This document shows positions 1 to 64,000 of a stretch of DNA of 64,000 nt, one piece after another. A program made the position numbers and the translations under genes. The number at the start of each line of letters is the position of its first letter. The first letter of the stretch is position 1. Source of the stretch: Methanorbis furvi (GTDB lineage Archaea; Halobacteriota; Methanomicrobia; Methanomicrobiales; Methanocorpusculaceae). Below the pieces are notes generated by a model, which was given only the letters and a program-made list of their open reading frames with translations, was not told where the DNA came from and did no database searches. The stretch spans positions 1 through 64,000 of the forward strand of contig NZ_JAWDKA010000002.1 in the NCBI RefSeq assembly GCF_032714615.1, read 5' to 3'.

Positions 1-74
1 AGGGTGCCGCAAAGGAATATGGTGCTCCCAAAAGTGCCGAACGGGGTTTGGAAGCCTCCGTCTGCTTTGGCTGA
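1..74 (+). CDS. possible 3' end of an unidentified gene cut by the window edge
   Basis: One plus-strand frame is open from the left edge to a TGA at 72-74 and gives a short alanine- and glycine-containing tail that could be the C-terminus of a protein. A second frame is open to 225 and cannot be excluded. Neither is recognisable. Only the missing upstream sequence could settle which, if either, is coding. Confidence 0.25.
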   Translation, partial: GAAKEYGAPKSAERGLEASVCFG

Positions 75-212
75 GGCTTTGGCAAGTTCCCAGGAGAAGA
101 GGCAGCTGGCTGCAGGGAGGCCGGAGGGCGGCAGGGTATCCATTGTTGGTAGTTATGTGGGTTTTTTGGGTATGGATAGTTTTTGGCGTGTGGGATTTTT
201 GCCTCGCCCACT

Positions 213-564
213 TATCACTTCGTAGCTCCACCCACGATTCGCATGCCTTCGGCCTGCTCACTGCTTCGCAGGAAAAACAGAACACACCGAAATTTCACGG
301 AAAAACATCACGGAGCAGACGTGAACAACACGGAAATAAATTATTTTATGATGGATTTACTTGGCGGCGAATATTTTCAAAATGGTATTAGGTTGAAAAA
401 TAAATCTTCTGAAATCGCATTGTGTAACTCCCATTTATGATTCCGTGTTGTTCACGTCTGCTCCGTGATGTTTTTTCTGTGAAGCTCCGTGCGTTCCGTT
501 TTTCCTGCGAAGCAGTGAGCAGGCCGGAGGCATGCGAATCGTGGGCGGAGCTACGAAGCGATAG
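213..564. repeat. long palindromic repeat, family A copy 1 (341-bp core)
   Basis: The arms at about 218-338 and 442-558 are near-complementary. Reading inwards, each arm carries the GTAGCTCC/GCCCACG edge, a GCATGCC...GGCCTGCTCAC...GCTTCGCAGG block, then the core ACGGAGCAGACGTGAACA followed by ACACGGAA. The centre (339-441) is AT-rich and looks non-coding. The same core recurs at about 16837-17003, 28905-29118 and 33439-33604. It could be a non-autonomous mobile element or a structural/terminator element. I see no gene between 75 and 624. Confidence 0.85.
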
Positions 565-624
565 GCAGACCCACCCCAAGAATACAAGAAATTATTCTCT
601 TACAACTCCAACAAGTACGCTACT

Positions 625-1593
625 ATGGAGTCACCCGGCATCTGGATCGAGAAGTACCGTCCGCGCAATCTATCGGAGGTTGCTGGACAGCGGGAGATTG
701 TTGAGCGGCTGCAGTCGTATGTGAAAAGCAAAGCACTCCCTCATCTGTTGTTCACCGGCTCTGCAGGCGTTGGCAAAACAACATGCGCGATCGCTCTTGC
801 CCGCGAGATGTTCGGTGATACGTGGAGCATGAATTTCCGCGAACTCAACGCATCCGACGAGCGCGGTATTGACGTGGTCCGCAATCAGATCAAACAGTTT
901 GCACGGACGTCACCTCTTGGAGACGCGACGTTTAAGATCTTATTTCTGGATGAAGCAGACGCCCTGACGCAGGATGCGCAGGCAGCTCTTCGCCGGACGA
1001 TGGAAAATTATGCAGAGACCTGCCGCTTCATCCTCTCCTGTAACTACTCATCAAAAATCATCGATCCAATCCAGAGCCGGTGCGCCATCTACCGGTTCCG
1101 TCCGCTGGACGATGCCGCTATCCGGGACGAGATGAGCCGCATCGCAGGAGTGGAAGGGCTGACGATTCAGGACGCCGCCTACGATGCGATTGCGTATGTG
1201 TCGCAGGGCGACATGCGTAAAGCAATCAACGCACTCCAGGGAGCGGCAATTGTGTCGCCTACGGTGACCGCCGAGAACGTGTATGCCATCACCTCCAACG
1301 CAAAGCCTGAAGAGATCGATGAGCTGGTTGAAGTCGCACTCTCAGGCGACTTTGAAACCGCGGAACGCATACTCCGCACCCTCATGTACGACCGCGGCAT
1401 CGCACCAAACGAGCTGCTGAACCAGATTTACCGGACGCTCTCGTCCAGCAATACCATTGACCGCAAAATGAAGGTCCAGTTAATCGATCACTTGGGCGAG
1501 ACCGACTTCCGCTTAAGCGAAGGAGCGGATGCTGATATTCAGATGGACGCACTCCTCGCACGGTTTGTAAAAACAGGACTGTCTTCTAAATAA
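625..1593 (+). CDS. rfcS: replication factor C small subunit (clamp loader ATPase)
   Basis: This AAA+ subunit of the archaeal clamp loader places the PCNA sliding clamp on primer-template junctions for DNA replication. The 322-residue protein has the usual family length. It shows an IEKYRP start (residues 8-13), Walker A GSAGVGKT (45-52), the DEAD Walker B (109-112), sensor 1 around SCNYSSKI, and the SRC motif (151-153) that supplies the arginine finger to a neighbouring subunit. The C-terminal part (about 230-322) fits the collar domain. ATG is chosen because the conserved N-terminus begins directly after it. The large subunit is not in this window. The gene stands alone and faces the shikimate operon across a convergent gap. 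Confidence 0.96.
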
Positions 1594-1599
1594 TCCGGC

Positions 1600-1875
1600 A
1601 GATGATCATAGATCACGAATCATGAATCATAGATCATGAATCATAGATCATGAATTGATCACCCAATAAAAAAATCTGACTGGCAGCCCGCGTCTCCTCC
1701 TCGCCCGAGGAGTGATGAACTCCCGCTGTCTTGTTGTTTATTTATAGAACTCATTTATAATAAACCTGCATAATTTCCTGATTGAAAAATAAAAAAAATA
1801 AAAAAATAAAATATAGAGGGACTGTCTTCTCCCTGAAACCGTGATCAATTCATGATTTATGATTCATGATCATCC
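1600..1875. repeat. tandem GATCATGAAT repeats and a 31-bp inverted repeat between convergent genes
   Basis: Positions 1605-1662 hold several overlapping copies of a GATCATGAATCATA-like unit. The segment 1632-1662 is repeated in inverted orientation at 1841-1871 with one mismatch in 31 bp. The 178 bp between the arms is AT-rich with A runs. The arms end 40 bp after rfcS stop and 40 bp before the 3' end of the prephenate dehydrogenase gene, so a bidirectional terminator is one explanation. Confidence 0.75.
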
Positions 1876-1911
1876 ATCTTTTCTCAACTCTATTTTTCTT
1901 GTCTTCCCTTC

Positions 1912-2964
1912 TCACGCCTGATACCACGCAGCGCCAGCAGCCATCCGTTCGCAGAACTCCTCTTTCCCAAGAGTCCGCAGCTCAGACACTGCGTCCGCCA
2001 GATGCCCGACCGCCGCATCATTATAGGGATTTTCCCGCTGAATCGCATAATACAAAGCAGCATTTTCGCCTGAAACCTCCCTTGACACCGCAACCTGTTT
2101 TCGGAACGTCGTAGACGAAACCGCATTCAGCATCTCAGCAGAAAACCCGCTGCGCACAAGTGCCTCTGAGAATGCGAGATTCACCGCATGCGAAAGTCCG
2201 AGGACATAAGCGGCCGCCGGATCATGCTCCTCAAGCGGCATCCGCAGAATCGTTCCCCCGCTGAAAAGCACCGCTGCCTCCTCCACCGCGGGCGGACAAC
2301 CGCAGTCCGCAACAACAACATTCCTTCCGGCAACCGAAGGCGCTGACGGCCCGAACATCGGATGCACCGAACATACGTTCATCCCGGCACCAGCCATATT
2401 TCCAAGAATCTCAGCGACCGGCGACTTCACCGACAAAATATCAAACACCAGTGCAGACGTTTTTGATGCAAAAATCTCAGCCAGCACGGCTGTTGCAGTC
2501 GTCACCGGCGTAGACACCACAATCACCTCAGCAGTATTACAAGCCTCGGCAACCGTCATCACCGGATATTTCGCGTTCGCGGGGTCCAGCACCGCAACAG
2601 AAACTGCATGGCCGCGTCCTGCAAAAAACGCCGACAGCCACCGTCCCATCGCACCGTTTCCGCCGACAACACAGATTTTCTTCGGCTCAGCATGCCGCGG
2701 AATTTGTCCCTGCACCTCAACCGACTCATCGATTACCGCACGCGCAATGCGGGTCGCTGCCGCAGCACTCACGCCCGCGGTAGCTCCTGCATCCACATAC
2801 CGCTTCACCACCACCGTCTCCACCGATGGCACCACGACCTCCTCATGCGCCGCAGCCTTTCGCTCGCCGATTATTTTTGCAATCGCGTTCCGCTTGCCGA
2901 CTAACTCCATAATCCCGCGGTCAATGTCTGCCAGCTGCATCCGCAGCGCGTCCAGCTCAGCCAT
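1912..2964 (-). CDS. tyrA: chorismate mutase / prephenate dehydrogenase (bifunctional TyrA)
   Basis: This enzyme converts chorismate to prephenate and then to 4-hydroxyphenylpyruvate, the tyrosine branch. Residues 1-85 form an AroQ-type chorismate mutase (LxxxDxxIMELVGKRNAIAK, with ERK at 34-36). Residues from about 95 form an NAD-binding dehydrogenase with a GGNGAMG nucleotide loop (101-107), followed by the VHPMFGPSAPS segment and a LSHAVNLAF segment with the conserved histidine. The 350-residue length and domain order match bacterial T-protein. It is the last gene of the shikimate operon and starts 8 bases inside the end of aroC (2957-2964), so translation is probably coupled. No prephenate dehydratase is present here. 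Confidence 0.92.
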   Translation of the reverse strand: MAELDALRMQLADIDRGIMELVGKRNAIAKIIGERKAAAHEEVVVPSVETVVVKRYVDAGATAGVSAAAATRIARAVIDESVEVQGQIPRHAEPKKICVVGGNGAMGRWLSAFFAGRGHAVSVAVLDPANAKYPVMTVAEACNTAEVIVVSTPVTTATAVLAEIFASKTSALVFDILSVKSPVAEILGNMAGAGMNVCSVHPMFGPSAPSVAGRNVVVADCGCPPAVEEAAVLFSGGTILRMPLEEHDPAAAYVLGLSHAVNLAFSEALVRSGFSAEMLNAVSSTTFRKQVAVSREVSGENAALYYAIQRENPYNDAAVGHLADAVSELRTLGKEEFCERMAAGAAWYQA

Positions 2965-4030
2965 AGTAGCCTCCCCGGATCAAAAGATCTGCAATCACCA
3001 GAGCAGTCATCGCCTCAACCACAATCGCTCCGCGGTTCGCAATACAAGGGTCGTGGCGGCCGTGAACGGACAATTCCGCATCAGTCCTCTCTTCCAGATT
3101 CACCGTCTGCTGTGGCCGTGCAATCGACGGCGTCGGCTTGAACGCAACCGAAAAGTCCAGCGTCTGACCGCTCGCCATCCCGCCTAAAACACCACCCGCA
3201 TGATTGGTCAACGTCTGGACCGCACCGTCGCCCCCCATCCGGTAAAAGTCATTGTTTTCCGACCCGCGTGATGCCGCAGCGGCGAACCCTGCGCCAAACA
3301 TCACTCCTTTCACGCCCGGAATCGCAAACACTGCTTTTGCAATTTCGCCGTCCAGCGTATCAAAAAACGGCTCGCCAAGACCAGCCGGCAGACCGGTTCC
3401 CATACACCGGACAACACCGCCGACACTGTCGCCGTCCGCCTTTGCCGCAAGAATCTCCTCACGCATCAGACCCTCAAGCTCCTCACTCATCGCCCGCAGA
3501 GAATTCGTCCGGGACGCAGACAGCGCCGCAGGCGCGTACTCAGCAGTGTCTTCGACTCTTCCGATCCGGGAAACATACGAGCCTACGGTAATTTCGAGCG
3601 GCTCAAGGATTCCCCGCATGACTGCTCCAGCCGCAACGAGCGGTGTCGTCATTCTGCCGGAAAACATTCCGCCGCCACGGATATCGTGGCTTGCACCGTA
3701 TTTGCACACTGCCGGATAATCGGCATGTCCGGGCCTGGGCATTTTCCGCAGTGCCTCGTAATCAGAACTCTTCGTATTCGTGTTCGCAAACGTAATCATC
3801 AGCGGAGCACCGGTGGTGCATCCGTTCACAACACCCGAGATCTCAGGAGCGTCAGCCTCCACTCGCGGCGTTCCAATCCCGGGCACTGGTTTGCGCAGCG
3901 CAAGGTCAGCCTCGATTTTGGCAGTGTCCACCGGCGTTCCGGCAGGAATGCCGTCGATCACGCAGCCGATCCGGCTATCGTGGCTTGCCCCGAACAAGGT
4001 GACCCGCACCGCGGACCCGATCGTATTCAT
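2957..4030 (-). CDS. aroC: chorismate synthase
   Basis: It removes phosphate from 5-enolpyruvylshikimate-3-phosphate to give chorismate and needs reduced flavin. The chosen start (MNTIGSAVRVTLFGASHDS, 357 aa) gives the canonical N-terminus, has a GAGGT ribosome site just upstream, and overlaps the aroA stop by four bases (ATGA). An open extension upstream to 4099 lies inside aroA and is rejected. Signature segments are visible: FGASHD near residue 11, PRPGHADYP and KYGASHDIRGGG near 100-125, and a serine/arginine-rich FMN pocket near the C-terminus (GRHDPCIANRGAIVVEAM). Sixth gene of the seven-gene shikimate operon. Confidence 0.96.
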   Translation of the reverse strand: MNTIGSAVRVTLFGASHDSRIGCVIDGIPAGTPVDTAKIEADLALRKPVPGIGTPRVEADAPEISGVVNGCTTGAPLMITFANTNTKSSDYEALRKMPRPGHADYPAVCKYGASHDIRGGGMFSGRMTTPLVAAGAVMRGILEPLEITVGSYVSRIGRVEDTAEYAPAALSASRTNSLRAMSEELEGLMREEILAAKADGDSVGGVVRCMGTGLPAGLGEPFFDTLDGEIAKAVFAIPGVKGVMFGAGFAAAASRGSENNDFYRMGGDGAVQTLTNHAGGVLGGMASGQTLDFSVAFKPTPSIARPQQTVNLEERTDAELSVHGRHDPCIANRGAIVVEAMTALVIADLLIRGGYYG

Positions 4031-5289
4031 ACCAACCTCATCTGTGCGCCGAGCGCCTGCATCTCTGCAACAAAGTTCGGATACGACACTGCGCAGCATT
4101 CTGCATCATCGATAACCGTCTCTCCTTTTGCCACAAGTCCTGCGATTGCTGCTGCCATCATTATCCGGTGGTCGCCAAAGGTCGTAACGTTTGCGCCCGA
4201 AAGCGTGCACGGCCCGTTCACAATACAGCCGTCATCGGTCTCGGTGATGTCGGCACCCATGCTTCGCAGAAACAGAGCGGTCGATCTGATGCGGTCGCTC
4301 TCTTTAAACCGCAGATGAGCCGCACCGAACAGGCGGGTGGTTCCCTCGCACTGTGTTGCAAGCACCGCTGCGATCGGGAACAGATCAGGCGCGTCGGCAA
4401 GGTTCACGTCTGTTCCGTGCAGCGTTCCTTTTACTGCACGAACATCCCCCAGACTGGAGCGGGTGATACCTGCACCGAGTTTTTCCAGCAGATCGATGAA
4501 CATCTTGTCGCCCTGCGGGTCTCTGGGATCAAGATTGGTCACGAGGACGTCGCCTGCAAGGGCTCCTGCGGCAAACAAAAATGCGGCCGACGAGTAGTCG
4601 CCACCGACTCTTACGTCAGCAGGGAGATAGTTCTGGTTTCCCGGGACAAAAAATCCGTCATCGGTTGTTACAACAGAAACCCCGTGCTCTTCCATTGCGG
4701 CGATCGTCATCTCCACATACGGCCGTGAGGTCAGGGGCGTTGTCAGGTGAACGGTGAGCTCATTTTTGCTTAAAGGAGCACCAATCAGAAGTGCAGAGAT
4801 GAACTGCGAGCTGATATCGCCTCTGATATGCACCGCGGTTCCCGACACGGGGCCGGTTACGCTGAACGGTGCGCAGCCGTCTTGTGAGGAGACTGCAACT
4901 CCAAGTTCAGCGAGCGCGTCAAGCAGCGGTTTCATCGGCCGCGAGCAGAGGGATGCATCGCCCGTGAAACTGGTTGTCCCGTGCAGCTGTGCAGCAGTTC
5001 CTGCCAGAATCCGTATAGAAGTCCCTGAGTTTTTGCAGTCGATGATTTTTACCGACGGGTGAAGTGCACCGCCGCTGATAATGACCGAGTCTTTGGCGCG
5101 GGAAACTCCTGCGCCGAGTGCTTCCACTGCGTCAAGCGTCGCGTTGGTGTCTTCGCCAAACAGCGGGGAGGAGACTACCGATGTTCCTTCGGCAAGTGCT
5201 GCGAGGATGAAGGCGCGGTGGGTGTGGCTTTTGGACGGCGGGGCTGCGGCGATTCCGCGCAGTTTTGAATGGGATACGATCAGTTTCAT
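4027..5289 (-). CDS. aroA: 3-phosphoshikimate 1-carboxyvinyltransferase (EPSP synthase)
   Basis: It transfers the enolpyruvyl group of PEP to shikimate-3-phosphate. The start at 5289 (MKLIVSHSKLRGIAAAPPSKSHTHR, 420 aa) is chosen because it places the substrate-binding PSKSHTHRAF block near residue 18 and gives an ATGA overlap with the shikimate kinase stop. The longer frame up to 5430 would lie in that gene. Two inside-out beta/alpha domains are suggested by the repeated G-rich segments. The conserved DGD-like hydrophobic core and LRFKESDRI (about residue 340) and GDHRIMMA (about 380) are visible. The next gene, aroC, overlaps by four bases. Confidence 0.96.
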   Translation of the reverse strand: MKLIVSHSKLRGIAAAPPSKSHTHRAFILAALAEGTSVVSSPLFGEDTNATLDAVEALGAGVSRAKDSVIISGGALHPSVKIIDCKNSGTSIRILAGTAAQLHGTTSFTGDASLCSRPMKPLLDALAELGVAVSSQDGCAPFSVTGPVSGTAVHIRGDISSQFISALLIGAPLSKNELTVHLTTPLTSRPYVEMTIAAMEEHGVSVVTTDDGFFVPGNQNYLPADVRVGGDYSSAAFLFAAGALAGDVLVTNLDPRDPQGDKMFIDLLEKLGAGITRSSLGDVRAVKGTLHGTDVNLADAPDLFPIAAVLATQCEGTTRLFGAAHLRFKESDRIRSTALFLRSMGADITETDDGCIVNGPCTLSGANVTTFGDHRIMMAAAIAGLVAKGETVIDDAECCAVSYPNFVAEMQALGAQMRLV

Positions 5290-6134
5290 GCGAAGTTTCC
5301 GTTTCTGATGTTTGCAATGAGAATATTGTCTCGCCCGAATTTGTCGAGAAATTCGTCCAGTGTGGCTGTTGGAACAAGAATTCCGGTCGCAGGACCGGTG
5401 CCTGAGAGACCTGCGGCTGTTGCCCCGCAACCGAGGGCACGGTCTGCGATCTCAGGGGTTATTCCCAGCGCCCGGCATGTACAGCTGCCGTTTATGTACA
5501 TGGCAGAGTAGACGTCGCCTGCGAGTGCGCTGTCGTAGGCTTTGGCAACGGTGGCCGCCATTTCCCGCATTTTTTCTTTGGGGAATGCGATTTTTCTGAT
5601 CTGAAACTCAGGCAGGTGGATGACTGCGGTACAGGTTTCCGGCATCGGGACGCGGTGAATCAGTTCCCGTGCAGAGTTGTCGGTAAAGACGAGGCCTCCA
5701 AGCATGCAGGCACATGCATCGTCAAATGCTCCGGTGATGCTGACGCCTGCGGCGATTGCGACGTTTGATCCAAGCCTGCTGATTTCAAGGGGGTCTGCGG
5801 CAATGCCGAGCGCGTCGGCTGCTGCTGCGAGCATGGCGTTTGCTGCGGCACTGCTGCTTTTCAGTCCCATGGATATCGGGATGTCTGAGACCGTTTTGAT
5901 CACTGCTCCGTTCATCCCTGACTCCGGGCACCGGTTCAGCATCTCCTGTGCGCAGAGTTCGGCAAGCAGGGTGTTTTCGGTTGGATGACCATCGATTGTT
6001 ACGAAAAATCCCGGCTCTTTGGTGAACTCAACGGTTGCTTCGGTCTTGAGGTCGATACCGAACGCGGCACCTTTGCCGGTTGCGACTGCGTTGATGACCG
6101 AGAGTGCTCCATACGATATGCCGCGACCGATCAT
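5286..6134 (-). CDS. aroK: shikimate kinase, archaeal GHMP-superfamily type
   Basis: It phosphorylates shikimate at C3 using ATP. Archaea use a GHMP-fold enzyme unrelated to the P-loop kinase AroK/AroL of bacteria, and this 282-residue protein is that type. It has the GHMP phosphate-binding motif PISMGLKSSSAAANA (about residues 84-98) and a C-terminal GLSGTGPATG segment typical of the family. Its position between the dehydratase/dehydrogenase fusion and EPSP synthase, with four-base overlaps on both sides, fixes the substrate assignment better than homology alone, since mevalonate and homoserine kinases share the fold. Confidence 0.93.
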   Translation of the reverse strand: MIGRGISYGALSVINAVATGKGAAFGIDLKTEATVEFTKEPGFFVTIDGHPTENTLLAELCAQEMLNRCPESGMNGAVIKTVSDIPISMGLKSSSAAANAMLAAAADALGIAADPLEISRLGSNVAIAAGVSITGAFDDACACMLGGLVFTDNSARELIHRVPMPETCTAVIHLPEFQIRKIAFPKEKMREMAATVAKAYDSALAGDVYSAMYINGSCTCRALGITPEIADRALGCGATAAGLSGTGPATGILVPTATLDEFLDKFGRDNILIANIRNGNFA

Positions 6135-7549
6135 GGCTGTTCCTCAAATGCCTTGGTCATGACTGCGGTGTCAGGAATGGTACCGGTCCAGAGCGCAAAG
6201 GAGGCTTTTGCCTGCTCGATGAGCATCTGTTTTCCGCCTGCGGTTTTACGAACGCCGCGGTCGCGTGCTGCGGCAAGCAAAACCGTGTTCTCCGGCTCAT
6301 ACACCATGTCAAATACTGCGGTAGCAGGCGTGAGGATGGATGCTGGTACCGGCAGGCTGTCAGAAAATCCGCTCATGCCGGCAGGCGTTGAGTTGATGAT
6401 GAGATCGTACTCAGGCGCAAGACTGTCCAGATCTGCGGCAGCCCCTCCGAACTCTTCTGCAAGGGCTTCGGCTTTTTCTCTGGTGCGGTTGGTGATGCTG
6501 AGTTGTGCGCAGGTCCCGCTCAGGCATGCGGCCGCTGCTCTTGCAGCACCGCCTGCGCCGATGATGAGAATTTTTGCGCCGCAGGGGTTGATGCCAAGGG
6601 CGGCGATGGTTGCTTTGATTCCTGCAATGTCGGTGTTGGCACCGCTGAGTTTTCCGTCGCTGTTGCAGATTGTGTTGACTGCTCCGGCGGACCGTGCTGT
6701 TTCTGCAACCTTTGCAAGGAGCGGTATAACCGATTGTTTGTGGGGGATGGTCACGTTCATGCCTGTGATGTTGTAGCAGCGGATAACTTCTGGAATCAGG
6801 GGCAGTTCGTCCGTGTTTGACGGAATTTTTACATATCTGCCTTTGATTCCTGCATCCAAAAACGCAGCATTGTGCATTTTTGGAGAGCGGGTGTGTGTGA
6901 GCGGCCAGCCGGTGATTGCGGTGACGATTGGGTTTTTGCCAAGTCGGACCGCATCATCAACGGTTATCTGCCCCGGGGCCGAGGCGAGTTCCGGCGTTAC
7001 TGCGCAGTAGGTCAGCATGGATCCAATCTCTGCTGCACGGACGCGGGTTACCTCGCCTGCGGCTCCCATACCGATCAGAATGAACGGTCGTCCGGTTTGT
7101 CTGAGAACAAGGCCTGCCTTCCAGATCTCAAGGAGATCGCTTGGCCCCTGTACCATGAACGCGGCTTTGGGGACGCCTGAGTTTTCAAGGTCTTTGAAGA
7201 TCTTCAGAATTTCAAAAGCTGCAGGTGTTTTTTCGAAATCATGGTACGAACAGATCACGCGGTCTTTTGGAAACTCGTTCCGCAGGACCGAGTCTGACTC
7301 GATGTCCACATATGTTGCACCACATGCAAGAGCGCGGGAAAAAATATCCTTTCGCTCCGCATCCTTTTCTGATCTAAGCGTTGCGATTGAAAGTGTTTCG
7401 CCTGAGACAAACGAGAGGTCTTTTGGGATGTTGGCAAGGGCGTCAAGCCTGAACTCCAGTGCCTCAGCACCTTTGGCTACTGCGTTTGCTGCCATGGTTT
7501 TTGCCACATCAGCTGATGCGGCGGCGATTACTGCACAAATACGGGTCAT
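6131..7549 (-). CDS. aroDE: 3-dehydroquinate dehydratase / shikimate dehydrogenase fusion
   Basis: A 472-residue fusion catalyses two consecutive steps: dehydration of 3-dehydroquinate and NADPH reduction of 3-dehydroshikimate. Residues 1 to about 205 are a type I dehydratase (EALEFRLDAL near 30-40, an ICSYHDFEKTP histidine segment, and the KAAFMVQG segment replacing the usual Schiff-base lysine neighbourhood). Residues from about 210 are AroE: GWPLTHTRSPKMHN (substrate serine pocket), NVTIPHKQ with the catalytic lysine, then a GAGGAARA nucleotide loop and NRTREKAEAL. AroD-AroE fusions are known in plants and in some prokaryotes. It overlaps neighbours by four bases on both sides. Confidence 0.93.
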   Translation of the reverse strand: MTRICAVIAAASADVAKTMAANAVAKGAEALEFRLDALANIPKDLSFVSGETLSIATLRSEKDAERKDIFSRALACGATYVDIESDSVLRNEFPKDRVICSYHDFEKTPAAFEILKIFKDLENSGVPKAAFMVQGPSDLLEIWKAGLVLRQTGRPFILIGMGAAGEVTRVRAAEIGSMLTYCAVTPELASAPGQITVDDAVRLGKNPIVTAITGWPLTHTRSPKMHNAAFLDAGIKGRYVKIPSNTDELPLIPEVIRCYNITGMNVTIPHKQSVIPLLAKVAETARSAGAVNTICNSDGKLSGANTDIAGIKATIAALGINPCGAKILIIGAGGAARAAAACLSGTCAQLSITNRTREKAEALAEEFGGAAADLDSLAPEYDLIINSTPAGMSGFSDSLPVPASILTPATAVFDMVYEPENTVLLAAARDRGVRKTAGGKQMLIEQAKASFALWTGTIPDTAVMTKAFEEQP

Positions 7550-8592
7550 TTCTCGCAGATGGTCTCCGCCATTGCGTGACCGAAGTGGCGGCCTCCGCTT
7601 TCCAGTCTGACGAGGACTTCGTCACCGATCATAAGCGCCGACACTGACACAGCACCCGACGGGGTTCCAAGACGGATGGTTTCTGCGTTCTGCAAAACCA
7701 CTGAGTAGGTTTTTCCGTCTGCTTCTGCTTCGATCAGAAGCATGGGCCGAACCTCGATCTTCACGCGGCCGACGCTTACCGCCCGCAGGGTTCCGTCCGG
7801 TTTTCGTGTGAGGACTGAAGAGCCTGCGGCGATCTCTGAGAGGTAGCGGGTCGTTTTATCGGGACAGAGGAGGTAGGAGTGAACGGCTCCGGCGTTGACG
7901 CGGAACGGCCGTGCGTTCACGTACTCGCTTTCAAAACTTTCCGAGCAGACGAGGAACAGGCAGGAGGACTGCGAGCCTATCAGCATTCCTTCGCCTGGCG
8001 CGAGAAGCGAACAGGTATCGATGCAGACGCGGTCTCCAAGGGAGAGCGGCTCTATTTTGGTGACCACTGCCGGCTTAAGCTCTGCTTCGGGGAACTCGGT
8101 TGCGGAGACGCGGGAAAATCCTGCGATGTCAGCAGGATAGTCGGGGGTGATGCAGACACCGTCTGCTCCTACTTCCATGGTTTCAAATGAGAGCTTTGCT
8201 TCATCCGGCGTTTTCACACAGATGTAAACCGAGGTTGCGGAACTCTGGAATCTGGAGATGAGGTTTTCCAGAGGGATTACCTTCCAATCTGAGGGGGTTA
8301 TTATCAGATAGGGAAGGGTGTTTTTGATGCTGTATGCTTCCTCCATGTCCTCAGCCCCTTTGAGGGTGAGGTCTGCGCCGATCCGCTGGCCCGCAACTGA
8401 CAGATATTTTCCGTCGGAGGTGATTGCGGTGTATCTGCCAAGCTGGGTAAGGGCTGCGTCTTCTTCTTTGAGTATGATATTGGTATAGCCTGCTTCAAGT
8501 GCTGCGGCGACGATTGCTTTTCGGTCGCTGTAGTTTTGGGCACGGTCGGCACGGACGATGACTGGAGGGAGGGTTACTGACATTATCTTCAC
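7546..8592 (-). CDS. aroB': 3-dehydroquinate synthase II
   Basis: This archaeal enzyme performs an oxidative deamination and cyclisation of 2-amino-3,7-dideoxy-D-threo-hept-6-ulosonate to 3-dehydroquinate; it replaces AroB, which acts on DAHP. The 348-residue protein matches the family in length and begins with a short strand followed by an RADRAQNYSDRKAI-type helix. A central segment KTPDEAKLSFETMEVGADG and the GDRVCIDTCSLLAPGEGMLIGSQS block are characteristic. The GTG at 8592 overlaps the stop of the upstream gene (GTGA); an ATG three codons further in (8583) is an alternative start. The preceding gene makes its substrate. Confidence 0.93.
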   Translation of the reverse strand: MKIMSVTLPPVIVRADRAQNYSDRKAIVAAALEAGYTNIILKEEDAALTQLGRYTAITSDGKYLSVAGQRIGADLTLKGAEDMEEAYSIKNTLPYLIITPSDWKVIPLENLISRFQSSATSVYICVKTPDEAKLSFETMEVGADGVCITPDYPADIAGFSRVSATEFPEAELKPAVVTKIEPLSLGDRVCIDTCSLLAPGEGMLIGSQSSCLFLVCSESFESEYVNARPFRVNAGAVHSYLLCPDKTTRYLSEIAAGSSVLTRKPDGTLRAVSVGRVKIEVRPMLLIEAEADGKTYSVVLQNAETIRLGTPSGAVSVSALMIGDEVLVRLESGGRHFGHAMAETICEK

Positions 8593-9383
8593 TTCTTGAG
8601 ATGTTTGGCTGCTTCTTCGACCGAGACATCTTTTAGGACGATGTCGGAGACTGCGGAGGTGATGCCGACGATGTCTTTGTGCTGGAAAATGTTTCTTCCA
8701 ATGGAGACTCCTCTGCCTCCTGCGTCCAGTGAGTCGCGGACCATCTGGAGCATTTCAAGGTCAGAGCTCATTTTTGGTCCGCCGGCGATGACGACCGGAA
8801 TCTGGGCTCCTGTTACGACTTCTCTGAAGGTGTCGATGTCGCCGGTGTAGCTGGTTTTGACAAGGTCAGCTCCAAGCTCTGCGGCAACGCGGGCACAGGT
8901 TTTGAGTGCGTCGACGTCGAATGGGTCTTTGATGTTTTTGCCGCGGGGGTAGACCATTGCAAGGAGCGGCATTCCCCACTGCTGGCATTTGCGGGAGATT
9001 TCTCCGGCGCAGCGGATCATCTCAGGTTCGGTGTCGGCACCGAGGTTGATGTGAATGGAGACTGCGTCGGCTCCAAGGGTGAGGGCTTCTTCAACAGTTG
9101 TGACGATGACGCGGGAGTTTGGGTCGCAGCCAAGGCCGGTGCCTGCGGAGAGGTGGACGACGAGTCCGATATCTTTTCCTGAAGTGCGGTGGCCGTAGGG
9201 TACCATGCCTTTGTGCATCAGAACAGCGGTTGCGCCGCCGAGGGAGATTTTATTGATGGTGTCCCGCATGTCTACGAGACCGGGGATGGGCCCCATGGAG
9301 ATTCCATGATCCAGTGGGACTACGACAACTCTTCCGGAGTTGCGGTCTATGACTCTTTCCATACGGATTTGTTTTCCGAACAT
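8589..9383 (-). CDS. aroA': 2-amino-3,7-dideoxy-D-threo-hept-6-ulosonate (ADTH) synthase
   Basis: A class I aldolase-fold enzyme (264 aa) that condenses aspartate semialdehyde with a deoxy-ketohexose phosphate to start the archaeal aromatic pathway without DAHP. Visible features are VPLDHGISMGPIPG (about residues 21-34), the LHKG-like MHKGMVPYG segment, MVYPRG, DLVKTSYTGD with the expected Schiff-base lysine, and a phosphate-binding VVIAGGPKM and GGRGVSIGRNIFQH near the C-terminus. A relative makes fructose-1,6-bisphosphate, but the adjacent 3-dehydroquinate synthase II points to ADTH synthase. It heads the operon; a 17-bp palindrome lies immediately before its ATG. Confidence 0.93.
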   Translation of the reverse strand: MFGKQIRMERVIDRNSGRVVVVPLDHGISMGPIPGLVDMRDTINKISLGGATAVLMHKGMVPYGHRTSGKDIGLVVHLSAGTGLGCDPNSRVIVTTVEEALTLGADAVSIHINLGADTEPEMIRCAGEISRKCQQWGMPLLAMVYPRGKNIKDPFDVDALKTCARVAAELGADLVKTSYTGDIDTFREVVTGAQIPVVIAGGPKMSSDLEMLQMVRDSLDAGGRGVSIGRNIFQHKDIVGITSAVSDIVLKDVSVEEAAKHLKK

Positions 9384-9385
9384 GT

Positions 9386-9402
9386 GTGCTAAGTGTTAGC
9401 AC
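9386..9402. promoter_or_regulatory. perfect 7-bp-arm palindrome at the start of the shikimate operon
   Basis: GTGCTAA-GTG-TTAGCAC lies two bases upstream of the ATG of the first operon gene (ATG complement at 9381-9383). A weak TATA-like AGCTTAAT follows further upstream (about 9414-9421 on the minus strand), which would put the transcription start close to the palindrome. That arrangement suits a repressor site or an RNA hairpin hiding the start codon. Confidence 0.5.
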
Positions 9403-9529
9403 GGGACGCACATTAAGCTTTGTGTTTGGTTGGTTTTTTTCTGCGATGGGTGGCGGTATTCGTTTTTTTGGAGGCTATGTGTTTTGTTTGGAGTGGGGTG
9501 CTACTATTCTGTGACATGCGGCTTTGCTT

Positions 9530-9610
9530 GGAGTAACCACGTGGCGCATGCCTTCGGCCTGCGATTTCAGTGAAGCTCCGTGAAATTTCCGTGCATTCCG
9601 TGGTTACCCT
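9530..9610. repeat. half-length palindromic repeat (family A relative, GTAACCAC ends)
   Basis: This unit begins with AGTAACCACG, contains GCATGCCTTCGGCCTGCGATTT, and ends with GCTCCGTGAAATTTCCGTG and GTGGTTACCC. The outer GTAACCAC/GTGGTTAC ends are inverted. A close relative is at 18667-18753. The remainder of the divergent gap (9403-9529 and 9611-9809) shows no other gene; the rlmE promoter must lie in its right part. Confidence 0.7.
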
Positions 9611-9809
9611 AAGTGAGGCCACTCTCTCCCTCCACCCGCTTACATTTTTTTCATGTTGTTTTGTGTTTCAAAAAATATCACCGCACAACTCCTATCCCAA
9701 AAACGAATCCTGCCGAAGTTCATGAACACGTTTGGAGCAAACTCGGCTGAACCGGCTACATTATATTTCTTCAATACGCTATAATAATACACAAACGGAG
9801 GCAGCCGCA

Positions 9810-10424
9810 ATGGGGTCGCAGTGGACAAAAGATAAAATATACAAAAAATCTGTGCGTGACGGCTATCGTGCCCGGTCCGCCTACAAACTCATCGATATCA
9901 ACGAACGGTTCAACATCATCCGCCGCTCCGACAACGTCGTCGACCTTGGCGCCGCTCCCGGCAGCTGGCTCCAGGTCCTCCGCACCATGACCGACGGCCA
10001 GCTGCTTGGTGTCGACCTCAACCCCATCGTCCCCATGGAAAACGTCATCACCGTCACCGGCGACTTCACCGCCCCTGACATCCAGCAAAAAATTCTCGAA
10101 CTCATGCCGCTCGTCAACGTCGTCGTCTGCGACGCCTCTCCTCACCTCTCCGGTGCCAAAGCTTATGATCAGGCACGCATCATGGCACTCAACGAAGAAG
10201 CCCTCCGTCTCACCGAAAAACTTCTCAAACAGGGCGGCAACTTTGTCATGAAATCCTTTCAGGGCGTTGACTTCAACGAACTCGTTGACCTTGTCAAAGA
10301 GCGTTTCTACTCAGTCAAAGTAATCAGATCCACTGCCACCCGCAGAGGGAGCACCGAGTGCTACATCATTGCAAAGAACTTTATCGGAGATGCTGATGAT
10401 GACCGGAAACAAACCACTGAATGA
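9810..10424 (+). CDS. rlmE: 23S rRNA 2'-O-ribose methyltransferase RlmE/FtsJ
   Basis: A SAM-dependent methyltransferase of the RrmJ/FtsJ family that methylates ribose 2'-OH of rRNA. The 204-residue protein starts at the ATG with a GGAGG site eight bases upstream (9797-9801); an upstream in-frame ATG at 9732 is rejected. It contains RSAYKLIDI (first catalytic lysine of the K-D-K-E tetrad), the SAM motif VDLGAAPGSWLQV, the VVCDASPHLSG segment with the catalytic aspartate, GGNFVMKSFQG with the second lysine, and STECYIIAK with the glutamate. No extra C-terminal domain is present. Its end overlaps the moaA start. Confidence 0.94.
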   Translation: MGSQWTKDKIYKKSVRDGYRARSAYKLIDINERFNIIRRSDNVVDLGAAPGSWLQVLRTMTDGQLLGVDLNPIVPMENVITVTGDFTAPDIQQKILELMPLVNVVVCDASPHLSGAKAYDQARIMALNEEALRLTEKLLKQGGNFVMKSFQGVDFNELVDLVKERFYSVKVIRSTATRRGSTECYIIAKNFIGDADDDRKQTTE

Positions 10425-11373
10425 CGATATCCTCACCGACACCTACGGCCGGACCATCTCCAACGTGAGAATCGCCCTCACCAACGCCTGCAACCTCAGA
10501 TGCATCTACTGCCACCACGAAGGCGAGGAGATCAACGGCTGCACGGTAGACAACAGCCGTGCCCAGATGACCAAAGAAGAGATCGCCGAACTCATCGGCG
10601 TTTTTACCGAACTTGGCGTCACCACCCTCAAACTCACCGGCGGCGAACCAACCCTGCGGCCTGACCTCCTTGACATCATCAGATCCATTCCTCCAGACGT
10701 TGAGTCCTCCATGACCACCAACGGCACACTTCTTGCAAAAATGGCAAAGGATCTCAAAGCCGCCGGACTCTCGCGGGTCAACGTCAGCCTTGACACCATG
10801 CGCCGCGACCGGTACCTGAAAATAACCGGCCGTGACCTGCTGCCTGACGTTCTTGCCGGAATCGAGGCCGCACTTGACGCAGGACTCATTCCGGTAAAAC
10901 TCAACATGGTCATACTCAAAGGTATCAATGACGATGAAGTTGAAGATTTCCTCTCCTATGTCAGAAACCGGAAAAATCTCATACTTCAGATCATCGAACT
11001 CATGGACGTCAATGGATGGGCTGATCACATCGACCATGTCGACGACGTCATCAGAGGTGACGCAGAAATTGTCGGTGACTTAGAAAAAAGCATCGCTGAA
11101 AAGTCCACCCAGATTATCACCCGAAGAATGCACCACCGCAGAAAATACTGTCTTGACGGTGCCGAGGTTGAAGTGGTGCGCCCGATGCACAATCTTGAGT
11201 TCTGCGCAAACTGTAACCGGCTCCGTGTCACTTCAGACGGCAAACTCAAACCATGTCTGCTCCGTTCCGACAACGAAGTGGACATACGCGGTCTCCATGG
11301 CGATGAACTGAAGGCAGCGATTGCAAAAGCAGTTCAACACCGCTCACCGTATTTCACCCAGAATACAGAATGA
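10396..11373 (+). CDS. moaA: GTP 3',8-cyclase (molybdenum/tungsten cofactor biosynthesis)
   Basis: A radical SAM enzyme that starts molybdopterin synthesis by rearranging GTP. The N-terminal cluster site is CNLRCIYC (CX3CX2C), followed by KLTGGEPTLRPDL. A second C-terminal cluster site appears as CANCNRLRVTSDGKLKPC (CX2CX13C), as in MoaA. The usual C-terminal GG tail is absent; the protein ends in NTE, which is common in shorter archaeal forms. Starts at 10390, 10396 and 10399 are possible; GGAG at 10386-10389 favours 10396 or 10399. Methanogens need the tungsten/molybdenum cofactor for formylmethanofuran dehydrogenase. The 3' end was copied into the spacer at 13316-13399. Confidence 0.92.
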   Translation: MMTGNKPLNDDILTDTYGRTISNVRIALTNACNLRCIYCHHEGEEINGCTVDNSRAQMTKEEIAELIGVFTELGVTTLKLTGGEPTLRPDLLDIIRSIPPDVESSMTTNGTLLAKMAKDLKAAGLSRVNVSLDTMRRDRYLKITGRDLLPDVLAGIEAALDAGLIPVKLNMVILKGINDDEVEDFLSYVRNRKNLILQIIELMDVNGWADHIDHVDDVIRGDAEIVGDLEKSIAEKSTQIITRRMHHRRKYCLDGAEVEVVRPMHNLEFCANCNRLRVTSDGKLKPCLLRSDNEVDIRGLHGDELKAAIAKAVQHRSPYFTQNTE

Positions 11374-11382
11374 TCTACTTTT

Positions 11383-11460
11383 TTTCTTTTTCTGAAGTAC
11401 TCAGTGCCAATTTCTATATACAAATACAGATAAAAATGTAATTATTAGTATTATGGGGGT
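11383..11460 (+). promoter_or_regulatory. T-rich moaA terminator and promoter of the first Cache lipoprotein
   Basis: The run CTTTTTTTCTTTTTC after moaA fits an archaeal oligo-T terminator. A TATA-like TTTCTATATA lies at 11411-11420, about 50 bp before the start codon, and a GGGGGT ribosome site at 11455-11460. The same layout is repeated before the second lipoprotein (TATA-like at 13441-13450). Confidence 0.6.
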
Positions 11461-11469
11461 AATAACATC

Positions 11470-13140
11470 ATGAAATACTTATTCAGTCTGATACTTGGTA
11501 TATGCCTTGTACTGTCAGTCTGTACTGCCGGCTGTGTCCTTCCCCTGCCGACACAGCAGTCCGATATACCAGACTACTATGCCGAACAGGTGGAGCTCGC
11601 ACACAAATTTGCTCTTGGTATCAGCAATGACACCTCCGTTCTTGGCAATGCTCTCATTTCCGCGATAGAGTATCAGTCAAACTTTTCTGCTGACAGTCCC
11701 GAGGTTTTGGAAAGCCTCCGCGACTTGTATATGCACAACCCAAGTGCCACGTCCATCTATCGGGTAAACGTCGACAACGTTGTGGTAGCCGCAGTTCCTG
11801 AATCTGCATCGCACCGTGTTGGTTATCAGATACCTCTCCTGGAATTTGATCCGTTCAACCTTGCATACCCCATATATCACAGCACCTATGTACGAGAAAG
11901 TACCGGCGAAACTCATCTGTTGTTCTGCGTTCCGGTGTACACCAGTGATGGAATCTATGACGGGTTCCTCTGTTATGTCATTGACCCCAAGTCCAAAGTA
12001 CTCGTCGTCCCGTCTCGTTCAGTGATACCACGTGAAGGAGTTATTGTGATGGTTTTGGATGAGAACGGGGATGTTTTGTACGCTGACAACACCAAACGGA
12101 TTGGACAGAATGCAATTTTGAATGCACAGATCGCAGGTGAAAACGAAACGGCTGCTGTAATAAAAGAGATGCTCTTGACACAAAACGGCACTGCAACCTA
12201 CACCGCTTACAGCTTCAGCAACATGAAGTATATCACTATTGCCGTTGCATGGGAAACTCTTGAGACGAGATCAGGACCTCTCACCATCGCGGTCGGCAAA
12301 CCCATCACCGATTATCAGACTGTCGTGCGTCCTTCGTCAAGCACCGACGAGACACTCGAAGAGTTTGTCCAGTCCGCGTATCTGTATGCGGTCAAATACG
12401 GCAAAAATGCAGCGATTGAAGCCTTCAATGATCCTAAGAGTCAGTTTGTTACTCAGCAGTACACCATCTCTGCAATTGATATCAACGGCACCATCCTTGC
12501 AAATCCGATGCTCCCGGGCGACGTCGGCGTGAACTTGATCGCCAACACAGACGTAAACGGTGTCCCAATTGTTAAAACACTGGTTCAGCGGGCAAAACAG
12601 GGAGGAGGGTATGCCCTGTATCTCCATCCTGACCCGATGGATAATCAGGAGATGAAGGTGAAACGTTCGTATGTCATGCCGGTTGATGAAAACTGGTTCA
12701 TTGTTGCCGGTATCTACACAGATACTGACGAAAAGTACGTGGATCACCAGCTTCAGAATGCCATGGTTGCGTACACCCGCCATGTTGCCCAGTACGCTCA
12801 GACTTACGGCAAGGATGCAGCAATTGATGCATTGAACACGCCGAACGGTCTGTTCTACTCTGAAGATATCAGGCTTGTTGCGGTCGACTCCGCAGGCACC
12901 ATCCTCGCCCGTCCCTACAATCCCGAGCTGATCGGCAACAGTCTCCTTGGCGCCACTGATATCTACGGTTCATCGCTCGGCCGTGATCTGGTGGTGCTGG
13001 CGAACTCGGGCGGCGGCATGATATATCAGTATTATCCAAACCGGTACACCAATGAAAATCACATGACGCTCATGTATGTGCTGCCGATCGATGATACCTG
13101 GTTCCTTGCCTCAGGTATTACCATGAAGCAGGCACCCTGA
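11470..13140 (+). CDS. secreted lipoprotein with tandem Cache-type sensor domains
   Basis: A 556-residue cell-surface lipoprotein. Residues 1-22 are a signal peptide ending in a lipobox (CTAGC, lipid-carrying Cys22). Residues about 35-285 form a double-Cache-like extracellular region. Two further repeats of a single-Cache type follow at about 296-420 and 432-556; each has a YAVKYGKNAAIEAFND-like helix, a DINGTILA or DSAGTILA strand, an RAKQGGGY or NSGGGMIYQY segment and a final VDENWFIVAG or IDDTWFLASG strand. Cache domains bind small ligands outside the cell, but there is no transmembrane segment or signalling domain, so it may work as a binding lipoprotein or with a partner. Paralogue of the next gene. 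Confidence 0.88.
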   Translation: MKYLFSLILGICLVLSVCTAGCVLPLPTQQSDIPDYYAEQVELAHKFALGISNDTSVLGNALISAIEYQSNFSADSPEVLESLRDLYMHNPSATSIYRVNVDNVVVAAVPESASHRVGYQIPLLEFDPFNLAYPIYHSTYVRESTGETHLLFCVPVYTSDGIYDGFLCYVIDPKSKVLVVPSRSVIPREGVIVMVLDENGDVLYADNTKRIGQNAILNAQIAGENETAAVIKEMLLTQNGTATYTAYSFSNMKYITIAVAWETLETRSGPLTIAVGKPITDYQTVVRPSSSTDETLEEFVQSAYLYAVKYGKNAAIEAFNDPKSQFVTQQYTISAIDINGTILANPMLPGDVGVNLIANTDVNGVPIVKTLVQRAKQGGGYALYLHPDPMDNQEMKVKRSYVMPVDENWFIVAGIYTDTDEKYVDHQLQNAMVAYTRHVAQYAQTYGKDAAIDALNTPNGLFYSEDIRLVAVDSAGTILARPYNPELIGNSLLGATDIYGSSLGRDLVVLANSGGGMIYQYYPNRYTNENHMTLMYVLPIDDTWFLASGITMKQAP

Positions 13141-13230
13141 CGTGCGGGGTTCCTGGCTTCCATTATTTTTCGTAGTATCTGTCTATTTTCATGACCGATT
13201 TTGCTTTCATGTGGTTGAATATATACCCCA

Positions 13231-13315
13231 ATGAACGACTCAGAAATACTGATGAATCCAGGCGATCTGGTACAGTTCCTGAAAAAAAGATCCTGTTGAA
13301 TTTACCAAAAAAGAT
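13231..13315 (+). pseudogene. glnA 5' fragment, frameshifted (duplication relic)
   Basis: This matches the first codons of the glutamine synthetase at 15280 (MNDSEILMNPxDLVQFLKK). An extra A in the lysine run shifts the frame and gives a stop after about 22 codons. The 5' flank back to the end of the first lipoprotein also matches the flank of glnA. The match ends near 13315, where moaA-like sequence begins. Confidence 0.9.
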
Positions 13316-13399
13316 AACGGTCTGCACGACGATGAGCTGAAGACAGTTATTGCCAAAAAAATTCAGCACCGTCTCCTATATTTCACTCAGAAATTATAA
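13316..13399 (+). pseudogene. moaA 3' fragment (duplication relic)
   Basis: Read in frame this gives NGLHDDELKTVIAKKIQH and a YFTQ ending before a TAA. It aligns with the last 28 codons of moaA (RGLHGDELKAAIAKAVQH...YFTQ). It is followed by a T-rich tract and TATA-like element matching those downstream of moaA. It has no start of its own. Confidence 0.9.
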
Positions 13400-13497
13400 T
13401 TATCATCTTTTTTTCTCACTCAAAAATACCCGGTGCCAATTACTATATAGAACCACAACCAATGAGATAAATATTATCATTGGGGGTAAATAACGGC

Positions 13498-15165
13498 ATG
13501 AAATATCTGATATATCTGGTGCTTGGCATCTGTATGATACTGTCAGTCTGCATGGCAGGCTGCATTTTTCCTCTACCGTCAGACCAGTCTGACAAACCAA
13601 GCGATTATACTGAACAGATAGAGCTCGTGCACACATTTGTTCAAAGCGTCGGCAATGATATCACCGCGCTTGGCAGTTCCCTCTTTGCCGAAGCAGACTA
13701 TCAGGCTGATTTTGCTGCCGACAGCCCTGAAATCGCCGCCAGTCTCAGTAACTTGTATGTACATAGTCCCAGCTCCTTGTCCGTGTACCGAATCACTGCT
13801 GACAACGTCGTGGCTGCCGCCGCTCCCAAAACTGCAATGTTTCCGGTAGGCTATCAGATACCCTCACTGGAATTTGACCCGCAAAATTTTTCCTATCCGG
13901 CATATCAGAATATTTGCCAGAGAGACACCGGTGAATTCCAGATGTCTGTCATAGTTCCGGTCTACACCAGAAACGGATCCTACGATGGTTTCCTCTGGTA
14001 TTTCCTTGATCCTATGTCCAAAATACTTGTCATTCCGGCACGTTCAGAGTTGCCGCGTGACGAGGTTTTTGCCATGATTATGGATGAAAATGGTGTTGTT
14101 CTCTTCTCTGATGATTCCAAAGACATCGGACGAAATGCAATTTCGATGGCATATGCATCCGGTCAGTATGAAACGGCTGCCGTGCTTGAGAAAATGATCT
14201 CCACCAAAAATGGTACTGCGACCTACTCCACCTACAGTTATGGCAGTTTGAGGTACATCACCCTTGCCGCGGCATGGGATACGCTTGAAACAAGGGTTGG
14301 TCCCCTCACCGTCGTGGTCGGCATACAAACTGCTGAACGACAGCTTGTTCCAAGTCCCACGTCAAACACAGACAAAACCCTCGAAGAATTTGTCCAGTCC
14401 GCATATCTGTATGCGGTCAAAAACGGCAAAGATGCAACACTCGCCGCCATCAATGATCCGAACGGTCAGTTTGTTACAAAAGAGTACGCCATCACCGCAA
14501 TCGACATCAACGGAACTCTCCTTGCAAGCGCAATGATGCCTGGCGATATCGGCGAAAATCTGATCGCTGACACGGATGGAAACGGTGTTCCAACCATTCG
14601 GACGCTGGTTCAGCGGGCAAAACAGGGAGGGGGCTATGGAATGTATCTCTGCCCCAACCATATGCAAAATCAGGAGATCGAGGTAAAACTCTCCTATGTC
14701 GTGCCGATTGATGACACCTGGTTCGTTTCTGCCGGCAGCTATATGAAGGAAAAAGCAAGGTACGTGGATCCGGAGCTTAATAATGCCATGATTGAGTACA
14801 CCCGCCAGGTTGCCCAGTATGCTGCTGTCAACGGTAAAGATGCGACAATTACGGCACTGAATACTCCGAACGGCCCGTTTTACTCTGAAAATATCCGGCT
14901 TATTGCGATTAACTCCACAGGTATCGTTCTTGCCCGTCCTTACGACACGGAGCTTATCGGCAACGATGCCGCGGCCGCTGTCGATATCTACGGCGGATCA
15001 TTTGGCCGCGACCTGATGGTGCTGGGAAACTCAGGCGGCGGTATGGTGTATGAATATTATCCCAACCGGTACACCGGCGAAAATGATATAACACTTATGT
15101 ATGTTCTGCCGATTGATGACACCTGGTTCCTTGCATCAGGCATCACCATCACTGCAGAGTCCTGA
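13498..15165 (+). CDS. secreted lipoprotein with tandem Cache-type domains (paralogue)
   Basis: A 555-residue paralogue of the preceding lipoprotein with the same plan: signal peptide with lipobox CMAGC (Cys22), double-Cache-like region to about residue 290, and two single-Cache repeats ending in IDDTWFVSAG and IDDTWFLASG. The start is the ATG at 13498, because it carries the same GGGGGTAA ribosome site and spacing as the paralogue; an in-frame TTG at 13480 lies ahead of that site. Sequence divergence is clearly greater in the N-terminal ligand-binding part than in the C-terminal repeats, which suggests that the binding specificity has changed since duplication. Flanks show that it arose by tandem duplication. 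Confidence 0.88.
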   Translation: MKYLIYLVLGICMILSVCMAGCIFPLPSDQSDKPSDYTEQIELVHTFVQSVGNDITALGSSLFAEADYQADFAADSPEIAASLSNLYVHSPSSLSVYRITADNVVAAAAPKTAMFPVGYQIPSLEFDPQNFSYPAYQNICQRDTGEFQMSVIVPVYTRNGSYDGFLWYFLDPMSKILVIPARSELPRDEVFAMIMDENGVVLFSDDSKDIGRNAISMAYASGQYETAAVLEKMISTKNGTATYSTYSYGSLRYITLAAAWDTLETRVGPLTVVVGIQTAERQLVPSPTSNTDKTLEEFVQSAYLYAVKNGKDATLAAINDPNGQFVTKEYAITAIDINGTLLASAMMPGDIGENLIADTDGNGVPTIRTLVQRAKQGGGYGMYLCPNHMQNQEIEVKLSYVVPIDDTWFVSAGSYMKEKARYVDPELNNAMIEYTRQVAQYAAVNGKDATITALNTPNGPFYSENIRLIAINSTGIVLARPYDTELIGNDAAAAVDIYGGSFGRDLMVLGNSGGGMVYEYYPNRYTGENDITLMYVLPIDDTWFLASGITITAES

Positions 15166-15279
15166 CGTGCGGGGTCATCACCCCTCACTATTTTTTTCGA
15201 CAGTATCTGCCTTTTTTCATGACCGGTTTCACTTTCACATGGTTGAATATTTATGTCGTCCCTTCGAATATTTACCCCA

Positions 15280-16782
15280 ATGAACGACTCAGAAATACTG
15301 ATGAATCCAAGTGATCTGGTACAGTTCCTGAAAAAAGATCCTGTTGAATTTACCAAAGAAGATATCATCCGTTTCTGTGAGGAAATGGCCATTGAGATGG
15401 TGAATTTCCGGTATGTTGCCGGCGACGGAAAACTGAAGACGCTGAATTTTGTCATCTCATCTAAAGAGTATCTGGATACTATCCTTTCGGATGGAGAGCG
15501 TGTTGACGGCAGCAATATTTTTCCGTTTATCGAGGCAGGCAGCTCCGACCTCTACGTTGTTCCGCGTTACAGCACTGCATTTATGGATCCGTTTGCAGAG
15601 GTGCCGACGCTTGATATCCTCTGTTCCTATTATGATAATCAGGGCAGACCTCTTGCTTCGTCACCTGAGTACATCCTCCGCTGTGCCCGCGATGCGTTTA
15701 AGAAAAACACCGGCATGGACTTTAAGTGTCTCGGCGAGCTTGAGTATTATGTGATCTGTCCAGAGGATTCCCTGTATCCCGGCCTTGATCAGAAAGGGTA
15801 TCATGCGTCCGGTCCGTTCTGTAAGTTTGAGGAGATGCGGACCGAAGCCATGCTGATGGTCGCCCGTGCCGGCGGTAAAATCAAGTACGGCCACTCGGAA
15901 GTCGGCTGCTTCACCAAAGACGGTTACTACTATGAGCAGCATGAGATTGAGTTCCTGCCAACCGATCCGATCCTTGCGGTTGAGCAGATTGTGATTGCGA
16001 AGTGGGCGCTTCGGATGCTTGGATACAAGTATGGTGTTGAGGTTTCGTATGCACCAAAGATCACCGTCGGCAAAGCAGGTTCCGGTCTGCACTTCCACAT
16101 GCTTGCCGAAAAGAACGGCAAAAATATGATGGTAAAAGACGGCGCGCTTTCAGACATTGCCAAGCAGATGATTGCAGGCATTCTCGATGTCGGCGATGCG
16201 GTTACGGCGTTCGGCAATCCGATTCCAACTTCATATCTGAGACTTGTTCCGCATCAGGAGGCACCGACCTATATCTGCTGGGGCGACCGCAACCGGTCTG
16301 TTGTGGTCCGTGTGCCGCTCGGTTGGACTGGTTCAACTGATATGGCAGCTGAGGCAAACTTCGGTATCCACCGCAAGGCGAGCAAGGCGTCCAAGCAGAC
16401 GTTTGAGTACCGGGTTGCTGATGGTGCGGCAGATATTTATGAGACGGTCGCCTGCCTGATTGTTGGTGCGATGCATGGTCTTACTATGCCGGATGCGCTG
16501 GAACAGGCAAAGAAGCTGTATGCAAGCGGCAACATCTTCAACAAGGAGTATGCGGCGTTCCTGAAGACGTTAAAACAGCTTCCTGCTTCCTGCTCTGAGT
16601 CTGCAGATGTGCTTCTTGCAAAACGCGCACTGTTCGAGATGGATGGTATTTTCCCGGCAGGTGTGATTGATTCCCAGGCAAAGAAACTGAAGGCGTTTAA
16701 TGATAAGGGGCTCTCGGATAAGCTGCTCGGCAATACCAAGGCGTTTGCAGAGCTTGTTGCGCAGTACATCCACGTTGCCTGA
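15280..16782 (+). CDS. glnA: glutamine synthetase family protein
   Basis: It probably condenses ammonia with glutamate using ATP. The 500-residue protein has a beta-grasp N-terminal part and a catalytic barrel. Recognisable elements are the metal-site strand GELEYYV, EQHEIEFLP (metal/substrate), GSGLHFHM (ATP/metal), YLRLVPHQEAPTYICWGDRNRSVVVRVP (glutamate-flap region) and FEYRVADGAADIYETVACL (late metal site). These match the family, but several positions differ from classical GlnA, for example PTSY in place of VNSY, so a GS-like activity on another amine is not excluded. ATG 15280 is preferred because the relic copy at 13231 conserves it; ATG 15253 is the alternative. A TATA-like element just upstream suggests a leaderless mRNA. 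Confidence 0.85.
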   Translation: MNDSEILMNPSDLVQFLKKDPVEFTKEDIIRFCEEMAIEMVNFRYVAGDGKLKTLNFVISSKEYLDTILSDGERVDGSNIFPFIEAGSSDLYVVPRYSTAFMDPFAEVPTLDILCSYYDNQGRPLASSPEYILRCARDAFKKNTGMDFKCLGELEYYVICPEDSLYPGLDQKGYHASGPFCKFEEMRTEAMLMVARAGGKIKYGHSEVGCFTKDGYYYEQHEIEFLPTDPILAVEQIVIAKWALRMLGYKYGVEVSYAPKITVGKAGSGLHFHMLAEKNGKNMMVKDGALSDIAKQMIAGILDVGDAVTAFGNPIPTSYLRLVPHQEAPTYICWGDRNRSVVVRVPLGWTGSTDMAAEANFGIHRKASKASKQTFEYRVADGAADIYETVACLIVGAMHGLTMPDALEQAKKLYASGNIFNKEYAAFLKTLKQLPASCSESADVLLAKRALFEMDGIFPAGVIDSQAKKLKAFNDKGLSDKLLGNTKAFAELVAQYIHVA

Positions 16783-16810
16783 ATTTTTTCCTTTTCTTTT
16801 TTTTCGGGTT
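16783..16810 (+). terminator. oligo-T terminator after glnA
   Basis: The sequence ATTTTTTCCTTTTCTTTTTT starts immediately after the glnA stop codon. Runs of T are the known archaeal termination signal. Confidence 0.6.
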
Positions 16811-16834
16811 TTACCTATCGTTTCGCCGTTTTGT

Positions 16835-17004
16835 CGCTCCGCCCACGGAAAAGCGGAGCACACTGAATTTCGCTGAAAAAAACATCACGGAGCAGACGTG
16901 AACATCACAGAAATGAATTGTTTTGGATTCCGTGTTGTTCACGTCTACTCCGTGATATTTTTCTGTGAAATTTCTGTGTTTTCCGTTTTTCCGTGGGTGG
17001 TAGG
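16835..17004. repeat. palindromic repeat, family A copy 2
   Basis: The arms GCTCCGCCCACGG (16836-16848) and CCGTGGGTGG (16991-17000) enclose the core CACGGAGCAGACGTGAACA and its inverse, with the short loop about 16914-16930. This is the shortest full copy in the window. The rest of the gap to 17155 is AT-rich and shows no gene. Confidence 0.85.
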
Positions 17005-17155
17005 ACTTAATAGACGACGCTGTCACTTGCGAAATATTGATATGCGGTGAGAAAAACGCAAAAATCTCTTATGAATATTTTTATTTTTCTAATTTTTGTC
17101 ACTTTCCATCGATATTTATTACTGTGAAACTGATGTTTTGGTACAGTGATTGCTT

Positions 17156-18613
17156 ATGGAAACCGATACAAGCATCAATATCCTCAGCGTGTTGATCGGT
17201 AATCCTCTGTCGAGGAAAATAATTGCCGGAATGAGCGGAGAGTGTGAGGAGTGCGGCGGAAACCGCATGGAGATTGCGCTTGAACAGTATCTTGGCCTGC
17301 GGGATAATGCCTGTCCGAAGTGCCGGAGGGCTTCCCGTGAGGCAGCGTTTATTATTAAGACCGGGGCGAGAAATTTTGGCGTGACTGAGAGCGATCTGAA
17401 AAAAACCTTTCAGGATGCGTACTGGCGCAGGGGGCTTGTGTCGGTGATGAAGGGCATTGCAGAGTTTGGTGTCCGCCGCCCGTTTGTTCCGGGCGCACCG
17501 TTTCAGGTTGTGTGGGATGTAACTCACCGGTGTAATCTCCGATGCAGCCACTGTTACGCGTCTGCTGGCAAAGCGCTTGATGATGAGCTGACGACAGCTG
17601 AGGCACTGGATCTGATTGATCGCTTAGCAAAGTTTGGTGTTTCGGTGATTGCGTTTTCCGGCGGTGAGCCGCTGTCGCGTCCTGATATTTTGGATCTGAT
17701 CCGCCGTGCACGTGAAAAGGGAATGTATGTTGCCCTGGCAACGAACGGTACGCTGATTACCCAGGTCCGTGCAAAGGAGCTGCGGGATGCGGGTGCTGAG
17801 TATGTGCAGGTAAGTATTGACGGCGCAGACGCCCGGACACATGATGAGTTCCGCGGAATCCCTGGCGCATTTGACCGAACTATAGCGGGTGTTAGAAATG
17901 CGGTTGATGCCGGATTTTTTGTGAATATTTCCACGACCGCAACCAAGTCCAACTATGATCAGATTCCAAGAATCATTGATCTTTGTGAGGAGCTTGGCGT
18001 AAACTGGGTGATGGCCTATAATTTTGTACCGACCGGCCGCGGTCAGGATATGATTGAGAAGGATCTGAGTCCGCATGAGCGCGAGGATATGCTGCGGATG
18101 TTGTTTGAAAAGAATGCGAGTTCAAACTGTCAGGTGTTAACAACCGCTCCGCAGTTTGCCAGGGTCGCGCTTCAGCAATCCTGTGGCGGAGGTCAGATAA
18201 TGGTTCCAACACATTTCTGCAATCAGGAGGTGGATGGTGCTCTGTTCGGGCTGACTGAGTTTGTGGGCGGCTGCGGTGCGGGGAGGTTCTATATGGCGAT
18301 TCGTGCGAACGGGGATATTGATCCTTGTGTGTTTTTCCCAAAAACAATCGGGAACGTGCGGACCTCGAACTTCGAGGAGCTCTGGAAGCACGATCCGCTG
18401 CTTACTGATCTGCGGAACAAGGATAAGGTTGAGGGCAGCTGTGGCTCCTGCGAGTACCGGTATCACTGCGGGGGATGCCGTGCCCGTGCTTACGGCTACT
18501 TCGGCAACCATCTTGCCCCAGATCCGGGCTGTGTGAACAATATGGAGTATTATACTGCTTTGAAGGTGATGCGGACTCCGCCGGTGTCTGATCCTCCGGT
18601 AAACCGCGGGTGA
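17156..18613 (+). CDS. radical SAM / SPASM-domain protein, substrate unknown
   Basis: A 485-residue iron-sulfur enzyme. An N-terminal part holds four cysteines (CEECGG about 22-27, CPKC about 46-49) that could bind zinc or iron. The radical SAM core starts at VVWDVTHRCNLRCSHC (CX3CX2C, about 119-134) with FSGGEPLSRPDI. The C-terminal SPASM region contains CGAGRFYMAIRANGDIDPC, then CGSCEYRYHCGGCRARAYG and a late Cys, giving ligands for two auxiliary clusters. Relatives include AhbC/AhbD of siroheme-derived heme synthesis and peptide-maturation enzymes; the neighbouring CbiA/CfbB and cobalt transporter make a tetrapyrrole link worth considering but do not prove it. ATG 17156 is chosen over the TTG at 17150. 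Confidence 0.85.
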   Translation: METDTSINILSVLIGNPLSRKIIAGMSGECEECGGNRMEIALEQYLGLRDNACPKCRRASREAAFIIKTGARNFGVTESDLKKTFQDAYWRRGLVSVMKGIAEFGVRRPFVPGAPFQVVWDVTHRCNLRCSHCYASAGKALDDELTTAEALDLIDRLAKFGVSVIAFSGGEPLSRPDILDLIRRAREKGMYVALATNGTLITQVRAKELRDAGAEYVQVSIDGADARTHDEFRGIPGAFDRTIAGVRNAVDAGFFVNISTTATKSNYDQIPRIIDLCEELGVNWVMAYNFVPTGRGQDMIEKDLSPHEREDMLRMLFEKNASSNCQVLTTAPQFARVALQQSCGGGQIMVPTHFCNQEVDGALFGLTEFVGGCGAGRFYMAIRANGDIDPCVFFPKTIGNVRTSNFEELWKHDPLLTDLRNKDKVEGSCGSCEYRYHCGGCRARAYGYFGNHLAPDPGCVNNMEYYTALKVMRTPPVSDPPVNRG

Positions 18614-18666
18614 ATTCATTCCTTCTTTTTTTGTGTGATAGTGGTTTTGTCTTTGGTCTCGTTTGA

Positions 18667-18753
18667 AGTAACCATGGCGAGGCGGCAAGCAGACCAAAGG
18701 TATGCGATTTTCAGTGAAGCTCCGTGATATTTCTGTGCATTCCGTGGTTACCC
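18667..18753. repeat. half-length palindromic repeat (relative of 9530-9610)
   Basis: This unit runs from AGTAACCATGGCG to GTGGTTACCC and contains GCTCCGTGATATTTCTGTG and GCATTCCGTGGTTAC. It lies between the convergent radical SAM and CbiA/CfbB genes. Confidence 0.65.
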
Positions 18754-18806
18754 AAAGCGAAACCACATACAGAAATTTCCCATCAATGAAATTATTAACC
18801 AACCCT

Positions 18807-20138
18807 TTACTCTTTCCCAGCCACCCGGCAGAGCGCCTCAGCAACACCTCTCCCGAAGTACATATGCGTATACCCCGCGACCGTCGTCCCTGCGATCATC
18901 CCATCGTTCCCGCGTCCGTCAATGCCTGCTCCCCGCTCAAGAGAAAACAGATACCGCACGTCCGCATCTGGTGTGGTTCGCGAGTAATGGAACTCATGGC
19001 CGCGGAACCGCATATCCGCCGGAAACACTGCTGAATTTGCAACCGTTTTCCCGACCACATAGTTCAGGGCAACAAACCGCTTCTCCATCACCGCGTCTGC
19101 ATCAATCAGTCCTGCCATTTTGTGAACCGTTTCGTCCGCTGTCGTGATACTGCGAGACAGCCACATCAGACCGCCGCACTCACCAAATATTGGTTTCCCT
19201 GCATCAGCCGCACGCACAAGATCATTTTTGCACCGTGAACGAGACAGCGCCTCAGCATGCAGCTCAGGATACCCGCCGCCGAAATAATAGAGATCCGCCT
19301 CCGGCAGCGCGTCACTGATTGGCGAAAAAAATCTCAGCTCGGCTCCTGCGGAACGCAGAAAATCAAAGTTGTCACGGTAATAAAAACAGAACGCTGCATC
19401 CATTGCCACCCCGATCTTTACCCTGGCATCCCGTGCTCCACCCGGCTCCTGCATTGACGAAGAGATCTCGCTCGTCTCTTCTGCCGCCGCAAGGATCGCA
19501 TCAAGATTGCAGTGCTCCTCCACAAACTCTCCGACAAATCTCATGCGAGCATCCTCCTCCCCCATCACCAGACCAAGATGCCGGCTCTCCACCAAAAGAT
19601 CATCCGTTCTCGGCATCCATCCAAGCAGCGGCAGCGTGATATCATTCGTTGCCATGGCGCGGTGCCGGTCAGACCCACCCTTCGTCATAATCACGCCGGC
19701 AAACTTCAGTCGCGGGTCGTACTCAGCGTAACCTTTCACCAACGCCGCAGCACTGCGGGACATCCCCTTCACATCAACAACCAGAATAATCTGTGCATCA
19801 AGCAGCCGCGCCACGTGTGCTGTACTCGAACAGTCCGACCCGTCTACTCCGTCATACAGCCCCATCACCCCTTCAATAACCGCAATATCTGCTCCTTCGC
19901 ATGCCCGCACAAAACAGTCGCGTACTCCCTCCTCCCCGATCATAAACGGATCAAGATTCCGCGACTCGCGTCCGCACACAATCGCATGATGCGAAGGATC
20001 GATAAAATCAGGGCCGACCTTGAACGGCTGTACCACCAGACCGCGGGCAACAAGCGCCGCCATAATGCCTGAAGTTGTTGTCGTTTTCCCGCATCCGCTG
20101 TGCGTTCCGGCAATCACAACTCTTGGAATAGTTGTCAT
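18807..20138 (-). CDS. cfbB: cobyrinate / Ni-sirohydrochlorin a,c-diamide synthase
   Basis: An ATP- and glutamine-dependent amidase that converts the a and c carboxylates of a corrinoid (CbiA) or of Ni-sirohydrochlorin (CfbB, for coenzyme F430) to amides. Residues 8-26 carry the P-loop GTHSGCGKTTTTSGIMAAL, followed by KVGPDFIDPSHH and VIEGVMGLYDG. The C-terminal class I glutaminase has the nucleophile region FGECGGLMWLS and the histidine motif HEFHYSR. Length (443 aa) is typical. Methanogens can use one protein for both substrates. Neighbours are the divergent cobalt transporter genes, so supply of metal and tetrapyrrole amidation are grouped here. Confidence 0.9.
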   Translation of the reverse strand: MTTIPRVVIAGTHSGCGKTTTTSGIMAALVARGLVVQPFKVGPDFIDPSHHAIVCGRESRNLDPFMIGEEGVRDCFVRACEGADIAVIEGVMGLYDGVDGSDCSSTAHVARLLDAQIILVVDVKGMSRSAAALVKGYAEYDPRLKFAGVIMTKGGSDRHRAMATNDITLPLLGWMPRTDDLLVESRHLGLVMGEEDARMRFVGEFVEEHCNLDAILAAAEETSEISSSMQEPGGARDARVKIGVAMDAAFCFYYRDNFDFLRSAGAELRFFSPISDALPEADLYYFGGGYPELHAEALSRSRCKNDLVRAADAGKPIFGECGGLMWLSRSITTADETVHKMAGLIDADAVMEKRFVALNYVVGKTVANSAVFPADMRFRGHEFHYSRTTPDADVRYLFSLERGAGIDGRGNDGMIAGTTVAGYTHMYFGRGVAEALCRVAGKE

Positions 20139-20266
20139 CTTTTCTCCCCACGCATTTTTGGTGTCGCCTCATCTGTGCGGTCGTCCTTTGGATGTTCTGT
20201 TGTATTCAAAAACATTGAGCCTGCATCATCCCTCATAATCGCATACCTTAAATCATTGTGTCTGAA

Positions 20267-20280
20267 ATTACTATAGTAAT
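20267..20280. promoter_or_regulatory. perfect 14-bp palindrome upstream of the cobalt transporter
   Basis: ATTACTATAGTAAT lies 37 bp before the cbiMNQ start codon, in the gap shared with the divergent amidase gene. It overlaps the region where a TATA box is expected, so it could be an operator, a promoter element or both. Confidence 0.4.
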
Positions 20281-20316
20281 GTTTTGCTACGGCAAATAAA
20301 TTGGTGTTTCTGATCT

Positions 20317-22122
20317 ATGCATATCATGGAAGGCTTTCTTCCCGGGCCCTGGTGGCAAATCTGGACAATCATTGCCGCCGTCTGCGTCGTTGCAGGCATT
20401 GCCGCCTTCACAAAGCTCGTACGGCAGCGTCCGGAAACCCTTCCTCTTCTCGGACTCGCCGGTGCATTTGTGTTTATCCTCTCATCACTTAAAATACCAT
20501 CCCTGGGCTCATCATCCCACCCGACCGGAACCGGATTTGGATCCGTCCTGTTCGGTCCTGCCATCACGTCTGTCTTCTGCACGGTCGTTCTCGTGTTTCA
20601 GGCACTGTTTCTTGCGCACGGAGGTCTCACAACACTTGGCGCAAACATTGTTGCGATGGGAATCATAGGACCCCTCGCCGCCTGCATGATATTCCGGTTT
20701 GGGCACTTGATCACTCCTGAGTTTTCGGTGCGGAGCTTCACGATAACCATGTTTTCTGCCGCCGCAGCTGCCGACCTCGCAACGTACGCGATGACCTCGC
20801 TACAGCTTGCCCTTGCCTACCCTGCCGCTGACGGCGGCATCCTCGCAACATTTCTCCTCTACATTGGAATTTTCGGCATCACCCAGATTCCGCTCGCCGT
20901 AGTCGAAGGAATCGCTATCGTTCTTCTGATGCGGCTGGTCATCACCGTAAAGCCGGAGATTTTTGTGAGCCTTGGCATCCTTTCCCGCACGGAAACCAAA
21001 ACACTCGGCGGCGTCTGTGACGCGGATGCCGCACTGCCCAACTCCCGCAAATGGCTGTGGGTCGGCATTCTTGTTGTTTTGATAACAGCGATTCTCGCAT
21101 TCTCGTTTGCAGTGTATGGAACCCAGCCCGGAACTGATGATATTGTTGCCGGCACGCTTGAAGGGGCGGGCGTTGTTCCCTGGTTTGAAGCAGGCAGTCT
21201 GTTCTCTGAAGAGATGCACGGCTGGCTGTTTGCTTTGCAGGCAGCTATTGGAACTGTGATTGTGATCGCATGTCTCTACTGGCTGCGCTACCGGACCAGC
21301 TGTGCCAAAGGACGGTGTGGGGAACAGAAACACACCATCTTTGACGAGCACATCCTTGACGATGCCGCAATGGCAAGTCCTCTGCGGCATGTTCCTGCAT
21401 GGCTGAAACTGGTGCTGTGCGTTGCGTCAATTATCATCGCCGTGACGTCACCGCTGCCGTATGTTCCGCTGTTTATTGCCGGAGTGATGATTGCCGCGTC
21501 ATTCATTCTTGCAAAAGTGAGCCTGCACCTGTATGCATCTCTTCTGATGATTCCGGTAGCATTTGCCGGTACCGGAGCTCTGGTGATTCTTTTCATCACC
21601 GGCGGCGGCGAAACATTGGCGGACCTTTTCACGATTGGTCCCCTGCATCTTTCGATCACCACCAACTCTGTTGCGCTCTCATTTCTTGTGCTGTCGCGGA
21701 CGCTTGCCGGCATGTGCTGTCTTTTCTTCCTGGCGCTCACGACACCGATGACCTCGCTGTTTGAAGTCCTGAAGAGTCTGCGGTTCCCGCAGGAGTTTGT
21801 GGATCTGGCGATGCTGATTTATCGATACATCTTTGTGTTTATCGGGGAGGCCATCAGCATTCACAATGCGCAGGTGATGCGGGGCGGGTATGGTTCGTTC
21901 AGAAACTGGATCAGTTCGTTTTCGATGCTTGCATCCATGCTGTTTATCCGCAGCTGGGATCGCGGCGAGGCGATATTTTTGTCGATGGACTCCCGCTGTT
22001 ATGACGGGTGTATGGTGCTGCCTGAAGAGGAGAGCCGTGCGACGCCCGTGTCCGTGTTCGCGGTCACGATGTTTTTAGTTGCGGCGTTTCTGCTGTTGAT
22101 TTTTGAATGGAGGTTTGTATGA
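20317..22122 (+). CDS. cbiMNQ: fused cobalt ECF transporter membrane protein CbiM-CbiN-CbiQ
   Basis: A 601-residue membrane protein that joins three subunits of the CbiMNQO cobalt importer. Residues 1 to about 215 are CbiM, with the exact metal-binding start MHIMEGFLP and the SSHPTGTG loop. About 244-325 resembles CbiN: two membrane helices around an extracellular loop of about 35 residues. About 345-601 is CbiQ, with SPLRHVPAWLK, several membrane helices, and the coupling region SLRFPQEFVDLAMLIYRY and an MRGGY...SW segment that contacts the ATPase. In most organisms these are separate proteins. The next gene, the ATPase, overlaps by four bases. This leaves only two polypeptides for the whole importer. 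Confidence 0.92.
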   Translation: MHIMEGFLPGPWWQIWTIIAAVCVVAGIAAFTKLVRQRPETLPLLGLAGAFVFILSSLKIPSLGSSSHPTGTGFGSVLFGPAITSVFCTVVLVFQALFLAHGGLTTLGANIVAMGIIGPLAACMIFRFGHLITPEFSVRSFTITMFSAAAAADLATYAMTSLQLALAYPAADGGILATFLLYIGIFGITQIPLAVVEGIAIVLLMRLVITVKPEIFVSLGILSRTETKTLGGVCDADAALPNSRKWLWVGILVVLITAILAFSFAVYGTQPGTDDIVAGTLEGAGVVPWFEAGSLFSEEMHGWLFALQAAIGTVIVIACLYWLRYRTSCAKGRCGEQKHTIFDEHILDDAAMASPLRHVPAWLKLVLCVASIIIAVTSPLPYVPLFIAGVMIAASFILAKVSLHLYASLLMIPVAFAGTGALVILFITGGGETLADLFTIGPLHLSITTNSVALSFLVLSRTLAGMCCLFFLALTTPMTSLFEVLKSLRFPQEFVDLAMLIYRYIFVFIGEAISIHNAQVMRGGYGSFRNWISSFSMLASMLFIRSWDRGEAIFLSMDSRCYDGCMVLPEEESRATPVSVFAVTMFLVAAFLLLIFEWRFV

Positions 22123-23267
22123 GCGATTATGTTTTGGAGTTTGATGATGTGTGGTACTCGTACCCTGCTCGTCCCCCGTCTCTTTCGGGGATTTCGTTTG
22201 CGGTTGAACGCGGCAAAAAAGTGGCTGTTGTCGGTCCGAACGGGGCTGGCAAGACGACGCTTCTTCTGATGTGCAACGGGACGCTTGTTCCGGAAAAAGG
22301 GTCTGTGCGAGTCGATGGGGCTGAGATTGAGTATGACCGCTCGTCTCTCCGGCGTGTCAGAATCGCGGTTGGGCTGGTGTTTCAAAACTCGGACGCGCAG
22401 GTGTTTGCGCCGAGTGTGTATGCTGATGTGGCGTTCGGGCCGGCGAACCTGCGGCTGCCTGAAGATGAGATCCGATCGCGTGTTTCTGATGCGCTGTTTG
22501 CGGTTGGTCTCGCCGGTTATGAGCGGCGTGCGCCGCATCATCTGTCAGGCGGGGAAAAAAAACGTGTGGCGATCGCTGGAATTTTAGCGATGAAGCCGGA
22601 GATTTTGGTGGCTGATGAGCCGACTGCGTCGCTGGATCCTGCTACTGCGGCTGAGATCATGGATCTTTTGGATGAGCTGCATGAGGATGGGACAACGATT
22701 CTGTTGTCTACACATGATGTGGAGCTTGCGTACCGCTGGGCTGATGAGGTGATTTTGCTGGGCGGCGGAGAGCTGCTGCATCAGGGAACACCCGCTGCGG
22801 TGTTTACGGATCGCGAGTTGATGCGGTCTGCCCGGCTGACGCCGCCGGTTCTGCTGGATTTGTATATGGAGCTTTCCCGCAGGAGTCTGGTGGATGCTGA
22901 TGTGCCGCCGAAGGGAATTCCTGAGATGACGCAGTTGATTGAGGGTGTTCCATCGAAGGAGAGAAAATTCGGCACGGTGTTTGTTGCAGATACTGATGTT
23001 CTCACGAAAGAAGGGCTTGACACGCTGTGTGCTGAGCATTCTTCCCGCCGCATGGGAGCGATGGGGACGCGGGCAAAGCGTTTCTGCCATGATGCGGGTC
23101 ATTCACCGGATTATACGTACGGTGTTGTGGATAAGTGCCTGCTTGCGGCGATGACCGGCGAAGATACGCTGATTCTGACCTGCGGAGGAATGCTGGACCG
23201 CGTGGAACTGCGGGCACGGCTGTTTGCCGAGGAGAGCGGGATTTCTGTGCCGGTCGTGCGGGTGTGA
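22119..23267 (+). CDS. cbiO: cobalt ECF transporter ATPase CbiO with C-terminal extension
   Basis: The ATPase of the cobalt importer. Walker A is GPNGAGKT, the Q-loop region is VFQNSDAQVFAPSV, the signature is LSGGEKKRVAIAG, Walker B is ILVADEPTASLDP, and the switch histidine lies in LLSTHDVEL. The ABC part ends near residue 245. About 110 further residues (about 270-382) form an extra domain with the segments KFGTVFVADTDVLTKEGLD, MGTRAKRF and a terminal GGMLDRVELRARL; I do not recognise a function. ATG 22119 is chosen: it has GGAGG upstream and an ATGA overlap with cbiMNQ. Confidence 0.92.
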   Translation: MSDYVLEFDDVWYSYPARPPSLSGISFAVERGKKVAVVGPNGAGKTTLLLMCNGTLVPEKGSVRVDGAEIEYDRSSLRRVRIAVGLVFQNSDAQVFAPSVYADVAFGPANLRLPEDEIRSRVSDALFAVGLAGYERRAPHHLSGGEKKRVAIAGILAMKPEILVADEPTASLDPATAAEIMDLLDELHEDGTTILLSTHDVELAYRWADEVILLGGGELLHQGTPAAVFTDRELMRSARLTPPVLLDLYMELSRRSLVDADVPPKGIPEMTQLIEGVPSKERKFGTVFVADTDVLTKEGLDTLCAEHSSRRMGAMGTRAKRFCHDAGHSPDYTYGVVDKCLLAAMTGEDTLILTCGGMLDRVELRARLFAEESGISVPVVRV

Positions 23268-23274
23268 ATATTTC

Positions 23275-23482
23275 GAAACGTGAATAGCACAAATAAAAAA
23301 TCGCCAATGGCGATTTTTAGAAAATTATCAAGTTACTTATTTTTAGATAGAGGTATTCAGGGACTCATAAAGATAAAAAAATCGCTATTGGTGATTTTTT
23401 TTATTCCGCGAAGCGGTGAGCAGGCCGCATGCGATTCGCGCTATTCTGTGAAGCAGTGAGCACGACGGAACGGCGTGCGATT
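23275..23482. repeat. palindromic repeat, family B copy (AATCGCCAATGGCGATT type)
   Basis: AAAAAATCGCCAATGGCGAT at 23296-23315 is followed, after about 70 bp, by a degenerate inverse (AAATCGCTATTGGTGATTTT) and then TTCCGCGAAGCGGTGAGCAGGCC and GCATGCGATTCGCGCTATT. A second degenerate block (GAAGCAGTGAGCACGACGG...GTGCGATTCG) follows. It sits directly after cbiO and may act as its terminator. Confidence 0.75.
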
Positions 23483-23618
23483 CGTGTTTCAGATATATAT
23501 CCTGCCCATCATACCAAAACTCAAATGTTTGTCGTTTGTCATCATGAAAAAAAACCGACCCCGACCTTCCGCAGCCATCAGCCGTGATCCTGACTGATGT
23601 GCTGCTTTCTGCACCCAT
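23385..23618 (-). CDS. possible small protein whose C-terminus is made by a repeat
   Basis: A 77-codon frame opens with ATG at 23616-23618. Its first 48 residues (MGAESSTSVRITADGCG, then SVFFHDDKRQTFEFWYDG) look protein-like and lie in unique sequence; the last 29 residues are encoded by the palindromic repeat. A TATA-like GATATTTATC lies about 30 bp upstream, which would give a leaderless mRNA. It could be a real small gene truncated by repeat insertion, or a chance frame. Confidence 0.3.
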   Translation of the reverse strand: MGAESSTSVRITADGCGRSGSVFFHDDKRQTFEFWYDGQDIYLKHESHAVPSCSLLHRIARIACGLLTASRNKKNHQ

Positions 23619-23747
23619 GTTGTTTATATTTGGAACTCATCAGATAAATATCACTCATCGCGGGCGAAAATCAACAAAACGAAAAAAAGATCCTCCTCAT
23701 CTGAAAAATCATCAACGACAAACGACAAAGATTGTTTTGCGAAAAAA

Positions 23748-24665
23748 TTAGATATTTTGTCCCATCAGCCGCACAAGAACTGCCTTCTGTGCGTGCAGAC
23801 GGTTTTCCGCCTGATCCCACACACCGCTCTGCATCGAATCAAGCACCTCATCGGTGATCTCCTCACCGCGGTGGGCCGGAAGGCAGTGGAGCACTATTGC
23901 ATCGGGTGCTGCACGCTTCAGGAGCGGCATATCAAGACAGAAACCGTTGAAGTCCTTCAGCTTCAGATCCTTAATATCCTCCTCGCCCATCGAGATCCAA
24001 GTATCCGTATAAATTGCATGCGCATCAGCAACAGCCTTGGTTGGATCATCATAGGTAACAATTTTACCGCCGTTATCGCGTGCAAACTGCACCGCCTCGG
24101 GATCAGGCTCATAACCTTTCGGCGTTGCCACCGCAATCTCCATACCGGTCTGAACCGACGCCATAATCAGCGAGTTGCAGACATTGTTCCCATCACCAAT
24201 CCATGCAATTTTCAAACCCTGAAGCTCGCCGAACTTCTCCTTCAGCGTCAACGAGTCAGCCATAATCTGGCAGGGATGCTCCTTGTCGGAAAGTGCATTG
24301 ATAACAGGAATTGACGAGTACTTCGCAAATTCTGTGATCGTCTCATGCTTAAACGTCCGCATAATTACCCCGTGCACATACCGAGACATCACCCGTGCAG
24401 TATCTGCAATCGTTTCACCGCGTCCAAGCTGCGTGTCCCGCGAGTTCAGATACAGCGCATACCCGCCGAGATCATACATACCCACATCAAACGAGATCCG
24501 TGTTCTGGTCGACGCCTTCTCAAAGATCATCGCGAGCGTTTTTCCTGCAAGCAGCGGGTGGGGAACCCCTGCATACCGCTGGCGCTTCATCCGTGACGCA
24601 AGCGTCAGGATATCATCGTACTCCTCGCAGGATAAATCCGTAATCGACAGAAAATCCTTCTTCAT
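23748..24665 (-). CDS. argF: ornithine carbamoyltransferase
   Basis: It makes citrulline from ornithine and carbamoyl phosphate for arginine synthesis. The 305-residue protein has the carbamoyl phosphate motif STRTRISFD (about residues 52-60), the second site [11 protein letters not shown], and the ornithine-binding FCLDMPLL and [12 protein letters not shown] motifs near the C-terminus. The HCLP motif separates it from aspartate carbamoyltransferase. Its start overlaps the purD stop by four bases, which makes it the last gene of a pyrE-purD-argF transcript. Confidence 0.96.
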
Positions 24666-25954
24666 CCGCGCAGCTCCTTCATGTGCGAAATCCTCTTGGC
24701 AAACAGTTCCTCAGTTCCAATATCAGTCCGGTGACGGACGTTGCCGGAGACGTTTCTGCATGCAGCCTCTGCTGCTGCTTCAGCGTCTGCAAGGCTGCTC
24801 CCCACACCAACAAATGCCATCGTTCGCGAGGTCTGGGTCTTTAATACACCGTTCTCCTCAACCACATTTGCGTAGTAGAGAATGGTGTTTTCATGTGCTC
24901 CGACGGTGATTTTGTCACCAGCATGCGGATTTTCCGGGTAATCCTGCGGCACAATATACTTACAGACCGTCGCTTTTTTTGCAAACGAGACGTCCTTTGC
25001 CGAGAGCGTTCCTGCAATAATGTGCTCTGCAATGGTTACGAAGTCTGACTCAAGCAGGGTCAGCACGTTCATCGCCTCAGGGTCGCCGAACCTTGCATTG
25101 TACTCGATCACCTTCGGGCCGGTTGCCGTGTTCATGAACTGGCCGTAGAGCACTCCTTTGTAGGGGCATCCTTCCTTGGCAAGCGCGTCAACGGTTGCCT
25201 GCATGATCGAAAACGCTGCGGCATAGTCTGCATCGGTTACGAACGGGAACTTGTGGTCCGCAAGTGTGTAGGAACCCATGCCGCCGGTGTTGGGGCCTTT
25301 GTCGCCGTCGAACGCGCGTTTGTGATCCTGCACGAGCGGCATCGGGACGAGAGTTTTTCCGTCCACGAACGCCATCAGCGTGAACTCTTCGCCAAGCAGC
25401 CGTTCTTCAAGGATGATCGTCTGATTTTTGAGGGTCATTGCATACTCAACCGCTCCTTCGCGGTCAACCTGTTCGCCCATGACTTTCACACCTTTGCCGC
25501 CGGTGAGACCGGTCGGTTTTACGGCGAGGTCGCCAGAGTAGGCTCTGATGTACTCGGCAGCCTCTTCAGGAGTCTGGCAGAGTTTGTATGCCGGACAGCC
25601 GTCGATTTTATGTTTTTGCATCAGACTGCGACAGAATCCTTTATCGGTTTCGATGCGTGCAGCATTTTTTGACGGGCCGACGCAGCCGATGCCGGCAGCT
25701 GTCAGCGCGTCAGAGACGCCTGAAGCGAGCGGTGCTTCGGGACCCATTACAGCATATAATATATTGTGCTGTTTTGCAAATGCTACGACTGCTTCGGCAT
25801 CGGTTTCCGGGTGGATCAAAACCTCACGGCAGAGTTTTGCGATTCCGGGATTTTTCTTGGCCATTACGCAGTACAGTTCAGTATTGGTATTTTTTGACAG
25901 TGCAGCAGCAATAGCGTGTTCCCGTCCGCCGCCACCCACAACAAGTATTCTCAT
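24662..25954 (-). CDS. purD: phosphoribosylamine-glycine ligase (GAR synthetase)
   Basis: It performs the second step of purine synthesis: ATP-dependent joining of glycine to phosphoribosylamine. The protein (430 aa) begins [14 protein letters not shown], the canonical family N-terminus, which is why 25954 is chosen over an ATG four codons earlier (25966) that directly abuts a GAGG. ATP-grasp elements are visible: a [11 protein letters not shown] loop, [29 protein letters not shown] and [12 protein letters not shown]. It lies 46 bp after pyrE and overlaps argF by four bases. Confidence 0.96.
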
Positions 25955-26000
25955 CTTTATATCCATCCTCTTGTTCTCAAAAATATTTTCTGGTAAATTT

Positions 26001-26513
26001 TCAGTGGTTCAGCAGTTCGTTTGCTTTTACGAGCGGGTGCAGGGCGACGCCGTCAGCTGCAAGCAGTGCGGCTGCCCCGCCGTCGCGGTCGACAACCGAG
26101 ACTACGGAGTCGATTATGGCGCCGGCTTTGCGCAGTTCGTCAACTCCATATTTTGAGCTGCCGCCGGAGGTGGTTACATCCTCGATTAACAGGACGCGTT
26201 TTCCTGCGACGTCACCGATTACCATCTCGCTTTTGCCGTGATCTTTTGCCGCGGCACGAATAATTGCGCATGATTTTCCGCTTGCAAGAGAGACTGCGAC
26301 TGCAAGCGGGACTCCGCCGACCGCAACGCCTGCGACTACTTCAAACTCGTAGCGTTCTGCGACCTCTTTTGCAATTTCGCCCAGCAGTGCCGGCTGCATG
26401 ATTGCTGTTTTTACATCTACGTAGTATGTGCTTTTGGCCCCGGATGCCAGAGTAAAATCCCCGAATTCCACAGCTTTATATTGAATTAACAGTTCTAATA
26501 CCGGATTTGCCAT
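26001..26513 (-). CDS. pyrE: orotate phosphoribosyltransferase
   Basis: It joins orotate to PRPP in pyrimidine synthesis. The 170-residue protein has the PRPP-binding motif [13 protein letters not shown] (about residues 107-119), the flexible-loop region [12 protein letters not shown], and the N-terminal [16 protein letters not shown] block. ATG 26513 gives the usual short N-terminus; an in-frame start at 26537 would add eight residues. It is the first gene of the pyrE-purD-argF group; all three products use or feed phosphoribosyl or carbamoyl metabolism. Confidence 0.94.
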
Positions 26514-26707
26514 GATGTCAGTGTATCTCCTGATCAAATATTGTGAATTGTTGGTCGTGCTATAACTTCAGTGTTGTGCACGATTGTGAGTTTGATCATT
26601 TGGTCTGAAAAGTCATTAACTTTGTTTGTGGGATTTTGAGTCTGACGGTGTTTGGGGTAACCAAAGACAGAAAAATCCCGCTCCCTTAGATATCTCAAAA
26701 AAAGTAA

Positions 26708-27265
26708 TTACCAGGGAACCTGTTTGATTCCAATCAGATACCCGATAATATTTGCCCCGCGGTGCAGCAGAGGCGTCCAGATAAGAATTGCAATAAATAC
26801 CCAGATCGTGATGTACTCCATTACCCACGGCCATGCACAGATTACCAGAAGAATCAGCGACCCTGCGACCAGATCATACATGTCTGCGATCGGCCACTTT
26901 TCCCCGCGCCCCTTCCCTGACCTGCGCTTGAAGTAACTCTTCACCATGTCCCCCAGAAGCGCACCTGTTGCAAGGGCTGTAATCGTCACAATCGTCTGCT
27001 GCGGCAGCCAGTCCCAGTGAAATGTTGTTGCCAGAAAAATCTGCAAAAGGCCAAACAGCACACCAACAAAAATGCCCCCGATAAGCCCGCGCCATGTCTT
27101 TCCGTCGCCCAGATATCTGCGCCCGTCCTTTGCACATTTCCCAAAGTCAACCGGTGTGCCGCCGCCGAACGGCACTGCCCCGGCATTCGCCACATACGCA
27201 GGCACCATAATCCAGAAAGCAGAGACGAAAGTTGCCAAAATTGCAATAACCGTCTCTACAATCAT
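26708..27265 (-). CDS. carS: CDP-archaeol synthase
   Basis: This membrane enzyme activates archaetidic acid precursors with CTP to CDP-archaeol, the branch point for archaeal phospholipids. The 185-residue protein has five likely membrane helices and the family motif DGRRYLGDGKTWRG (about residues 46-59), plus GALLGDMVKSYFKRR around 108-122, as in the CdsA-like superfamily. It is transcribed divergently from a tetraether-synthase-like gene with only 100 bp between the start codons, so two lipid genes share a control region. Confidence 0.94.
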   Translation of the reverse strand: MIVETVIAILATFVSAFWIMVPAYVANAGAVPFGGGTPVDFGKCAKDGRRYLGDGKTWRGLIGGIFVGVLFGLLQIFLATTFHWDWLPQQTIVTITALATGALLGDMVKSYFKRRSGKGRGEKWPIADMYDLVAGSLILLVICAWPWVMEYITIWVFIAILIWTPLLHRGANIIGYLIGIKQVPW

Positions 27266-27365
27266 CCGTTAACACTATCCATAGTTTATTTAATAGAAAG
27301 CAGAAAGATATAATAACTTACATTCTGGCGGACGAACCGTCAGACCCAAGGAGAAACGCGGGTCT
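27266..27365. promoter_or_regulatory. shared divergent promoter region of carS and the lipid radical SAM gene
   Basis: A TATA-like GATATAATAA at 27308-27317 precedes the plus-strand gene by about 50 bp and an AAGGAG site is at 27349-27354. On the minus strand an ATTAAATAAAC tract (about 27284-27294) is correctly placed for carS. The TGGCGGACGA...TCAGA interval shows no clear palindrome. Confidence 0.5.
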
Positions 27366-28850
27366 ATGAAAATCATCAAAGAAACAAAAAGCATATGTCC
27401 TGCTTGCGGCAGGCTGTTGCCTGCGACCGTCACGGAAGAAGACGGTGCAGTCTGGATCCACCGGACCTGTCCGGATCATGGGGAAACACGTTCTCTTTAC
27501 TGGTCGGATGCGGCGATGTACTACCGGTTCGATCAGTATGATCGCTCCGGCCGCGGCGTCTACAACCCGAACTGCGACACTCCCGGAGAATGTACCCAGC
27601 GGTGCGGACTCTGCGCTCACCACAAATCAGGAACCCTCCTTGCAAATGTTGATGTCACCAACCGCTGCAACCTGAAATGCGAATTCTGCTTTGCAAACGC
27701 ACGCGCCTGCGGATATATATATGAGCCGACGTTTGAGCAGATCGTCTCCATGTTCGAGGTTCTCAGAAGTGAGGAGCCGGTTCCCTGCCCGGCTGTTCAG
27801 CTTGCCGGCGGCGAGCCGACCATGCGCGAGGACCTGGCTGATATCATCAGGAAGGCCAAGGAACTCGGGTTCTCTCAGGTGCAGATGGCTTCAAACGGTG
27901 TCAAGCTTGCACAGAATCCTGAACTGGCAAAACAGCTCCGCGACGCAGGACTGTCCACGGTATACCTCCACTTCGACGGCGTTACCAGGGAAACCAATCC
28001 GCTTCTGGAGAAGACCAGTCTTCCGGCAATCGAAAACTGCCGCAAGGCAGATCTCGGTATTGTGCTTGTTCCGACCGTTATCAACGGCAAAAATGATCAT
28101 GAGGTTGGTGAGATCATCAAGTTCGCCTCCAAAAATATCGATGTTATTCGCGGCATTAACTTCCAGCCGGTTGCATTTACCGGAGCTGCGAAAAACGATG
28201 ATGTCGAGCGCGAGCGTGTTACCGTTCCTGATCTAACCAAACGCATTGAAACGCAGACGAACGGAGCAATCAAGCAGGCGGATTTCTATCCGGTTCCGTC
28301 GATGATGGCTGTCTGTGATCTGATTGAGTCCTATACCAACCAGCCGCAGATTCTGTTCTGCGCTCACCCGCACTGCGGTGCGGCAACCTACGGGTTTGTG
28401 AACGATGCAGGCGATCTTGTCCCGGTTAACCGGTTCATCGATGTGGATAGGTTCCTCACTGAGGTCAGCTCGATGGCTGAGAAGTTCAAGACCACGGGAA
28501 AAACCGGCAGATATCTTGCGATGGCCTCGGGTCTCAACAATATGCGGAAAATGGTGGAGAAGGACGAGGTTGACGGCGTCAAGATCGATATGAACAAGAT
28601 GATTTATGATGCTCTGATCAAGCACGACTACGACTCAATCGGTGAGTTCCACAAAAATGCGCTCTTCATTGGAACGATGCATTTCATGGACTGCTTCAAC
28701 TACGACACAGACCGTGTGGAGCGGTGCTGCATCCATTATGCAACACCTGAGGGCAAACTGATTCCGTTCTGTACTTACAACAGCGGTCCGGTCTACCGCG
28801 AGCAGGTCTGGAAGAAGCATTCCCAGCCGATGTCGGATAAGAAGGCGTAA
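27366..28850 (+). CDS. tes: radical SAM protein of the tetraether lipid synthase (Tes) / MJ0619 family
   Basis: Probably joins the phytanyl chains of two archaeol lipids through new C-C bonds to make macrocyclic or tetraether lipids. Evidence in the 494-residue protein: an N-terminal rubredoxin-like site (CPAC at 11-14 and CPDHGE), a CTQRCGLC cluster segment before the core, the radical SAM site NRCNLKCEFC, the AGGEPTMREDL segment, and C-terminal cysteines (CAHPHCG, CC, FCTYNSGP) for further clusters. This multi-cluster layout is that of MJ0619 and Methanosarcina Tes; MJ0619 was earlier proposed to methylate a pterin precursor, which remains an alternative. Adjacency to carS favours the lipid role. 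Confidence 0.78.
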   Translation: MKIIKETKSICPACGRLLPATVTEEDGAVWIHRTCPDHGETRSLYWSDAAMYYRFDQYDRSGRGVYNPNCDTPGECTQRCGLCAHHKSGTLLANVDVTNRCNLKCEFCFANARACGYIYEPTFEQIVSMFEVLRSEEPVPCPAVQLAGGEPTMREDLADIIRKAKELGFSQVQMASNGVKLAQNPELAKQLRDAGLSTVYLHFDGVTRETNPLLEKTSLPAIENCRKADLGIVLVPTVINGKNDHEVGEIIKFASKNIDVIRGINFQPVAFTGAAKNDDVERERVTVPDLTKRIETQTNGAIKQADFYPVPSMMAVCDLIESYTNQPQILFCAHPHCGAATYGFVNDAGDLVPVNRFIDVDRFLTEVSSMAEKFKTTGKTGRYLAMASGLNNMRKMVEKDEVDGVKIDMNKMIYDALIKHDYDSIGEFHKNALFIGTMHFMDCFNYDTDRVERCCIHYATPEGKLIPFCTYNSGPVYREQVWKKHSQPMSDKKA

Positions 28851-28860
28851 TCTGATATAT

Positions 28861-28890
28861 CACAGCCATTTGGCTGTTCTTTTTTTTATT
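28861..28890 (+). terminator. hairpin plus T-run terminator after the tes gene
   Basis: CAGCC-ATTT-GGCTG at 28863-28876 is followed directly by TTCTTTTTTTT. It has the form of a bacterial-type intrinsic terminator. Confidence 0.75.
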
Positions 28891-28904
28891 CGTTTGGGAT
28901 TGAT

Positions 28905-29118
28905 CAGCTCCGCCCACGGAAAAACGGAACACACTGAGTTTCACGGAAAAACATCACGGAGCAGACGTGAACAACACGGAAATTAAAAAACAATCAAAAA
29001 TTATTTTATGAGAGTACGATAATATTTTTCGAGTGAGAGTTCCGTGTTGTTCACGTCTGCTCCGTGATGTTTTTTCTGTGTGTTTTCCGTGTGCTCCGAT
29101 TTTCCGTGGGCGGAGCTG
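28905..29118. repeat. palindromic repeat, family A copy 3
   Basis: The arms start CAGCTCCGCCCACGGAAAA and end TTTTCCGTGGGCGGAGCTG, so the ends are a perfect inverse match. The core CACGGAGCAGACGTGAACA appears at about 28954-28972 and its inverse at about 29048-29066. The loop between (about 28980-29040) is AT-rich. The remaining 118 bp up to the tex start show no gene. Confidence 0.88.
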
Positions 29119-29236
29119 TCCAATCTTAAACCGTGTTCACCAATAAACGAATTTATGAGCAACACCCAGGCATTACGAACAAAACTGCCTCTCTGTCAAA
29201 CTTTATCCCGTTCCTTGTGCAAAATAGTACTCACCT

Positions 29237-31384
29237 ATGATCCTCTCCTCCGGACCCGGTTCAACCCGCCTCTGCCGAAAAGTTGCTGACGCCCTCTCTC
29301 TATCAGAAGAGTCCGTAACAGCAGTCGCATCACTTTTCGGCGGCGGCGCGACCGTTCCTTTCATCGCCAGATATCGAAAAGAGGCAACCGGCTCTCTTGA
29401 CGAAGTTGCCATAGCTTCAGTGCGCGATGCATTAATTCGCATCAAACAGGTGGATGACCGCCGCGGCACCATCCTCACCTCACTGCGCGAACGAAAAATA
29501 CTCACCGCTGATCTGCAGAACAAACTGCTCTCAGCTGATACCGTCGCAGAAATTGAGGATATCTATCTCCCATACCGACCCAAACGCCAGACCCGTGCGA
29601 GTGTTGCAAGAGATCGCGGGCTTGAACCGCTCGCAGCAGTCCTCAGAATGCAGGACCCGCGTCTCTCCCCGAGCATTGCCGCCGCAACATTTCTCTCTGA
29701 TGCCGTACCGACCGCAGCAGACGCCCTCGCAGGCGCACGCGATATTCTTGCCGAAGAGATCTCTGAAAACGCAGACGTCCGCGGAAAAATACGCGGCATT
29801 TTTGCAGGCTCCGCACACCTTTCGTCCGACGTCATCAAAGGAAAAGCTGAGGACGCCTCAGTCTATGCCGGATACTTTGCCTGGGACGAACTCATCACCA
29901 GAGCGGCATCGCACCGGATCCTCGCCGTCATGCGCGGAGAACGCGAAGGTGTCCTCCGCCTTCACCTCGCCCCGCCTGAGGATGTTGTCCTCAAATCCCT
30001 GCACACCCAGGTGGTGACTGGTCGCGGCGAAGCCTCCGCCGAGGTCGCGGCGGCAGCAACCGACGCCTACCGAAGGTTAATCCTCCCCTCGCTCGAACGC
30101 GAGTTCTTCAACACCGTCAAAGAGCGTGCAGACACCGAAGCAATCGCTGTGTTTGCAGACAACCTCCGTCACCTTCTCCTCGCAGCACCCGCAGGAGAAA
30201 AACGGGTGCTCGCCATTGATCCCGGATACCGGACCGGCTGCAAACTCGTCTGCCTTGACGCAACAGGAAACGTTGTCGAGACCGGCGTCATCTATCCCCA
30301 GACGAATCCTTCAGCCGCCAGAGCCGCGCTGATACAACTCTGCAAAACCCATGCAATCGATATCATCGCTGTTGGCAATGGAACTGCAGGACGCGAAACT
30401 GAAAAGTTCGTCCGCGGCATCACATTCGGCAGGCCGCTGCCGGTGCTTCTCACAAGCGAGTGCGGCGCATCTGTTTACTCGGCGTCAGCTGAGGCACGAC
30501 GCGAGTTCCCTGACCTTGACATCACCCTTCGCGGCGCTGTCTCCATCGGACGCCGCGTGCAGGACCCTCTCGCCGAACTTGTCAAGATCGATCCGAAATC
30601 TCTGGGCGTCGGTCAGTACCAGCATGATGTTGATCAGAACCGGCTCGCCGCAAAACTTGCCGACATCGTGGAGCAGATCGTGAATTCAGTCGGCGTAAAC
30701 CTCAACACCGCAAGCGCCTCCCTCCTCTCCTACGTCTCAGGCATTGGTCCTTCGCTCGCGGAAAAAATTGTTGTCTACCGAACAACAAACGGTCCGTTCA
30801 AAAACCGGGGCGAGCTCCTGAACGTTCCGGGTGTAGGTCCGAAAACTTTTGAACAGGCGGCAGGATTTCTCAGAATCATCGGCGGCGACAACCCGCTTGA
30901 TATGACTGGCATTCATCCTGAACGCTACTCTCTTGTCGAACGTATGGCAAAAGATCTTGGCGTGTCTGCGGGCAGACTTGCCGGTGCCTCTGAACTTCTC
31001 AAACGCATCGAGCCGGAAAAGTATGTGAGCGAAGACTGCGGGCTTGTCACCATTGAGGACATCATCGACGAGCTGGGAAACCCGGGTCGCGATATCCGCA
31101 TCACCGGCGAGGAGAAGTTCTCCTTCGATCAGTCGATTCACGAACTCTCCGATCTTGCCGAAGGCATGGTGCTGCCCGGCGTTGTAACCAACGTGACCGC
31201 GTTCGGCGCATTTGTGGATGTGGGCGTTCATCAGGACGGACTTGTGCATGTCAGCGAGCTTGCCGACAGATTTGTTGCGCATCCGTCCGAAATTGTTTCG
31301 GTCGGCAAACAGGTTCGCGTGATGATTTTGTCTGTTGATGCTGCCCGCAGCCGGATCAGCATGAGCATCAAGCGGGTGATGTAA
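29237..31384 (+). CDS. tex: Tex-family RNA-binding transcription accessory protein
   Basis: Tex binds nucleic acids and acts on transcription in bacteria. The 715-residue protein shows the family order: an N-terminal helical Tex_N part with PFIARYRKEATGSLDE (about 38-53), a YqgF/RNase H-like domain starting at VLAIDPGYRTGCKLV (about 325), a helix-hairpin-helix segment (VNLNTASASLLSYVSGIGPSLA and RGELLNVPGVGPKTFEQ, about 480-530), and an S1 domain at the end (GMVLPGVVTNVTAFGAFVDV to ISMSIKRVM). The family is mainly bacterial, so transfer into this lineage is likely. ATG 29237 leaves the first conserved residues intact. The DUF2115 gene follows after one base. Confidence 0.93.
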   Translation: MILSSGPGSTRLCRKVADALSLSEESVTAVASLFGGGATVPFIARYRKEATGSLDEVAIASVRDALIRIKQVDDRRGTILTSLRERKILTADLQNKLLSADTVAEIEDIYLPYRPKRQTRASVARDRGLEPLAAVLRMQDPRLSPSIAAATFLSDAVPTAADALAGARDILAEEISENADVRGKIRGIFAGSAHLSSDVIKGKAEDASVYAGYFAWDELITRAASHRILAVMRGEREGVLRLHLAPPEDVVLKSLHTQVVTGRGEASAEVAAAATDAYRRLILPSLEREFFNTVKERADTEAIAVFADNLRHLLLAAPAGEKRVLAIDPGYRTGCKLVCLDATGNVVETGVIYPQTNPSAARAALIQLCKTHAIDIIAVGNGTAGRETEKFVRGITFGRPLPVLLTSECGASVYSASAEARREFPDLDITLRGAVSIGRRVQDPLAELVKIDPKSLGVGQYQHDVDQNRLAAKLADIVEQIVNSVGVNLNTASASLLSYVSGIGPSLAEKIVVYRTTNGPFKNRGELLNVPGVGPKTFEQAAGFLRIIGGDNPLDMTGIHPERYSLVERMAKDLGVSAGRLAGASELLKRIEPEKYVSEDCGLVTIEDIIDELGNPGRDIRITGEEKFSFDQSIHELSDLAEGMVLPGVVTNVTAFGAFVDVGVHQDGLVHVSELADRFVAHPSEIVSVGKQVRVMILSVDAARSRISMSIKRVM

Positions 31385-31385
31385 T

Positions 31386-32018
31386 TTGGGATTTTGGAAC
31401 CGCTCAGGAACGGCGGCCGCAACCAAAAATGTTGACTGGGAAGCATTGAGCCTCCTCTCACGCAAAGGCGAGCTGCTTGCTGCACTGAAGACCGCAGGGG
31501 CTTCGTTCACGCCCGACGATCTGGAGGAGATGCTTGCCAGATATGCGAAGAAACTTGCCTATGTTCCGAAAGATTATGCAGACGCTCTGCTTGACTCTGC
31601 CCGTATCCAGATTGTGGACGGCTACCATCGGATGATGACTGCCGAACTCGCAGACGTTCATGCAAACATGCGTCTGTTTGGGTCATGGAAGGAGTTTGCT
31701 AATGACGCTGCGGTCCGGACCACAGGAAAGCGGCTTGCCGTGCTTAAGCATCTCATCGCCGCCTACACGATGTACATCGCAGACTCGCCTGCTCATCCGG
31801 TGGGAACACCGTTTCCGGGCGGCTACGCGGTTGAGTTGCATGAAGGCGTCTATTACTGCCCGGTCCGTGCGGTTCAGGGAGAGGTTGACGCGACGCTTTG
31901 CAGATTCTGTCCTGCGGTGCAGAGTCGCGAACGCGATCTTGTGCTGACCAGGGAACAACGGGAGTTTGTCGAACGCGGGGAAAAGTTGGAGAACTATTTT
32001 TTCAACTATCATGGATAA
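31386..32018 (+). CDS. DUF2115 (UPF0305) family protein, methanogen-specific
   Basis: A 210-residue soluble protein of unknown function. The C-terminal part holds a conserved cysteine cluster (YYCPVR and LCRFCPA, about 158-183) that could bind a metal, and the middle segment has SARIQIVDGYHRMMTAE. I place it in the DUF2115 group, known mainly from methanogens, from this cysteine pattern and general length. No ATG is available near the front; a TTG at 31386, preceded by GGTGATG, gives the start used here. It begins one base after the tex stop, so it is probably co-transcribed with tex. Confidence 0.65.
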   Translation: MGFWNRSGTAAATKNVDWEALSLLSRKGELLAALKTAGASFTPDDLEEMLARYAKKLAYVPKDYADALLDSARIQIVDGYHRMMTAELADVHANMRLFGSWKEFANDAAVRTTGKRLAVLKHLIAAYTMYIADSPAHPVGTPFPGGYAVELHEGVYYCPVRAVQGEVDATLCRFCPAVQSRERDLVLTREQREFVERGEKLENYFFNYHG

Positions 32019-32099
32019 TTTCGGCAGTTGTGCGGGGATCATTTTGCGTTGGGTCCAGACAATATCTATTTTAACTCACGGACACCACTTAGTAATGCA

Positions 32100-32405
32100 A
32101 TGAATAGTGGCATCTGCCCGAAATGTGGTTTACCAAAAGAACTCTGTATTTGTGAAGAAGTCGCAAAGGAACAGCAAAGAATTACCGTAAAAGTAAGCAA
32201 GAGACGCTACGGAAAAGAGGTTACCGTTGTTGACGGCCTTGATCCGTATGAGATCGATCTTGAGGATCTTTCCAAGTTTCTTAAAGGCCGGCTTGCCTGC
32301 GGTGGAACGGTCAAGGAAAACTCCATTGAACTTCAGGGTAACCACCGAGACCGGGTCAAGGAACTTTTAACGACCCGCGGATACAGCATCGATAATATCA
32401 GCTGA
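32100..32405 (+). CDS. translation initiation factor aIF1 (SUI1 family)
   Basis: aIF1 acts on the 30S subunit in start-codon selection. The 101-residue protein has an N-terminal zinc knuckle ([13 protein letters not shown], residues 5-17) typical of archaeal SUI1 proteins, then the SUI1 fold with [19 protein letters not shown] and the conserved basic [13 protein letters not shown] segment and a [11 protein letters not shown] end. ATG 32100 is chosen; the frame upstream to 32028 includes the promoter. A TATA-like ATATCTATTTTAA (32062-32074) lies about 30 bp before the ATG, so the mRNA is likely leaderless. Confidence 0.93.
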
Positions 32406-32427
32406 TCCGAATCAATAAAAATATTTT

Positions 32428-33360
32428 TCAGGCCGATTCGGCCTTGCGTTTTTCCGTCTGGATACGTGTGATGAGCTCTGCGTCTTGTTCGGTGCAGTGC
32501 GAGAGGGCGGTGTTGAATGCTTCAACTGCGTCGGATTTTTCGCCGAGCATGAGAAGTTCGTAGCCTTTGTTGTACCAGATGTCAGGAGCGTTTGGGAGTG
32601 CGATGAGGACCCGGCGGAAACAGTCGTAGGCTTCGAGGTGTTTTCCAAGACAGCTGAGTGAAAGCCCTTTGTTGTTCATGGCTCCGGTCATGGTCCGGTC
32701 ATATTTGAGGGCGCGGTCGTAGAAGTAGACGGCTTTTTCATAGTCGCCGAGTTCGCGGTATGCGTTGCCGCAGTTGAAGTAGCTTACTGCGTGTCCGGGA
32801 GCTATTTCGATGACTGCCGAGTAGCAGGCGATGGAGTCTTCGAGTTTTCCTGCTTCATACAGCATTGTCGCCCGGTTGAACCAGTGTTCGGGCGCCCGCG
32901 GTTCAAGTTCGCAGACGCAGACCATAACGGCGTCTGCTTCTTTGTAATTTTTTGCGGCAGCAAGCATTCGTGCATGGCTGGTGAGGTAGACGACGTTGTT
33001 TGGTTCGTGCTTCAGAGCCTCGGTGAAACATATGTCGGCTGCTTCATTTTCTCCAAAGGATGCAAGCGTGTCGCCTTTGTTGTGATAGTAGACGGCGGTT
33101 GTGGGCCGCAGTTCTATTGCTTTGTCGTAGCAGAGGACTGCTTCGTCGCGTTTTCCGCGGGAGGCGAGGATTCGTCCTTTGTCGTTCCATGCAGGAGCAT
33201 TGTTTGGGTCTGCGGTAATTGCTTTGTCAAGACACCATAAGGCGTCGTTGTATCGGTCGTACCGAAGGTAAGAGATTGCGTCGCTGTAGTATCTGGCAGA
33301 GTCGGCAGCTTGTGTATCTTTGGTGCTTTCGGTTTTTTTGATCCGGTCAAAGAGTCCCAT
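32428..33360 (-). CDS. tetratricopeptide repeat protein
   Basis: A 310-residue soluble protein made almost wholly of TPR units. Repeats are evident from the recurring A-W/Y-N-K-G pattern: PAWNDKGRILASRGKRDEAV, AVYYHNKGDTLASFGENEAA, PEHWFNRATMLYEAGKLEDS, AVSYFNCGNAYRELGDYEKA, GAMNNKGLSLSCLGKHLEA and PDIWYNKGYELLMLGEKSDA. At least six to eight units are present. There is no signal peptide or enzyme domain. Such proteins serve as protein-binding scaffolds and are numerous in Methanomicrobiales; the partner cannot be inferred. It faces aIF1 across a 22-bp convergent gap. Confidence 0.88.
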   Translation of the reverse strand: MGLFDRIKKTESTKDTQAADSARYYSDAISYLRYDRYNDALWCLDKAITADPNNAPAWNDKGRILASRGKRDEAVLCYDKAIELRPTTAVYYHNKGDTLASFGENEAADICFTEALKHEPNNVVYLTSHARMLAAAKNYKEADAVMVCVCELEPRAPEHWFNRATMLYEAGKLEDSIACYSAVIEIAPGHAVSYFNCGNAYRELGDYEKAVYFYDRALKYDRTMTGAMNNKGLSLSCLGKHLEAYDCFRRVLIALPNAPDIWYNKGYELLMLGEKSDAVEAFNTALSHCTEQDAELITRIQTEKRKAESA

Positions 33361-33438
33361 GAATATGATTTACCATTATGAGGCGCTGAGGGATAGCCTT
33401 TTTCACCTTAACTTTGAATCGCTCACATTACCGCTTCG

Positions 33439-33604
33439 TAGCTCCGCCCACGGAAAATCGGAAAACACTGAGCTTCACGGAAAAACATCACGGAGCAGAC
33501 GTGAACATCACAGAAATAAAAACAAATTGAATTCCGTGTTGTTCACGTCTGCTCCGTGATGTTTTTTCCGTGAAATTTCCGTGTGTTCCGTGTGTTCCGT
33601 GGGC
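33439..33604. repeat. palindromic repeat, family A copy 4
   Basis: The arms run from TAGCTCCGCCCACGGAAAA to TCCGTGGGC, with the core CACGGAGCAGACGTGAACA at about 33490-33508 and its inverse at 33539-33559. The loop is only about 30 bp. It lies in the 308-bp gap between the TPR gene and the minus-strand zinc protein; nothing else is visible there. Confidence 0.87.
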
Positions 33605-33668
33605 AACACAAAAAAATCGTAATGCACCACTCACCGAATTAACTGTATTCGAAAAAAATAAAAAAAAA

Positions 33669-34199
33669 TTAGTTCTGTGGCCGGCAGCCGTTGCAGAAGT
33701 ACTCGACTGTTGGTTCCGGGTCGAAGAGATCGCCGGAGATGATCTTCCTTCCTTCCGAGGTAAATGTTTTGCCGCAGATTTTGCATCGCTTTTCCTGCAT
33801 TTTTTCTTCAGGGGTCATGCGTGCGGTGAAGGTGAACGCTGTTGTTTTTCCGCTTTTAGTCGGGATGTCTTCGCGTTCACAGATTCTTGATGCAATTCTG
33901 TATGCTGCGAGGGGTGCTGCTCCCATGTTCATCAGCCATTCAAGAAGCGAGCGCTGGAGATTTTGTGTCAGCATCCATACGAGCTCTTCGTCGCTGTCTC
34001 CGCTGATCTCTTCGTCGAGGTCTTCAAGGTCGAGCCGGTATCCGCAGAGCGGACATTTGTTTCCGATCAGCTCCTCTTTTGCCATCTCTTCAAAGCATCC
34101 CGGGCAAAAAACCTGCCGCAGCTTCGTTTCTTCTGACAACGAAAGTGTGCTATCCTCTTTTCCGTTTGAGGGGTCTCCACTGCTGCTGTCAAGCGTCAT
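33669..34199 (-). CDS. zinc-ribbon protein of unknown function
   Basis: A 176-residue soluble protein with two four-cysteine sites. The first is CPGC...CPLCGY (residues 32-52), the second CKICGK...CNGC (about 138-171). An acidic stretch (LEDLDEEISGDSDEE, about 58-72) and a predicted helical part (LLEWLMNMGAAPLAAYRIASRI) lie between. I do not recognise the family. It is transcribed divergently from an operon of three other zinc-ribbon proteins, which suggests a shared function or regulation, but the 265-bp gap shows no clear common operator. Confidence 0.7.
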   Translation of the reverse strand: MTLDSSSGDPSNGKEDSTLSLSEETKLRQVFCPGCFEEMAKEELIGNKCPLCGYRLDLEDLDEEISGDSDEELVWMLTQNLQRSLLEWLMNMGAAPLAAYRIASRICEREDIPTKSGKTTAFTFTARMTPEEKMQEKRCKICGKTFTSEGRKIISGDLFDPEPTVEYFCNGCRPQN

Positions 34200-34464
34200 T
34201 ATTTGAAATCTCCATTGTTGTATCTGTACTCGTTTGGAGTACTATTGAGTAGTAGTGTGGCATGACAACTAATACGTCTTCTTGTTTGGGCATGATTTTC
34301 CCTGTGATTGGCCGGGTCTGCATCGTTTGGATGTCAAAATTATGTATATCAATATGTGGTTTATTTGTTATGGTGTTTTTGAAGCAAGAGATGTTTCGAA
34401 TGGAACATTTCTCTCAAAATATCCAACAGTTTAACCACACATCCCGTCCAAACATACTCTAATC

Positions 34465-35226
34465 ATGTCGCAACTCCGCTGCCCGAAATGCGGCGCTCCG
34501 GTACGTGCCGAACACGGCAAACAGTATGTCACCTGTGACTCCTGCCAGACCGTCATCTACATCGACCGAAGCAGTGTCATTTTCAACTACATCATGCCCT
34601 TCATTCTGGACGAAGAAAAAGCCCGTGCAGTGTTTCGCCGCTGGTGCGCAGGCCCTTCGCTCGCCAAAGATCTTGAACAGACTGCGGAGATTACTTCAGT
34701 TGAAAAGATCTACTTCCCGGTCTTTCTCTTCCGCAGAACAATCAAGGGCCAGGAAAAATCCATCATCAAACCGGCAAAGGGAACAACACTTCCGGGTCTT
34801 CAGAGCCAGATCATTCCTCCGGGCGATGTGAAGGTGTTTGACTCCTCCATCTCTACCAAAGGAGCAGAAATAATCACTCCAGAGATCAGCGTCGAGACCT
34901 ATCTTGCAGACCTCCCGGGAACTGCAAAAGAACAGGCGCTTCTCTACCTCCCCTTCTACGTGTTTCACTACCGGTATCAGGGCGTGGACTACATCTCGGT
35001 AATGGGAGGAACCTCAGGCCGCGTCTACACCGCAGGATTTCCCGGGAGATCTGCCGCGCCCTACGCTCTTGTCGTCGGCGGAGGATTTCTTCTCGCCTTC
35101 ATCGGCGGCATTCTCGGTTTCACCATAACACCGATATTCTATGTGCTTGCTTTTGCCGGAGCTGCGCTTGCTATGTTCACCGGTCGGGCAGTTGTCAAAA
35201 CACCTGACGGAGGAGCAAAACAATGA
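34465..35226 (+). CDS. zinc-ribbon membrane protein, first of a three-gene operon
   Basis: A 253-residue protein of unknown function. An N-terminal TFIIB-like zinc ribbon has Cys6, 9, 24 and 27. A middle domain includes EKIYFPVFLFRR, IIPPGDVKVFDS and LLYLPFYVFHYRYQG, where an aromatic-P-F/Y motif precedes a short beta strand. Two hydrophobic helices at about 196-240 and a charged tail end the protein. The same order (ribbon, YxPFW-type motif, membrane helices) is seen in the next protein. Bacterial YdjG-like zinc-ribbon membrane proteins share this general plan, but no PspA-type partner is present here. The stop overlaps the next start by four bases. Confidence 0.75.
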   Translation: MSQLRCPKCGAPVRAEHGKQYVTCDSCQTVIYIDRSSVIFNYIMPFILDEEKARAVFRRWCAGPSLAKDLEQTAEITSVEKIYFPVFLFRRTIKGQEKSIIKPAKGTTLPGLQSQIIPPGDVKVFDSSISTKGAEIITPEISVETYLADLPGTAKEQALLYLPFYVFHYRYQGVDYISVMGGTSGRVYTAGFPGRSAAPYALVVGGGFLLAFIGGILGFTITPIFYVLAFAGAALAMFTGRAVVKTPDGGAKQ

Positions 35227-36227
35227 GCGATGCAAACCTCCTTGTCGGCCTCTCCTGTCCTGCCTGCGGTGGAACTATTGAAATCGCCGAAGGAAACCGG
35301 CTCGCATTCTGTCCGTACTGCAGCTCGGCACTTGCGGTAATCGCAGATGATGCCGGCATTACGCGGTTCATGTACAAAATGGAAGTCACCGAAACCGCTG
35401 CCGAAACTTTCGCGCGAAAATGGTTTGGCACATTCCCCAAAGCCCGCGACCTTGCGGCGTCTGCCGTCATCACCGAAATATTTCCCATGTACCTGCCGTT
35501 CTGGCGATTGATTGGAACCGGCAAAGCAATTGCCTGCGGTTACTCCGAGCACACCGACAAAGACGGCCACACGCATACCACGCATCACGAAGAAAGCTCG
35601 GACGGTGAGTATGTCTGGTCGGTCATCGCCTGTCAGACCGGTGACCTCGGCATTGCAGTTCCGCCCAACCCGCACGGAAAACTTCTGCCGTACGCTGACG
35701 GTGATATACCAGTCTTTGAAACAACCTCATCGCGTGATGAAGCCTACGATCAGGCAGACACCGACATCAGGATGGAAGCATACCGCCGCGCATCAGCAGG
35801 CATTGAAACCATGACATTCTCCAAAACATTCTGCGTGCCCCGCGAGTTCTCGCTTCTCTACTATCCTTACTGGATTATTCGGTATCAGTACCGGGAACGC
35901 GACTATTTTGTGGTGCTTGACGGTGTTGCGGGAACTCCGGTCTCCGGTCGGGCGCCCGGCGACCAGACGTATCAGGCACTCGCCGCGGGTCTTGGTTCAG
36001 GCTTTGGTGGAATCTGTGCCGGAGCAGGAGTTGCGTACGCCCTATACTCTGGCTCTGACTACGCCCTCGCCGGTTTAGGCGGCATAGTGATGGGTCTCAT
36101 TCTCGTTCTTGCCGGCTACTGGATGTTCAGATTTGGATCAGAAGTCACCGAAGGAAAACTCACCGGCGGCATCTCACTTTCGACCAAAAGATTTGGACAG
36201 AAAACTGTCCGGGAGATTACACGATAA
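35223..36227 (+). CDS. zinc-ribbon membrane protein with His-rich loop
   Basis: A 334-residue paralogue-like partner of the preceding protein. The zinc ribbon has Cys12, 15, 30 and 33. MYLPFWRL follows at about residue 90, then a histidine-rich loop (EHTDKDGHTHTTHHEE, about 109-124) that could bind a transition metal. YYPYWIIRYQYRERDYFVVLDG at about 217-238 repeats the aromatic-proline motif. Two or three membrane helices (about 253-305) precede a cytoplasmic tail. Function unknown. ATGA overlap with the upstream gene and one base to the downstream gene mean that the three are translated together. Confidence 0.75.
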   Translation: MSDANLLVGLSCPACGGTIEIAEGNRLAFCPYCSSALAVIADDAGITRFMYKMEVTETAAETFARKWFGTFPKARDLAASAVITEIFPMYLPFWRLIGTGKAIACGYSEHTDKDGHTHTTHHEESSDGEYVWSVIACQTGDLGIAVPPNPHGKLLPYADGDIPVFETTSSRDEAYDQADTDIRMEAYRRASAGIETMTFSKTFCVPREFSLLYYPYWIIRYQYRERDYFVVLDGVAGTPVSGRAPGDQTYQALAAGLGSGFGGICAGAGVAYALYSGSDYALAGLGGIVMGLILVLAGYWMFRFGSEVTEGKLTGGISLSTKRFGQKTVREITR

Positions 36228-36228
36228 C

Positions 36229-36807
36229 ATGGCACTGCTGGTAAAAAATCTGTACTGCCGCGCCTGCGGTTCTCCGCTGAAAGCAAAAGAGGCTGACCTC
36301 ATCCTCTTCTGTCCGGCATGCAGAAAAACGATGGAATTTTTAGACAGTGATGTGGGCGAAGTTGTTCCCCACATTCTTGCGCCGAAGTCTGAGAACAAGG
36401 ATCTTGTCTACCTTCCGTTCTGGAGAATTGACACTGATATCACGGTCACCCGCTGTGATACGGTCGGCGGGTTTCTGCGGATCACGAAAAAACCCATGCG
36501 GGGCTTATGCAGTTTCTATGTCTGCGCAGCAGATCTGATGCCGCGAAGGACTGCCGGATGGAACCTTGAGTTCAGCAGATCAATGCCCAAAGCTGAAGAG
36601 ATTCAGGACTTCCGCCGTGTCCCTCATCTGCCTGCGGTGAAAAACTCCAAGATCGCGGAGAAGGATGCTGAGTTTCTTTTCCTGAAGCATGAGGTTGATC
36701 TTTCCGGAACTCTGCAGGATATTGAGTACAATTTTGCGGTTCGCGGTCATGAGCTGTATTATGTTCCTTTCATCAGACGCGGGGACAACCTGAGTCCCGC
36801 AGTCTGA
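36229..36807 (+). CDS. soluble zinc-ribbon protein, third of the operon
   Basis: A 192-residue protein with a zinc ribbon (Cys10, 13, 28, 31) and the YLPFWRID motif near residue 60, then two more Cys (LCSFYVCAADLMPRR) and a final FAVRGHELYYVPFIRRG segment that again carries the aromatic-P-F pattern. No membrane helix is visible, so it may be the soluble partner of the two membrane proteins encoded upstream. ATG 36229 is chosen since it lies one base after the previous stop; an open extension upstream falls inside that gene. Function unknown. Confidence 0.75.
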   Translation: MALLVKNLYCRACGSPLKAKEADLILFCPACRKTMEFLDSDVGEVVPHILAPKSENKDLVYLPFWRIDTDITVTRCDTVGGFLRITKKPMRGLCSFYVCAADLMPRRTAGWNLEFSRSMPKAEEIQDFRRVPHLPAVKNSKIAEKDAEFLFLKHEVDLSGTLQDIEYNFAVRGHELYYVPFIRRGDNLSPAV

Positions 36808-36847
36808 TACCTTCCCTTTTTCAGGTTCTACAACAAAACAGTAGTTG

Positions 36848-37708
36848 ATGAGCCTCTCCGCCTACGTTACGATTATTCGTCCGGCAAACGCGGTAATTTC
36901 CGGTATTACGGCGATCATTGCTTACTTGATCGCATCAGGAACCAATATTTTTTCCGCTCTTGCCCTTTTTGTGATTGTGACCGTAATCTGTGGTGCGGGC
37001 AATGTGCTCAATGATTACTTTGATCGGGATATCGATGCGATTAACCGGCCCGACCGCCCGATTCCATCAGGCGCACTTTCTCCCCGCAATGCTGCGGTGT
37101 GGGCGGGAGTTTTGTTTGCCGTTGGTATTCTCGTAAGCTTTGCAACCAACTTCTGGTGTCTTGCAATAGCTGTGGTAAACACAATTCTTTTGATTGCGTA
37201 CGCGGCGAAGCTGAAGAAAATGCCGCTGCTGGGAAATCTTTCGGTTGCATATCTTTCAGGAAGCATCTTCCTCTTCGGCGGAGTTCTTGTTGGCCCTGAG
37301 TCGTTTATTGTTACGCTGCCGCTGTTTGCGATCACCTTCTTTGGAACGCTTGCCCGCGAGATTCTCAAGGCAGCCGAAGATATCGAGGGGGACGCGGCGG
37401 GCGGGGCCCGCACACTTCCGATGATTCTTGGAGTGCAGAAGAGCGGTTACGTTTCAGTCATCCTGATTGCGTGTGCGATCTGTGCAAGCGTTGTTCCGTA
37501 TTCACGCTGGGGTGCCCTGTATCTTGCGGCAATTGCGGTGATTGATCTGTTCATTTTGTATGCTGCGGCAAAATCTGTCCGCTGCAAAACTCCAGCGGAA
37601 CTGATTGCCGCACGGTCCACGAGTCTGATCAAGTACGGAATGTTTGCGGCACTCTTTCTGTTTCTTGTGATGGAGTTGTGGTACGGTATCATTTCTCCAT
37701 TGTTCTGA
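36848..37708 (+). CDS. digeranylgeranylglyceryl phosphate synthase (UbiA family)
   Basis: A membrane prenyltransferase that adds the second geranylgeranyl chain to geranylgeranylglyceryl phosphate, an early step of archaeal ether lipids. The 286-residue protein has eight or nine helices and the two aspartate-rich UbiA sites: [21 protein letters not shown] (shown in part; about residues 57-77) and an [15 protein letters not shown] segment near 178-192. NDYFD rather than the NxxxD of other UbiA groups supports the archaeal lipid enzyme. ATG 36848 follows a TTG; the RBS is weak. CarS at 26708 acts two steps later in the same pathway. Confidence 0.9.
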
Positions 37709-37777
37709 AGAAACCGAGCAATGGACAACATATTAATACCGTGAAAAAGAAGGTTATTATACGTAACAGAGGTATCG

Positions 37778-38188
37778 ATGAAAGTTTTTGTAAAGGACAG
37801 GACTTATCTGGCAGAACGAGGTTCCTATTTTAAGGAGTCTGTTAAAATTGACGGGGATTTTATCGTGCCTCCAAAAACCCAGTTCTGGAGAGATCTTGTG
37901 GTCACCGGTAATCTTTCGCTTGGTGTGGGGTCACGGGTCGGGGGAAATATTACCTGTAACGGGGCTGTTATCTCCCGCGGCTGTCTGGTGGAAGGGGAGC
38001 TGGTGTCAGATACCGAACAGGTAACGATCTGCGATGGTGCCCGCGTGCGTGTGGTGAAGTCAAACGGCAATGTGCTGCTCCGCCCAGGCATTGTGTCTGA
38101 TGAGGTGCATGGGGAAAATATTCTGGTGATGGGCAAGGTTCACTGCGGGAAACTGATGGGTAGAAACACCCGCGTGATCAATCACTAA
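37778..38188 (+). CDS. bactofilin-like polymer-forming protein
   Basis: A 136-residue protein with a repetitive beta-helix pattern: short strands separated by glycines (GDFIVPPKTQFWRDLVVTGN, SLGVGSRVGGNITCNGAVIS, GCLVEGELVSDTEQVTICDG and ARVRVVKSNGNVLLRPGIVS). This matches the bactofilin/DUF583 fold, whose members assemble into filaments at membranes in bacteria. Archaeal members exist but are little studied. There is no membrane helix. The gene follows the prenyltransferase by 69 bp and converges on a GNAT gene four bases away. Confidence 0.72.
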   Translation: MKVFVKDRTYLAERGSYFKESVKIDGDFIVPPKTQFWRDLVVTGNLSLGVGSRVGGNITCNGAVISRGCLVEGELVSDTEQVTICDGARVRVVKSNGNVLLRPGIVSDEVHGENILVMGKVHCGKLMGRNTRVINH

Positions 38189-38192
38189 TTTT

Positions 38193-38678
38193 TCAGAGTG
38201 TTTTGTGGAAGATCAGCAGGTCTTCAAAACTTCCATCGTTTTTGCGGTACCCGTTCGGAATTGTTCCGATCACATTGAATCCGAGTTTGAGGTAGAGGGT
38301 GACTGCTCCGTAGTTTGATTTCAGGACTGCGTTGTACTGAAGTCCATGATAGCCGCACTCTTTTGCTTTTGTAAGTGAGTCTGCAACAAGAGTTTTTCCA
38401 ACGCCGCACCCGCGGAACTTTTTGGCAACGCCGTAGGACGCGTTTGCGGTGTGCGAGCAGCGTCCGACATTGTTGTCATGCAGGATGTAAAATCCTGCGA
38501 GCTCATTGTCTGCGAATGCACAGAAGGTTGCGGTCTGGGATCTGAAGAATGTGTCTGCTTCGTTTTGTGTGAGTACAGTTTCCTGAGGAAATGCGTTTGC
38601 GTCAAGTACTATATCGTTCCAGATGGCGGTGACTTTGTTTTCGTCATCTGATGTGTAGGGTTTGCAGATGATCTCCAT
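38193..38678 (-). CDS. GNAT-family N-acetyltransferase
   Basis: A 161-residue acetyl-CoA-dependent transferase. Motif A is seen as FRGCGVGKTLVADSLTKAKE (about 98-117), where the R-G-x-G-x-G/A loop holds the CoA pyrophosphate. Motif B is TLYLKLGFNVIGTIPNGYRK (about 134-153). The substrate cannot be inferred. Its length and C-terminal YRKNDG segment resemble L-amino acid or small-molecule acetyltransferases of the phosphinothricin type, but this is only a resemblance. Confidence 0.88.
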   Translation of the reverse strand: MEIICKPYTSDDENKVTAIWNDIVLDANAFPQETVLTQNEADTFFRSQTATFCAFADNELAGFYILHDNNVGRCSHTANASYGVAKKFRGCGVGKTLVADSLTKAKECGYHGLQYNAVLKSNYGAVTLYLKLGFNVIGTIPNGYRKNDGSFEDLLIFHKTL

Positions 38679-38787
38679 TGTTTTTTTTATTGGTCAGGAT
38701 TCGTATATATGTGTCAGGAAATTGTTCCGGGCTTTTCCTTTCCCATAACCCTTTATGCCTGCCATGCCATCTATATAAGTATCATTT

Positions 38788-39543
38788 ATGGCTGAAGAAG
38801 GACGTACTACACAGGAATGGGCGAGGATTATCCTTCGCCGGCTTGTTTTTCTGGGTGGTCCGCTCGCTCTCTACGGTGCATTTATTGTGTTTCTGTGGTT
38901 TGTGTATCCGCCGGAAGGCGGCCTTCTTGGTCAGCCGAGCGAAAAGTTTCTGATAATTGCCGGGCTTCTCATCGCCTATCTTGTGCCGCCGTTCGGCAAG
39001 GAAACAATCATTCCTATATCCATGGGTCTTGGGTTTCCTGCATGGATCATCAGCTCAGGCATTATCTTAATGGACATCTGCAGTTGTCTTATAATTGCGC
39101 TCAACTTTGATCTGCTGCAAAAGATTCCGTTTGTCGGCGGACTTATTCACCGATTCACGGAAGGGGCGAACAAGGTCCGCAAGAAAAGTCCCTGGATCGA
39201 ACAGCTGTCGCATGTGGGTCTGCTGATCTTCATGTACATCCCGCTGCAGGGTTCAGGCGCAACGAACTCCACCATTCTCGGCCAGCTTTTTGGCATGCGA
39301 AGGATAACGGTGTTCTGGATTGTGACGCTCGGCAGTATTTTGTCGACGCTGACGATCGCGTTTGGTTCGGCTGCGGTTCTGGATCTCTGGCAGATTAACC
39401 CATGGTATGCGGTGCTTGCAATTGTTTTGATCGCAGCTGCTGTTATTGTACTCGCGGTTTTGTGGCACCGGTATACGAAGCGGTTTTCCCCGAAAAATCC
39501 TGCATGCGGCTGTGATGCAGATGAAGAAGATTTTCTTTCCTAA
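38788..39543 (+). CDS. small multidrug export family membrane protein (COG2426)
   Basis: A 251-residue integral membrane protein with six or seven hydrophobic segments. The re-entrant-type motif PPFGKETIIPISMGLG (about 70-85) and a second IYMIPLQGSG-like element (FMYIPLQGSGATNSTILG, about 150-167) define the Sm_multidrug_ex group. The family name comes from early annotation and transport activity has not been firmly shown, so the substrate is unknown. A hydrophilic Cys-containing tail (ACGCDADEED) ends the protein. It is followed 24 bp later by a paralogue; together they may form a heteromer. Confidence 0.82.
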   Translation: MAEEGRTTQEWARIILRRLVFLGGPLALYGAFIVFLWFVYPPEGGLLGQPSEKFLIIAGLLIAYLVPPFGKETIIPISMGLGFPAWIISSGIILMDICSCLIIALNFDLLQKIPFVGGLIHRFTEGANKVRKKSPWIEQLSHVGLLIFMYIPLQGSGATNSTILGQLFGMRRITVFWIVTLGSILSTLTIAFGSAAVLDLWQINPWYAVLAIVLIAAAVIVLAVLWHRYTKRFSPKNPACGCDADEEDFLS

Positions 39544-39567
39544 GCGCATATACTACGTCAGTATTCT

Positions 39568-40248
39568 ATGACCGAAGACGCCATTACTCCATATTATCAG
39601 CCGACCCTGCGTATTCGGCTGCTGATGTCGGGCGGAGTTCTGGCAGTGTTTGGTGCTGTGCTGCTGCTGCTTTATCTGACGTCGCCTGCCGGCGAGTTCT
39701 ACAAGTTGGCAGGATGTCTTGCTGCCTACATCATGCCCGGGTTTGGCAAGGAAAGTATCGTGCCAATTGCCATGGCGCTTGGTATCTCCTGGTGGCAGAT
39801 TACGGTCGGTGTTATTGCGAGCGATATGGTGCTTGGAGTAATTATCGCGTACAATTTTGATCTGCTGCTCCGCATTCCGCTTCTGGGCAGGCTTCTTCGA
39901 TACTTTACGAAGAAGACGAATGAGATTTTACAGAAGCATCGCTGGATTGAAGGGCTGTCGCTGATCGGTCTGTTTCTGTTTATGTACATTCCATTCATGG
40001 GTTCGAGTGCGATCAACACAACTATTGTTGGAAGACTGTTGTCTGTGCCACCGCGGATTTTGTTAACAATTGTGTTCGTGGGAAGTGTTCTTGCAACGCT
40101 GACGATGGCTGTTGGCATGCAGTTCATCATCAATTTGTGGATGATGAATCCCTTGTTTGCGGTTATTGCGGTGATTGTGGTGATTGGTTTTGCGGTCGGG
40201 TGCTGGAAACTCTGGCAGCGGTACACGCAGAAACGGTTCGGGTCGTGA
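39568..40248 (+). CDS. small multidrug export family membrane protein (paralogue)
   Basis: A 226-residue paralogue of the preceding gene, with PGFGKESIVPIAMALG (about 53-68) and FMYIPFMGSSAINTTIVG (about 134-151) at equivalent positions. The membrane helices are well aligned with the first copy, while the N- and C-terminal tails differ. Their proximity and identical orientation point to local duplication followed by divergence. Function as for the first copy is unproven. Confidence 0.82.
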   Translation: MTEDAITPYYQPTLRIRLLMSGGVLAVFGAVLLLLYLTSPAGEFYKLAGCLAAYIMPGFGKESIVPIAMALGISWWQITVGVIASDMVLGVIIAYNFDLLLRIPLLGRLLRYFTKKTNEILQKHRWIEGLSLIGLFLFMYIPFMGSSAINTTIVGRLLSVPPRILLTIVFVGSVLATLTMAVGMQFIINLWMMNPLFAVIAVIVVIGFAVGCWKLWQRYTQKRFGS

Positions 40249-40254
40249 TGAGGA

Positions 40255-40790
40255 ACTGCGATGAAACGCGAATAGCGCAAATCGCATGCCTTTGGCCTGC
40301 TCACCGCTTCGCGGAATAGCGCGAATAAAAAATCGCCAATGGCGATTTTTAAAATATTACCAAAATTATTTTTTAGACAAATTTCTCTGTTCGAAAAATG
40401 CAAATGATTTTTCTTTTGAAAAATTTCCATTGGCGATTTTTAAAAAATTACCAAAATTATTTTTTAGACAAATTTCTCTGTTCGAAAAATGCAAATGATT
40501 TTTCTTTTGAAAAATTTCCATTGGCGATTTTTAAAAAATTACCAAAATTATTTTTCGCACAAATTTCTCTGTTCGAAAAATGCAGATGATTTTTTTCTTT
40601 TGAAAAATTTCCATTGACGATTTTTAAAAAATTACCAAAATTATTTTTTAGACAAATTTCTCTGTTCGAAAAAATGCAGATGATTTTTTTCTTTTGAAAA
40701 ATCGCCATTGGCGATTTTTTTATTCCGCGAAGCGGTGAGCAGGCCAAAGGCATGCGATTCGCGCTATTAGCGTTCTTCGCGTTTCAAAAA
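40255..40790. repeat. palindromic repeat family B enclosing a 4x tandem array of 91-94 bp
   Basis: Outer inverted arms: AATCGCATGCCTTTGGCCTGCTCACCGCTTCGCGG (40275 onwards) and its inverse ending near 40770. Inside lie four direct copies of a 91, 91, 93 and 94 bp unit, beginning at 40341, 40432, 40523 and 40616 and ending in a last GGCGAT at 40710. Each unit contains TTACCAAAATTATTTTT, CAAATTTCTCTGTTCGAAAA, ATGCAAATGATTTTT and ATTTCCATTGGCGATTT. Short open frames run through the array only because the unit lacks stops in one frame. No gene is seen in this 546-bp gap. Confidence 0.92.
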
Positions 40791-40794
40791 ATAA

Positions 40795-41244
40795 TCACTT
40801 ACAAAACTCAGTAAACCGCTTCAGCTCTGCATGGGCGGACTTCGTGCTGCCCACATACTCAACGAACTGTTTTATCTTCCGAATCGTCACCGCGTTCAGC
40901 TCATGCTCCATGAAACATGCATCCTTCTCAGCAATCTCCCCGGGCACCGCAATCAGCCGGAGAAACTCCACCAGCACATCATGGCGGTACTTGATCTGCT
41001 CAGCAATCGCCCGGCCCGAATCTGTTAGCGTGACCCCTTCGTACTTGCGGTAGACCACCAGTTTCTTGTGATCAAGCTTTGCAAACATCTCCACAACCGA
41101 AGGAGGCGACAGATCCAGCTCGTCAGCGACGTCCCGTGTTTTAGCATAACCCTTCTCTGCTGAAACATTGAGGATTGCCTCAAGATAATCCTCCTCCTTC
41201 ATAGTCAGGCGTTTACAATGTGGCGCTTGCGGGATCACATCCAT
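40795..41244 (-). CDS. DtxR/MntR-family metal-dependent repressor
   Basis: A 149-residue protein (135 if ATG 41202 is used) with the DtxR winged-helix start MKEEDYLEAILN, helix-turn-helix KTRDVADELDLSPPSVVEMFAKL and wing KKLVVYRKYEGVTLTDSG. The dimerisation and metal-binding domain contains ligand-type residues (CFMEHEL, RHDVLVEF). There is no SH3-like third domain, so it is the short MntR/IdeR-like kind. It is divergent from feoAB, and the shared gap holds two dyads, one resembling a DtxR box. It likely represses ferrous-iron uptake when iron is sufficient. The longer start is annotated but neither has a clear ribosome site. Confidence 0.88.
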   Translation of the reverse strand: MDVIPQAPHCKRLTMKEEDYLEAILNVSAEKGYAKTRDVADELDLSPPSVVEMFAKLDHKKLVVYRKYEGVTLTDSGRAIAEQIKYRHDVLVEFLRLIAVPGEIAEKDACFMEHELNAVTIRKIKQFVEYVGSTKSAHAELKRFTEFCK

Positions 41245-41296
41245 GTGCTACTAAGTTTTCTCACGCAAGATTATGAGCATTTGCTTTGCGAATTTT

Positions 41297-41326
41297 CGGA
41301 TGTTTTGAAAAAACCCGAAACATCTT
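41297..41326. promoter_or_regulatory. inverted repeat GATGTTT-N12-AAACATC between regulator and feoA
   Basis: GATGTTT at 41299-41305 pairs with AAACATC at 41318-41324, with flanking CGG/CCG-like bases extending the symmetry. It is about 55 bp upstream of the regulator start (41244) and could be its autoregulatory site. Confidence 0.45.
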
Positions 41327-41353
41327 CGGCTGCATCATCGCTCCCGAATAAAA

Positions 41354-41379
41354 TTAGGCGGCGGAATATACCCACCTAA
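41354..41379. promoter_or_regulatory. putative DtxR-type operator overlapping the feoA promoter
   Basis: TTAGGCGG-N10-CCACCTAA is an inverted repeat with one mismatched pair. TTAGG...CCTAA half-sites are those of DtxR-family boxes, though the 26-bp span is longer than the classical 19 bp. The centre contains AATATA, the probable TATA element, 17 bp before the feoA ATG (41396). A bound repressor would block TBP. Confidence 0.6.
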
Positions 41380-41395
41380 CCGCAAACAAAGTAGT

Positions 41396-41641
41396 ATGCA
41401 AATGACATCACCTCTCGTAACCCTAAACTGCATTCCCTGCGGCTCGTCTGCGACGGTCGCATCCCTTGAACATGGTGCAGAAATAACCAAACGCCTTCTT
41501 GAACTCGGCATCACCCGCGGAACCGACATCACCGTACTTGGCAACGCCCCACTTGGTGACCCCATGATTGTCCGTGTCCGCGGATGTCAGTTTGCAATCC
41601 GCAAAAACGAAGCAAAAAATATTCTCATGGAGATTGCATGA
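41396..41641 (+). CDS. feoA: FeoA, ferrous iron transport accessory protein
   Basis: A small cytoplasmic SH3-like protein (81 aa) needed for full activity of FeoB. Visible features are [21 protein letters not shown], then [26 protein letters not shown], which match the family fold and length. An ATG two codons downstream (41402) is an alternative start. The stop overlaps feoB by four bases. Regulation is probably by the divergent DtxR-family protein. Confidence 0.93.
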
Positions 41642-43623
41642 GCGAAAAGCGAATCATCGTCGCCCTTGCAGGAAACCCGAACTGCGGCAAAACCACTCTT
41701 TTCAATAACCTTACCGGCATGCGCCACCATGTGGGGAACTGGCCGGGAAAAACCGTCACCATCGAACGAAAAGAAGGAAAGGCAACCTATGAAGGAACAA
41801 CCCTTGAGATCGTTGACCTCCCCGGGACCTACAGCCTGAGCAGCCGATCTCTCGAAGAAGAGATTACCGTTGAGTACCTCCTGCACGAAAAGCCGGACGT
41901 CGTGGTCAACATTGTGGACGCCGCACATCTCGAACGAAACCTCTACCTGACCCTTCAGCTGATCGAGCTCGGCGTCCCGCTGATTCTCGCGCTGAATCTG
42001 AACCGATATGCTGACGCTGAAGGCATCATCATCGACACCAAAAAACTCTCCGCATCCCTTGGCGTTCCGGTCGTGCGGATTGAAGCGATCGATGACACCG
42101 GAAAAGATCAGCTGATTCAGGAAATCCTGAAAAAACCTGCGGCAACTGCAAACTTCCCTCATTACTCAAACGAGATCGAGCAGCACCTTGCAGAGCTCTC
42201 CAATATTTTGCCTGAGGTTTCCCGCTGGGATCTGATTCAGTATCTGATCCATGGAGCTCCGGAAAATTTTTCGGATGAGATCCGAACAAAAATTGAAAAG
42301 ACCAGAAAACATCTGGAGGAAATTTTCGGCACAACCCCGCAGGAAGTTTTTGCCGACCAGCGTTACGGATACATCGCAGGCATTCTTCACGAGTCGGTGA
42401 GTCTTCATGCAGACTCTGGAGGAAAAAATCAGTCGGAACGAATCGACCGGTTTGTGACGAACAAGTGGCTCGGTTTTCCGATCTTTCTTGTGGTGATGTA
42501 TGCGGTGTTCCAGATTGTGTTTATGCTCGGTGCGCCGTTCATGGATATGATCGACACCATCTTTGGCACACTTTCTGAATTTGCCGGTGACGCTCTTGCC
42601 TCGAGCGGTGCTCCTGACTGGGTAAGTTCGTTTGTCTGTGATGGTGTGATCAGCGGTGTCGGATCAGTTGTGATCTTTTTGCCAAACATTGTTCTGCTGT
42701 TCATCCTTCTGGCAATTCTTGAGGACTCAGGATATCTCGCACGGGTTGCTGTGATCATGGATCGGATTATGCACCGGCTTGGTCTTCACGGAAAATCCTT
42801 TATTCCTATGATGCTTGGGTTCGGCTGCGGCGTTCCGGCAATTATGGCGACGCGTACGATGGAGACCGAGCGTGAGCGGCTGCTGACGATTCTTCTGACA
42901 CCGTTTATGTCCTGCTCGGCAAGGCTTCCCGTCTATCTTCTGCTGGTCGGCATCTTCTTTGTGCCGCAAGTGCAGGGTCTGGTAATGTTTTCGCTGTATC
43001 TGCTGGGCATTCTCGTTGCGCTGATTGTGGGGCTCCTGCTTCGCAAGACGCTCTTCAAGGGTGAGTCTTCGGCGTTTGTTCTGGAGATGCCGCCGTATCG
43101 GATCCCAACAATCAAAGGTGTCCTCATTCATTCGTTCGAGCATGCGGGTCTGTTTCTGAAGAAGGCCGGAGTGATTATTTTCCCGGCGGTACTTCTGATG
43201 TGGCTGCTTGCCTCGCTGCCGTTCGGTGTTGAGTACGGATCTTCTGAAAGTATCATCGGCATGATAGGTTCTGCGATTGCTCCCATCTTTGCACCGCTCG
43301 GCTTTGGTATTCCTGAGGCGGCAATTGCAGTGATCATGGGACTGATTGCAAAAGAAGTTGTGGTAGCAACGTTTGGCACGCTGTTCGGTGTGGGCGATGA
43401 GGCTCTGGGTGATGTGCTGATGAATGTGTTCACGCCGCTTTCCGCCTACTCGTTCATGGTGTTTATTCTTCTGTATATGCCCTGCCTTGCGGCGATGCTG
43501 ACGATTAAGCAGGAGACAAACTCGTGGAAAATTACGGTCGGCGCAGCTGTGATGATGTGCGTAGTTGCCTGGATTGTTTCCTTCATCATCTATCAGGGAG
43601 GTGTTCTTCTTGGATTCGGGTGA
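41638..43623 (+). CDS. feoB: FeoB, ferrous iron transporter
   Basis: The main Fe(II) permease of the cytoplasmic membrane. The N-terminal G domain of the 661-residue protein has G1 GNPNCGKTT (about 11-19), G3 DLPGTYSL and a modified G4 (ALNLNRYAD in place of NxxD: NLNRYAD), so nucleotide specificity may deviate from the usual NKMD. The helical insertion domain follows to about 270. The membrane part has two Gate motifs with the Cys-containing [14 protein letters not shown] and [13 protein letters not shown], then [15 protein letters not shown] 41638 gives an ATGA overlap with feoA. A small Cys-rich membrane protein follows and overlaps. Confidence 0.94.
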
Positions 43624-43801
43624 TCCTCTCTGGACGGTGCTGTTTGTACTGCTGGCGGTTGTGATTCTGCTGGTGTTCGGCCTGATGCTGAAGCGGAACC
43701 TCACTCAGGGGTCATGCTGCTGCGGTTGTTCGAAGAAGGAGAAGGGGGGATGCTGCCAGTGTGCGGCGGCTTCCCGCGAAACTTCTTTGAAAAAAGAATA
43801 A
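43610..43801 (+). CDS. FeoB-associated small Cys-rich membrane protein
   Basis: A 63-residue protein with one membrane helix ([21 protein letters not shown], about 7-26) and a cytoplasmic tail with two cysteine clusters (CCCGC and CCQC). This arrangement is that of the short FeoB-associated proteins next to feoB in many genomes; roles in iron handling have been proposed, not proven. A TTG at 43610 with GGGAGG eight bases upstream is the best start; an in-frame ATG at 43565 lies deep inside feoB and would place a hydrophilic segment in front of the helix. It overlaps the feoB end by 14 bases. Confidence 0.78.
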
Positions 43802-43805
43802 TTTT

Positions 43806-45212
43806 TTAGGGGATTATTTGCCAGTGTCCGGTTTTGTTTGAGCCGACTCTGATGATTGAACCATTTTTTTGTAACATCTGAATCAGGCGGGCGACAGTAC
43901 TCCTACTGAGGGTTGTTTCACGGGCAATATCCGCATAGGTTGCTTTCGGATTTTTCTTGAGATAGTCTAAAACCAGTTTTTCCAGCGTGGACTCGTTGTG
44001 TAATGACTCATTTATAGTCTCATTTATAGTCTCATTTATAGTCTCATTTATAGTCTCATTTATAGTCTCATTTATAGTCTCATTTATAGTCTCATTTATA
44101 GTCTCATTTATAGTCTCATCCTGAGGTTCATCATACCGGAAGGTTACACGGAGATAATTTGGAGAGAACACGAATATGGATCTGTCGTACTTTGCAAGTA
44201 TTCTCCTGAGTCCTGAACCAAGCTGTTCTACAAGATTCAGGTCCCGGAATATTCTCATCAGTTCCTGATTTCTGGGAGCAGAAATTCCTGCGAAAAATTC
44301 TTCCTCGGTAAGATTCTGCGGGAGCCCTCCTGCTGATGTGATCATTATTCTGTCTGAAAAAATTTCTACGGTTGGTGCTGTACCTCGCGAGTAGTCGTTG
44401 TGTACGATTGCATTGATCACGGCTTCCCGCAGTGCACGCGAGTCAACAAGGCGTTTTTCGATACGTTCTTTCCCTGTTATCTTCGTGCGGGTGATGTTTA
44501 TCAGTTCAAGTTTGTCAAGCATCTGGGTTGTGGCTTTTACCAGCGAACAGTATCCCAGCTCTTCATTTTCGATGAGATCGATTTTGTCAGAGCCAAAATA
44601 TCGTGCGACTTTCAGGGATACGCCGTTTGTGTCTGCGAGCAGATAGGCTGCATAATTATATTCTCCATCGCGGTTGATGAGACCAAGATTTCTGAGAAAC
44701 GTGTCGTTGATGGTGTACCCTTTTTCCTCATAATATATTTTCAGCTGGGCAAAGCTCAGCGTCTGGATTGGTGAGACCATGAGTCCAAGGGTGTTGTGGG
44801 TTCGTTTTGCATAATATTCATCGATTTTTTGCTGCGACATCTGCTGAATGCCGGCACCCACGCGAAGGTAACAACCGCGGGGAGACATGCCGTATCGTGT
44901 CAGGTAATAGGGTTTCTCCGGTCCGCTGGAGATGGTTATTTTCAAATAGGCTTTTTCGTCGTGATGGTATGTTTCAATATCAAATAATCCGAGAGTTGAA
45001 GGGGAGATGTTGTCCTTGATTCTGTTTATTATTGTAAGCTGTGTTGCATCAGGATCAGAAATTCCGCAGACTGTTCCGTCGTCAGCTATGCCGATATACA
45101 GGTATCCGCCTTCTTTGTAGTTTAAAAATGCGACAACTTCTTTTTCGAGTTTTTCGGTGAGCATAGCCTTGAACTCTGTTCTGTTGTCCTCTGCAATGGG
45201 TAATGTATTCAC
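43806..45212 (-). CDS. AlbA_2-domain putative transcriptional regulator with (TINE)9 linker
   Basis: The N-terminal AlbA_2 domain (formerly the Schlafen/divergent AAA-4 type) shows EDNRTEFKAMLTEKLEKEVV and GGYLYIGIADDG. A middle domain resembles the ATP-binding HATPase-like C-terminal part of such proteins (LREAVINAIVHNDYS, IMITSAGGLP, RNQELMRIFRDLNLVEQLGSGL). Nine Thr-Ile-Asn-Glu units form a linker, then a C-terminal winged helix (ATYADIARETTLSRSTVARL). Role: probable DNA-binding regulator. No ATG fits: an ATG at 45434 would overlap the upstream gene by 110 bp, so GTG 45212 (468 aa) is used; the start is uncertain. Confidence 0.75.
   Translation of the reverse strand: MNTLPIAEDNRTEFKAMLTEKLEKEVVAFLNYKEGGYLYIGIADDGTVCGISDPDATQLTIINRIKDNISPSTLGLFDIETYHHDEKAYLKITISSGPEKPYYLTRYGMSPRGCYLRVGAGIQQMSQQKIDEYYAKRTHNTLGLMVSPIQTLSFAQLKIYYEEKGYTINDTFLRNLGLINRDGEYNYAAYLLADTNGVSLKVARYFGSDKIDLIENEELGYCSLVKATTQMLDKLELINITRTKITGKERIEKRLVDSRALREAVINAIVHNDYSRGTAPTVEIFSDRIMITSAGGLPQNLTEEEFFAGISAPRNQELMRIFRDLNLVEQLGSGLRRILAKYDRSIFVFSPNYLRVTFRYDEPQDETINETINETINETINETINETINETINETINETINESLHNESTLEKLVLDYLKKNPKATYADIARETTLSRSTVARLIQMLQKNGSIIRVGSNKTGHWQIIP
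44005..44118 (-). repeat. 12-bp tandem repeat (nine units) inside the AlbA_2 gene
   Basis: Nine consecutive copies of GTCTCATTTATA (first one partial) lie at about 44007-44112. On the coding strand each unit encodes Thr-Ile-Asn-Glu. Copies are identical at the DNA level, which suggests recent slippage. Gain or loss of a unit keeps the frame. Confidence 0.95.
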
Positions 45213-45324
45213 AATTCTTGTAGAGTATGTTGTTTTTTTCGATGATAAGTATTGTTCATGGTGTGGGATTCTGAAAATATTTTTTGTTCGCCAGTTGAGT
45301 GCAGATTCCTGTGTTAAGGATAAA

Positions 45325-46188
45325 TTATTCTGCGATGCTCTCGTTTTTACTCGTGAGGCTCTGATAGATTCTGAGGTATTCAGAGGGAATGATATAGTGG
45401 GTGAAATTTTTTTCCCGATAGGTCTCCAGCACATTGTAGCGTGCGAACTGTGAGAGGTGCCACTGGAGGGTTGAGTGCGGTATGCCGGTTATTTCTATGA
45501 GATCGGTCTGGGAGATTCCCGGAGCTTCTGCAATCGTGGTGAATATTTTATGCGGTTTTTCCCGTACGATGAGACGCTGCATGAACTCGCGGATTTCATC
45601 CTCACTGCATGTCCCCGCATACAGGCAGGTCATTCCTTTTCTTGCAACTTTTCGGATTTTTCCTGCGGTCTCGAGTTTGTTGATGTGGTGGTTCATGGTC
45701 CCCCGCGGGATCTCGATGATTTTTGCAAGTTCGGCTGCGGTAATCCCCGGGTTTTCGACTATTTCATTGTAGAGTTTTGTTGTCCGGGAGTTGGGTTTGA
45801 AGGAGAACGGGTCCCGTGCCATAAGGCCGGTGAGGGCACCGGTGGTGAGAAAGAGGAAAATGATCCACACAAATTCTGTGAAAATCACGGGAGGGAGACC
45901 AAAAATATGGCTGTATGTTATGAAAACGTACTCCTGCAACGTTCCCATAAGATCGAACGGAGGATTTTCCACAAGTACGATGGGAATTCCGTCATCGATG
46001 TACTCAAAGTCCACGGGCAGAGGAGAGATCGTCAGTCCTGAGAGAGGATAGTACATTTCCTCCATTTCTGCGGAGACACCGGTACAAAAAACCGAACATA
46101 CAAGGAAAATAGTCAGCAGCGGTAATGCTTTGTTTTGTAATTTTGGATAAAAGATCATACTGCCTTCAATCATTTTTTTTTCAGCCAT
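45325..46188 (-). CDS. membrane-anchored regulator with two winged-helix domains
   Basis: A 287-residue protein with an N-terminal hydrophobic segment ending in a signal-peptide-like VCSVFCTGVSA (about 22-40), an extracellular part of about 60 residues, a membrane helix (about 99-124), and two cytoplasmic winged-helix domains: NPGITAAELAKIIEIPRGTM (about 145-164) and APGISQTDLIEITGIPHSTL (about 228-247). The topology suggests an extracellular signal sensed directly and passed to DNA. It is a paralogue of the gene upstream (11 bp away). Related two-winged-helix membrane proteins are common in Methanomicrobiales; none that I can name has a known ligand. Confidence 0.82.
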   Translation of the reverse strand: MAEKKMIEGSMIFYPKLQNKALPLLTIFLVCSVFCTGVSAEMEEMYYPLSGLTISPLPVDFEYIDDGIPIVLVENPPFDLMGTLQEYVFITYSHIFGLPPVIFTEFVWIIFLFLTTGALTGLMARDPFSFKPNSRTTKLYNEIVENPGITAAELAKIIEIPRGTMNHHINKLETAGKIRKVARKGMTCLYAGTCSEDEIREFMQRLIVREKPHKIFTTIAEAPGISQTDLIEITGIPHSTLQWHLSQFARYNVLETYREKNFTHYIIPSEYLRIYQSLTSKNESIAE

Positions 46189-46199
46189 GGGTCAATGGG

Positions 46200-47072
46200 T
46201 TATGACTCGTTTGTGTTGCCTGTGTTTTTTGTTTGTTTTTCCTCGGAAATTTTGTCGACATTTTCATGATTTTCTGTTTCGTTTTCCTGTTTTTTTCCTT
46301 CGACAAACTGAGTGTACAGCAGGACGTAGTCAGGAATTGCGGTGTAGTGAATGGTATTTTTGTTGCGAACACTCTTAATTGCTTGGTATTTTGCCAGCTG
46401 GGAGAGATGCCACTGCAGTGTTGTCTGAGGAATGCCGGTTTTTTCGACCAAGATCTTTTGGGAAATTTCTGGATGGTCGATAATGGTCTGAAATATTTTG
46501 TTCGGCCTTTCTTCGGTGAGAACTTTGTGCATGAACTCTTCGTGTCCTTCTATCTGGACGTGGGCCGGATAATAACTTCCCGCTCCATTGTCTGTGATCT
46601 TTTTGACTTTGCCTGCAAGACTCAGACGATGAACGGTGTAGTTAATTGATCCTCTTGGTATTCCGGTGAGTCTCTGCAGTTGCGCCATGGTCATTCCCGG
46701 ATTTTCCTTGATTGCGTTGTAGACGATCATCGGGCGGGATTCAGGATCATCAGGGAGATTCTTGCGGGTGATGAGGAAACCGAGAGCACCGGCTCCGAGG
46801 AGAAGAGTACATGTTCCAAGAATTTGTAAAATGAGCATTGAAGGCAGACCCCATGCTCCAGTGTAGAGTATGGTTAGAATGTTTCGCAATTTTACTGTAG
46901 GATTTACGAACCAAACATCTTCAACAACCAACGCACCGTCATCTTCAAAATCGTCTGGGATAGTATAGATGATCAGGCTCCCATCCGAAATTACAGTTTC
47001 ATCGGCTATGGCTGGTGTGCACAGTAGTGATAGTATAATCAGTAAAATAAAAATTGGTTTGATGTTTTTCAT
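46200..47072 (-). CDS. membrane-anchored regulator with two winged-helix domains (paralogue)
   Basis: A 290-residue paralogue with a cleaved or anchored N-terminus (FILLIILSLLCTPAIADE, about 8-25), a short external part (about 26-75), a membrane helix (about 76-102) and two winged-helix domains, NPGMTMAQLQRLTGIPRGSI and HPEISQKILVEKTGIPQTTL. The extreme C-terminus is a charged, low-complexity Glu/Asn/Lys-rich tail absent from the paralogue. It lies between a secreted protein gene (12 bp upstream) and the paralogue, so the three form one operon. A role in sensing that secreted protein, or its ligand, is an inference from this order. Confidence 0.82.
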   Translation of the reverse strand: MKNIKPIFILLIILSLLCTPAIADETVISDGSLIIYTIPDDFEDDGALVVEDVWFVNPTVKLRNILTILYTGAWGLPSMLILQILGTCTLLLGAGALGFLITRKNLPDDPESRPMIVYNAIKENPGMTMAQLQRLTGIPRGSINYTVHRLSLAGKVKKITDNGAGSYYPAHVQIEGHEEFMHKVLTEERPNKIFQTIIDHPEISQKILVEKTGIPQTTLQWHLSQLAKYQAIKSVRNKNTIHYTAIPDYVLLYTQFVEGKKQENETENHENVDKISEEKQTKNTGNTNES

Positions 47073-47084
47073 AGATTTTTCCAG

Positions 47085-47543
47085 TTAAGAGCTGACTATG
47101 GTGATGGTGAATGACTGTGAGCCTGTTACTGACTTCCCTCTGACAAAGAACAGCCACTGTCCGGATTGGAGCGGGTTATCCTGAAACTGCAGTGCAAGGC
47201 TACCATTCGTACTTCCATCGGTTGCGTCATCAAACTCACCATATCCTATACTATTTGGAGTCTGGACGATAAGTCCCAGATTGCTTGCAGTGGTTCCCCA
47301 TACAACTTTTACAGAAAGTGTTGTTGATCCTGCAGGTACCGTATAGGAATAGGTTTTTGTTTCACCCTGCGTGACGGTACCTGAGTTTGATCCTTTCGGC
47401 CACATCACATCCCCGACAATCGGTGTCACGGTCATGCCGGTTTTCTTTGTCGTCTGATCAGATGACGTCGTTGCCGCGGCCGGAGCCATACAGAATGCGA
47501 GTACGCACAGCAGTGCGAGTACTACAACTAATTTCTTTCTCAT
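47085..47543 (-). CDS. secreted beta-sandwich protein, first gene of the regulator operon
   Basis: A 152-residue exported protein. The signal peptide is MRKKLVVVLALLCVLAFCMA (1-20) with a likely cut after PAAA. The mature part is rich in Thr, Ser and Gly with alternating strands (ETKTYSYTVPAGSTTLSVKV, SLALQFQ, QWLFFVRGKS, QSFTITIVSS). This resembles the pre-peptidase C-terminal beta-sandwich seen in secreted proteins, but no catalytic domain is attached. It heads an operon with two membrane winged-helix regulators. A TATA element about 31 bp upstream implies a leaderless mRNA. Confidence 0.75.
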   Translation of the reverse strand: MRKKLVVVLALLCVLAFCMAPAAATTSSDQTTKKTGMTVTPIVGDVMWPKGSNSGTVTQGETKTYSYTVPAGSTTLSVKVVWGTTASNLGLIVQTPNSIGYGEFDDATDGSTNGSLALQFQDNPLQSGQWLFFVRGKSVTGSQSFTITIVSS

Positions 47544-47569
47544 ACAATATGTTTGTTCTCGTTATCCTG

Positions 47570-47578
47570 TTATATTAA
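47570..47578 (-). promoter_or_regulatory. TATA box of the secreted-protein operon (leaderless)
   Basis: Read on the minus strand this is TTAATATAA, about 27-35 bases before the A of the ATG (47543). That places transcription start within a few bases of the ATG. It abuts the 20-bp element at 47580-47599. Confidence 0.55.
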
Positions 47579-47579
47579 C

Positions 47580-47751
47580 TTTGGACAAATATTAGGTTTA
47601 GGTTTTCCTAAACCAGTGTGGAATTTAATTGAAATACCTTTTATGTCGACGTATTTAGTATTTTACGGCATTATTTATCAATAATTTCTGAATGTCCAAC
47701 CTCTTGATAAACCGTCTGTTTCGGCTTACCAAAACCTAATATTTGTCCAAA
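47580..47751. repeat. perfect 20-bp inverted repeat pair flanking a 132-bp AT-rich spacer
   Basis: AAACCTAATATTTGTCCAAA is present on the plus strand at 47732-47751 and on the minus strand at 47580-47599. Each copy is followed, reading outward, by a TATA-like tract (TTAATATAA leftward, CCTATAAATAC rightward). The left copy leads to the secreted-protein gene; the right copy leads to the antisense side of the FKBP gene. Confidence 0.85.
47595..47614. promoter_or_regulatory. perfect 20-bp palindrome GGTTTAGG-TTTT-CCTAAACC
   Basis: An 8-bp perfect stem with a TTTT centre overlaps the outer edge of the left 20-bp element, upstream of the TATA box of the secreted-protein operon. Its size fits a dimeric winged-helix regulator. 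Binding by the operon's own membrane regulators is an inference. Confidence 0.5.
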
Positions 47752-47856
47752 TTTTCCTATAAATACTCTTATATCGTGACAAAGTTACCTTCTCACCAAT
47801 AAAATCACAAAAAAGTTATCCGGATATTTCCGGAGATCTGTCTGATGAGAAAAAAA

Positions 47857-48549
47857 TTACTCGGTCTTCTCTTCCGTCTTGAGGTTCGGGCGCGGGAAGG
47901 TCTCGACGAACTTCACCGACTCGATCTCCGGGAAAAGTCCGAAGGCTTCCTGCGTGATCATGTACTCGGTCATCATCCAGTTCTGGTTGTACATTGCCAT
48001 CATCGGCGGGACTTCAACAGACACAAACGCTTTGTGTGCGTTGCTGACCTTCATCTCGCGACCGGTAAACAGGCGGATGGTTCCGGTGAGTTTCTCGATC
48101 GGATCCTCAACAACCGACTCAATCGTGTAGACATAGGTAAGGTCCTGGCCTGCAAGCGGGTGGTTAAAGTCAACCAGATAGCGGTTGCCGATCTTATTTA
48201 CCACAACACCCTCGCGTCCCTCAACCGTCACGCGGTCAAACATGGAAACTTTTTCTGGAAGAGCCTTTTTATCAACAGCCTTCAGCTCATCCTTCTTGTG
48301 CTCGCCGAATGCCTTCTCTGCCGGAACAACAACTGTGTACTCCTTGCCGACTTCCTTTCCTGCAAGATCCTCGTCAACGCCTACAAGTACATGACCTGCG
48401 CCGACCTTTACCACTGCCGGGCCATACATCGCATTCTCGCGGAAAATTCCTGCCGTCTTTGCTGCCTCAGCATCGGTCGTATCAAAAGCTGAACCGTTTA
48501 CAGAACCGGTGTAGCTGATTTTAATATAGTTGCCATTCTCAATAGCCAT
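47857..48549 (-). CDS. FKBP-type peptidyl-prolyl isomerase (SlyD-like)
   Basis: A 230-residue protein-folding catalyst and chaperone. It begins with the FKBP fold (YIKISYTGSVNGSAFDTTD), has an IF (insert-in-flap) chaperone domain, and the conserved NHPLAGQDLTYVYTI segment at about 130-145. The C-terminal extension of about 85 residues (EVPPMMAMYNQNWMMTEYMI and beyond) is common in archaeal long FKBPs. No signal peptide, so it acts in the cytoplasm. A TATA-like CATAGTATAGG tract lies just upstream on the minus strand. Transcribed alone. Confidence 0.92.
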   Translation of the reverse strand: MAIENGNYIKISYTGSVNGSAFDTTDAEAAKTAGIFRENAMYGPAVVKVGAGHVLVGVDEDLAGKEVGKEYTVVVPAEKAFGEHKKDELKAVDKKALPEKVSMFDRVTVEGREGVVVNKIGNRYLVDFNHPLAGQDLTYVYTIESVVEDPIEKLTGTIRLFTGREMKVSNAHKAFVSVEVPPMMAMYNQNWMMTEYMITQEAFGLFPEIESVKFVETFPRPNLKTEEKTE

Positions 48550-48700
48550 ACGAATTCCCTATACTATGCGCCCTCATACATTAAGAGATTTTGCGAATTC
48601 ATCCGACAATGATATATCTATTTTCTTGGAAAGTTCGATCCTGCTCATATCATCAGAACGAAAAACGCGGCAGGCCGCAATTATAATGGAGGAATTATTC

Positions 48701-48979
48701 TTAGTCGTCGTAACGTTTGTGCATCTTACCAATCGTACCGAATAGATACACGCGAACAATTTTTTTCTCTTCGTTAATTCGATATAACGCCGTGTATGTA
48801 CGACTGATGTGCAGGCGGTATTTGTTCTCTGCGAGTTTTTCCTTATCCCCGCCATGCCCGGGGTAAGGTTTCTCCTCCAGTGCCCGCCTGATTTTTTTAA
48901 TACAGAAGTCGTAATCTGTTTGCGAAAGTTTTTCCAACTCTCCCTGAACGATATTGGAAACACAAATCGTAAATGTCAC
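48701..48979 (-). CDS. RelE/ParE-type toxin
   Basis: A 92-residue protein with the RelE fold pattern: VSNIVQGELEKLSQTDYDF, a helix with KKIRRALEEKP, then KYRLHISRTYTALYRINEEKKIVRVYLFGTIGKMH. The strand RLHISRTYTALYRI with arginine and tyrosine and the C-terminal HKRYDD suit an mRNA interferase. Its ATG overlaps the stop of the preceding antitoxin-like gene (48976-48979), the classical toxin-antitoxin arrangement. Activity is unproven. Confidence 0.82.
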   Translation of the reverse strand: MTFTICVSNIVQGELEKLSQTDYDFCIKKIRRALEEKPYPGHGGDKEKLAENKYRLHISRTYTALYRINEEKKIVRVYLFGTIGKMHKRYDD

Positions 48980-49266
48980 GCTATCTTGTGTTTCTTTTCG
49001 TACCGTATTCTGGACTCTTCGAGGGTGATGTAGTGTTTATCCGGTTCTTTATCCCACTCATCAACCTGTTTGTCCAGCTCATTCATATCGATATCGTCAA
49101 TACATGAAATATCGGGACGTTCCCTTTCCCTTTCCAGTGCGGCAATTGATGCAGCAACCACATCTCCGTACGTCTGGTTTCCGCGTCGCAGGGATACAAT
49201 TTTCCGGTGAATATCCGGAGTAACGGTTATGGTTTTTTTCCCTCCGTTTTTCTCCTGAACCTGCAT
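48976..49266 (-). CDS. antitoxin of the RelE-type pair
   Basis: A 96-residue protein. The N-terminal half (KTITVTPDIHRKIVSLRRGNQTYGDVVAASI) looks like a ribbon-helix-helix DNA-binding domain; the C-terminal half is acidic and probably unfolded until toxin is bound (DIDMNELDKQVDEWDKEPDK). ATG 49266 is preferred over an in-frame TTG at 49335. It sits directly before the toxin, with a four-base overlap. The intact reading frames on both genes suggest that the system is functional. Confidence 0.78.
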   Translation of the reverse strand: MQVQEKNGGKKTITVTPDIHRKIVSLRRGNQTYGDVVAASIAALERERERPDISCIDDIDMNELDKQVDEWDKEPDKHYITLEESRIRYEKKHKIA

Positions 49267-49380
49267 GATATCAGATAATAGGGGTGATGAGATAATAGGT
49301 TTTGTTGTCACGGTCGATTCCTCTCCCCTCCGCAAAATCCCCTACCCTTATATCCCCTCAAGTCCGAATACTACAACATC

Positions 49381-49947
49381 ATGGCATTGGAGATTGAGAT
49401 CAAAGTCAAAGTCCCGGCACTCGAACCCATAAGGAACAATCTCGAAAAATACGGAGCAGTCCTCATCGCCGAACAGGACGAGCACGACATCTACTACAAT
49501 GCCCCGCACAAAGATTTCGCCCAGACCGACGAAGCCCTCCGTGTCCGGTACACCAAAAACCAGACCTGCGGAAAAATCATGCCGCCAAACGTCACCTACA
49601 AAGGCCCGAAAGTCGGCCACGAAGGATTCAAGGCACGCGAAGAGGTAATCGTTGACCTCTCTTCAGGAGAAGAGTTCGGCGTAATTCTTGAACGGCTCAA
49701 CTTCAGAAAAACCGCAGAGGTTGTCAAGCACCGTGAGATCTATCAGTGCGAAAAAGCCATCGTCACCCTTGACAATGTTGCTGGTGTTGGCACCTTCTCT
49801 GAGATCGAAGCAGACTTTTCTCTCACCGAAGATGAAGCGATCGCTGCAATCGAAAGCGTCGCGGCAGCGGCAGGCATCACGGGTGAACGGCTCACCAAAT
49901 CCTATCTTGAAATCCTGCTTGATGCTCAGGCAGCAAAAAAAGTTTGA
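49381..49947 (+). CDS. CYTH-domain protein (class IV adenylate cyclase / triphosphatase-like)
   Basis: A 188-residue triphosphate-binding protein. The defining N-terminal EIEIKVKV (ExExK) is at residues 4-10, with acidic and basic strands typical of the triphosphate tunnel: DEALRVRYTKN, VTYKGPKV, KAREEVIVD, KHREIYQCEKAIVTLDNV and FSEIEADF. Archaeal CyaB-like enzymes may hydrolyse inorganic or thiamine triphosphate or make cAMP; the sequence does not decide this. It lies alone between two minus-strand genes. Confidence 0.88.
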   Translation: MALEIEIKVKVPALEPIRNNLEKYGAVLIAEQDEHDIYYNAPHKDFAQTDEALRVRYTKNQTCGKIMPPNVTYKGPKVGHEGFKAREEVIVDLSSGEEFGVILERLNFRKTAEVVKHREIYQCEKAIVTLDNVAGVGTFSEIEADFSLTEDEAIAAIESVAAAAGITGERLTKSYLEILLDAQAAKKV

Positions 49948-49959
49948 GAGCCAAGCGGC

Positions 49960-50245
49960 TCGAAATTTTTTTTCAAATAGGAGTTACGCGGTGGTGAATA
50001 TTTCGAAACGCGAATAACACGAATAGCGCGAATCGCATGCCTTTGGCCTGCTCACCGCTTCGCGGAATAAAAAATCGCCAATGGCGATTTTTCAAAAAAA
50101 ATTCCTATGCATCTCTAAATGGATGGATGTGTCCATAAAAATAATTTTGATAATTTCTTAAAAATCGCCATTGGCGATTTTTATTCGCGATATTCGCGTT
50201 TTAGAACTCACACCGCGTAAATCCTATTCAAAAAAAATTTTCAAA
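49960..50245. repeat. intergenic inverted repeat spanning two convergent gene ends (family B)
   Basis: The outer arms about 49963-50015 and 50196-50240 match in inverse (GGAGTTACGCGGTG...AATATTTCGAAACGCGAAT versus the mirror GCGTTTTAGAACTCACACCG). Inside lie AATCGCATGCCTTTGGCCT, AATCGCCAATGGCGATTTTT (50070-50090) and the inverse AAAAATCGCCATTGGCGATTTTT (50159-50182). It fills the whole 318-bp gap except for its edges. Either side ends a gene, so bidirectional termination is plausible. Confidence 0.82.
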
Positions 50246-50265
50246 AAAATTTCGCGAGAATTTTC

Positions 50266-50934
50266 TCACTCATTTTTTTCATCATGCACATTGCGCAGAA
50301 CAATGACCGGCTCATCCTCATCAGTGAGAGTGATCACCGCATAGTTTCCTTCGGACGCAGGTCCCGGATTCACACAGATGCGCCGCTCAAACTCAACGAC
50401 GCCTTTTTGTTCATGAATGTGTCCGCAGCAGATGATATCAAACTCGCGGACAACAGCCGCCACCGACTCCGAACCCACGTGAACCGATCCGTCCTCGCCA
50501 ATTCCGTCGAGTGCTCCTTTTGGCGGAGCGTGCGTCACCAGAATATTCCATCGGTTTTTCTTCATCTTTGCAAGAACACCGGCAAGAGCCGCTGCAATCT
50601 CTTCCTCAGAAAACTCAAACAACGTATTGAACGGAGTCGTGTTTGATCCGCCAAGACCCGTGACCGTAATTGTCCCCAGATCAATACTCTTCAGATGCAG
50701 CGACACAGCGTCCGACGCCTCAATGATTTGCACAATCTCTTTTGGATCACAGTTGCCAGGGATCACCAGAGTTGGTGCAGGGATCTCCTCAAGCGCCGGG
50801 ATCACTCCGTCCAGAGGTCCGAAGTCCGTCAGATCCCCGCCTACGAGAACATAATCCGGCTCCTCCTCCTCAAAAATTTTAGGAATTACCTCATACTTCC
50901 CATGTACATCAGTAATAAATACAATATCGGTCAT
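50266..50934 (-). CDS. metallophosphoesterase (calcineurin-like, YfcE/Mre11 fold)
   Basis: A 222-residue phosphohydrolase. Metal ligands are seen as FITDVHGK (D-x-H, about residues 7-13), GGDLTDFG (about 32-39), IPGNCD (about 58-63), THAPPKG (about 134-140) and CGHIHEQKG (about 170-178). The substrate is not clear; short archaeal forms act on cyclic or simple phosphodiesters. It lies 23 bp downstream of the MFS transporter gene on the same strand. Confidence 0.88.
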   Translation of the reverse strand: MTDIVFITDVHGKYEVIPKIFEEEEPDYVLVGGDLTDFGPLDGVIPALEEIPAPTLVIPGNCDPKEIVQIIEASDAVSLHLKSIDLGTITVTGLGGSNTTPFNTLFEFSEEEIAAALAGVLAKMKKNRWNILVTHAPPKGALDGIGEDGSVHVGSESVAAVVREFDIICCGHIHEQKGVVEFERRICVNPGPASEGNYAVITLTDEDEPVIVLRNVHDEKNE

Positions 50935-50957
50935 GACTATCTATTTCGTCTTAGAGG

Positions 50958-52136
50958 TTATGAAGTTTCAGAAGACTGTCCGCCCCGCCGCCACACAACC
51001 GCATAGATTAAGGAGATCAGAATTGCAAAAAGGCCAGTAACCAGAAACAGATTACTGTACGACCCGACGATTACCAGAATTGGCACCACCAGAAGCGACG
51101 AGCCGAACTGTCCGAGGTTCAGCGACATCGAAAAAATTCCGGTCGCTTTTCCCATCGCCCGAATCGGTGCTTCATTTGAGATCCAGTTTACAATTGTCGG
51201 AATCAATGCGCCGTTTCCTGCTCCGACTAAAATTACCGCAACAGCAATCGCCGCGACCGACTCTGCAAAACCCATCAGACAGCATCCCACGCCGAGCACG
51301 AGGAAACACAAAAACATCACCTGCATTCTTGGCATCCTTGCTGCAATCCGGCCGTAAAAAATTCCGGTAACCGCTGCACAAAAACCCATCAGACCAAGCA
51401 GGACTCCGGTTCCCATCAGAGAAGTACTGCTGACCGCTGAGATCAGATACGGCAGCTTGGTCGGCATCAGGAAAATAATCGCCATCCCGATAAAAATTGT
51501 TACATAAATCGGCAGAAGCGCCCGCATGTTCAGCTTCACCGAGCTGTCGCGCAGACCGTGAGTCGGCTCACGGGCAGGTTCCTTGATTGCAAAGATAGCT
51601 CCAAGGAGGATCACAAAACCCACCAGATAAATCAGGAACGGCTCTCTCCATGAGATCTCCGCAAGAGTTCCTCCTCCGGTTTCAAGAATCAGAATGCCAA
51701 GACCCATCGCAGCCGACTGGTAGCCGAGCACCTTTACTCTGGATGCACCGGTATAATACTCGGTGATAAGTGCGGTCGTTGCCGTCATAAGACCTGCAAT
51801 ACCAATACCGAGAACGGCGCGGCTTGCAAGAATTGCCGGAAACGAATCAAGGAAAAATCCCGCAGACCCGGCAACCGAAAAGATCACCAGCGACAGAAGA
51901 AGAATCGGTTTTCTTCCAAACCGGTCGCATGCCATCCCGACTAAATATCCGGTGCAGGCAACTGCGAGGCTTGGCAGTGTAATGATCATCGAGATCAGAT
52001 ACTCTGGCACGTCAGGGAAAACCTGACTGATCAAAGGAAGTGCCGGAGCGACCGCTGCTCCTCCCATCAAAGTAAGCATTGCTGCGCACAGCAGAAATAC
52101 CAATGTCCATCTCGTTGGAACAAACGTCTTTTTCAT
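50958..52136 (-). CDS. major facilitator superfamily transporter
   Basis: A 392-residue membrane protein with twelve hydrophobic helices and a loop 2-3 of the DRFGRKP type (GMACDRFGRKPILLL, about 68-82), the MFS motif A. The N-terminal half has an LGIGIAGLMTATTALITEYY segment suggesting a drug-efflux subgroup of 12-helix transporters. The substrate cannot be inferred. The gene is divergent from a MATE exporter, with both starts only about 84-95 bp apart, so a multidrug or osmotic response could be shared. The ATG at 52136 is used. Confidence 0.88.
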   Translation of the reverse strand: MKKTFVPTRWTLVFLLCAAMLTLMGGAAVAPALPLISQVFPDVPEYLISMIITLPSLAVACTGYLVGMACDRFGRKPILLLSLVIFSVAGSAGFFLDSFPAILASRAVLGIGIAGLMTATTALITEYYTGASRVKVLGYQSAAMGLGILILETGGGTLAEISWREPFLIYLVGFVILLGAIFAIKEPAREPTHGLRDSSVKLNMRALLPIYVTIFIGMAIIFLMPTKLPYLISAVSSTSLMGTGVLLGLMGFCAAVTGIFYGRIAARMPRMQVMFLCFLVLGVGCCLMGFAESVAAIAVAVILVGAGNGALIPTIVNWISNEAPIRAMGKATGIFSMSLNLGQFGSSLLVVPILVIVGSYSNLFLVTGLFAILISLIYAVVWRRGGQSSETS

Positions 52137-52219
52137 CTTTACTCATTAAAGCCATCTCTCATAAATGCGTGGTGCACCTGAACTCAGTAGCAGTACTATT
52201 ATTGCCTTACAGACCACAC

Positions 52220-53614
52220 ATGTATAGTCTCATGACCGAAAGGGAAAACATCATCACCGAGGGCAGTATCACAAAAGCCCTTATTATCATCGCTATCCCA
52301 ATCATCATCAGTAACATTTTGCAGAGTGTTCTTGAAGTAGTGGACATGTACTTCATCGGACACCTCGGGCAGGATGCAATTGCTGGGGGAACGATGAGTA
52401 TCTCCATCATCATGGTTCTCACAACCGTGTTGTTTGGTATTGTCACCGCCACCGCCGCATTCATATCACGAGCTTACGGTTCGCAGCGGTATGAACGCAT
52501 TCAGGTAATTCTCGCTCACTCTCTGTATCTGGCTTTAATCATCTCCGCAATAATTGCAGTTATCGGTTTCTTCTGGTCTGAACAACTCCTTCTGCTGCTT
52601 GGGGCAGACCCTGGCGCTCTTGCTGAAGGAGTGAAGTTTCTCCAGCCGATGCTGATGGGTCTGTTTGTGATGGTTATCTTAATGACCCTTGTCACTGCAT
52701 TTCAGAGCAGCGGCGATTCACGCACGCCGATGTTTGCCATGATCGTGGTAAACATCGTCAACATTCTCCTCAACCCCACCCTTATTCAGGGTCTTGCAGG
52801 ATTTCCCGCATTCGGCATCGCAGGATCAGCATATGCATCCCTTCTCTCACGTGGTGCAGGAATTTTCCTGCTGCTTGGCATCATTTACCTTCACCCGTCA
52901 TTCAAAAACAGTCCGGTCAGACTGCCGAAGAAGTGGACCTTTGAGACTGATCTCATCAAACAAATTGTGTTCATTGCAATCCCGAGTGCAATCCAGAGCG
53001 GAGTGAGAAGCTTTGGTTTTCTGATGATGACCGCAATTGTTACCACGTTCTACGGAACTGCAGCAGTTGCAGCGTATGGAATCTCGATTCGTCTGGACAT
53101 GCTTGGTCTCATCATTGTGATGGGATTCTGTACTGCAATTGCTGTGATGGTTGGTCAGAATCTTGGTGCAGGACGCACTGATCGTGCTGAACTTTCAGTG
53201 AAGTACGCAGTTGTCATCAACGCCATCTTCATGGCATGTGTTGCCGTCTTCTACTTCTTCAACGCAGAGATGCTGCTGGCATTCTTCGGCGCGGAAGGCG
53301 AGGCGCTTGTTGACGGCATCCTCTTCATGCACATCATCCCGTTCTCCTACTTCATCATTGCAGCGGCAATGACGCTCGGCTTTGCAATGAATGGTGCAGG
53401 TATGACGCGTCCCGGGATGTACTCGGCAATCGCCGGACAGATCTGTACACAGGTTGCACTTTCCGCGATGTTTGCCTACCTTGGCTATCCGATCCAGTAC
53501 ATCTGGTATGCGATCGTCTGTGGTTCCATTGTTATGTGTATCTGCGACTACTACTTCTACCGCAAGGGCGACTGGAAGAGAAAAAAGCTGGACCTTGGTG
53601 GAGAAGACGCGTAA
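52220..53614 (+). CDS. MATE-family multidrug/sodium antiporter
   Basis: A 464-residue membrane exporter with twelve helices in two related halves. VVDMYFIGHLG (about 38-48) and the FQSSGDSRTPM segment (about 163-173) are family hallmarks, and the second half shows a similar MNGAGMTRPGMYS element. Usual ions are Na+ or H+. Starts at 52220 and 52232 are both possible; a TATA-like TACTATTA (52193-52200) is compatible with a leaderless mRNA from 52220. The TrmB-like regulator starts immediately after its stop. Confidence 0.9.
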   Translation: MYSLMTERENIITEGSITKALIIIAIPIIISNILQSVLEVVDMYFIGHLGQDAIAGGTMSISIIMVLTTVLFGIVTATAAFISRAYGSQRYERIQVILAHSLYLALIISAIIAVIGFFWSEQLLLLLGADPGALAEGVKFLQPMLMGLFVMVILMTLVTAFQSSGDSRTPMFAMIVVNIVNILLNPTLIQGLAGFPAFGIAGSAYASLLSRGAGIFLLLGIIYLHPSFKNSPVRLPKKWTFETDLIKQIVFIAIPSAIQSGVRSFGFLMMTAIVTTFYGTAAVAAYGISIRLDMLGLIIVMGFCTAIAVMVGQNLGAGRTDRAELSVKYAVVINAIFMACVAVFYFFNAEMLLAFFGAEGEALVDGILFMHIIPFSYFIIAAAMTLGFAMNGAGMTRPGMYSAIAGQICTQVALSAMFAYLGYPIQYIWYAIVCGSIVMCICDYYFYRKGDWKRKKLDLGGEDA

Positions 53615-54361
53615 ATGAACGAGGAGCTTGTATCCCGCTTAAAAAAATTCGGCATGAACGAGTATGAAGCAAAAGTCTACTCGTCCCTGTTCGAACTACG
53701 GGTTGCAAGCGCAAGAGAGGTCCATGACCTCACCTCCATCCCCCGCGGACGTGTCTACGAAACGCTGGATCGTCTGATGGAAAAACGTTTCGTCGGCTGT
53801 TCGGGGGCATCACCCGTCCGGTATCATGTGAATGATGTCGCAAAAACTTTTGAACACATCAAGACCGATACCATGTCAGCCTTGAACGAGCTGAGCGAGT
53901 ATCTGACGGATCTGGAACGCGACCGCCCCGCACGACTGACGCAGGCATATGAACTGCAGAATGCTCATGCAATCGAGTCACAGATTCGTCTGATGTTTCA
54001 GCGGGCGAAGTCAGAGATGATCATCTTCTGCGACGACGCCGAGTTTCTCAAACGCTACGCATTTGATCTGGTGGATCTTCAGAAACGACTCGATCTCTAT
54101 GTAGTTCTGCGAAACAGAAAACTCGCAGAAAATACCAGCCTCAAGTGCTATCTTGGTGGTCGTGAGATTGAGAACGGATTTTTCTCTCCGCATGTCCCTG
54201 ATGACAGGAGCATTAAACTCAGGCTCGCAATTTATGCTGACCGGCGTGATTTTCTCCAGATTGTGGAGGACAGCGGAGATGTTTTGGGAATTTTTCTCTC
54301 GAACGATCTCTTCTCAGGCTATCTCTATCACTGCATCCTGGATGAGATCAAACCGATCTGA
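53615..54361 (+). CDS. TrmB-like transcriptional regulator
   Basis: A 248-residue regulator. The N-terminal TrmB winged helix is seen as LKKFGMNEYEAKVYSSLFELRVASAREV and IPRGRVYETLDRLMEKRFVG (about residues 9-65). The rest (about 105-248) is a PLD-like ligand-binding part typical of the family, containing AKSEMIIFCDDAEFL and a SYLYH-like end. Its ATG follows the MATE stop without any gap, so the MATE exporter is its likely target and the inducer may be an exported compound. This would be an autoregulated efflux pair. Confidence 0.88.
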   Translation: MNEELVSRLKKFGMNEYEAKVYSSLFELRVASAREVHDLTSIPRGRVYETLDRLMEKRFVGCSGASPVRYHVNDVAKTFEHIKTDTMSALNELSEYLTDLERDRPARLTQAYELQNAHAIESQIRLMFQRAKSEMIIFCDDAEFLKRYAFDLVDLQKRLDLYVVLRNRKLAENTSLKCYLGGREIENGFFSPHVPDDRSIKLRLAIYADRRDFLQIVEDSGDVLGIFLSNDLFSGYLYHCILDEIKPI

Positions 54362-54629
54362 GATTTTCCATCTTTTTTTCCAGAGTCTTTTTTGCATCCT
54401 CCTCGCTCATGTACGGGTCAGGGTTGGCAAAGTAACGCTCGCAGGGAACCTCTGGACATTTTCCACAGTTGGCCCAGGCATGTTCATTTGCACAGCAGTC
54501 AAAGATTTTACAGACCGGTATGTTTGCATACGCGGTCCAGAACGGTTTTCCGCAAACTTCGCGGCATCCGGGACAGTTGCCGGGATACGTGCAGGCATCG
54601 CAGTCCATGCCGCAGCATGCTAATCTCAT
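54348..54629 (-). CDS. DUF3795-type Cys-rich protein
   Basis: A 93-residue soluble protein with 14 cysteines in the pattern CCGMDCDACTYPGNCPGC, CGKPF, CKIFDCC, CGKCPEVPC. This resembles the DUF3795 group, thought to bind zinc or an iron-sulfur cluster. Function unknown. Its 3' end overlaps the end of the TrmB-like gene by 14 bp on the opposite strand. It is divergent from the next radical SAM gene by 58 bp, so a common control region is possible. Confidence 0.8.
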   Translation of the reverse strand: MRLACCGMDCDACTYPGNCPGCREVCGKPFWTAYANIPVCKIFDCCANEHAWANCGKCPEVPCERYFANPDPYMSEEDAKKTLEKKMENLRSV

Positions 54630-54687
54630 AATCTATTTTTTTCTGATGCACTCTTTGATATAGATTCTCTCACTATACTTTGAGTAT

Positions 54688-55689
54688 ATGCATAAGGCGT
54701 ATCTCTCCCGACCAGTCAGTGATGATGCGGTTATCTGTACTGCGTGTCAGCGTCAGTGCCTGATTGCAGAAGGTGAGCAGGGATTTTGCGGGGTGCGGGA
54801 AAATGTCGACGGAGTATTGTACTCAAGAAACTATGGTCATCTGACGGCTGCTGGCCTTGACCCGATCGAAAAAAAGCCTCTTTATCATTATCTTCCGGGA
54901 ACACAGACGTTTTCTGTGAGCAGTTATGGCTGTAACTTCACCTGCAGCCACTGCCAGAATTTTACGCTCTCGCAGGTGCGGGAGCTGCCGGCGACGTACG
55001 TTTCGCCGGAACAGCTGGTTGAAGAGGCGACGGCAACTTCAGCAAAAAGCATCTCGTTTACCTACAACGAGCCGACGATCACCTGCGAGTACGTGCTGGA
55101 TACGCTGCGGCTTGCAGGACCGGCAGGCCTTGGCTCGGCATTTATCACAAACGGATACCTCAGCGAGGAGGCGCTCCGCGAGCTTGCCGCTCTGCATCTT
55201 GGCGCGATTCGTGTGGACCTGAAGGCTTTCACTGATGAATTTTATCAAAAAGTCTGCGGGGCACGATTACCTCCGGTGCTGGATACGATTCTCCTTGCAA
55301 AGGAGCTTGGTCTTCATCTGGAGCTGGTGACGCTGGTGATTCCCGGTTACAATGACAGTTCTGAAGAGATCGATTCGATGCTTGAGTGGGAGGTGGAGAA
55401 TCTCGGACTCGCGGTTCCCCATCACTTCACGCGGTTTACTCCGATGTACCGGATGAATCGCGAGACACCTACACCAAAAGAGACGCTGGACCGGATCTTT
55501 TTGCAGGCAAAAGATCACGGCCTCTACTATCCCTACATCGGCAACATCATGCATGCCGCGGGATCACAGACGCTGTGTCCTGAGTGCGGGGAACTGCTGA
55601 TTCTTCGGGCAGGCTATGTTGCAAAAATTCCGGGAATTATTGACGGATGTTGCCGGAAATGCGGGAGACCGTTTGAGGGGATTATGTGA
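54688..55689 (+). CDS. amrS: AmmeMemoRadiSam-system radical SAM enzyme (AmrS/PflA-like)
   Basis: A 333-residue radical SAM protein. An N-terminal CTACQRQCLIAEGEQGFCGV site precedes the core site SSYGCNFTCSHCQN (CX3CX2C, about 75-88), and SFTYNEPTITCEY follows. The C-terminus has a zinc-ribbon-like CPECGEL...CCRKCGRPF. This is the layout of the enzyme that accompanies AMMECR1 and MEMO family proteins; the partners are not in the window. The reaction catalysed is not known to me. It is divergent from the DUF3795 gene. Confidence 0.85.
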   Translation: MHKAYLSRPVSDDAVICTACQRQCLIAEGEQGFCGVRENVDGVLYSRNYGHLTAAGLDPIEKKPLYHYLPGTQTFSVSSYGCNFTCSHCQNFTLSQVRELPATYVSPEQLVEEATATSAKSISFTYNEPTITCEYVLDTLRLAGPAGLGSAFITNGYLSEEALRELAALHLGAIRVDLKAFTDEFYQKVCGARLPPVLDTILLAKELGLHLELVTLVIPGYNDSSEEIDSMLEWEVENLGLAVPHHFTRFTPMYRMNRETPTPKETLDRIFLQAKDHGLYYPYIGNIMHAAGSQTLCPECGELLILRAGYVAKIPGIIDGCCRKCGRPFEGIM

Positions 55690-55694
55690 GATCG

Positions 55695-55800
55695 GAACAC
55701 GAATCGCATACCTTTCACACGATGTTTTGTCGTGCTCACTGCTTTGCAGTTTCGTGAAAATAGCGCAAATAAAAAAAATCGCCAATAACAATTTTTTACA
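55695..55800. repeat. degenerate family B palindromic repeat
   Basis: GAATCGCATACCTTTCACACG, GTGCTCACTGCTTTGCAG, TAGCGCAAATAAAAAAAATCGCC and AATAACAATTTTTT are decayed versions of the family B blocks seen at 40255 and 49990. It lies just after the radical SAM gene. Confidence 0.6.
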
Positions 55801-55836
55801 AATTCGGTTTCAATTCAGTCAATCGTGAGAAAATCT

Positions 55837-55876
55837 GTGAGGATTTTTCGCCCGCTTCGGGCGGATGAATCCTCAC
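55837..55876. terminator. GC-rich hairpin between convergent genes
   Basis: Outer stem GTGAGGA/TCCTCAC and inner stem CGCCCGC-TTC-GGGCG enclose T- and A-rich flanks (GATTTTTCG). The hairpin ends one base before the stop codon complement of the binding-protein gene (55878). It can terminate transcription from both sides. Confidence 0.7.
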
Positions 55877-55877
55877 A

Positions 55878-56906
55878 TTAGATTTTCGGCGAGGCGGGGT
55901 AGACAACCTGCCCGGCAGAAACATTCAGACCAAACCTGGCATTATACTCATCCAGCACCGCACGCACACTCAGATCTGATGCAGCTTCAGGATGCAGCAT
56001 CTTTGCAACTGCCACCGCTCCGGCAAATGTTCTGGGACCATATGCGATATCATTTCGGATCATGTACGTCCGGTCCTCTGAAACTGCGTCCAGATTGGCA
56101 AAACCATATCGTCCGGTAAATCCGGCATACTGATCCTCTGCACTTTCCATATTCTTCACCGAGAGAATCTTGATCATCACATCAGGATTTTCCGCAACCA
56201 GCCACTCAGGCGAAACCTTCGGAGACGTTGCGCCCATCTCCTGCGTGAGCACATTTCTGCCGCCGGCAAACTCTATCAGCATATCCATCCCTGACCCTTT
56301 CGCCTGACCTGAGTAGTCCGTGTACCCCTCGCAGTAGACCGACGGTGAAAACGAAACTGGTGCTGTTCTGTTTTTCACCGAGTCCATCACACCCTCATAG
56401 AAGGAAACAAACTCTGCGGCTTTGTCTGAGTTGCCGGTCAGAACACCAAGCGCCTCAACATCAGCTGCCATCGTCGTCGGCTTGTAACAGTCAATATAGC
56501 AGATAGGAATACCTCCTGCCTCAATCGCATCAGCATTCAGCGGCCTGGAAGTAGAAAATGCAATCACCACATCAGGTGACAGAGAACTGATCGTCTCAAT
56601 ATCCGGTACATCCCACTTACCGACACTGACCGCATTCGGAAACAGCGGCCCAAGCTCAGCATGATCATAAATCGACTGGGACACACCAACCACTTTGCCT
56701 GCAGCCCCCATCACATACAGCATCTCAGCAGCATTTGAGTTCATCAGAACAATCCGCTCAGCCTCATGAGCAAGCGTGAACGGCTCGCCGTTCGTCTGAT
56801 TCACCACCACTGCACCCGCGGGCACATCAGTTGTTACACAACCTGCTGAACAGATCACTGCCACTGCCGCAATGCAGCAGAAAAAGAGAAGAGAATATTT
56901 TTTCAT
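55878..56906 (-). CDS. ABC transporter substrate-binding lipoprotein (iron/corrinoid type)
   Basis: A 342-residue extracellular lipoprotein. Its signal peptide ends in a lipobox, VICSAGC (Cys about 20). The mature part fits the class III binding-protein fold with AERIVLMNSNAAEMLYVMG, VSVGKWDVPDIETISSLSPDVVIA and a C-terminal AKMLHPEAASDLSVRAVLDEYN. These match siderophore, heme and vitamin B12 binding proteins. The start is ATG 56906, with an AGGAG site; an open frame runs to 57038 but has no signal peptide. It is last in the permease-ATPase-binding protein order, 65 bp after the ATPase. Confidence 0.88.
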   Translation of the reverse strand: MKKYSLLFFCCIAAVAVICSAGCVTTDVPAGAVVVNQTNGEPFTLAHEAERIVLMNSNAAEMLYVMGAAGKVVGVSQSIYDHAELGPLFPNAVSVGKWDVPDIETISSLSPDVVIAFSTSRPLNADAIEAGGIPICYIDCYKPTTMAADVEALGVLTGNSDKAAEFVSFYEGVMDSVKNRTAPVSFSPSVYCEGYTDYSGQAKGSGMDMLIEFAGGRNVLTQEMGATSPKVSPEWLVAENPDVMIKILSVKNMESAEDQYAGFTGRYGFANLDAVSEDRTYMIRNDIAYGPRTFAGAVAVAKMLHPEAASDLSVRAVLDEYNARFGLNVSAGQVVYPASPKI

Positions 56907-56971
56907 CGTACACACTCCTGAGTAAATAGTGGTAGGACACGCTATTTCAGTGTTACGAAAATCAGGTCTTC

Positions 56972-57745
56972 TCACACATTCGACGGAGCGTACGACAAAA
57001 TAAATCTGCCGTGATCGTTCTCTACAATCTCCGCACAAACACCATACACATCCCTGACAGCTTCTTCGGTCAGCACCTCCTCAGGTGTTCCGCAGGAATA
57101 GATACTGCCGTCTTTGAGCATCACCACCTTGTCTGTGTACCGCAGAGCCAGATTCAGATCATGTAAAGCAATGATCATACAGGAGTTCTCTTCATGAACA
57201 ATCTTCTGCATTGTTGATGCGGTCTCCAGCTGGTGACGGAGATCAAGAGAACTTGTCGGCTCATCAAAAAGATAAAATGCCGGCTGCTGGGCAAGCGTCC
57301 GTGCGATGAACACCCGCTGCCGCTGACCGCCTGAGAGTTCGTTCACGAACCTGTCGGCAAGATCAGTGACATGCATCGTTGCAAGACTTTTGTCCACCGC
57401 AATAAGATCCTCGTCGGTAACCGACCAGCTCATGTACGGCCGTCGTCCGATCAACACCGTGTCAAGGACAGTGGTGAACGGCGTGTAATGAAAGTACTGC
57501 GGCACATATCCGATAAGTTTTGCACGATCGATTGGATCAATTGCAGCAGTGTCTGCTCCGTCGATCAAAATTTTTCCGGACGCCGGAGGTAAAATATCAG
57601 CGATGGTTTTGATCAGCGTTGACTTGCCCGATCCATTTGGTCCAAGCAGTGCAACCACCTCGCCTGCATCAGCAGTGAAGCTGACATCATGCAAAACCTG
57701 CAGGTTTCCGTACTTCTGCGAAAGGGATACGACATCAATCTTCAT
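56972..57745 (-). CDS. ABC transporter ATP-binding protein (FecE/BtuD type)
   Basis: A 257-residue ATPase. Walker A is GPNGSGKST (about 34-42), the signature LSGGQRQRVFIARTLAQ (about 135-151), Walker B AFYLFDEPTSSLDL, and the switch histidine IIALHDLNLAL. It pairs with the FecCD-type permease, whose stop it overlaps by four bases. The exact substrate (ferric siderophore, heme, or corrinoid) cannot be read from the sequence. Confidence 0.93.
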   Translation of the reverse strand: MKIDVVSLSQKYGNLQVLHDVSFTADAGEVVALLGPNGSGKSTLIKTIADILPPASGKILIDGADTAAIDPIDRAKLIGYVPQYFHYTPFTTVLDTVLIGRRPYMSWSVTDEDLIAVDKSLATMHVTDLADRFVNELSGGQRQRVFIARTLAQQPAFYLFDEPTSSLDLRHQLETASTMQKIVHEENSCMIIALHDLNLALRYTDKVVMLKDGSIYSCGTPEEVLTEEAVRDVYGVCAEIVENDHGRFILSYAPSNV

Positions 57746-58854
57746 CCAAGATACCTCCCGTGTCCCCGTGTTATCAGATAAAGGAAAAAGAGACCGCCGA
57801 GGATGTACATGATAACGCCAACCGGAATCTCAACCGGCGCAAAAATACTTCTCGCCGCAGTGTCGGAGACTAAAAGAATCAGTGCGCCCATCACCGCAGA
57901 GCAGGGGAGAAGGTAGCGATAGTCATTTCCAACAATCATGCGGCATATGTGCGGTGCCATAAGACCGATAAATCCAATCACGCCGGTAAACGCAAGACAT
58001 GCGGATGCAGCAAAGCTGACGATCATAAGTCCGCGTATCCGAAACTGCGGAACATTGATGCCGAGATTTTTCGCCACATCATCGCCGCCGGAAAGTGCGT
58101 TGAGATCCCATGCCCGCCGTTCAACCAGAAAGAAACAGAGGAAAACTATCGGCAAAAGAACAATCACCGCTGGCCAGGTCGCACCCCACATCCCGCCCAT
58201 CAGCCAGGTAACAATGTCCCTGAGCGCCTCATCGTTTGAGATGTACTGCAGAGCAAGCAGTCCTGCCTGAAAGAGGTAGCCGATAACAACTCCTGCAAGA
58301 ATCATGATCGCCTGCGAGGTCATCTTCGTGCGGGAGATCAGATAGACCAGCACGACACTCATCCAGCCGAACAGGAATGCAGAAAGGATCAGAAGAATTG
58401 TGCTCGCAGAAAATGTAATGCCTGCAATGGTTACTGCTCCGGCAAATGCTGCACCGAAAAGAACCGGGCCGAGCACAATCATGAACGCAGCACCAAAGGA
58501 TGCCGCAGACGACAGGCCGAGAGTGAAAGGGCTGACAAGCGGATTGCGGAGCAGTCCCTGCATGACTGCTCCGGCAACCGCAAGGCTGATGCCGGCAAGA
58601 ATGGCAAGCAGGATGCGGGGCAGCCGGTAACCGGTGATGATGAACTCAGCGCTCTGGGTTGCGGGAGCGTCAATGAGTCCGGGCAGGACTGCGTGGCCAA
58701 AGGCGGCGAGGACATCGCCGGGAGGAATGGCAACCGTTCCAATACCGCAGGCGATAATTGCTGCAATGAAGAGAAGGAGAAGCAGTACTCCAAAGATCAA
58801 AAGCTTCCGCTTCTGAACTGAGTGGTAGAGTTCCGGGATTTTCTTCTCTGACAT
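57742..58854 (-). CDS. ABC transporter permease (FecCD/BtuC family)
   Basis: A 370-residue permease with about ten membrane helices. Family motifs are GYRLPRILLAILAGISLAVAG (about 72-92), NPLVSPFTLGLSSAASFGA, a long ALSGGDDVAKNLGI coupling segment that contacts the ATPase, and FIGLMAPHICRMIVGNDYR near the C-terminus. It is the first gene of the ABC operon. The leader region contains an imperfect hairpin. No specific metal regulator site is seen. Confidence 0.93.
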   Translation of the reverse strand: MSEKKIPELYHSVQKRKLLIFGVLLLLLFIAAIIACGIGTVAIPPGDVLAAFGHAVLPGLIDAPATQSAEFIITGYRLPRILLAILAGISLAVAGAVMQGLLRNPLVSPFTLGLSSAASFGAAFMIVLGPVLFGAAFAGAVTIAGITFSASTILLILSAFLFGWMSVVLVYLISRTKMTSQAIMILAGVVIGYLFQAGLLALQYISNDEALRDIVTWLMGGMWGATWPAVIVLLPIVFLCFFLVERRAWDLNALSGGDDVAKNLGINVPQFRIRGLMIVSFAASACLAFTGVIGFIGLMAPHICRMIVGNDYRYLLPCSAVMGALILLVSDTAARSIFAPVEIPVGVIMYILGGLFFLYLITRGHGRYLG

Positions 58855-58902
58855 TTTTTTCGTTTACCTCAAAATCATCCTGCCTGTTGTGTTTTTCCAA
58901 AC

Positions 58903-58946
58903 ACCGTTCTCCCGTTTATCACATTGATGTCGGGAGAAAATGGTGT
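58903..58946. promoter_or_regulatory. imperfect hairpin in the gap between the ABC operon and mutL
   Basis: ACACCGTTCTCCCG at about 58904-58917 is complementary, with a 2-base bulge, to CGGGAGAAAATGGTGT at about 58932-58947. It lies about 50-90 bp upstream of the permease start and 50 bp downstream of the mutL stop, so it may be a mutL terminator or a leader structure of the ABC operon. Confidence 0.45.
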
Positions 58947-58992
58947 GATTTTGTTTTCCTGTAATAAAATGCTCCTCACAAAAATAAAATCC

Positions 58993-60804
58993 TCATGTCC
59001 GTAAAAACATTGCTGCAAGCCGCTCTTTTGTCAGCACGATGGTGGTCGGTCGTCCGTGCGGGCAGGTGTAGGGGGACGTGGTTGCCATCAACTGGCGAAG
59101 CAGTCTCTGCATCTGTTCGAGGGTCATGGGCGTTGCACCTTTGACCACTGACCGGCAGGCTGCGGTTTTGAGCACACGGTCAAGCACGCTTTCTTCACCG
59201 CCGCCCGAGGTTTTGTCAAGAGCCTCTGCGATGATCTCATGGATCACCGACGGATCGCCGAGAGTCTCTGAGACTACCGGCACGGTACGCACCATCCAGA
59301 TATCTTTGCCGAACGGTTCAAGCAGATACCCTGCTCCGGCAAGTACGTCCAAAAGATCTGTGATCGCCGCGGTCTCACGTTTTGTCAGATGCAGCTGGAT
59401 TGGTACGATGAGTTCCTGACCGGCAAGTCCCTTCCTCTGTCGTGCGAGCAGAAGATCATACATCACCCGTTCGTGCGCTGCATGCTGGTCCACGACGATG
59501 AGATCTCCTGCTTCATTTTTTGCGAGAATGTAGGTGTCTGCGATCTGACCAAGAACCTGAGGTACGAACTCTGTAGTCTCCGGAACTTCAAAGGTCTCGG
59601 TCCTTCTCAGTTGTTTGTCGGTTTGCCGGAAGGCAGCTGCGGCAGATTTTTGGATCTCCTGAGCAGGGCGTGCCCGCCGTTCGTATGGGGCAACTGCTTC
59701 ACCAAGAATTGTCTCCGGAAGCGGTACTGCGGGAGATACTGTTTTTGGTTTTGGTGTATCCAGCACTGCGGGCTCTGCTGGTTTTGTAGCAGAAAAGACC
59801 GGACTGTCATGCAGTGCACAGTATACTGCGTCCTGCACGCCCCGCTGGACGTCACGTTCACGGGAGAGCCTGACCTCTTTTTTCGTTGGGTGGACGTTGA
59901 CGTCCACATCGCGCGGGTCAATCGCGAGGTCGAGAAATGCTGCCGGGTACATTCCTTTCGGCAGCAGTGTGCCGTATCCTTCGCGGACCGCCCACTGGAT
60001 GCTCCGCGAACTTATCTGTCGGTGGTTGATGGAGAGATAAAATCTGCTCGGCGTTGTTTTCATCTCTGACCCGGGTCTCGTTATGAGTCCTGAGACTTTG
60101 ACGAGTCCGTAGGTTCCTTCAACTGGTACAAGTTCTTTGGCAAATGTTGCGCCAAAGACTGCTGCTATTACATCCGCATAACTGCCGTTTCCATAGGTAC
60201 GGAACCGTTCCTTTCCCTGATAGAGGAGAACAAATGAGATGCTGCGGTGCGCGAGTGCGAGCCGCTCCACCATGTCATAGATGTGGGATAGTTCGGTTGC
60301 GACACTTTTCTGAAATTTTCTTCGTGCCGGTGTGTTGTAAAAGAGGCCTTCAACGAGTACACTGGTTCCTTCGGGAGCGCCTGCTGCTGTGCACTCGATA
60401 AGTTCGCCGCCGTGAATAGTGACGCGGCATGCGGCAGGACTGCTGCTGCCGCGCTCTTTGGTGACGAGGGTGACCTGGGAGACTGCGGCTATGCTTGCCA
60501 TTGCTTCGCCCCGGAATCCGAGTGTGGCAATTGCGGCAAGGTCGGACGGTCGTGAGATTTTGCTTGTGGCATGCTGGCGGAAGACAAGAAGTGCGTCCTC
60601 TTCGCTCATGCCGATGCCGTCGTCGGTGACGATAATTCGTGTGACTGCGGTGCTGTCGGCGAAAAGTTCGATTTTGATTCTGTGTGCATCCGCATCAATG
60701 GCGTTTTCGACCAGCTCTTTTACCACTGATGCCGCACGCTCCACTACTTCCCCCGCGGCGATGTGGCTGATCGTCTCTTCATCAAGGACGGTGATGATGC
60801 CCAT
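58993..60804 (-). CDS. mutL: DNA mismatch repair protein MutL
   Basis: A 603-residue ATPase that couples mismatch recognition by MutS to strand processing. The N-terminal GHKL ATPase is seen as IAAGEVVERAASVVKELVEN, then DDGIGM and GFRGEAMASI (about 97-106). A variable linker (about 345-415) leads to the C-terminal dimerisation domain. That domain contains DQHAAHERVMYD (about 432-443), ACRSVV and CPHGRP (about 578-583), the motifs of endonuclease-type MutL, with Asp instead of the last Glu of the DQHA motif. Bacterial-type gene, likely imported into this lineage; 28 bp after mutS. Confidence 0.95.
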   Translation of the reverse strand: MGIITVLDEETISHIAAGEVVERAASVVKELVENAIDADAHRIKIELFADSTAVTRIIVTDDGIGMSEEDALLVFRQHATSKISRPSDLAAIATLGFRGEAMASIAAVSQVTLVTKERGSSSPAACRVTIHGGELIECTAAGAPEGTSVLVEGLFYNTPARRKFQKSVATELSHIYDMVERLALAHRSISFVLLYQGKERFRTYGNGSYADVIAAVFGATFAKELVPVEGTYGLVKVSGLITRPGSEMKTTPSRFYLSINHRQISSRSIQWAVREGYGTLLPKGMYPAAFLDLAIDPRDVDVNVHPTKKEVRLSRERDVQRGVQDAVYCALHDSPVFSATKPAEPAVLDTPKPKTVSPAVPLPETILGEAVAPYERRARPAQEIQKSAAAAFRQTDKQLRRTETFEVPETTEFVPQVLGQIADTYILAKNEAGDLIVVDQHAAHERVMYDLLLARQRKGLAGQELIVPIQLHLTKRETAAITDLLDVLAGAGYLLEPFGKDIWMVRTVPVVSETLGDPSVIHEIIAEALDKTSGGGEESVLDRVLKTAACRSVVKGATPMTLEQMQRLLRQLMATTSPYTCPHGRPTTIVLTKERLAAMFLRT

Positions 60805-60832
60805 TACTTTTTCTCCGTCAACATCTCATTCA

Positions 60833-63445
60833 TCACTTTCTCTCCATCATCGATTTCAGTTCATTCACAAACATCAGCGCCTGCATCGGCGTCATCTCAT
60901 TGAGGTTCGCCTCGCGGACCCGTTCCTCAACTGCGGAAACCGCCGGCGTGAGGGATTCTGATGCCGTGTCCACCAGAAGCATCTGGGTGTAGTATTTTTT
61001 TCCGCCTGACCCTGCATCCTCGCGAAGCGCCTGATCCAGAACAGCCTCGGCACGTGTCAGAACTTTTTTTGGGACACCTGCAATGCGGGCGACATGAATA
61101 CCATAACTCCGGTCGGTAGCTCCCGGAATGAGTTTTCGAAGGAACGTAATGTCATACTGATCCTCCTTCACCGCGAAGTGATAGTTCCTCACGCGGCGAA
61201 GCTCCTGCTCCATACCGATCAACTGATGGAAGTGTGTTGCAAACAGCGTCCGGGGACCTGCGGCCCCTTTTCCATGCAGATACTCAAGAACTGCCCTTGC
61301 AATTGCATAGCCGTCCACCGTGCTCGTGCCTCTGCCGATCTCGTCAAGAAGGATCAGACTTTTGTTGGTTGCATTGTTTAAGATGTTGGCTAACTCAAGC
61401 ATCTCAACCATAAAAGTACTCTGACCTCCGGCGAGGTCGTCCGATGCCCCGACACGGGTAAAGATTCTGTCCACGATGCCGACCTTTGCATAGCGTGCGG
61501 GAACGAAACTGCCGATCTGTGCCATGATGCAGATGAGGGCAACGCTTCGCATGTAGGTGGACTTACCTGCCATGTTTGCGCCGGTCAGAATCAGAATCTG
61601 GTCGCCGGATGCATTCATCTCGGTGTCGTTTGGGACATAGCCGCCCGGAACCGAGTTCTCGACAATCGGGTGGCGACCGTCACGGATGAGGAGGTCTTCG
61701 CCTTTTGAGAACTCGGGCCGCACATACCTGTTTGCGGACGCGAGCTCGGCAAAGGATGCGATCATGTCAATAGTTCCAACTGCTTCTGCGGTCTCCTTGA
61801 ATGCAGGAACATAGCTGCGCAGCGTCTCAATCAGTGATTCATAGAGCGCCACTTCAAGCGCGAGAATCCGGCTGTCCGCCTGTGCCATCAGGGCTTCTCG
61901 TTCGCGGAGTGCCGGAAGTGTGAACCGCTCGCCGTTCACGGTCGTCTGCTTGCGCTCGTACTCGGGTGGAACTTTATCGAGGTTCGCTTTCGTGACCTCG
62001 ATATAGTAGCCGAAGATGTTGTTGTAGGCGATCTTCAAAGATTTGATGCCGGTCCGGTCACGTTCGGTCTGCTGCAACTCGGCGATCCAGCCGCGTCCGT
62101 TTGCCAGCACGTCACGAAGCTCGTCGAGGTCGGCGTTGTAGCCTGCACGAATCACGTTGCCGTTTCTGTATACTGCCGGCGGGTCGTCGATGATTGCGGC
62201 ATTGATCAGATCCGCGACACCGGTGAAGTCAGGAATTTTTGCAATTTGTTCTGCGAGAAGTCCTGATGCTTCTCCAACCGATTCTCCGATCTCCGGCAGT
62301 CTGACAACGGTTGATGCAAGCGACAGAAGATCGCGTGGAGATGCATTGCCGTAGGCGATGCGGCCAGCGATCCGCTCAATGTCGGCAACTTTTGCAAGTA
62401 CTGTTCCAAGCGTTCCGCAGAGCACGGGACGGTTGTTGAAAAATTCCACAGCATCAAGTCTGCGGTTGATGGCTGCCGGGTCCACAAGGGGGACGGTGAC
62501 AACCGAGCGGAGTGTTCTGCTTCCCATCGGTGTTTTGGTCCGGTTCAAAAATCCGAACAGGGTGGTGTCGTTCCGGTCCCCACGGAGCGGTGAGAGGATC
62601 TCCAGATTTCGCAGCGTTATTGCGTCCAGCACCATTGCGTTGTTTGCATGTCTGCGGGAAAATCCGCTGATGTGCGGGAGTGCGGTCTTCTGGGTCTCCT
62701 TTGCGTATCTGAGTGCGGCTCCTGCGGCGCTGATGCAAAGGGGAGAGTCCGCACAGTCAAATCCTTCCAGTGTTGCAACACCGAATGCTTCAGAGAGCAC
62801 TGTTTCACCATCAGCGAAAAGGCCTGACCGTCCGGGGGTGAGGACCCGGCCAGTGCCTGCAAGAAAACTGATGAGGTCGCTCGAGACTCCCTGCGGCACT
62901 AAAATTTCTGCGGGAGTGTAGCGTTCGATCTCGGTTGCAAGAGAGGCATGATTTTCTTCTGACGCAATGTCTTTGACAAAAAATTCGCCGGTGGTGATGT
63001 CAAGAAAGGCAAGTCCGCATGATTTTTTTTTGGCGTCAACTGATAATGCCATCAGATAATGCGCCGCACTGCCGTCCACAATGCCGGTGTCAATAGCGGT
63101 TCCGGGAGTTACCACGCGGACGACATCACGCTTTACACAGCCTTTGGCGGTTTTTGGGTCCTCGACCTGTTCGCAGATTGCCACTTTGTAGCCTTTGCGG
63201 ATCATCCGCGGCAGATACAGGTCCAGTGCATGATAAGGGATGCCGGCAAGCGGTATCTGGTTGCCGTCAGGATCTTTGGATCGTGTGGTCTGCACGATGT
63301 CAAGTTCCCTGGCACATATCTCTGCGTCCTCCCAGAAGGTTTCGTAAAAGTCCCCCATCCGCATGAAAAGAACGCAGTCAGGATACTGTTCCTTGAACGT
63401 CCTGACCTGTTCCATCGCAGGGGTGAGTTTCTTTGGAGGGACCAT
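60833..63445 (-). CDS. mutS: DNA mismatch repair protein MutS
   Basis: The 870-residue mismatch sensor. The mismatch-contacting F-x-E motif is in MGDFYETF (Phe33, Glu35). The connector, lever and clamp domains span about 110-560. The ATPase has Walker A GANMAGKST (about 617-625), LLDEIGRGTSTVDG (Walker B) and FATHFHQL. The helix-turn-helix dimerisation end ELKSMMERK closes the protein. Full length, like E. coli MutS rather than the short MutS2. Upstream leader carries two strong hairpins. It heads the mutS-mutL operon. Confidence 0.96.
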   Translation of the reverse strand: MVPPKKLTPAMEQVRTFKEQYPDCVLFMRMGDFYETFWEDAEICARELDIVQTTRSKDPDGNQIPLAGIPYHALDLYLPRMIRKGYKVAICEQVEDPKTAKGCVKRDVVRVVTPGTAIDTGIVDGSAAHYLMALSVDAKKKSCGLAFLDITTGEFFVKDIASEENHASLATEIERYTPAEILVPQGVSSDLISFLAGTGRVLTPGRSGLFADGETVLSEAFGVATLEGFDCADSPLCISAAGAALRYAKETQKTALPHISGFSRRHANNAMVLDAITLRNLEILSPLRGDRNDTTLFGFLNRTKTPMGSRTLRSVVTVPLVDPAAINRRLDAVEFFNNRPVLCGTLGTVLAKVADIERIAGRIAYGNASPRDLLSLASTVVRLPEIGESVGEASGLLAEQIAKIPDFTGVADLINAAIIDDPPAVYRNGNVIRAGYNADLDELRDVLANGRGWIAELQQTERDRTGIKSLKIAYNNIFGYYIEVTKANLDKVPPEYERKQTTVNGERFTLPALREREALMAQADSRILALEVALYESLIETLRSYVPAFKETAEAVGTIDMIASFAELASANRYVRPEFSKGEDLLIRDGRHPIVENSVPGGYVPNDTEMNASGDQILILTGANMAGKSTYMRSVALICIMAQIGSFVPARYAKVGIVDRIFTRVGASDDLAGGQSTFMVEMLELANILNNATNKSLILLDEIGRGTSTVDGYAIARAVLEYLHGKGAAGPRTLFATHFHQLIGMEQELRRVRNYHFAVKEDQYDITFLRKLIPGATDRSYGIHVARIAGVPKKVLTRAEAVLDQALREDAGSGGKKYYTQMLLVDTASESLTPAVSAVEERVREANLNEMTPMQALMFVNELKSMMERK

Positions 63446-63485
63446 AGTTAGTGATAGATATATTACTCGGGATTGCTATTTCTAA

Positions 63486-63524
63486 TGTGGGGTTCGCATC
63501 CCCTGCGGGGTAGCGAACCCCACA
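63486..63524. promoter_or_regulatory. strong GC-rich hairpin upstream of mutS
   Basis: TGTGGGGTTCGC (63486-63497) pairs perfectly with GCGAACCCCACA (63513-63524), and an inner CCCC-TGC-GGGG forms a second stem. It lies 41 bp upstream of the mutS start codon on the leader side. It could be an RNA structure in the mutS 5' region or a dyad-symmetric DNA site. Confidence 0.65.
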
Positions 63525-63525
63525 G

Positions 63526-63575
63526 AAACACACAATCCCGATGCACTCGACGCTTCGCGTCTCGGAGTTGTGTGC
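63526..63575. repeat. second hairpin upstream of mutS
   Basis: CACACAA (about 63528-63534) pairs with TTGTGTG (about 63567-63573); within it GACGC-TTC-GCGTC is a perfect hairpin (about 63549-63561). The two structures follow each other with almost no gap. Confidence 0.55.
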
Positions 63576-63690
63576 AGGAGTTTTTGTATATTGTTTTTTC
63601 TGATAGAAGTTATGCAGTGTGATGTGAAAAAAATTTAATATGTTTTTTTCTGGAAAATGTAATCGGATAAGTAGTGAGAGGATGTAATGA

Positions 63691-63871
63691 GAAAAAATCA
63701 TCACGGATTCACCGCCCTGAAAATGCGAGTGAGTCTACGCCAGAAAAATTTGCCAGCTGTTATCCAGTGAGGGCGAAAAGGACGTAGGCGATCAGCTGGA
63801 GTCCCGCCCGAACGCAAGATAACAGCGATTGGCAAATTTGGAATCTGTGTGAATCTGTGGTTGATTTTTCC
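63691..63871. ncRNA. candidate structured RNA or mobile element, multi-tier inverted repeat
   Basis: Three nested stems are visible. Outer: 63691-63712 with 63849-63871 (GAAAAAATCATCACGGATTC type arms, some mismatches). Middle: AAATTTGCCAGCTGTTATC (63746-63764) with GATAACAGC-GAT-TGGCAAATTT (63818-63839), perfect apart from a 3-base bulge. Inner: GGGCG/CGCCC (63771-63775 with 63805-63809) and GGAC/GTCC (63780-63783 with 63801-63804). No reading frame of note. I do not recognise a known RNA. Strand is unknown. Confidence 0.5.
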
Positions 63872-63959
63872 TCATCACTCCCACTCACCACTAATTTGTT
63901 TGCATTTTTGTTCGTGTGTCTTGTGTTTCAAAAATCACGCCGCATAATTTCTATTCTGA

Positions 63960-64000
63960 AAACTTGCCATTGGCGATTTTTTCATTCGTGCTATTCGCGT
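63960..64000. repeat. start of a family B repeat cut by the window edge
   Basis: CTTGCCATTGGCGATTTTTT followed by ATTCGTGCTATTCGCGT matches the right half of the family B unit seen at 40700 and 50160. The rest of 63572-63690 and 63872-63959 shows no gene. Confidence 0.55.

Follow-up and report, generated by a model that had tools for sequence, protein, structure and literature searches.

Between moaA and glnA, two Cache-domain lipoprotein genes are separated by a chimeric fragment in which the head of glnA is joined to the tail of moaA. A colinear repeat of the whole unit, a novel join with both parent genes intact and a relative with a single lipoprotein together confirmed that this fragment is the scar of a tandem duplication. 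The best explanation of the locus, which we hold with high confidence, is that a block of about 2 kb was duplicated before the genome studied here (G000) and that of its sister species (G033) split, that the halves of the scar have since recombined with the intact parents and that the lipoproteins diverged. The window analysed is the 64 kb at the start of contig C2 of G000, a genome of 1.85 Mb in 26 contigs. We refer to the upstream and downstream lipoproteins as A0 and B0 in G000 and as A3 and B3 in G033.

The repeat and its junction

Self-comparison of the window with blastn returned a single long colinear direct repeat, 72.0% identical over 2,059 columns (E=0); no other direct repeat in the 64 kb is longer or scores higher. 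The repeat passes through the flanks of the parent genes and terminates where the halves of the scar join (Table 1). Copies 1 and 2 meet in the chimera, where glnA, represented by its promoter region and initial ~85 bp, runs into the last 28 codons of moaA. A search of the G000 genome with the 360-base junction matched only itself and 15163-15364 (E=2.8e-41), and protein searches recovered both fragments independently (glnA at 13231, E=8.7e-4; moaA at 13316-13393, E=5.2e-4). Chance similarity as the source of the repeat is ruled out by the E=0 self-match and the search of the G000 genome with the junction. A preliminary description of this DNA had interpreted the spacer as a glnA-moaA chimera left when a ~2 kb block, starting at the 3' end of moaA and running to the 5' end of glnA, was duplicated in tandem, and had proposed that the copies would align across the whole block; these data bear it out, and its coordinates proved accurate to within 1-2 bases. 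The inserted A that it placed in the glnA fragment is present in the assembly, as a run of 7 A compared with 6 in the parent.

Table 1. Features of the moaA-glnA locus, in window coordinates.
Feature	Position	Strand	Basis or remark
moaA (radical SAM, molybdenum cofactor synthesis)	10420..11373	+	Pfam Radical_SAM and Mob_synth_C; start codon tentative
moaA last 84 bases, start of the repeat; moaA is the intact parent of the scar's 3' fragment		+	self-blastn, alignment
Repeat copy 1, from the moaA tail through the promoter, lipoprotein A and 3' spacer to the glnA head (scar)	11289..13316	+	blastn
TATA-like core 5' of lipoprotein A	11405..11428	+	alignment of A0, B0, A3 and B3; putative promoter
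Cache-domain lipoprotein A, 556 aa	11470..13140	+	ORF; Pfam sCache_2, dCache_2
Copied lipoprotein 3' spacer / glnA upstream region, minus 21 bases	13141..13230	+	alignment
Scar first half: glnA first 85 bp plus one inserted A	13231..13316	+	compared with 15280 onward
Scar second half: moaA last 28 codons	13317..13399	+	boundary ambiguous by 1-2 bases
TATA-like core 5' of lipoprotein B	13434..13457	+	four-copy alignment; putative promoter
Repeat copy 2	13318..15364	+	blastn
Cache-domain lipoprotein B, 555 aa, 60% identical to A	13498..15165	+	Pfam sCache_2/dCache_2
glnA (glutamine synthetase), the intact gene behind the scar's 5' fragment	15280..16782	+	Pfam Gln-synt_N, Gln-synt_C

Identity along the repeat is very uneven, a feature absent from the preliminary description. 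Counted without gaps, it is 76% in the moaA tail, 72% in the spacer and promoter, 72% in the lipoprotein, 80% in the 3' spacer and 95% in the glnA head. Within the scar, the moaA half is 76% identical to 11290-11373 and the glnA half differs from live glnA by 3/85 substitutions. Also unmentioned in that description is a 21-base gap in the G000 scar, at bases upstream of glnA that the parent and G033 both retain and that two GAATATTTA-like repeats flank. The reading frame of this scar terminates at codon 23. The promoter had been described as kept at both copies. Both lipoproteins do retain the TATA-like core, in which 18 of 31 columns are invariant across A0, B0, A3 and B3, so the duplicated block brought a putative promoter with it that would drive expression of each copy.

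We searched for glnA and moaA in 25 genomes of the genus, one per species. The two genes lie near each other on one contig in six (G000, G033, G004, G008, G001 and G005). G004 has moaA, one lipoprotein and glnA, the single-copy relative that the preliminary description had predicted; in G008, G001 and G005 no lipoprotein lies between the two genes, and in G036 the contig starts inside a lipoprotein located 5' of glnA. Only two of the 25 genomes, G000 and G033, gave a glnA head fragment; G016, G032 and G013 are uninformative, as they yielded no full glnA. Like G000, G033 carries a pair of lipoproteins separated by a chimera. Here, however, glnA contributes its first ~159 bases and moaA its last ~57-63, unlike the 85 bp and 84 bp of G000, and the junction is therefore not the fixed breakpoint it had been taken for. 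The G033 join sits on CTGAAG, a sequence found in both parents; overlaps of at least 6 bases occur at 0.3% of possible joins. Because G033 joins the halves at other positions, either the scar was remodelled or there was more than one duplication. Later remodelling could explain the differing joins.

Age of the lipoprotein copies

Phylogenetic analysis placed A0, B0, A3 and B3 in one clade, separate from the G004 and G036 lipoproteins, with B0 and B3 as sisters (support 100/100). Topologies pairing A0 with B0 and A3 with B3 were rejected on protein (pAU 3.9e-5 and 5.8e-115) and on DNA (pAU 4.4e-6 and 1.6e-57), indicating that the duplication predates the split of G000 and G033. For the core of the repeat, these tests rule out independent duplication in each species.

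The synonymous distances are 0.99 for A0-B0, 0.83 for A3-B3, 0.40 for B0-B3 and 1.09 for A0-A3, compared with 0.56 for moaA and 0.58 for glnA. The A0-A3 distance is thus roughly double the moaA and glnA values, and one duplication with subsequent speciation does not account for it. It exceeds what simple orthologues would give; rapid evolution of A0, its replacement or its origin in an earlier duplication may be the cause. The protein tree unites A0 and A3 at 60/51, close to a trifurcation; the best DNA tree sets A0 outside A3+B (93/96), with a pAU of 0.067 for the A0+A3 grouping. Since the trees do not settle whether A0 and A3 are orthologues, a single duplication event is not proven. A possible though doubtful alternative is that two illegitimate duplications built an array of three units before the split, from which a different unit was then lost in each species, so that the two joins would be original breakpoints. 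The differing joins and the position of A0 in the DNA tree fit this history, as does an A0-A3 distance greater than A3-B (0.71-0.83); it requires two events and two losses, however, the data do not reject A0+A3 on either DNA or protein, and the similarity of the flanks would need conversion anyway. We regard as distinctly unlikely that a diverged moaA-lipoprotein-glnA allele was imported from another species in place of internal copying. Recombination between alleles could account for strongly diverged paralogues whose flanks look young, and A0 is far from all other copies, but no donor was found among the 25 genomes of the genus, and A0, B0, A3 and B3 cluster together to the exclusion of G004 and G036.

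Proposed exchange between the scar and its parents

The preliminary description had also used the scar to date the two paralogues. This claim is not supported: the glnA half is far too similar to its parent, the flanks group by genome and G033 joins the halves elsewhere. The paralogues differ by ~1 synonymous change per site, while the glnA half of the G000 scar has the three substitutions noted above; in G033 the scar glnA head differs from its parent at 11/159. Changes limited to the scar number two in G000 and six in G033. At the rate of lipoprotein B, the expected change is ~18% per lineage since the split, and the shortage of changes is significant in both genomes (p=1e-5 and 1e-7); at an assumed low local rate of 0.09 per lineage, a value of our own choosing, this weakens to p=0.009 and 0.015. 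Site patterns are independent of any assumed rate. Sites supporting within-genome versus between-genome grouping numbered 12 and 4 in the flanks and 22 and 129 in the core (Fisher p=8.6e-7), with flank limits that were chosen after the pattern was seen, though they match the anatomy. The flank trees are weak, with a pAU of 0.043 for the 3' flank and 0.11, not significant, for the 5' flank.

The two genomes differ in the side affected. The G000 scar and G000 glnA have two bases in common that are absent from G033 and five outgroups. On the moaA side, the flank is identical to the parent at 56/60 positions in G033, in the stretch beside the moved join, versus 47/68 in G000. Thus, the glnA side looks affected in G000 and the moaA side in G033. 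The grouping of the flanks within genomes is best read as later gene conversion, and in G033 the move of the join onto the CTGAAG overlap and the renewal of the moaA tail could both stem from one event. Because the scar has apparently been partly overwritten since the duplication, it is not usable as a clock.

A slowly evolving glnA head is a caveat against reading the similarity of the scar as conversion. The first 84 bases of glnA (15280-15363) had 0/153 synonymous codon differences among four relatives, and all other segments compared had 14-48 of 136-168. This silent-site conservation is less strong in moaA, and the remaining clades of the genus did not show it. Constraint from 5' regulation is a possible cause. 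Such conservation in part of the genus, and a scar 95% alike, would fit a scar kept as a working regulatory element, duplicated from the leader and 5' coding region of glnA. We find this very improbable, since the G000 scar is frameshifted and minus the 21 upstream bases, and the slowness does not extend to the other clades.

In the reading we favor, tandem duplication followed by exchange, the block was copied before the split, as the trees show, and the new join fused the glnA head to the moaA tail, with a lipoprotein gene and its putative promoter on either side. After the split, the halves of the scar would have kept recombining with the adjacent intact ends of glnA and moaA, by gene conversion or template switching as the site patterns suggest, so that the scar came to look partly young and its join point shifted in each species. 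In this reading, the two lipoproteins diverged freely, and the join in G000 is non-coding debris. It is unlikely, though conceivable, that the dead glnA fragment acts as a standing recombination partner whose base changes get written into the working glnA. If so, the two bases common to the G000 scar and glnA would be such a transfer, one of which changes residue 22 from alanine to valine.

Function, genomic context and comparison with known systems

No function is indicated for the scar, because the G000 frame stops early and part of the glnA upstream region has been lost. It is scarcely credible that the glnA head and moaA tail make up a new small fusion gene: although G033 has an open frame of 71 codons after an apparently complete glnA upstream region, an in-frame join is expected by chance one time in three, the frame is closed in G000, and the changes in the G033 scar look unconstrained. 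Protein-level selection on the chimera is unsupported, as five of the six changes limited to the G033 scar alter the peptide.

Cache proteins of this lipoprotein family occur at ~9 places in the G000 genome. One is a tandem set of three at G000:C5:25000-33500, with a unit of ~1.8 kb and 76-82% identity, and the family has therefore grown in tandem more than once in G000. Both loci hold adjacent copies of the same family. Unlike the scar locus, the C5 repeat begins ~40 bases from where the last lipoprotein ends and finishes inside another one, and no scrap of a flanking gene was recognised in that array.

The window also contains other repeats. A long palindrome of ~170 bases lies at 16826-16997, and also at 271-505, 28906-29111 and 33431-33603; its hairpin has a predicted energy of -98 kcal/mol (z -12.9). 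Across the G000 genome it has at least 80 matches, corresponding to ~40 places with both strands read (40 of 200 candidates scored), and it is abundant in G033 too and weakly present in five others of the 25 genomes. It resembles a MITE-like element or a structured intergenic repeat. An AT-rich tandem array spans 40328-40719 (91-base unit, 4.2 copies), with related pieces at 23258-23445, 49988-50199 and 63948-64000, and a perfect 12-base tandem repeat with 9.4 copies lies at 44007-44119.

A literature search with combined terms found no paper, and the accessible text of PMC10035134 has zero occurrences of the terms searched for. The kind of event described here is well known and ordinary; its value lies in a readable scar that seems to be changing still. 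The locus offers a clean, legible record of growth of the Cache lipoprotein family in Methanocorpusculum, and a caution that duplication scars beside intact parents can be overwritten, so that similarity does not date the event.

Tandem duplication can leave a novel join between flanking genes. As in the general case, the sequence between the copies here joins the downstream gene's head to the upstream gene's tail, with the parents intact outside; unlike it, the G000 duplication is old, with paralogues 60% identical in protein, and the join can still be read. Interlocus gene conversion between tandem duplicates is the subject of, for example, PMC3924818 and PMC2588116. Our locus is similar to such conversion in that segments group by genome and the remainder by copy. 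It differs in that the duplicated lipoprotein genes themselves show little sign of conversion, and the segments affected are gene scraps beside live housekeeping genes.

Follow-up and report, generated by a model that had tools for sequence, protein, structure and literature searches.

The three adjacent genes B, C and D in the window, which is the whole 64,000-nucleotide stretch of Methanorbis furvi DNA that was analysed, probably encode those subunits of a flotillin-like (SPFH) scaffold complex that anchor it in the membrane and assemble it; the complex would act in envelope stress. All three lie on the plus strand, with an ATGA overlap between B and C and a gap of one base between C and D, and are surrounded by ordinary methanogen genes (UbiA, Tex, DUF2115, TPR, GNAT). 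Each protein has two CxxC pairs at its N-terminus (from C6 and C24 in B, C12 and C30 in C, C10 and C28 in D) and motifs of the class YxP[FVY][WFY], which read YFPVF and YLPFY in B, YLPFW and YYPYW in C, and YLPFW in D. Hydropathy analysis showed C-terminal hydrophobic segments in B and C and none in D, and the AlphaFold model of C (pLDDT 86) has very long strands followed by two C-terminal helices at residues 248-275 and 278-304. The coordinates and sequence thus confirmed the gene arrangement, Cys4 ribbons and motifs of the original prediction, and B and C are the two proteins for which it had claimed C-terminal membrane helices (Table 1). Both CxxC pairs are kept in nearly all relatives recovered (73/73 for B, 75/77 for C and 67/68 for D), so the ribbon features of the trio are not a product of chance.

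Table 1. Positions of the genes of the trio and of their features in the window
Feature	Position	Strand	Remarks
Gene B, 253 aa	34465..35226	+	Cys4 ribbon, beta domain, two predicted C-terminal membrane segments
B Cys4 zinc ribbon (C6, C9, C24, C27)	34480..34545	+	
B C-terminal hydrophobic segments, residues 196-244	35050..35196	+	Hydropathy
Gene C, 334 aa	35223..36227	+	Cys4 ribbon, long-strand beta domain, two predicted C-terminal membrane helices
C Cys4 zinc ribbon (C12, C15, C30, C33)	35256..35321	+	Invariant in 42 aligned relatives
C YLPFW motif, residues 90-94	35490..35504	+	
C His-rich loop, residues 109-124	35547..35594	+	Non-conserved; no function proposed
C YYPYW motif, residues 213-217	35859..35873	+	
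C membrane helices, residues 248-275 and 278-304	35964..36134	+	AlphaFold model, hydropathy
Gene D, 192 aa, ATG at 36229	36229..36807	+	Cys4 ribbon, YLPFW motif, without membrane segment
D Cys4 zinc ribbon (C10, C13, C28, C31)	36256..36321	+	

Searches of the trio against Pfam, NCBIfam and PADLOC yielded weak ribbon-sized matches only, none of which reached a Pfam or NCBIfam family cut-off. The PDB sequence search of C returned ribbon matches only and the PDB fold search of its model returned nothing at E <= 0.001. A scan of viral contigs turned up no relative, and tblastn of C against plasmids found nothing. Foldseek comparison of the C model (m7e2cf1aa5327) with viral models gave matches to proteins of giant viruses that bear the name DnaJ-like subfamily C member 3 (from Yasminevirus at E 3.5e-7 and from Edafosvirus at E 6.7e-7; TM 0.34-0.37). 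Named genomes whose C is 79-82% identical belong to Methanocorpusculum and closely related MAGs. Profile comparison by hhalign showed homology between B and C (E 2.4e-23) and a weak match of D to C (E 6e-8, prob 94.7). The original interpretation is partly supported: the proposal of one membrane-associated machine holds up, as does the origin of B and C by duplication, and the link of D to C is weak.

Two further features had been linked to the trio. The His-rich loop of C is present, with five His in residues 105-128, and is lineage-specific; its role as a metal site was dropped because relatives do not conserve it. The divergent gene A (33669-34199, minus strand, 176 aa) does encode two double-CxxC sites. 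It was found in 38 of the 61 relatives, including most genomes without the trio, and sits away from the trio in more distant genomes that hold both, and it was dropped as a fourth subunit on these grounds. Gene A is widespread in Methanomicrobiales and matched no family above cut-off. The window also contains a palindromic intergenic repeat with the core CACGGAGCAGACGTGAACA, which has nine matches where none are expected by chance, arranged as four inverted pairs and one single site (33481-33566, 309-467, 16886-16954, 28955-29066 and 4401-4419). A MITE-like element at 40265-40774 consists of four 91-nt direct repeats with flanking 54-nt inverted arms that are 96% complementary.

In B. subtilis, membrane recruitment of PspA and of YdjI, an SPFH protein, depends on the membrane proteins YdjG and YdjH (PMC8581546). 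YdjG has been described as consisting of ribbons, a YpeB-related domain and a membrane segment (PMC11237479). The original prediction had pointed to a YdjG-like plan, and this was upheld by profile comparison. Against bacterial YdjG-type homologues beside SPFH or SPFH-TPM genes, with a homologue from an Enterococcus SPFH-YdjG-TPM locus as proxy for B. subtilis YdjG, C matched at E 2.3e-17, and B matched over the whole core including the ribbon at E 1.5e-17. C with its ribbons removed still matched by hhalign at E 1.8e-14, and the negative control F, a partner gene product described below, gave 0.46. B and C both have the N-terminal Cys4 ribbon, the C-terminal membrane helix predicted from hydropathy and modelling, and the core segments YxPFW and LPVW...Y...NGxTG. 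The match of D is confined to the ribbon, so D was not filed as YdjG-type. One C-like protein showed a weak PepSY/YPEB match (E 0.041).

Outside the window, relatives of the trio adjoin three partner genes: E, a small membrane protein; F, a helical bundle; and G, an SPFH/Band_7_1 protein with C-terminal zinc ribbons. The order B-C-D-E-F-G on one strand was found in eight related genomes (G008, G021, G015, G010, G038, G053, G026 and G027). A wider scan at one genome per species gave 80 loci. F-G-B-C-D or G-B-C-D occurs in Methanoperedens, Ignavibacteria/Bacteroidetes and Acidobacteriota, B-C-D-F-G in DHVE2 archaea, and F-G-B-C-D in other Halobacteriota. F or G shares the locus in 22/29 archaeal, 29/31 Ignavibacteria/Bacteroidetes-type, 5/6 Acidobacteriota and 0/14 Chloroflexi cases. 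At the one Ignavibacteria locus examined (L130), the C-terminus of G is SHOCT, not ribbons. Lack of co-conservation in other genomes had been named beforehand as a refuting condition, and it did not refute the proposal, since B, C and D are conserved together in archaea as well as in bacteria. Gene fusions were also found: SPFH and B form a single 624 aa frame in Thermoanaerobaculia (L175), and C and D are fused at three loci (L009, L086 and L089). These fusions support physical contact between the SPFH protein and B and between C and D. In three Methanoculleus-like genomes (G050, G060 and G045; loci L082, L083 and L084), four to five genes for C-like membrane proteins stand in tandem with no B, D, F or G, and some of these proteins lack the Cys4 ribbon. 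This weighs against the scaffold reading, as C-like proteins can serve elsewhere.

The original prediction stated that no SPFH gene is present, and this holds for the window only, as SPFH genes lie on contigs 9 and 4 of the same genome. C homologues occur at two further places in this genome, each with B-like and D-like neighbours. Contig 1 (L009) has B and a 498 aa C-D fusion; this copy has lost two of the three ribbons and kept the rest, and no E-F-G is linked to it, which also weighs against the scaffold reading; sequence similar to the palindromic repeat of the window is also present there. On contig 4 (L010), E-F-G-B-C-D stand in one run with a divergent G. Close to this linked copy (2649-14598) lie genes for a phage-type integrase and for an OLD-type ATPase/TOPRIM protein, which suggests that the region is mobile. 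Contig 9 (L070) holds E-F-G alone, without B-C-D, and its G, which is unlinked to the window trio, combines a Band_7_1 domain (PF13421, E 2.8e-34) with double zinc ribbons at its C-terminus. In the window lineage, the operon is thus split into B-C-D, in the window, and E-F-G, on contig 9. Seven window-type genomes (G000, G001, G004, G005, G008, G019 and G021) form one group in the tree of C (support 0.99), and it is these same seven that carry a separate SPFH gene on another contig. The flanks of this gene were read in three of the seven (G000, G008 and G021) and contain E-F-G without B-C-D; G008 and G021 hold both the linked and the split set. In G016, whose genome is 74% complete, the window-type C is broken and no D, F or G was found. 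Chloroflexi show a similar split: F is elsewhere in 13 of the 14 genomes whose B-C-D lies away from F-G, and G sits beside the unlinked F in 7 of the 8 cases inspected.

The two halves of the module also co-occur across genomes. Among 61 relatives, 25 have C together with a strong Band_7_1 match, 6 have C only, none has SPFH alone and 30 have neither. Among 197 Halobacteriota genomes, 12 have C and F, 2 C only, 1 F only and 182 neither (Fisher p 2e-16, a statistic that ignores kinship). The presence of C in only 14 of these 197 genomes is patchy, as might be expected of an anti-phage defence system, and the integrase and OLD-type gene near the contig 4 copy point the same way. We consider this reading highly improbable, since PADLOC gave nothing beyond the weak ribbon-sized match, the clustered loci have no recurrent defence-type neighbours, and the module is core in the genus, F being present in 12/12 high-quality genomes of Methanocorpusculum or close relatives.

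The claimed lack of PspA extends to whole genomes: PspA (PF04012) was found in 0/31 genomes in a genome-wide search whose controls were positive in 9/14, and YdjH/TPM (PF04536) likewise in 0/31, with controls positive in 8/14. Because no PspA or TPM protein is present here, F is the likely effector, in the place of PspA. The F model is a helical bundle (pLDDT 82) for which the PDB fold search gave nothing at E <= 0.001 and the PDB sequence search chance coiled-coil matches only. Neither sequence nor fold supported a reading of F as a diverged PspA, and this reading was dropped. As the folds of C and F match no solved structure, the mechanism cannot be read from structure. Since it lacks PspA, the partner of the one relative that has been studied, the module appears to form its own branch of the machinery for membrane stress.

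The module was compared with the closest known systems. Like B. subtilis pspA-ydjGHI, it combines an SPFH protein that has no membrane helix and, as in G of contig 9, ends in a zinc finger with YdjG-type ribbon membrane proteins, and the core of C (even without ribbons) and of B (with ribbons) is common to SPFH-linked bacterial YdjG-type homologues. Unlike that system, it has neither PspA nor TPM/YdjH, its ribbon proteins number three rather than one, B and C each carry a single ribbon rather than two, and F has no known counterpart. A plasmid search was run with the SPFH protein in place of C. On bacterial plasmids, the SPFH genes of Comamonas and Paracoccus adjoin a gene for a TFIIB-type zinc ribbon protein, those of Vibrio and Tsukamurella adjoin a gene for a similar protein, and the gene order in Enterococcus is SPFH, YdjG-like, TPM. 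These bacterial pairs (Comamonas, Paracoccus, Vibrio and the Enterococcus set) resemble the module in that SPFH adjoins a YdjG-type gene with no PspA alongside, but they have a single two-ribbon YdjG-type protein, and no F, D or E was seen with them. SPFH-NfeD operons of the stomatin/flotillin type (PMC2636767) likewise join an SPFH oligomer with the gene of a membrane partner; their partner, however, is NfeD and not a ribbon protein, and Band_7_1 is another SPFH branch. The open-access papers searched included YdjGHI and Meth_adaptin systems, and the F-G-B-C-D module was not described in them.

The Meth_adaptin ESCRT loci of archaea (PMC10936438) also contain an SPFH-zinc ribbon protein and another ribbon protein in one locus, which bears on the main rival explanation, a cargo-sorting or membrane-remodelling apparatus of the ESCRT/arrestin type in which SPFH and ribbon proteins would select membrane proteins and F would help to deform the membrane. 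Two loci fit such an apparatus. At L197 (G181, 5495-8739), the genes after F-G encode a C-like ribbon protein that has no membrane helix and an arrestin-domain protein. At L198 (G229, 38-5986), the neighbours of a broken F are an SPFH protein with a zinc ribbon, a pair of MIT-domain proteins, one WD40 protein and one coiled-coil protein. The L198 locus represents an ESCRT-like domain set in an archaeon. These are two single genomes, however. No gene for Vps4, ESCRT-III or an adaptin-appendage protein, all of which the Meth_adaptin loci contain, and no arrestin or MIT gene was seen among the scanned neighbours of canonical module loci. The predicted fold of F is also unlike ESCRT-III or PspA, and we regard sorting or remodelling as rather unlikely.

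The number of zinc-ribbon proteins, four per module, raises the alternative that the trio acts as a membrane regulator that senses zinc or redox state and whose Cys4 ribbons sense metal or, following the TFIIB-type annotation, bind DNA; Popp et al. interpreted the ribbon of YdjG as a possible DNA-binding element (PMC9239133). However, what is conserved outside the ribbons is a membrane-linked core, relatives do not share the His loop, no transcription-factor domain was found in Pfam or NCBIfam searches, and the contig 1 copy has lost two of its three ribbons while the remainder was kept. A regulatory role thus appears quite improbable.

We therefore favor the SPFH scaffold, for which we infer the direction of recruitment, zinc binding, topology and the role in stress from the YdjG/YdjI precedent. 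B and C would sit in the cell membrane via their C-terminal helices, with the ribbon and beta domain facing the cytoplasm, and D would be a soluble third ribbon subunit. Together they may form a physical complex that recruits G, an SPFH protein without its own membrane helix and with C-terminal zinc ribbons, and the soluble helical bundle F, the zinc-bound ribbons presumably mediating the protein contacts. G would then oligomerise on B and C together with F, and E would be a small accessory membrane protein in Methanomicrobiales. The SPFH oligomer might stabilise or organise the membrane under envelope stress, as YdjG and YdjH serve YdjI and PspA in B. subtilis. We tentatively raise the possibility, to which we give less credence than to the anchoring role of the trio, that F-G-B-C-D is a distinct membrane-maintenance machine common to archaea and bacteria and independent of PspA and ESCRT-III, with F as a new effector family recruited to the membrane by an SPFH oligomer that is held by three zinc-ribbon subunits.

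The module gives a testable role to three families without annotation (B/C, D and F), and the analysis also shows how to recover a functional module whose operon was split. Among the membrane-repair scaffolds of prokaryotes, SPFH proteins and PspA/ESCRT-III are the best known. A coupled SPFH module that lacks PspA and is conserved in lineages as far apart as methanogens, Ignavibacteria and Acidobacteriota would point to the SPFH-ribbon anchor as the constant core, with PspA as an effector that can be exchanged.
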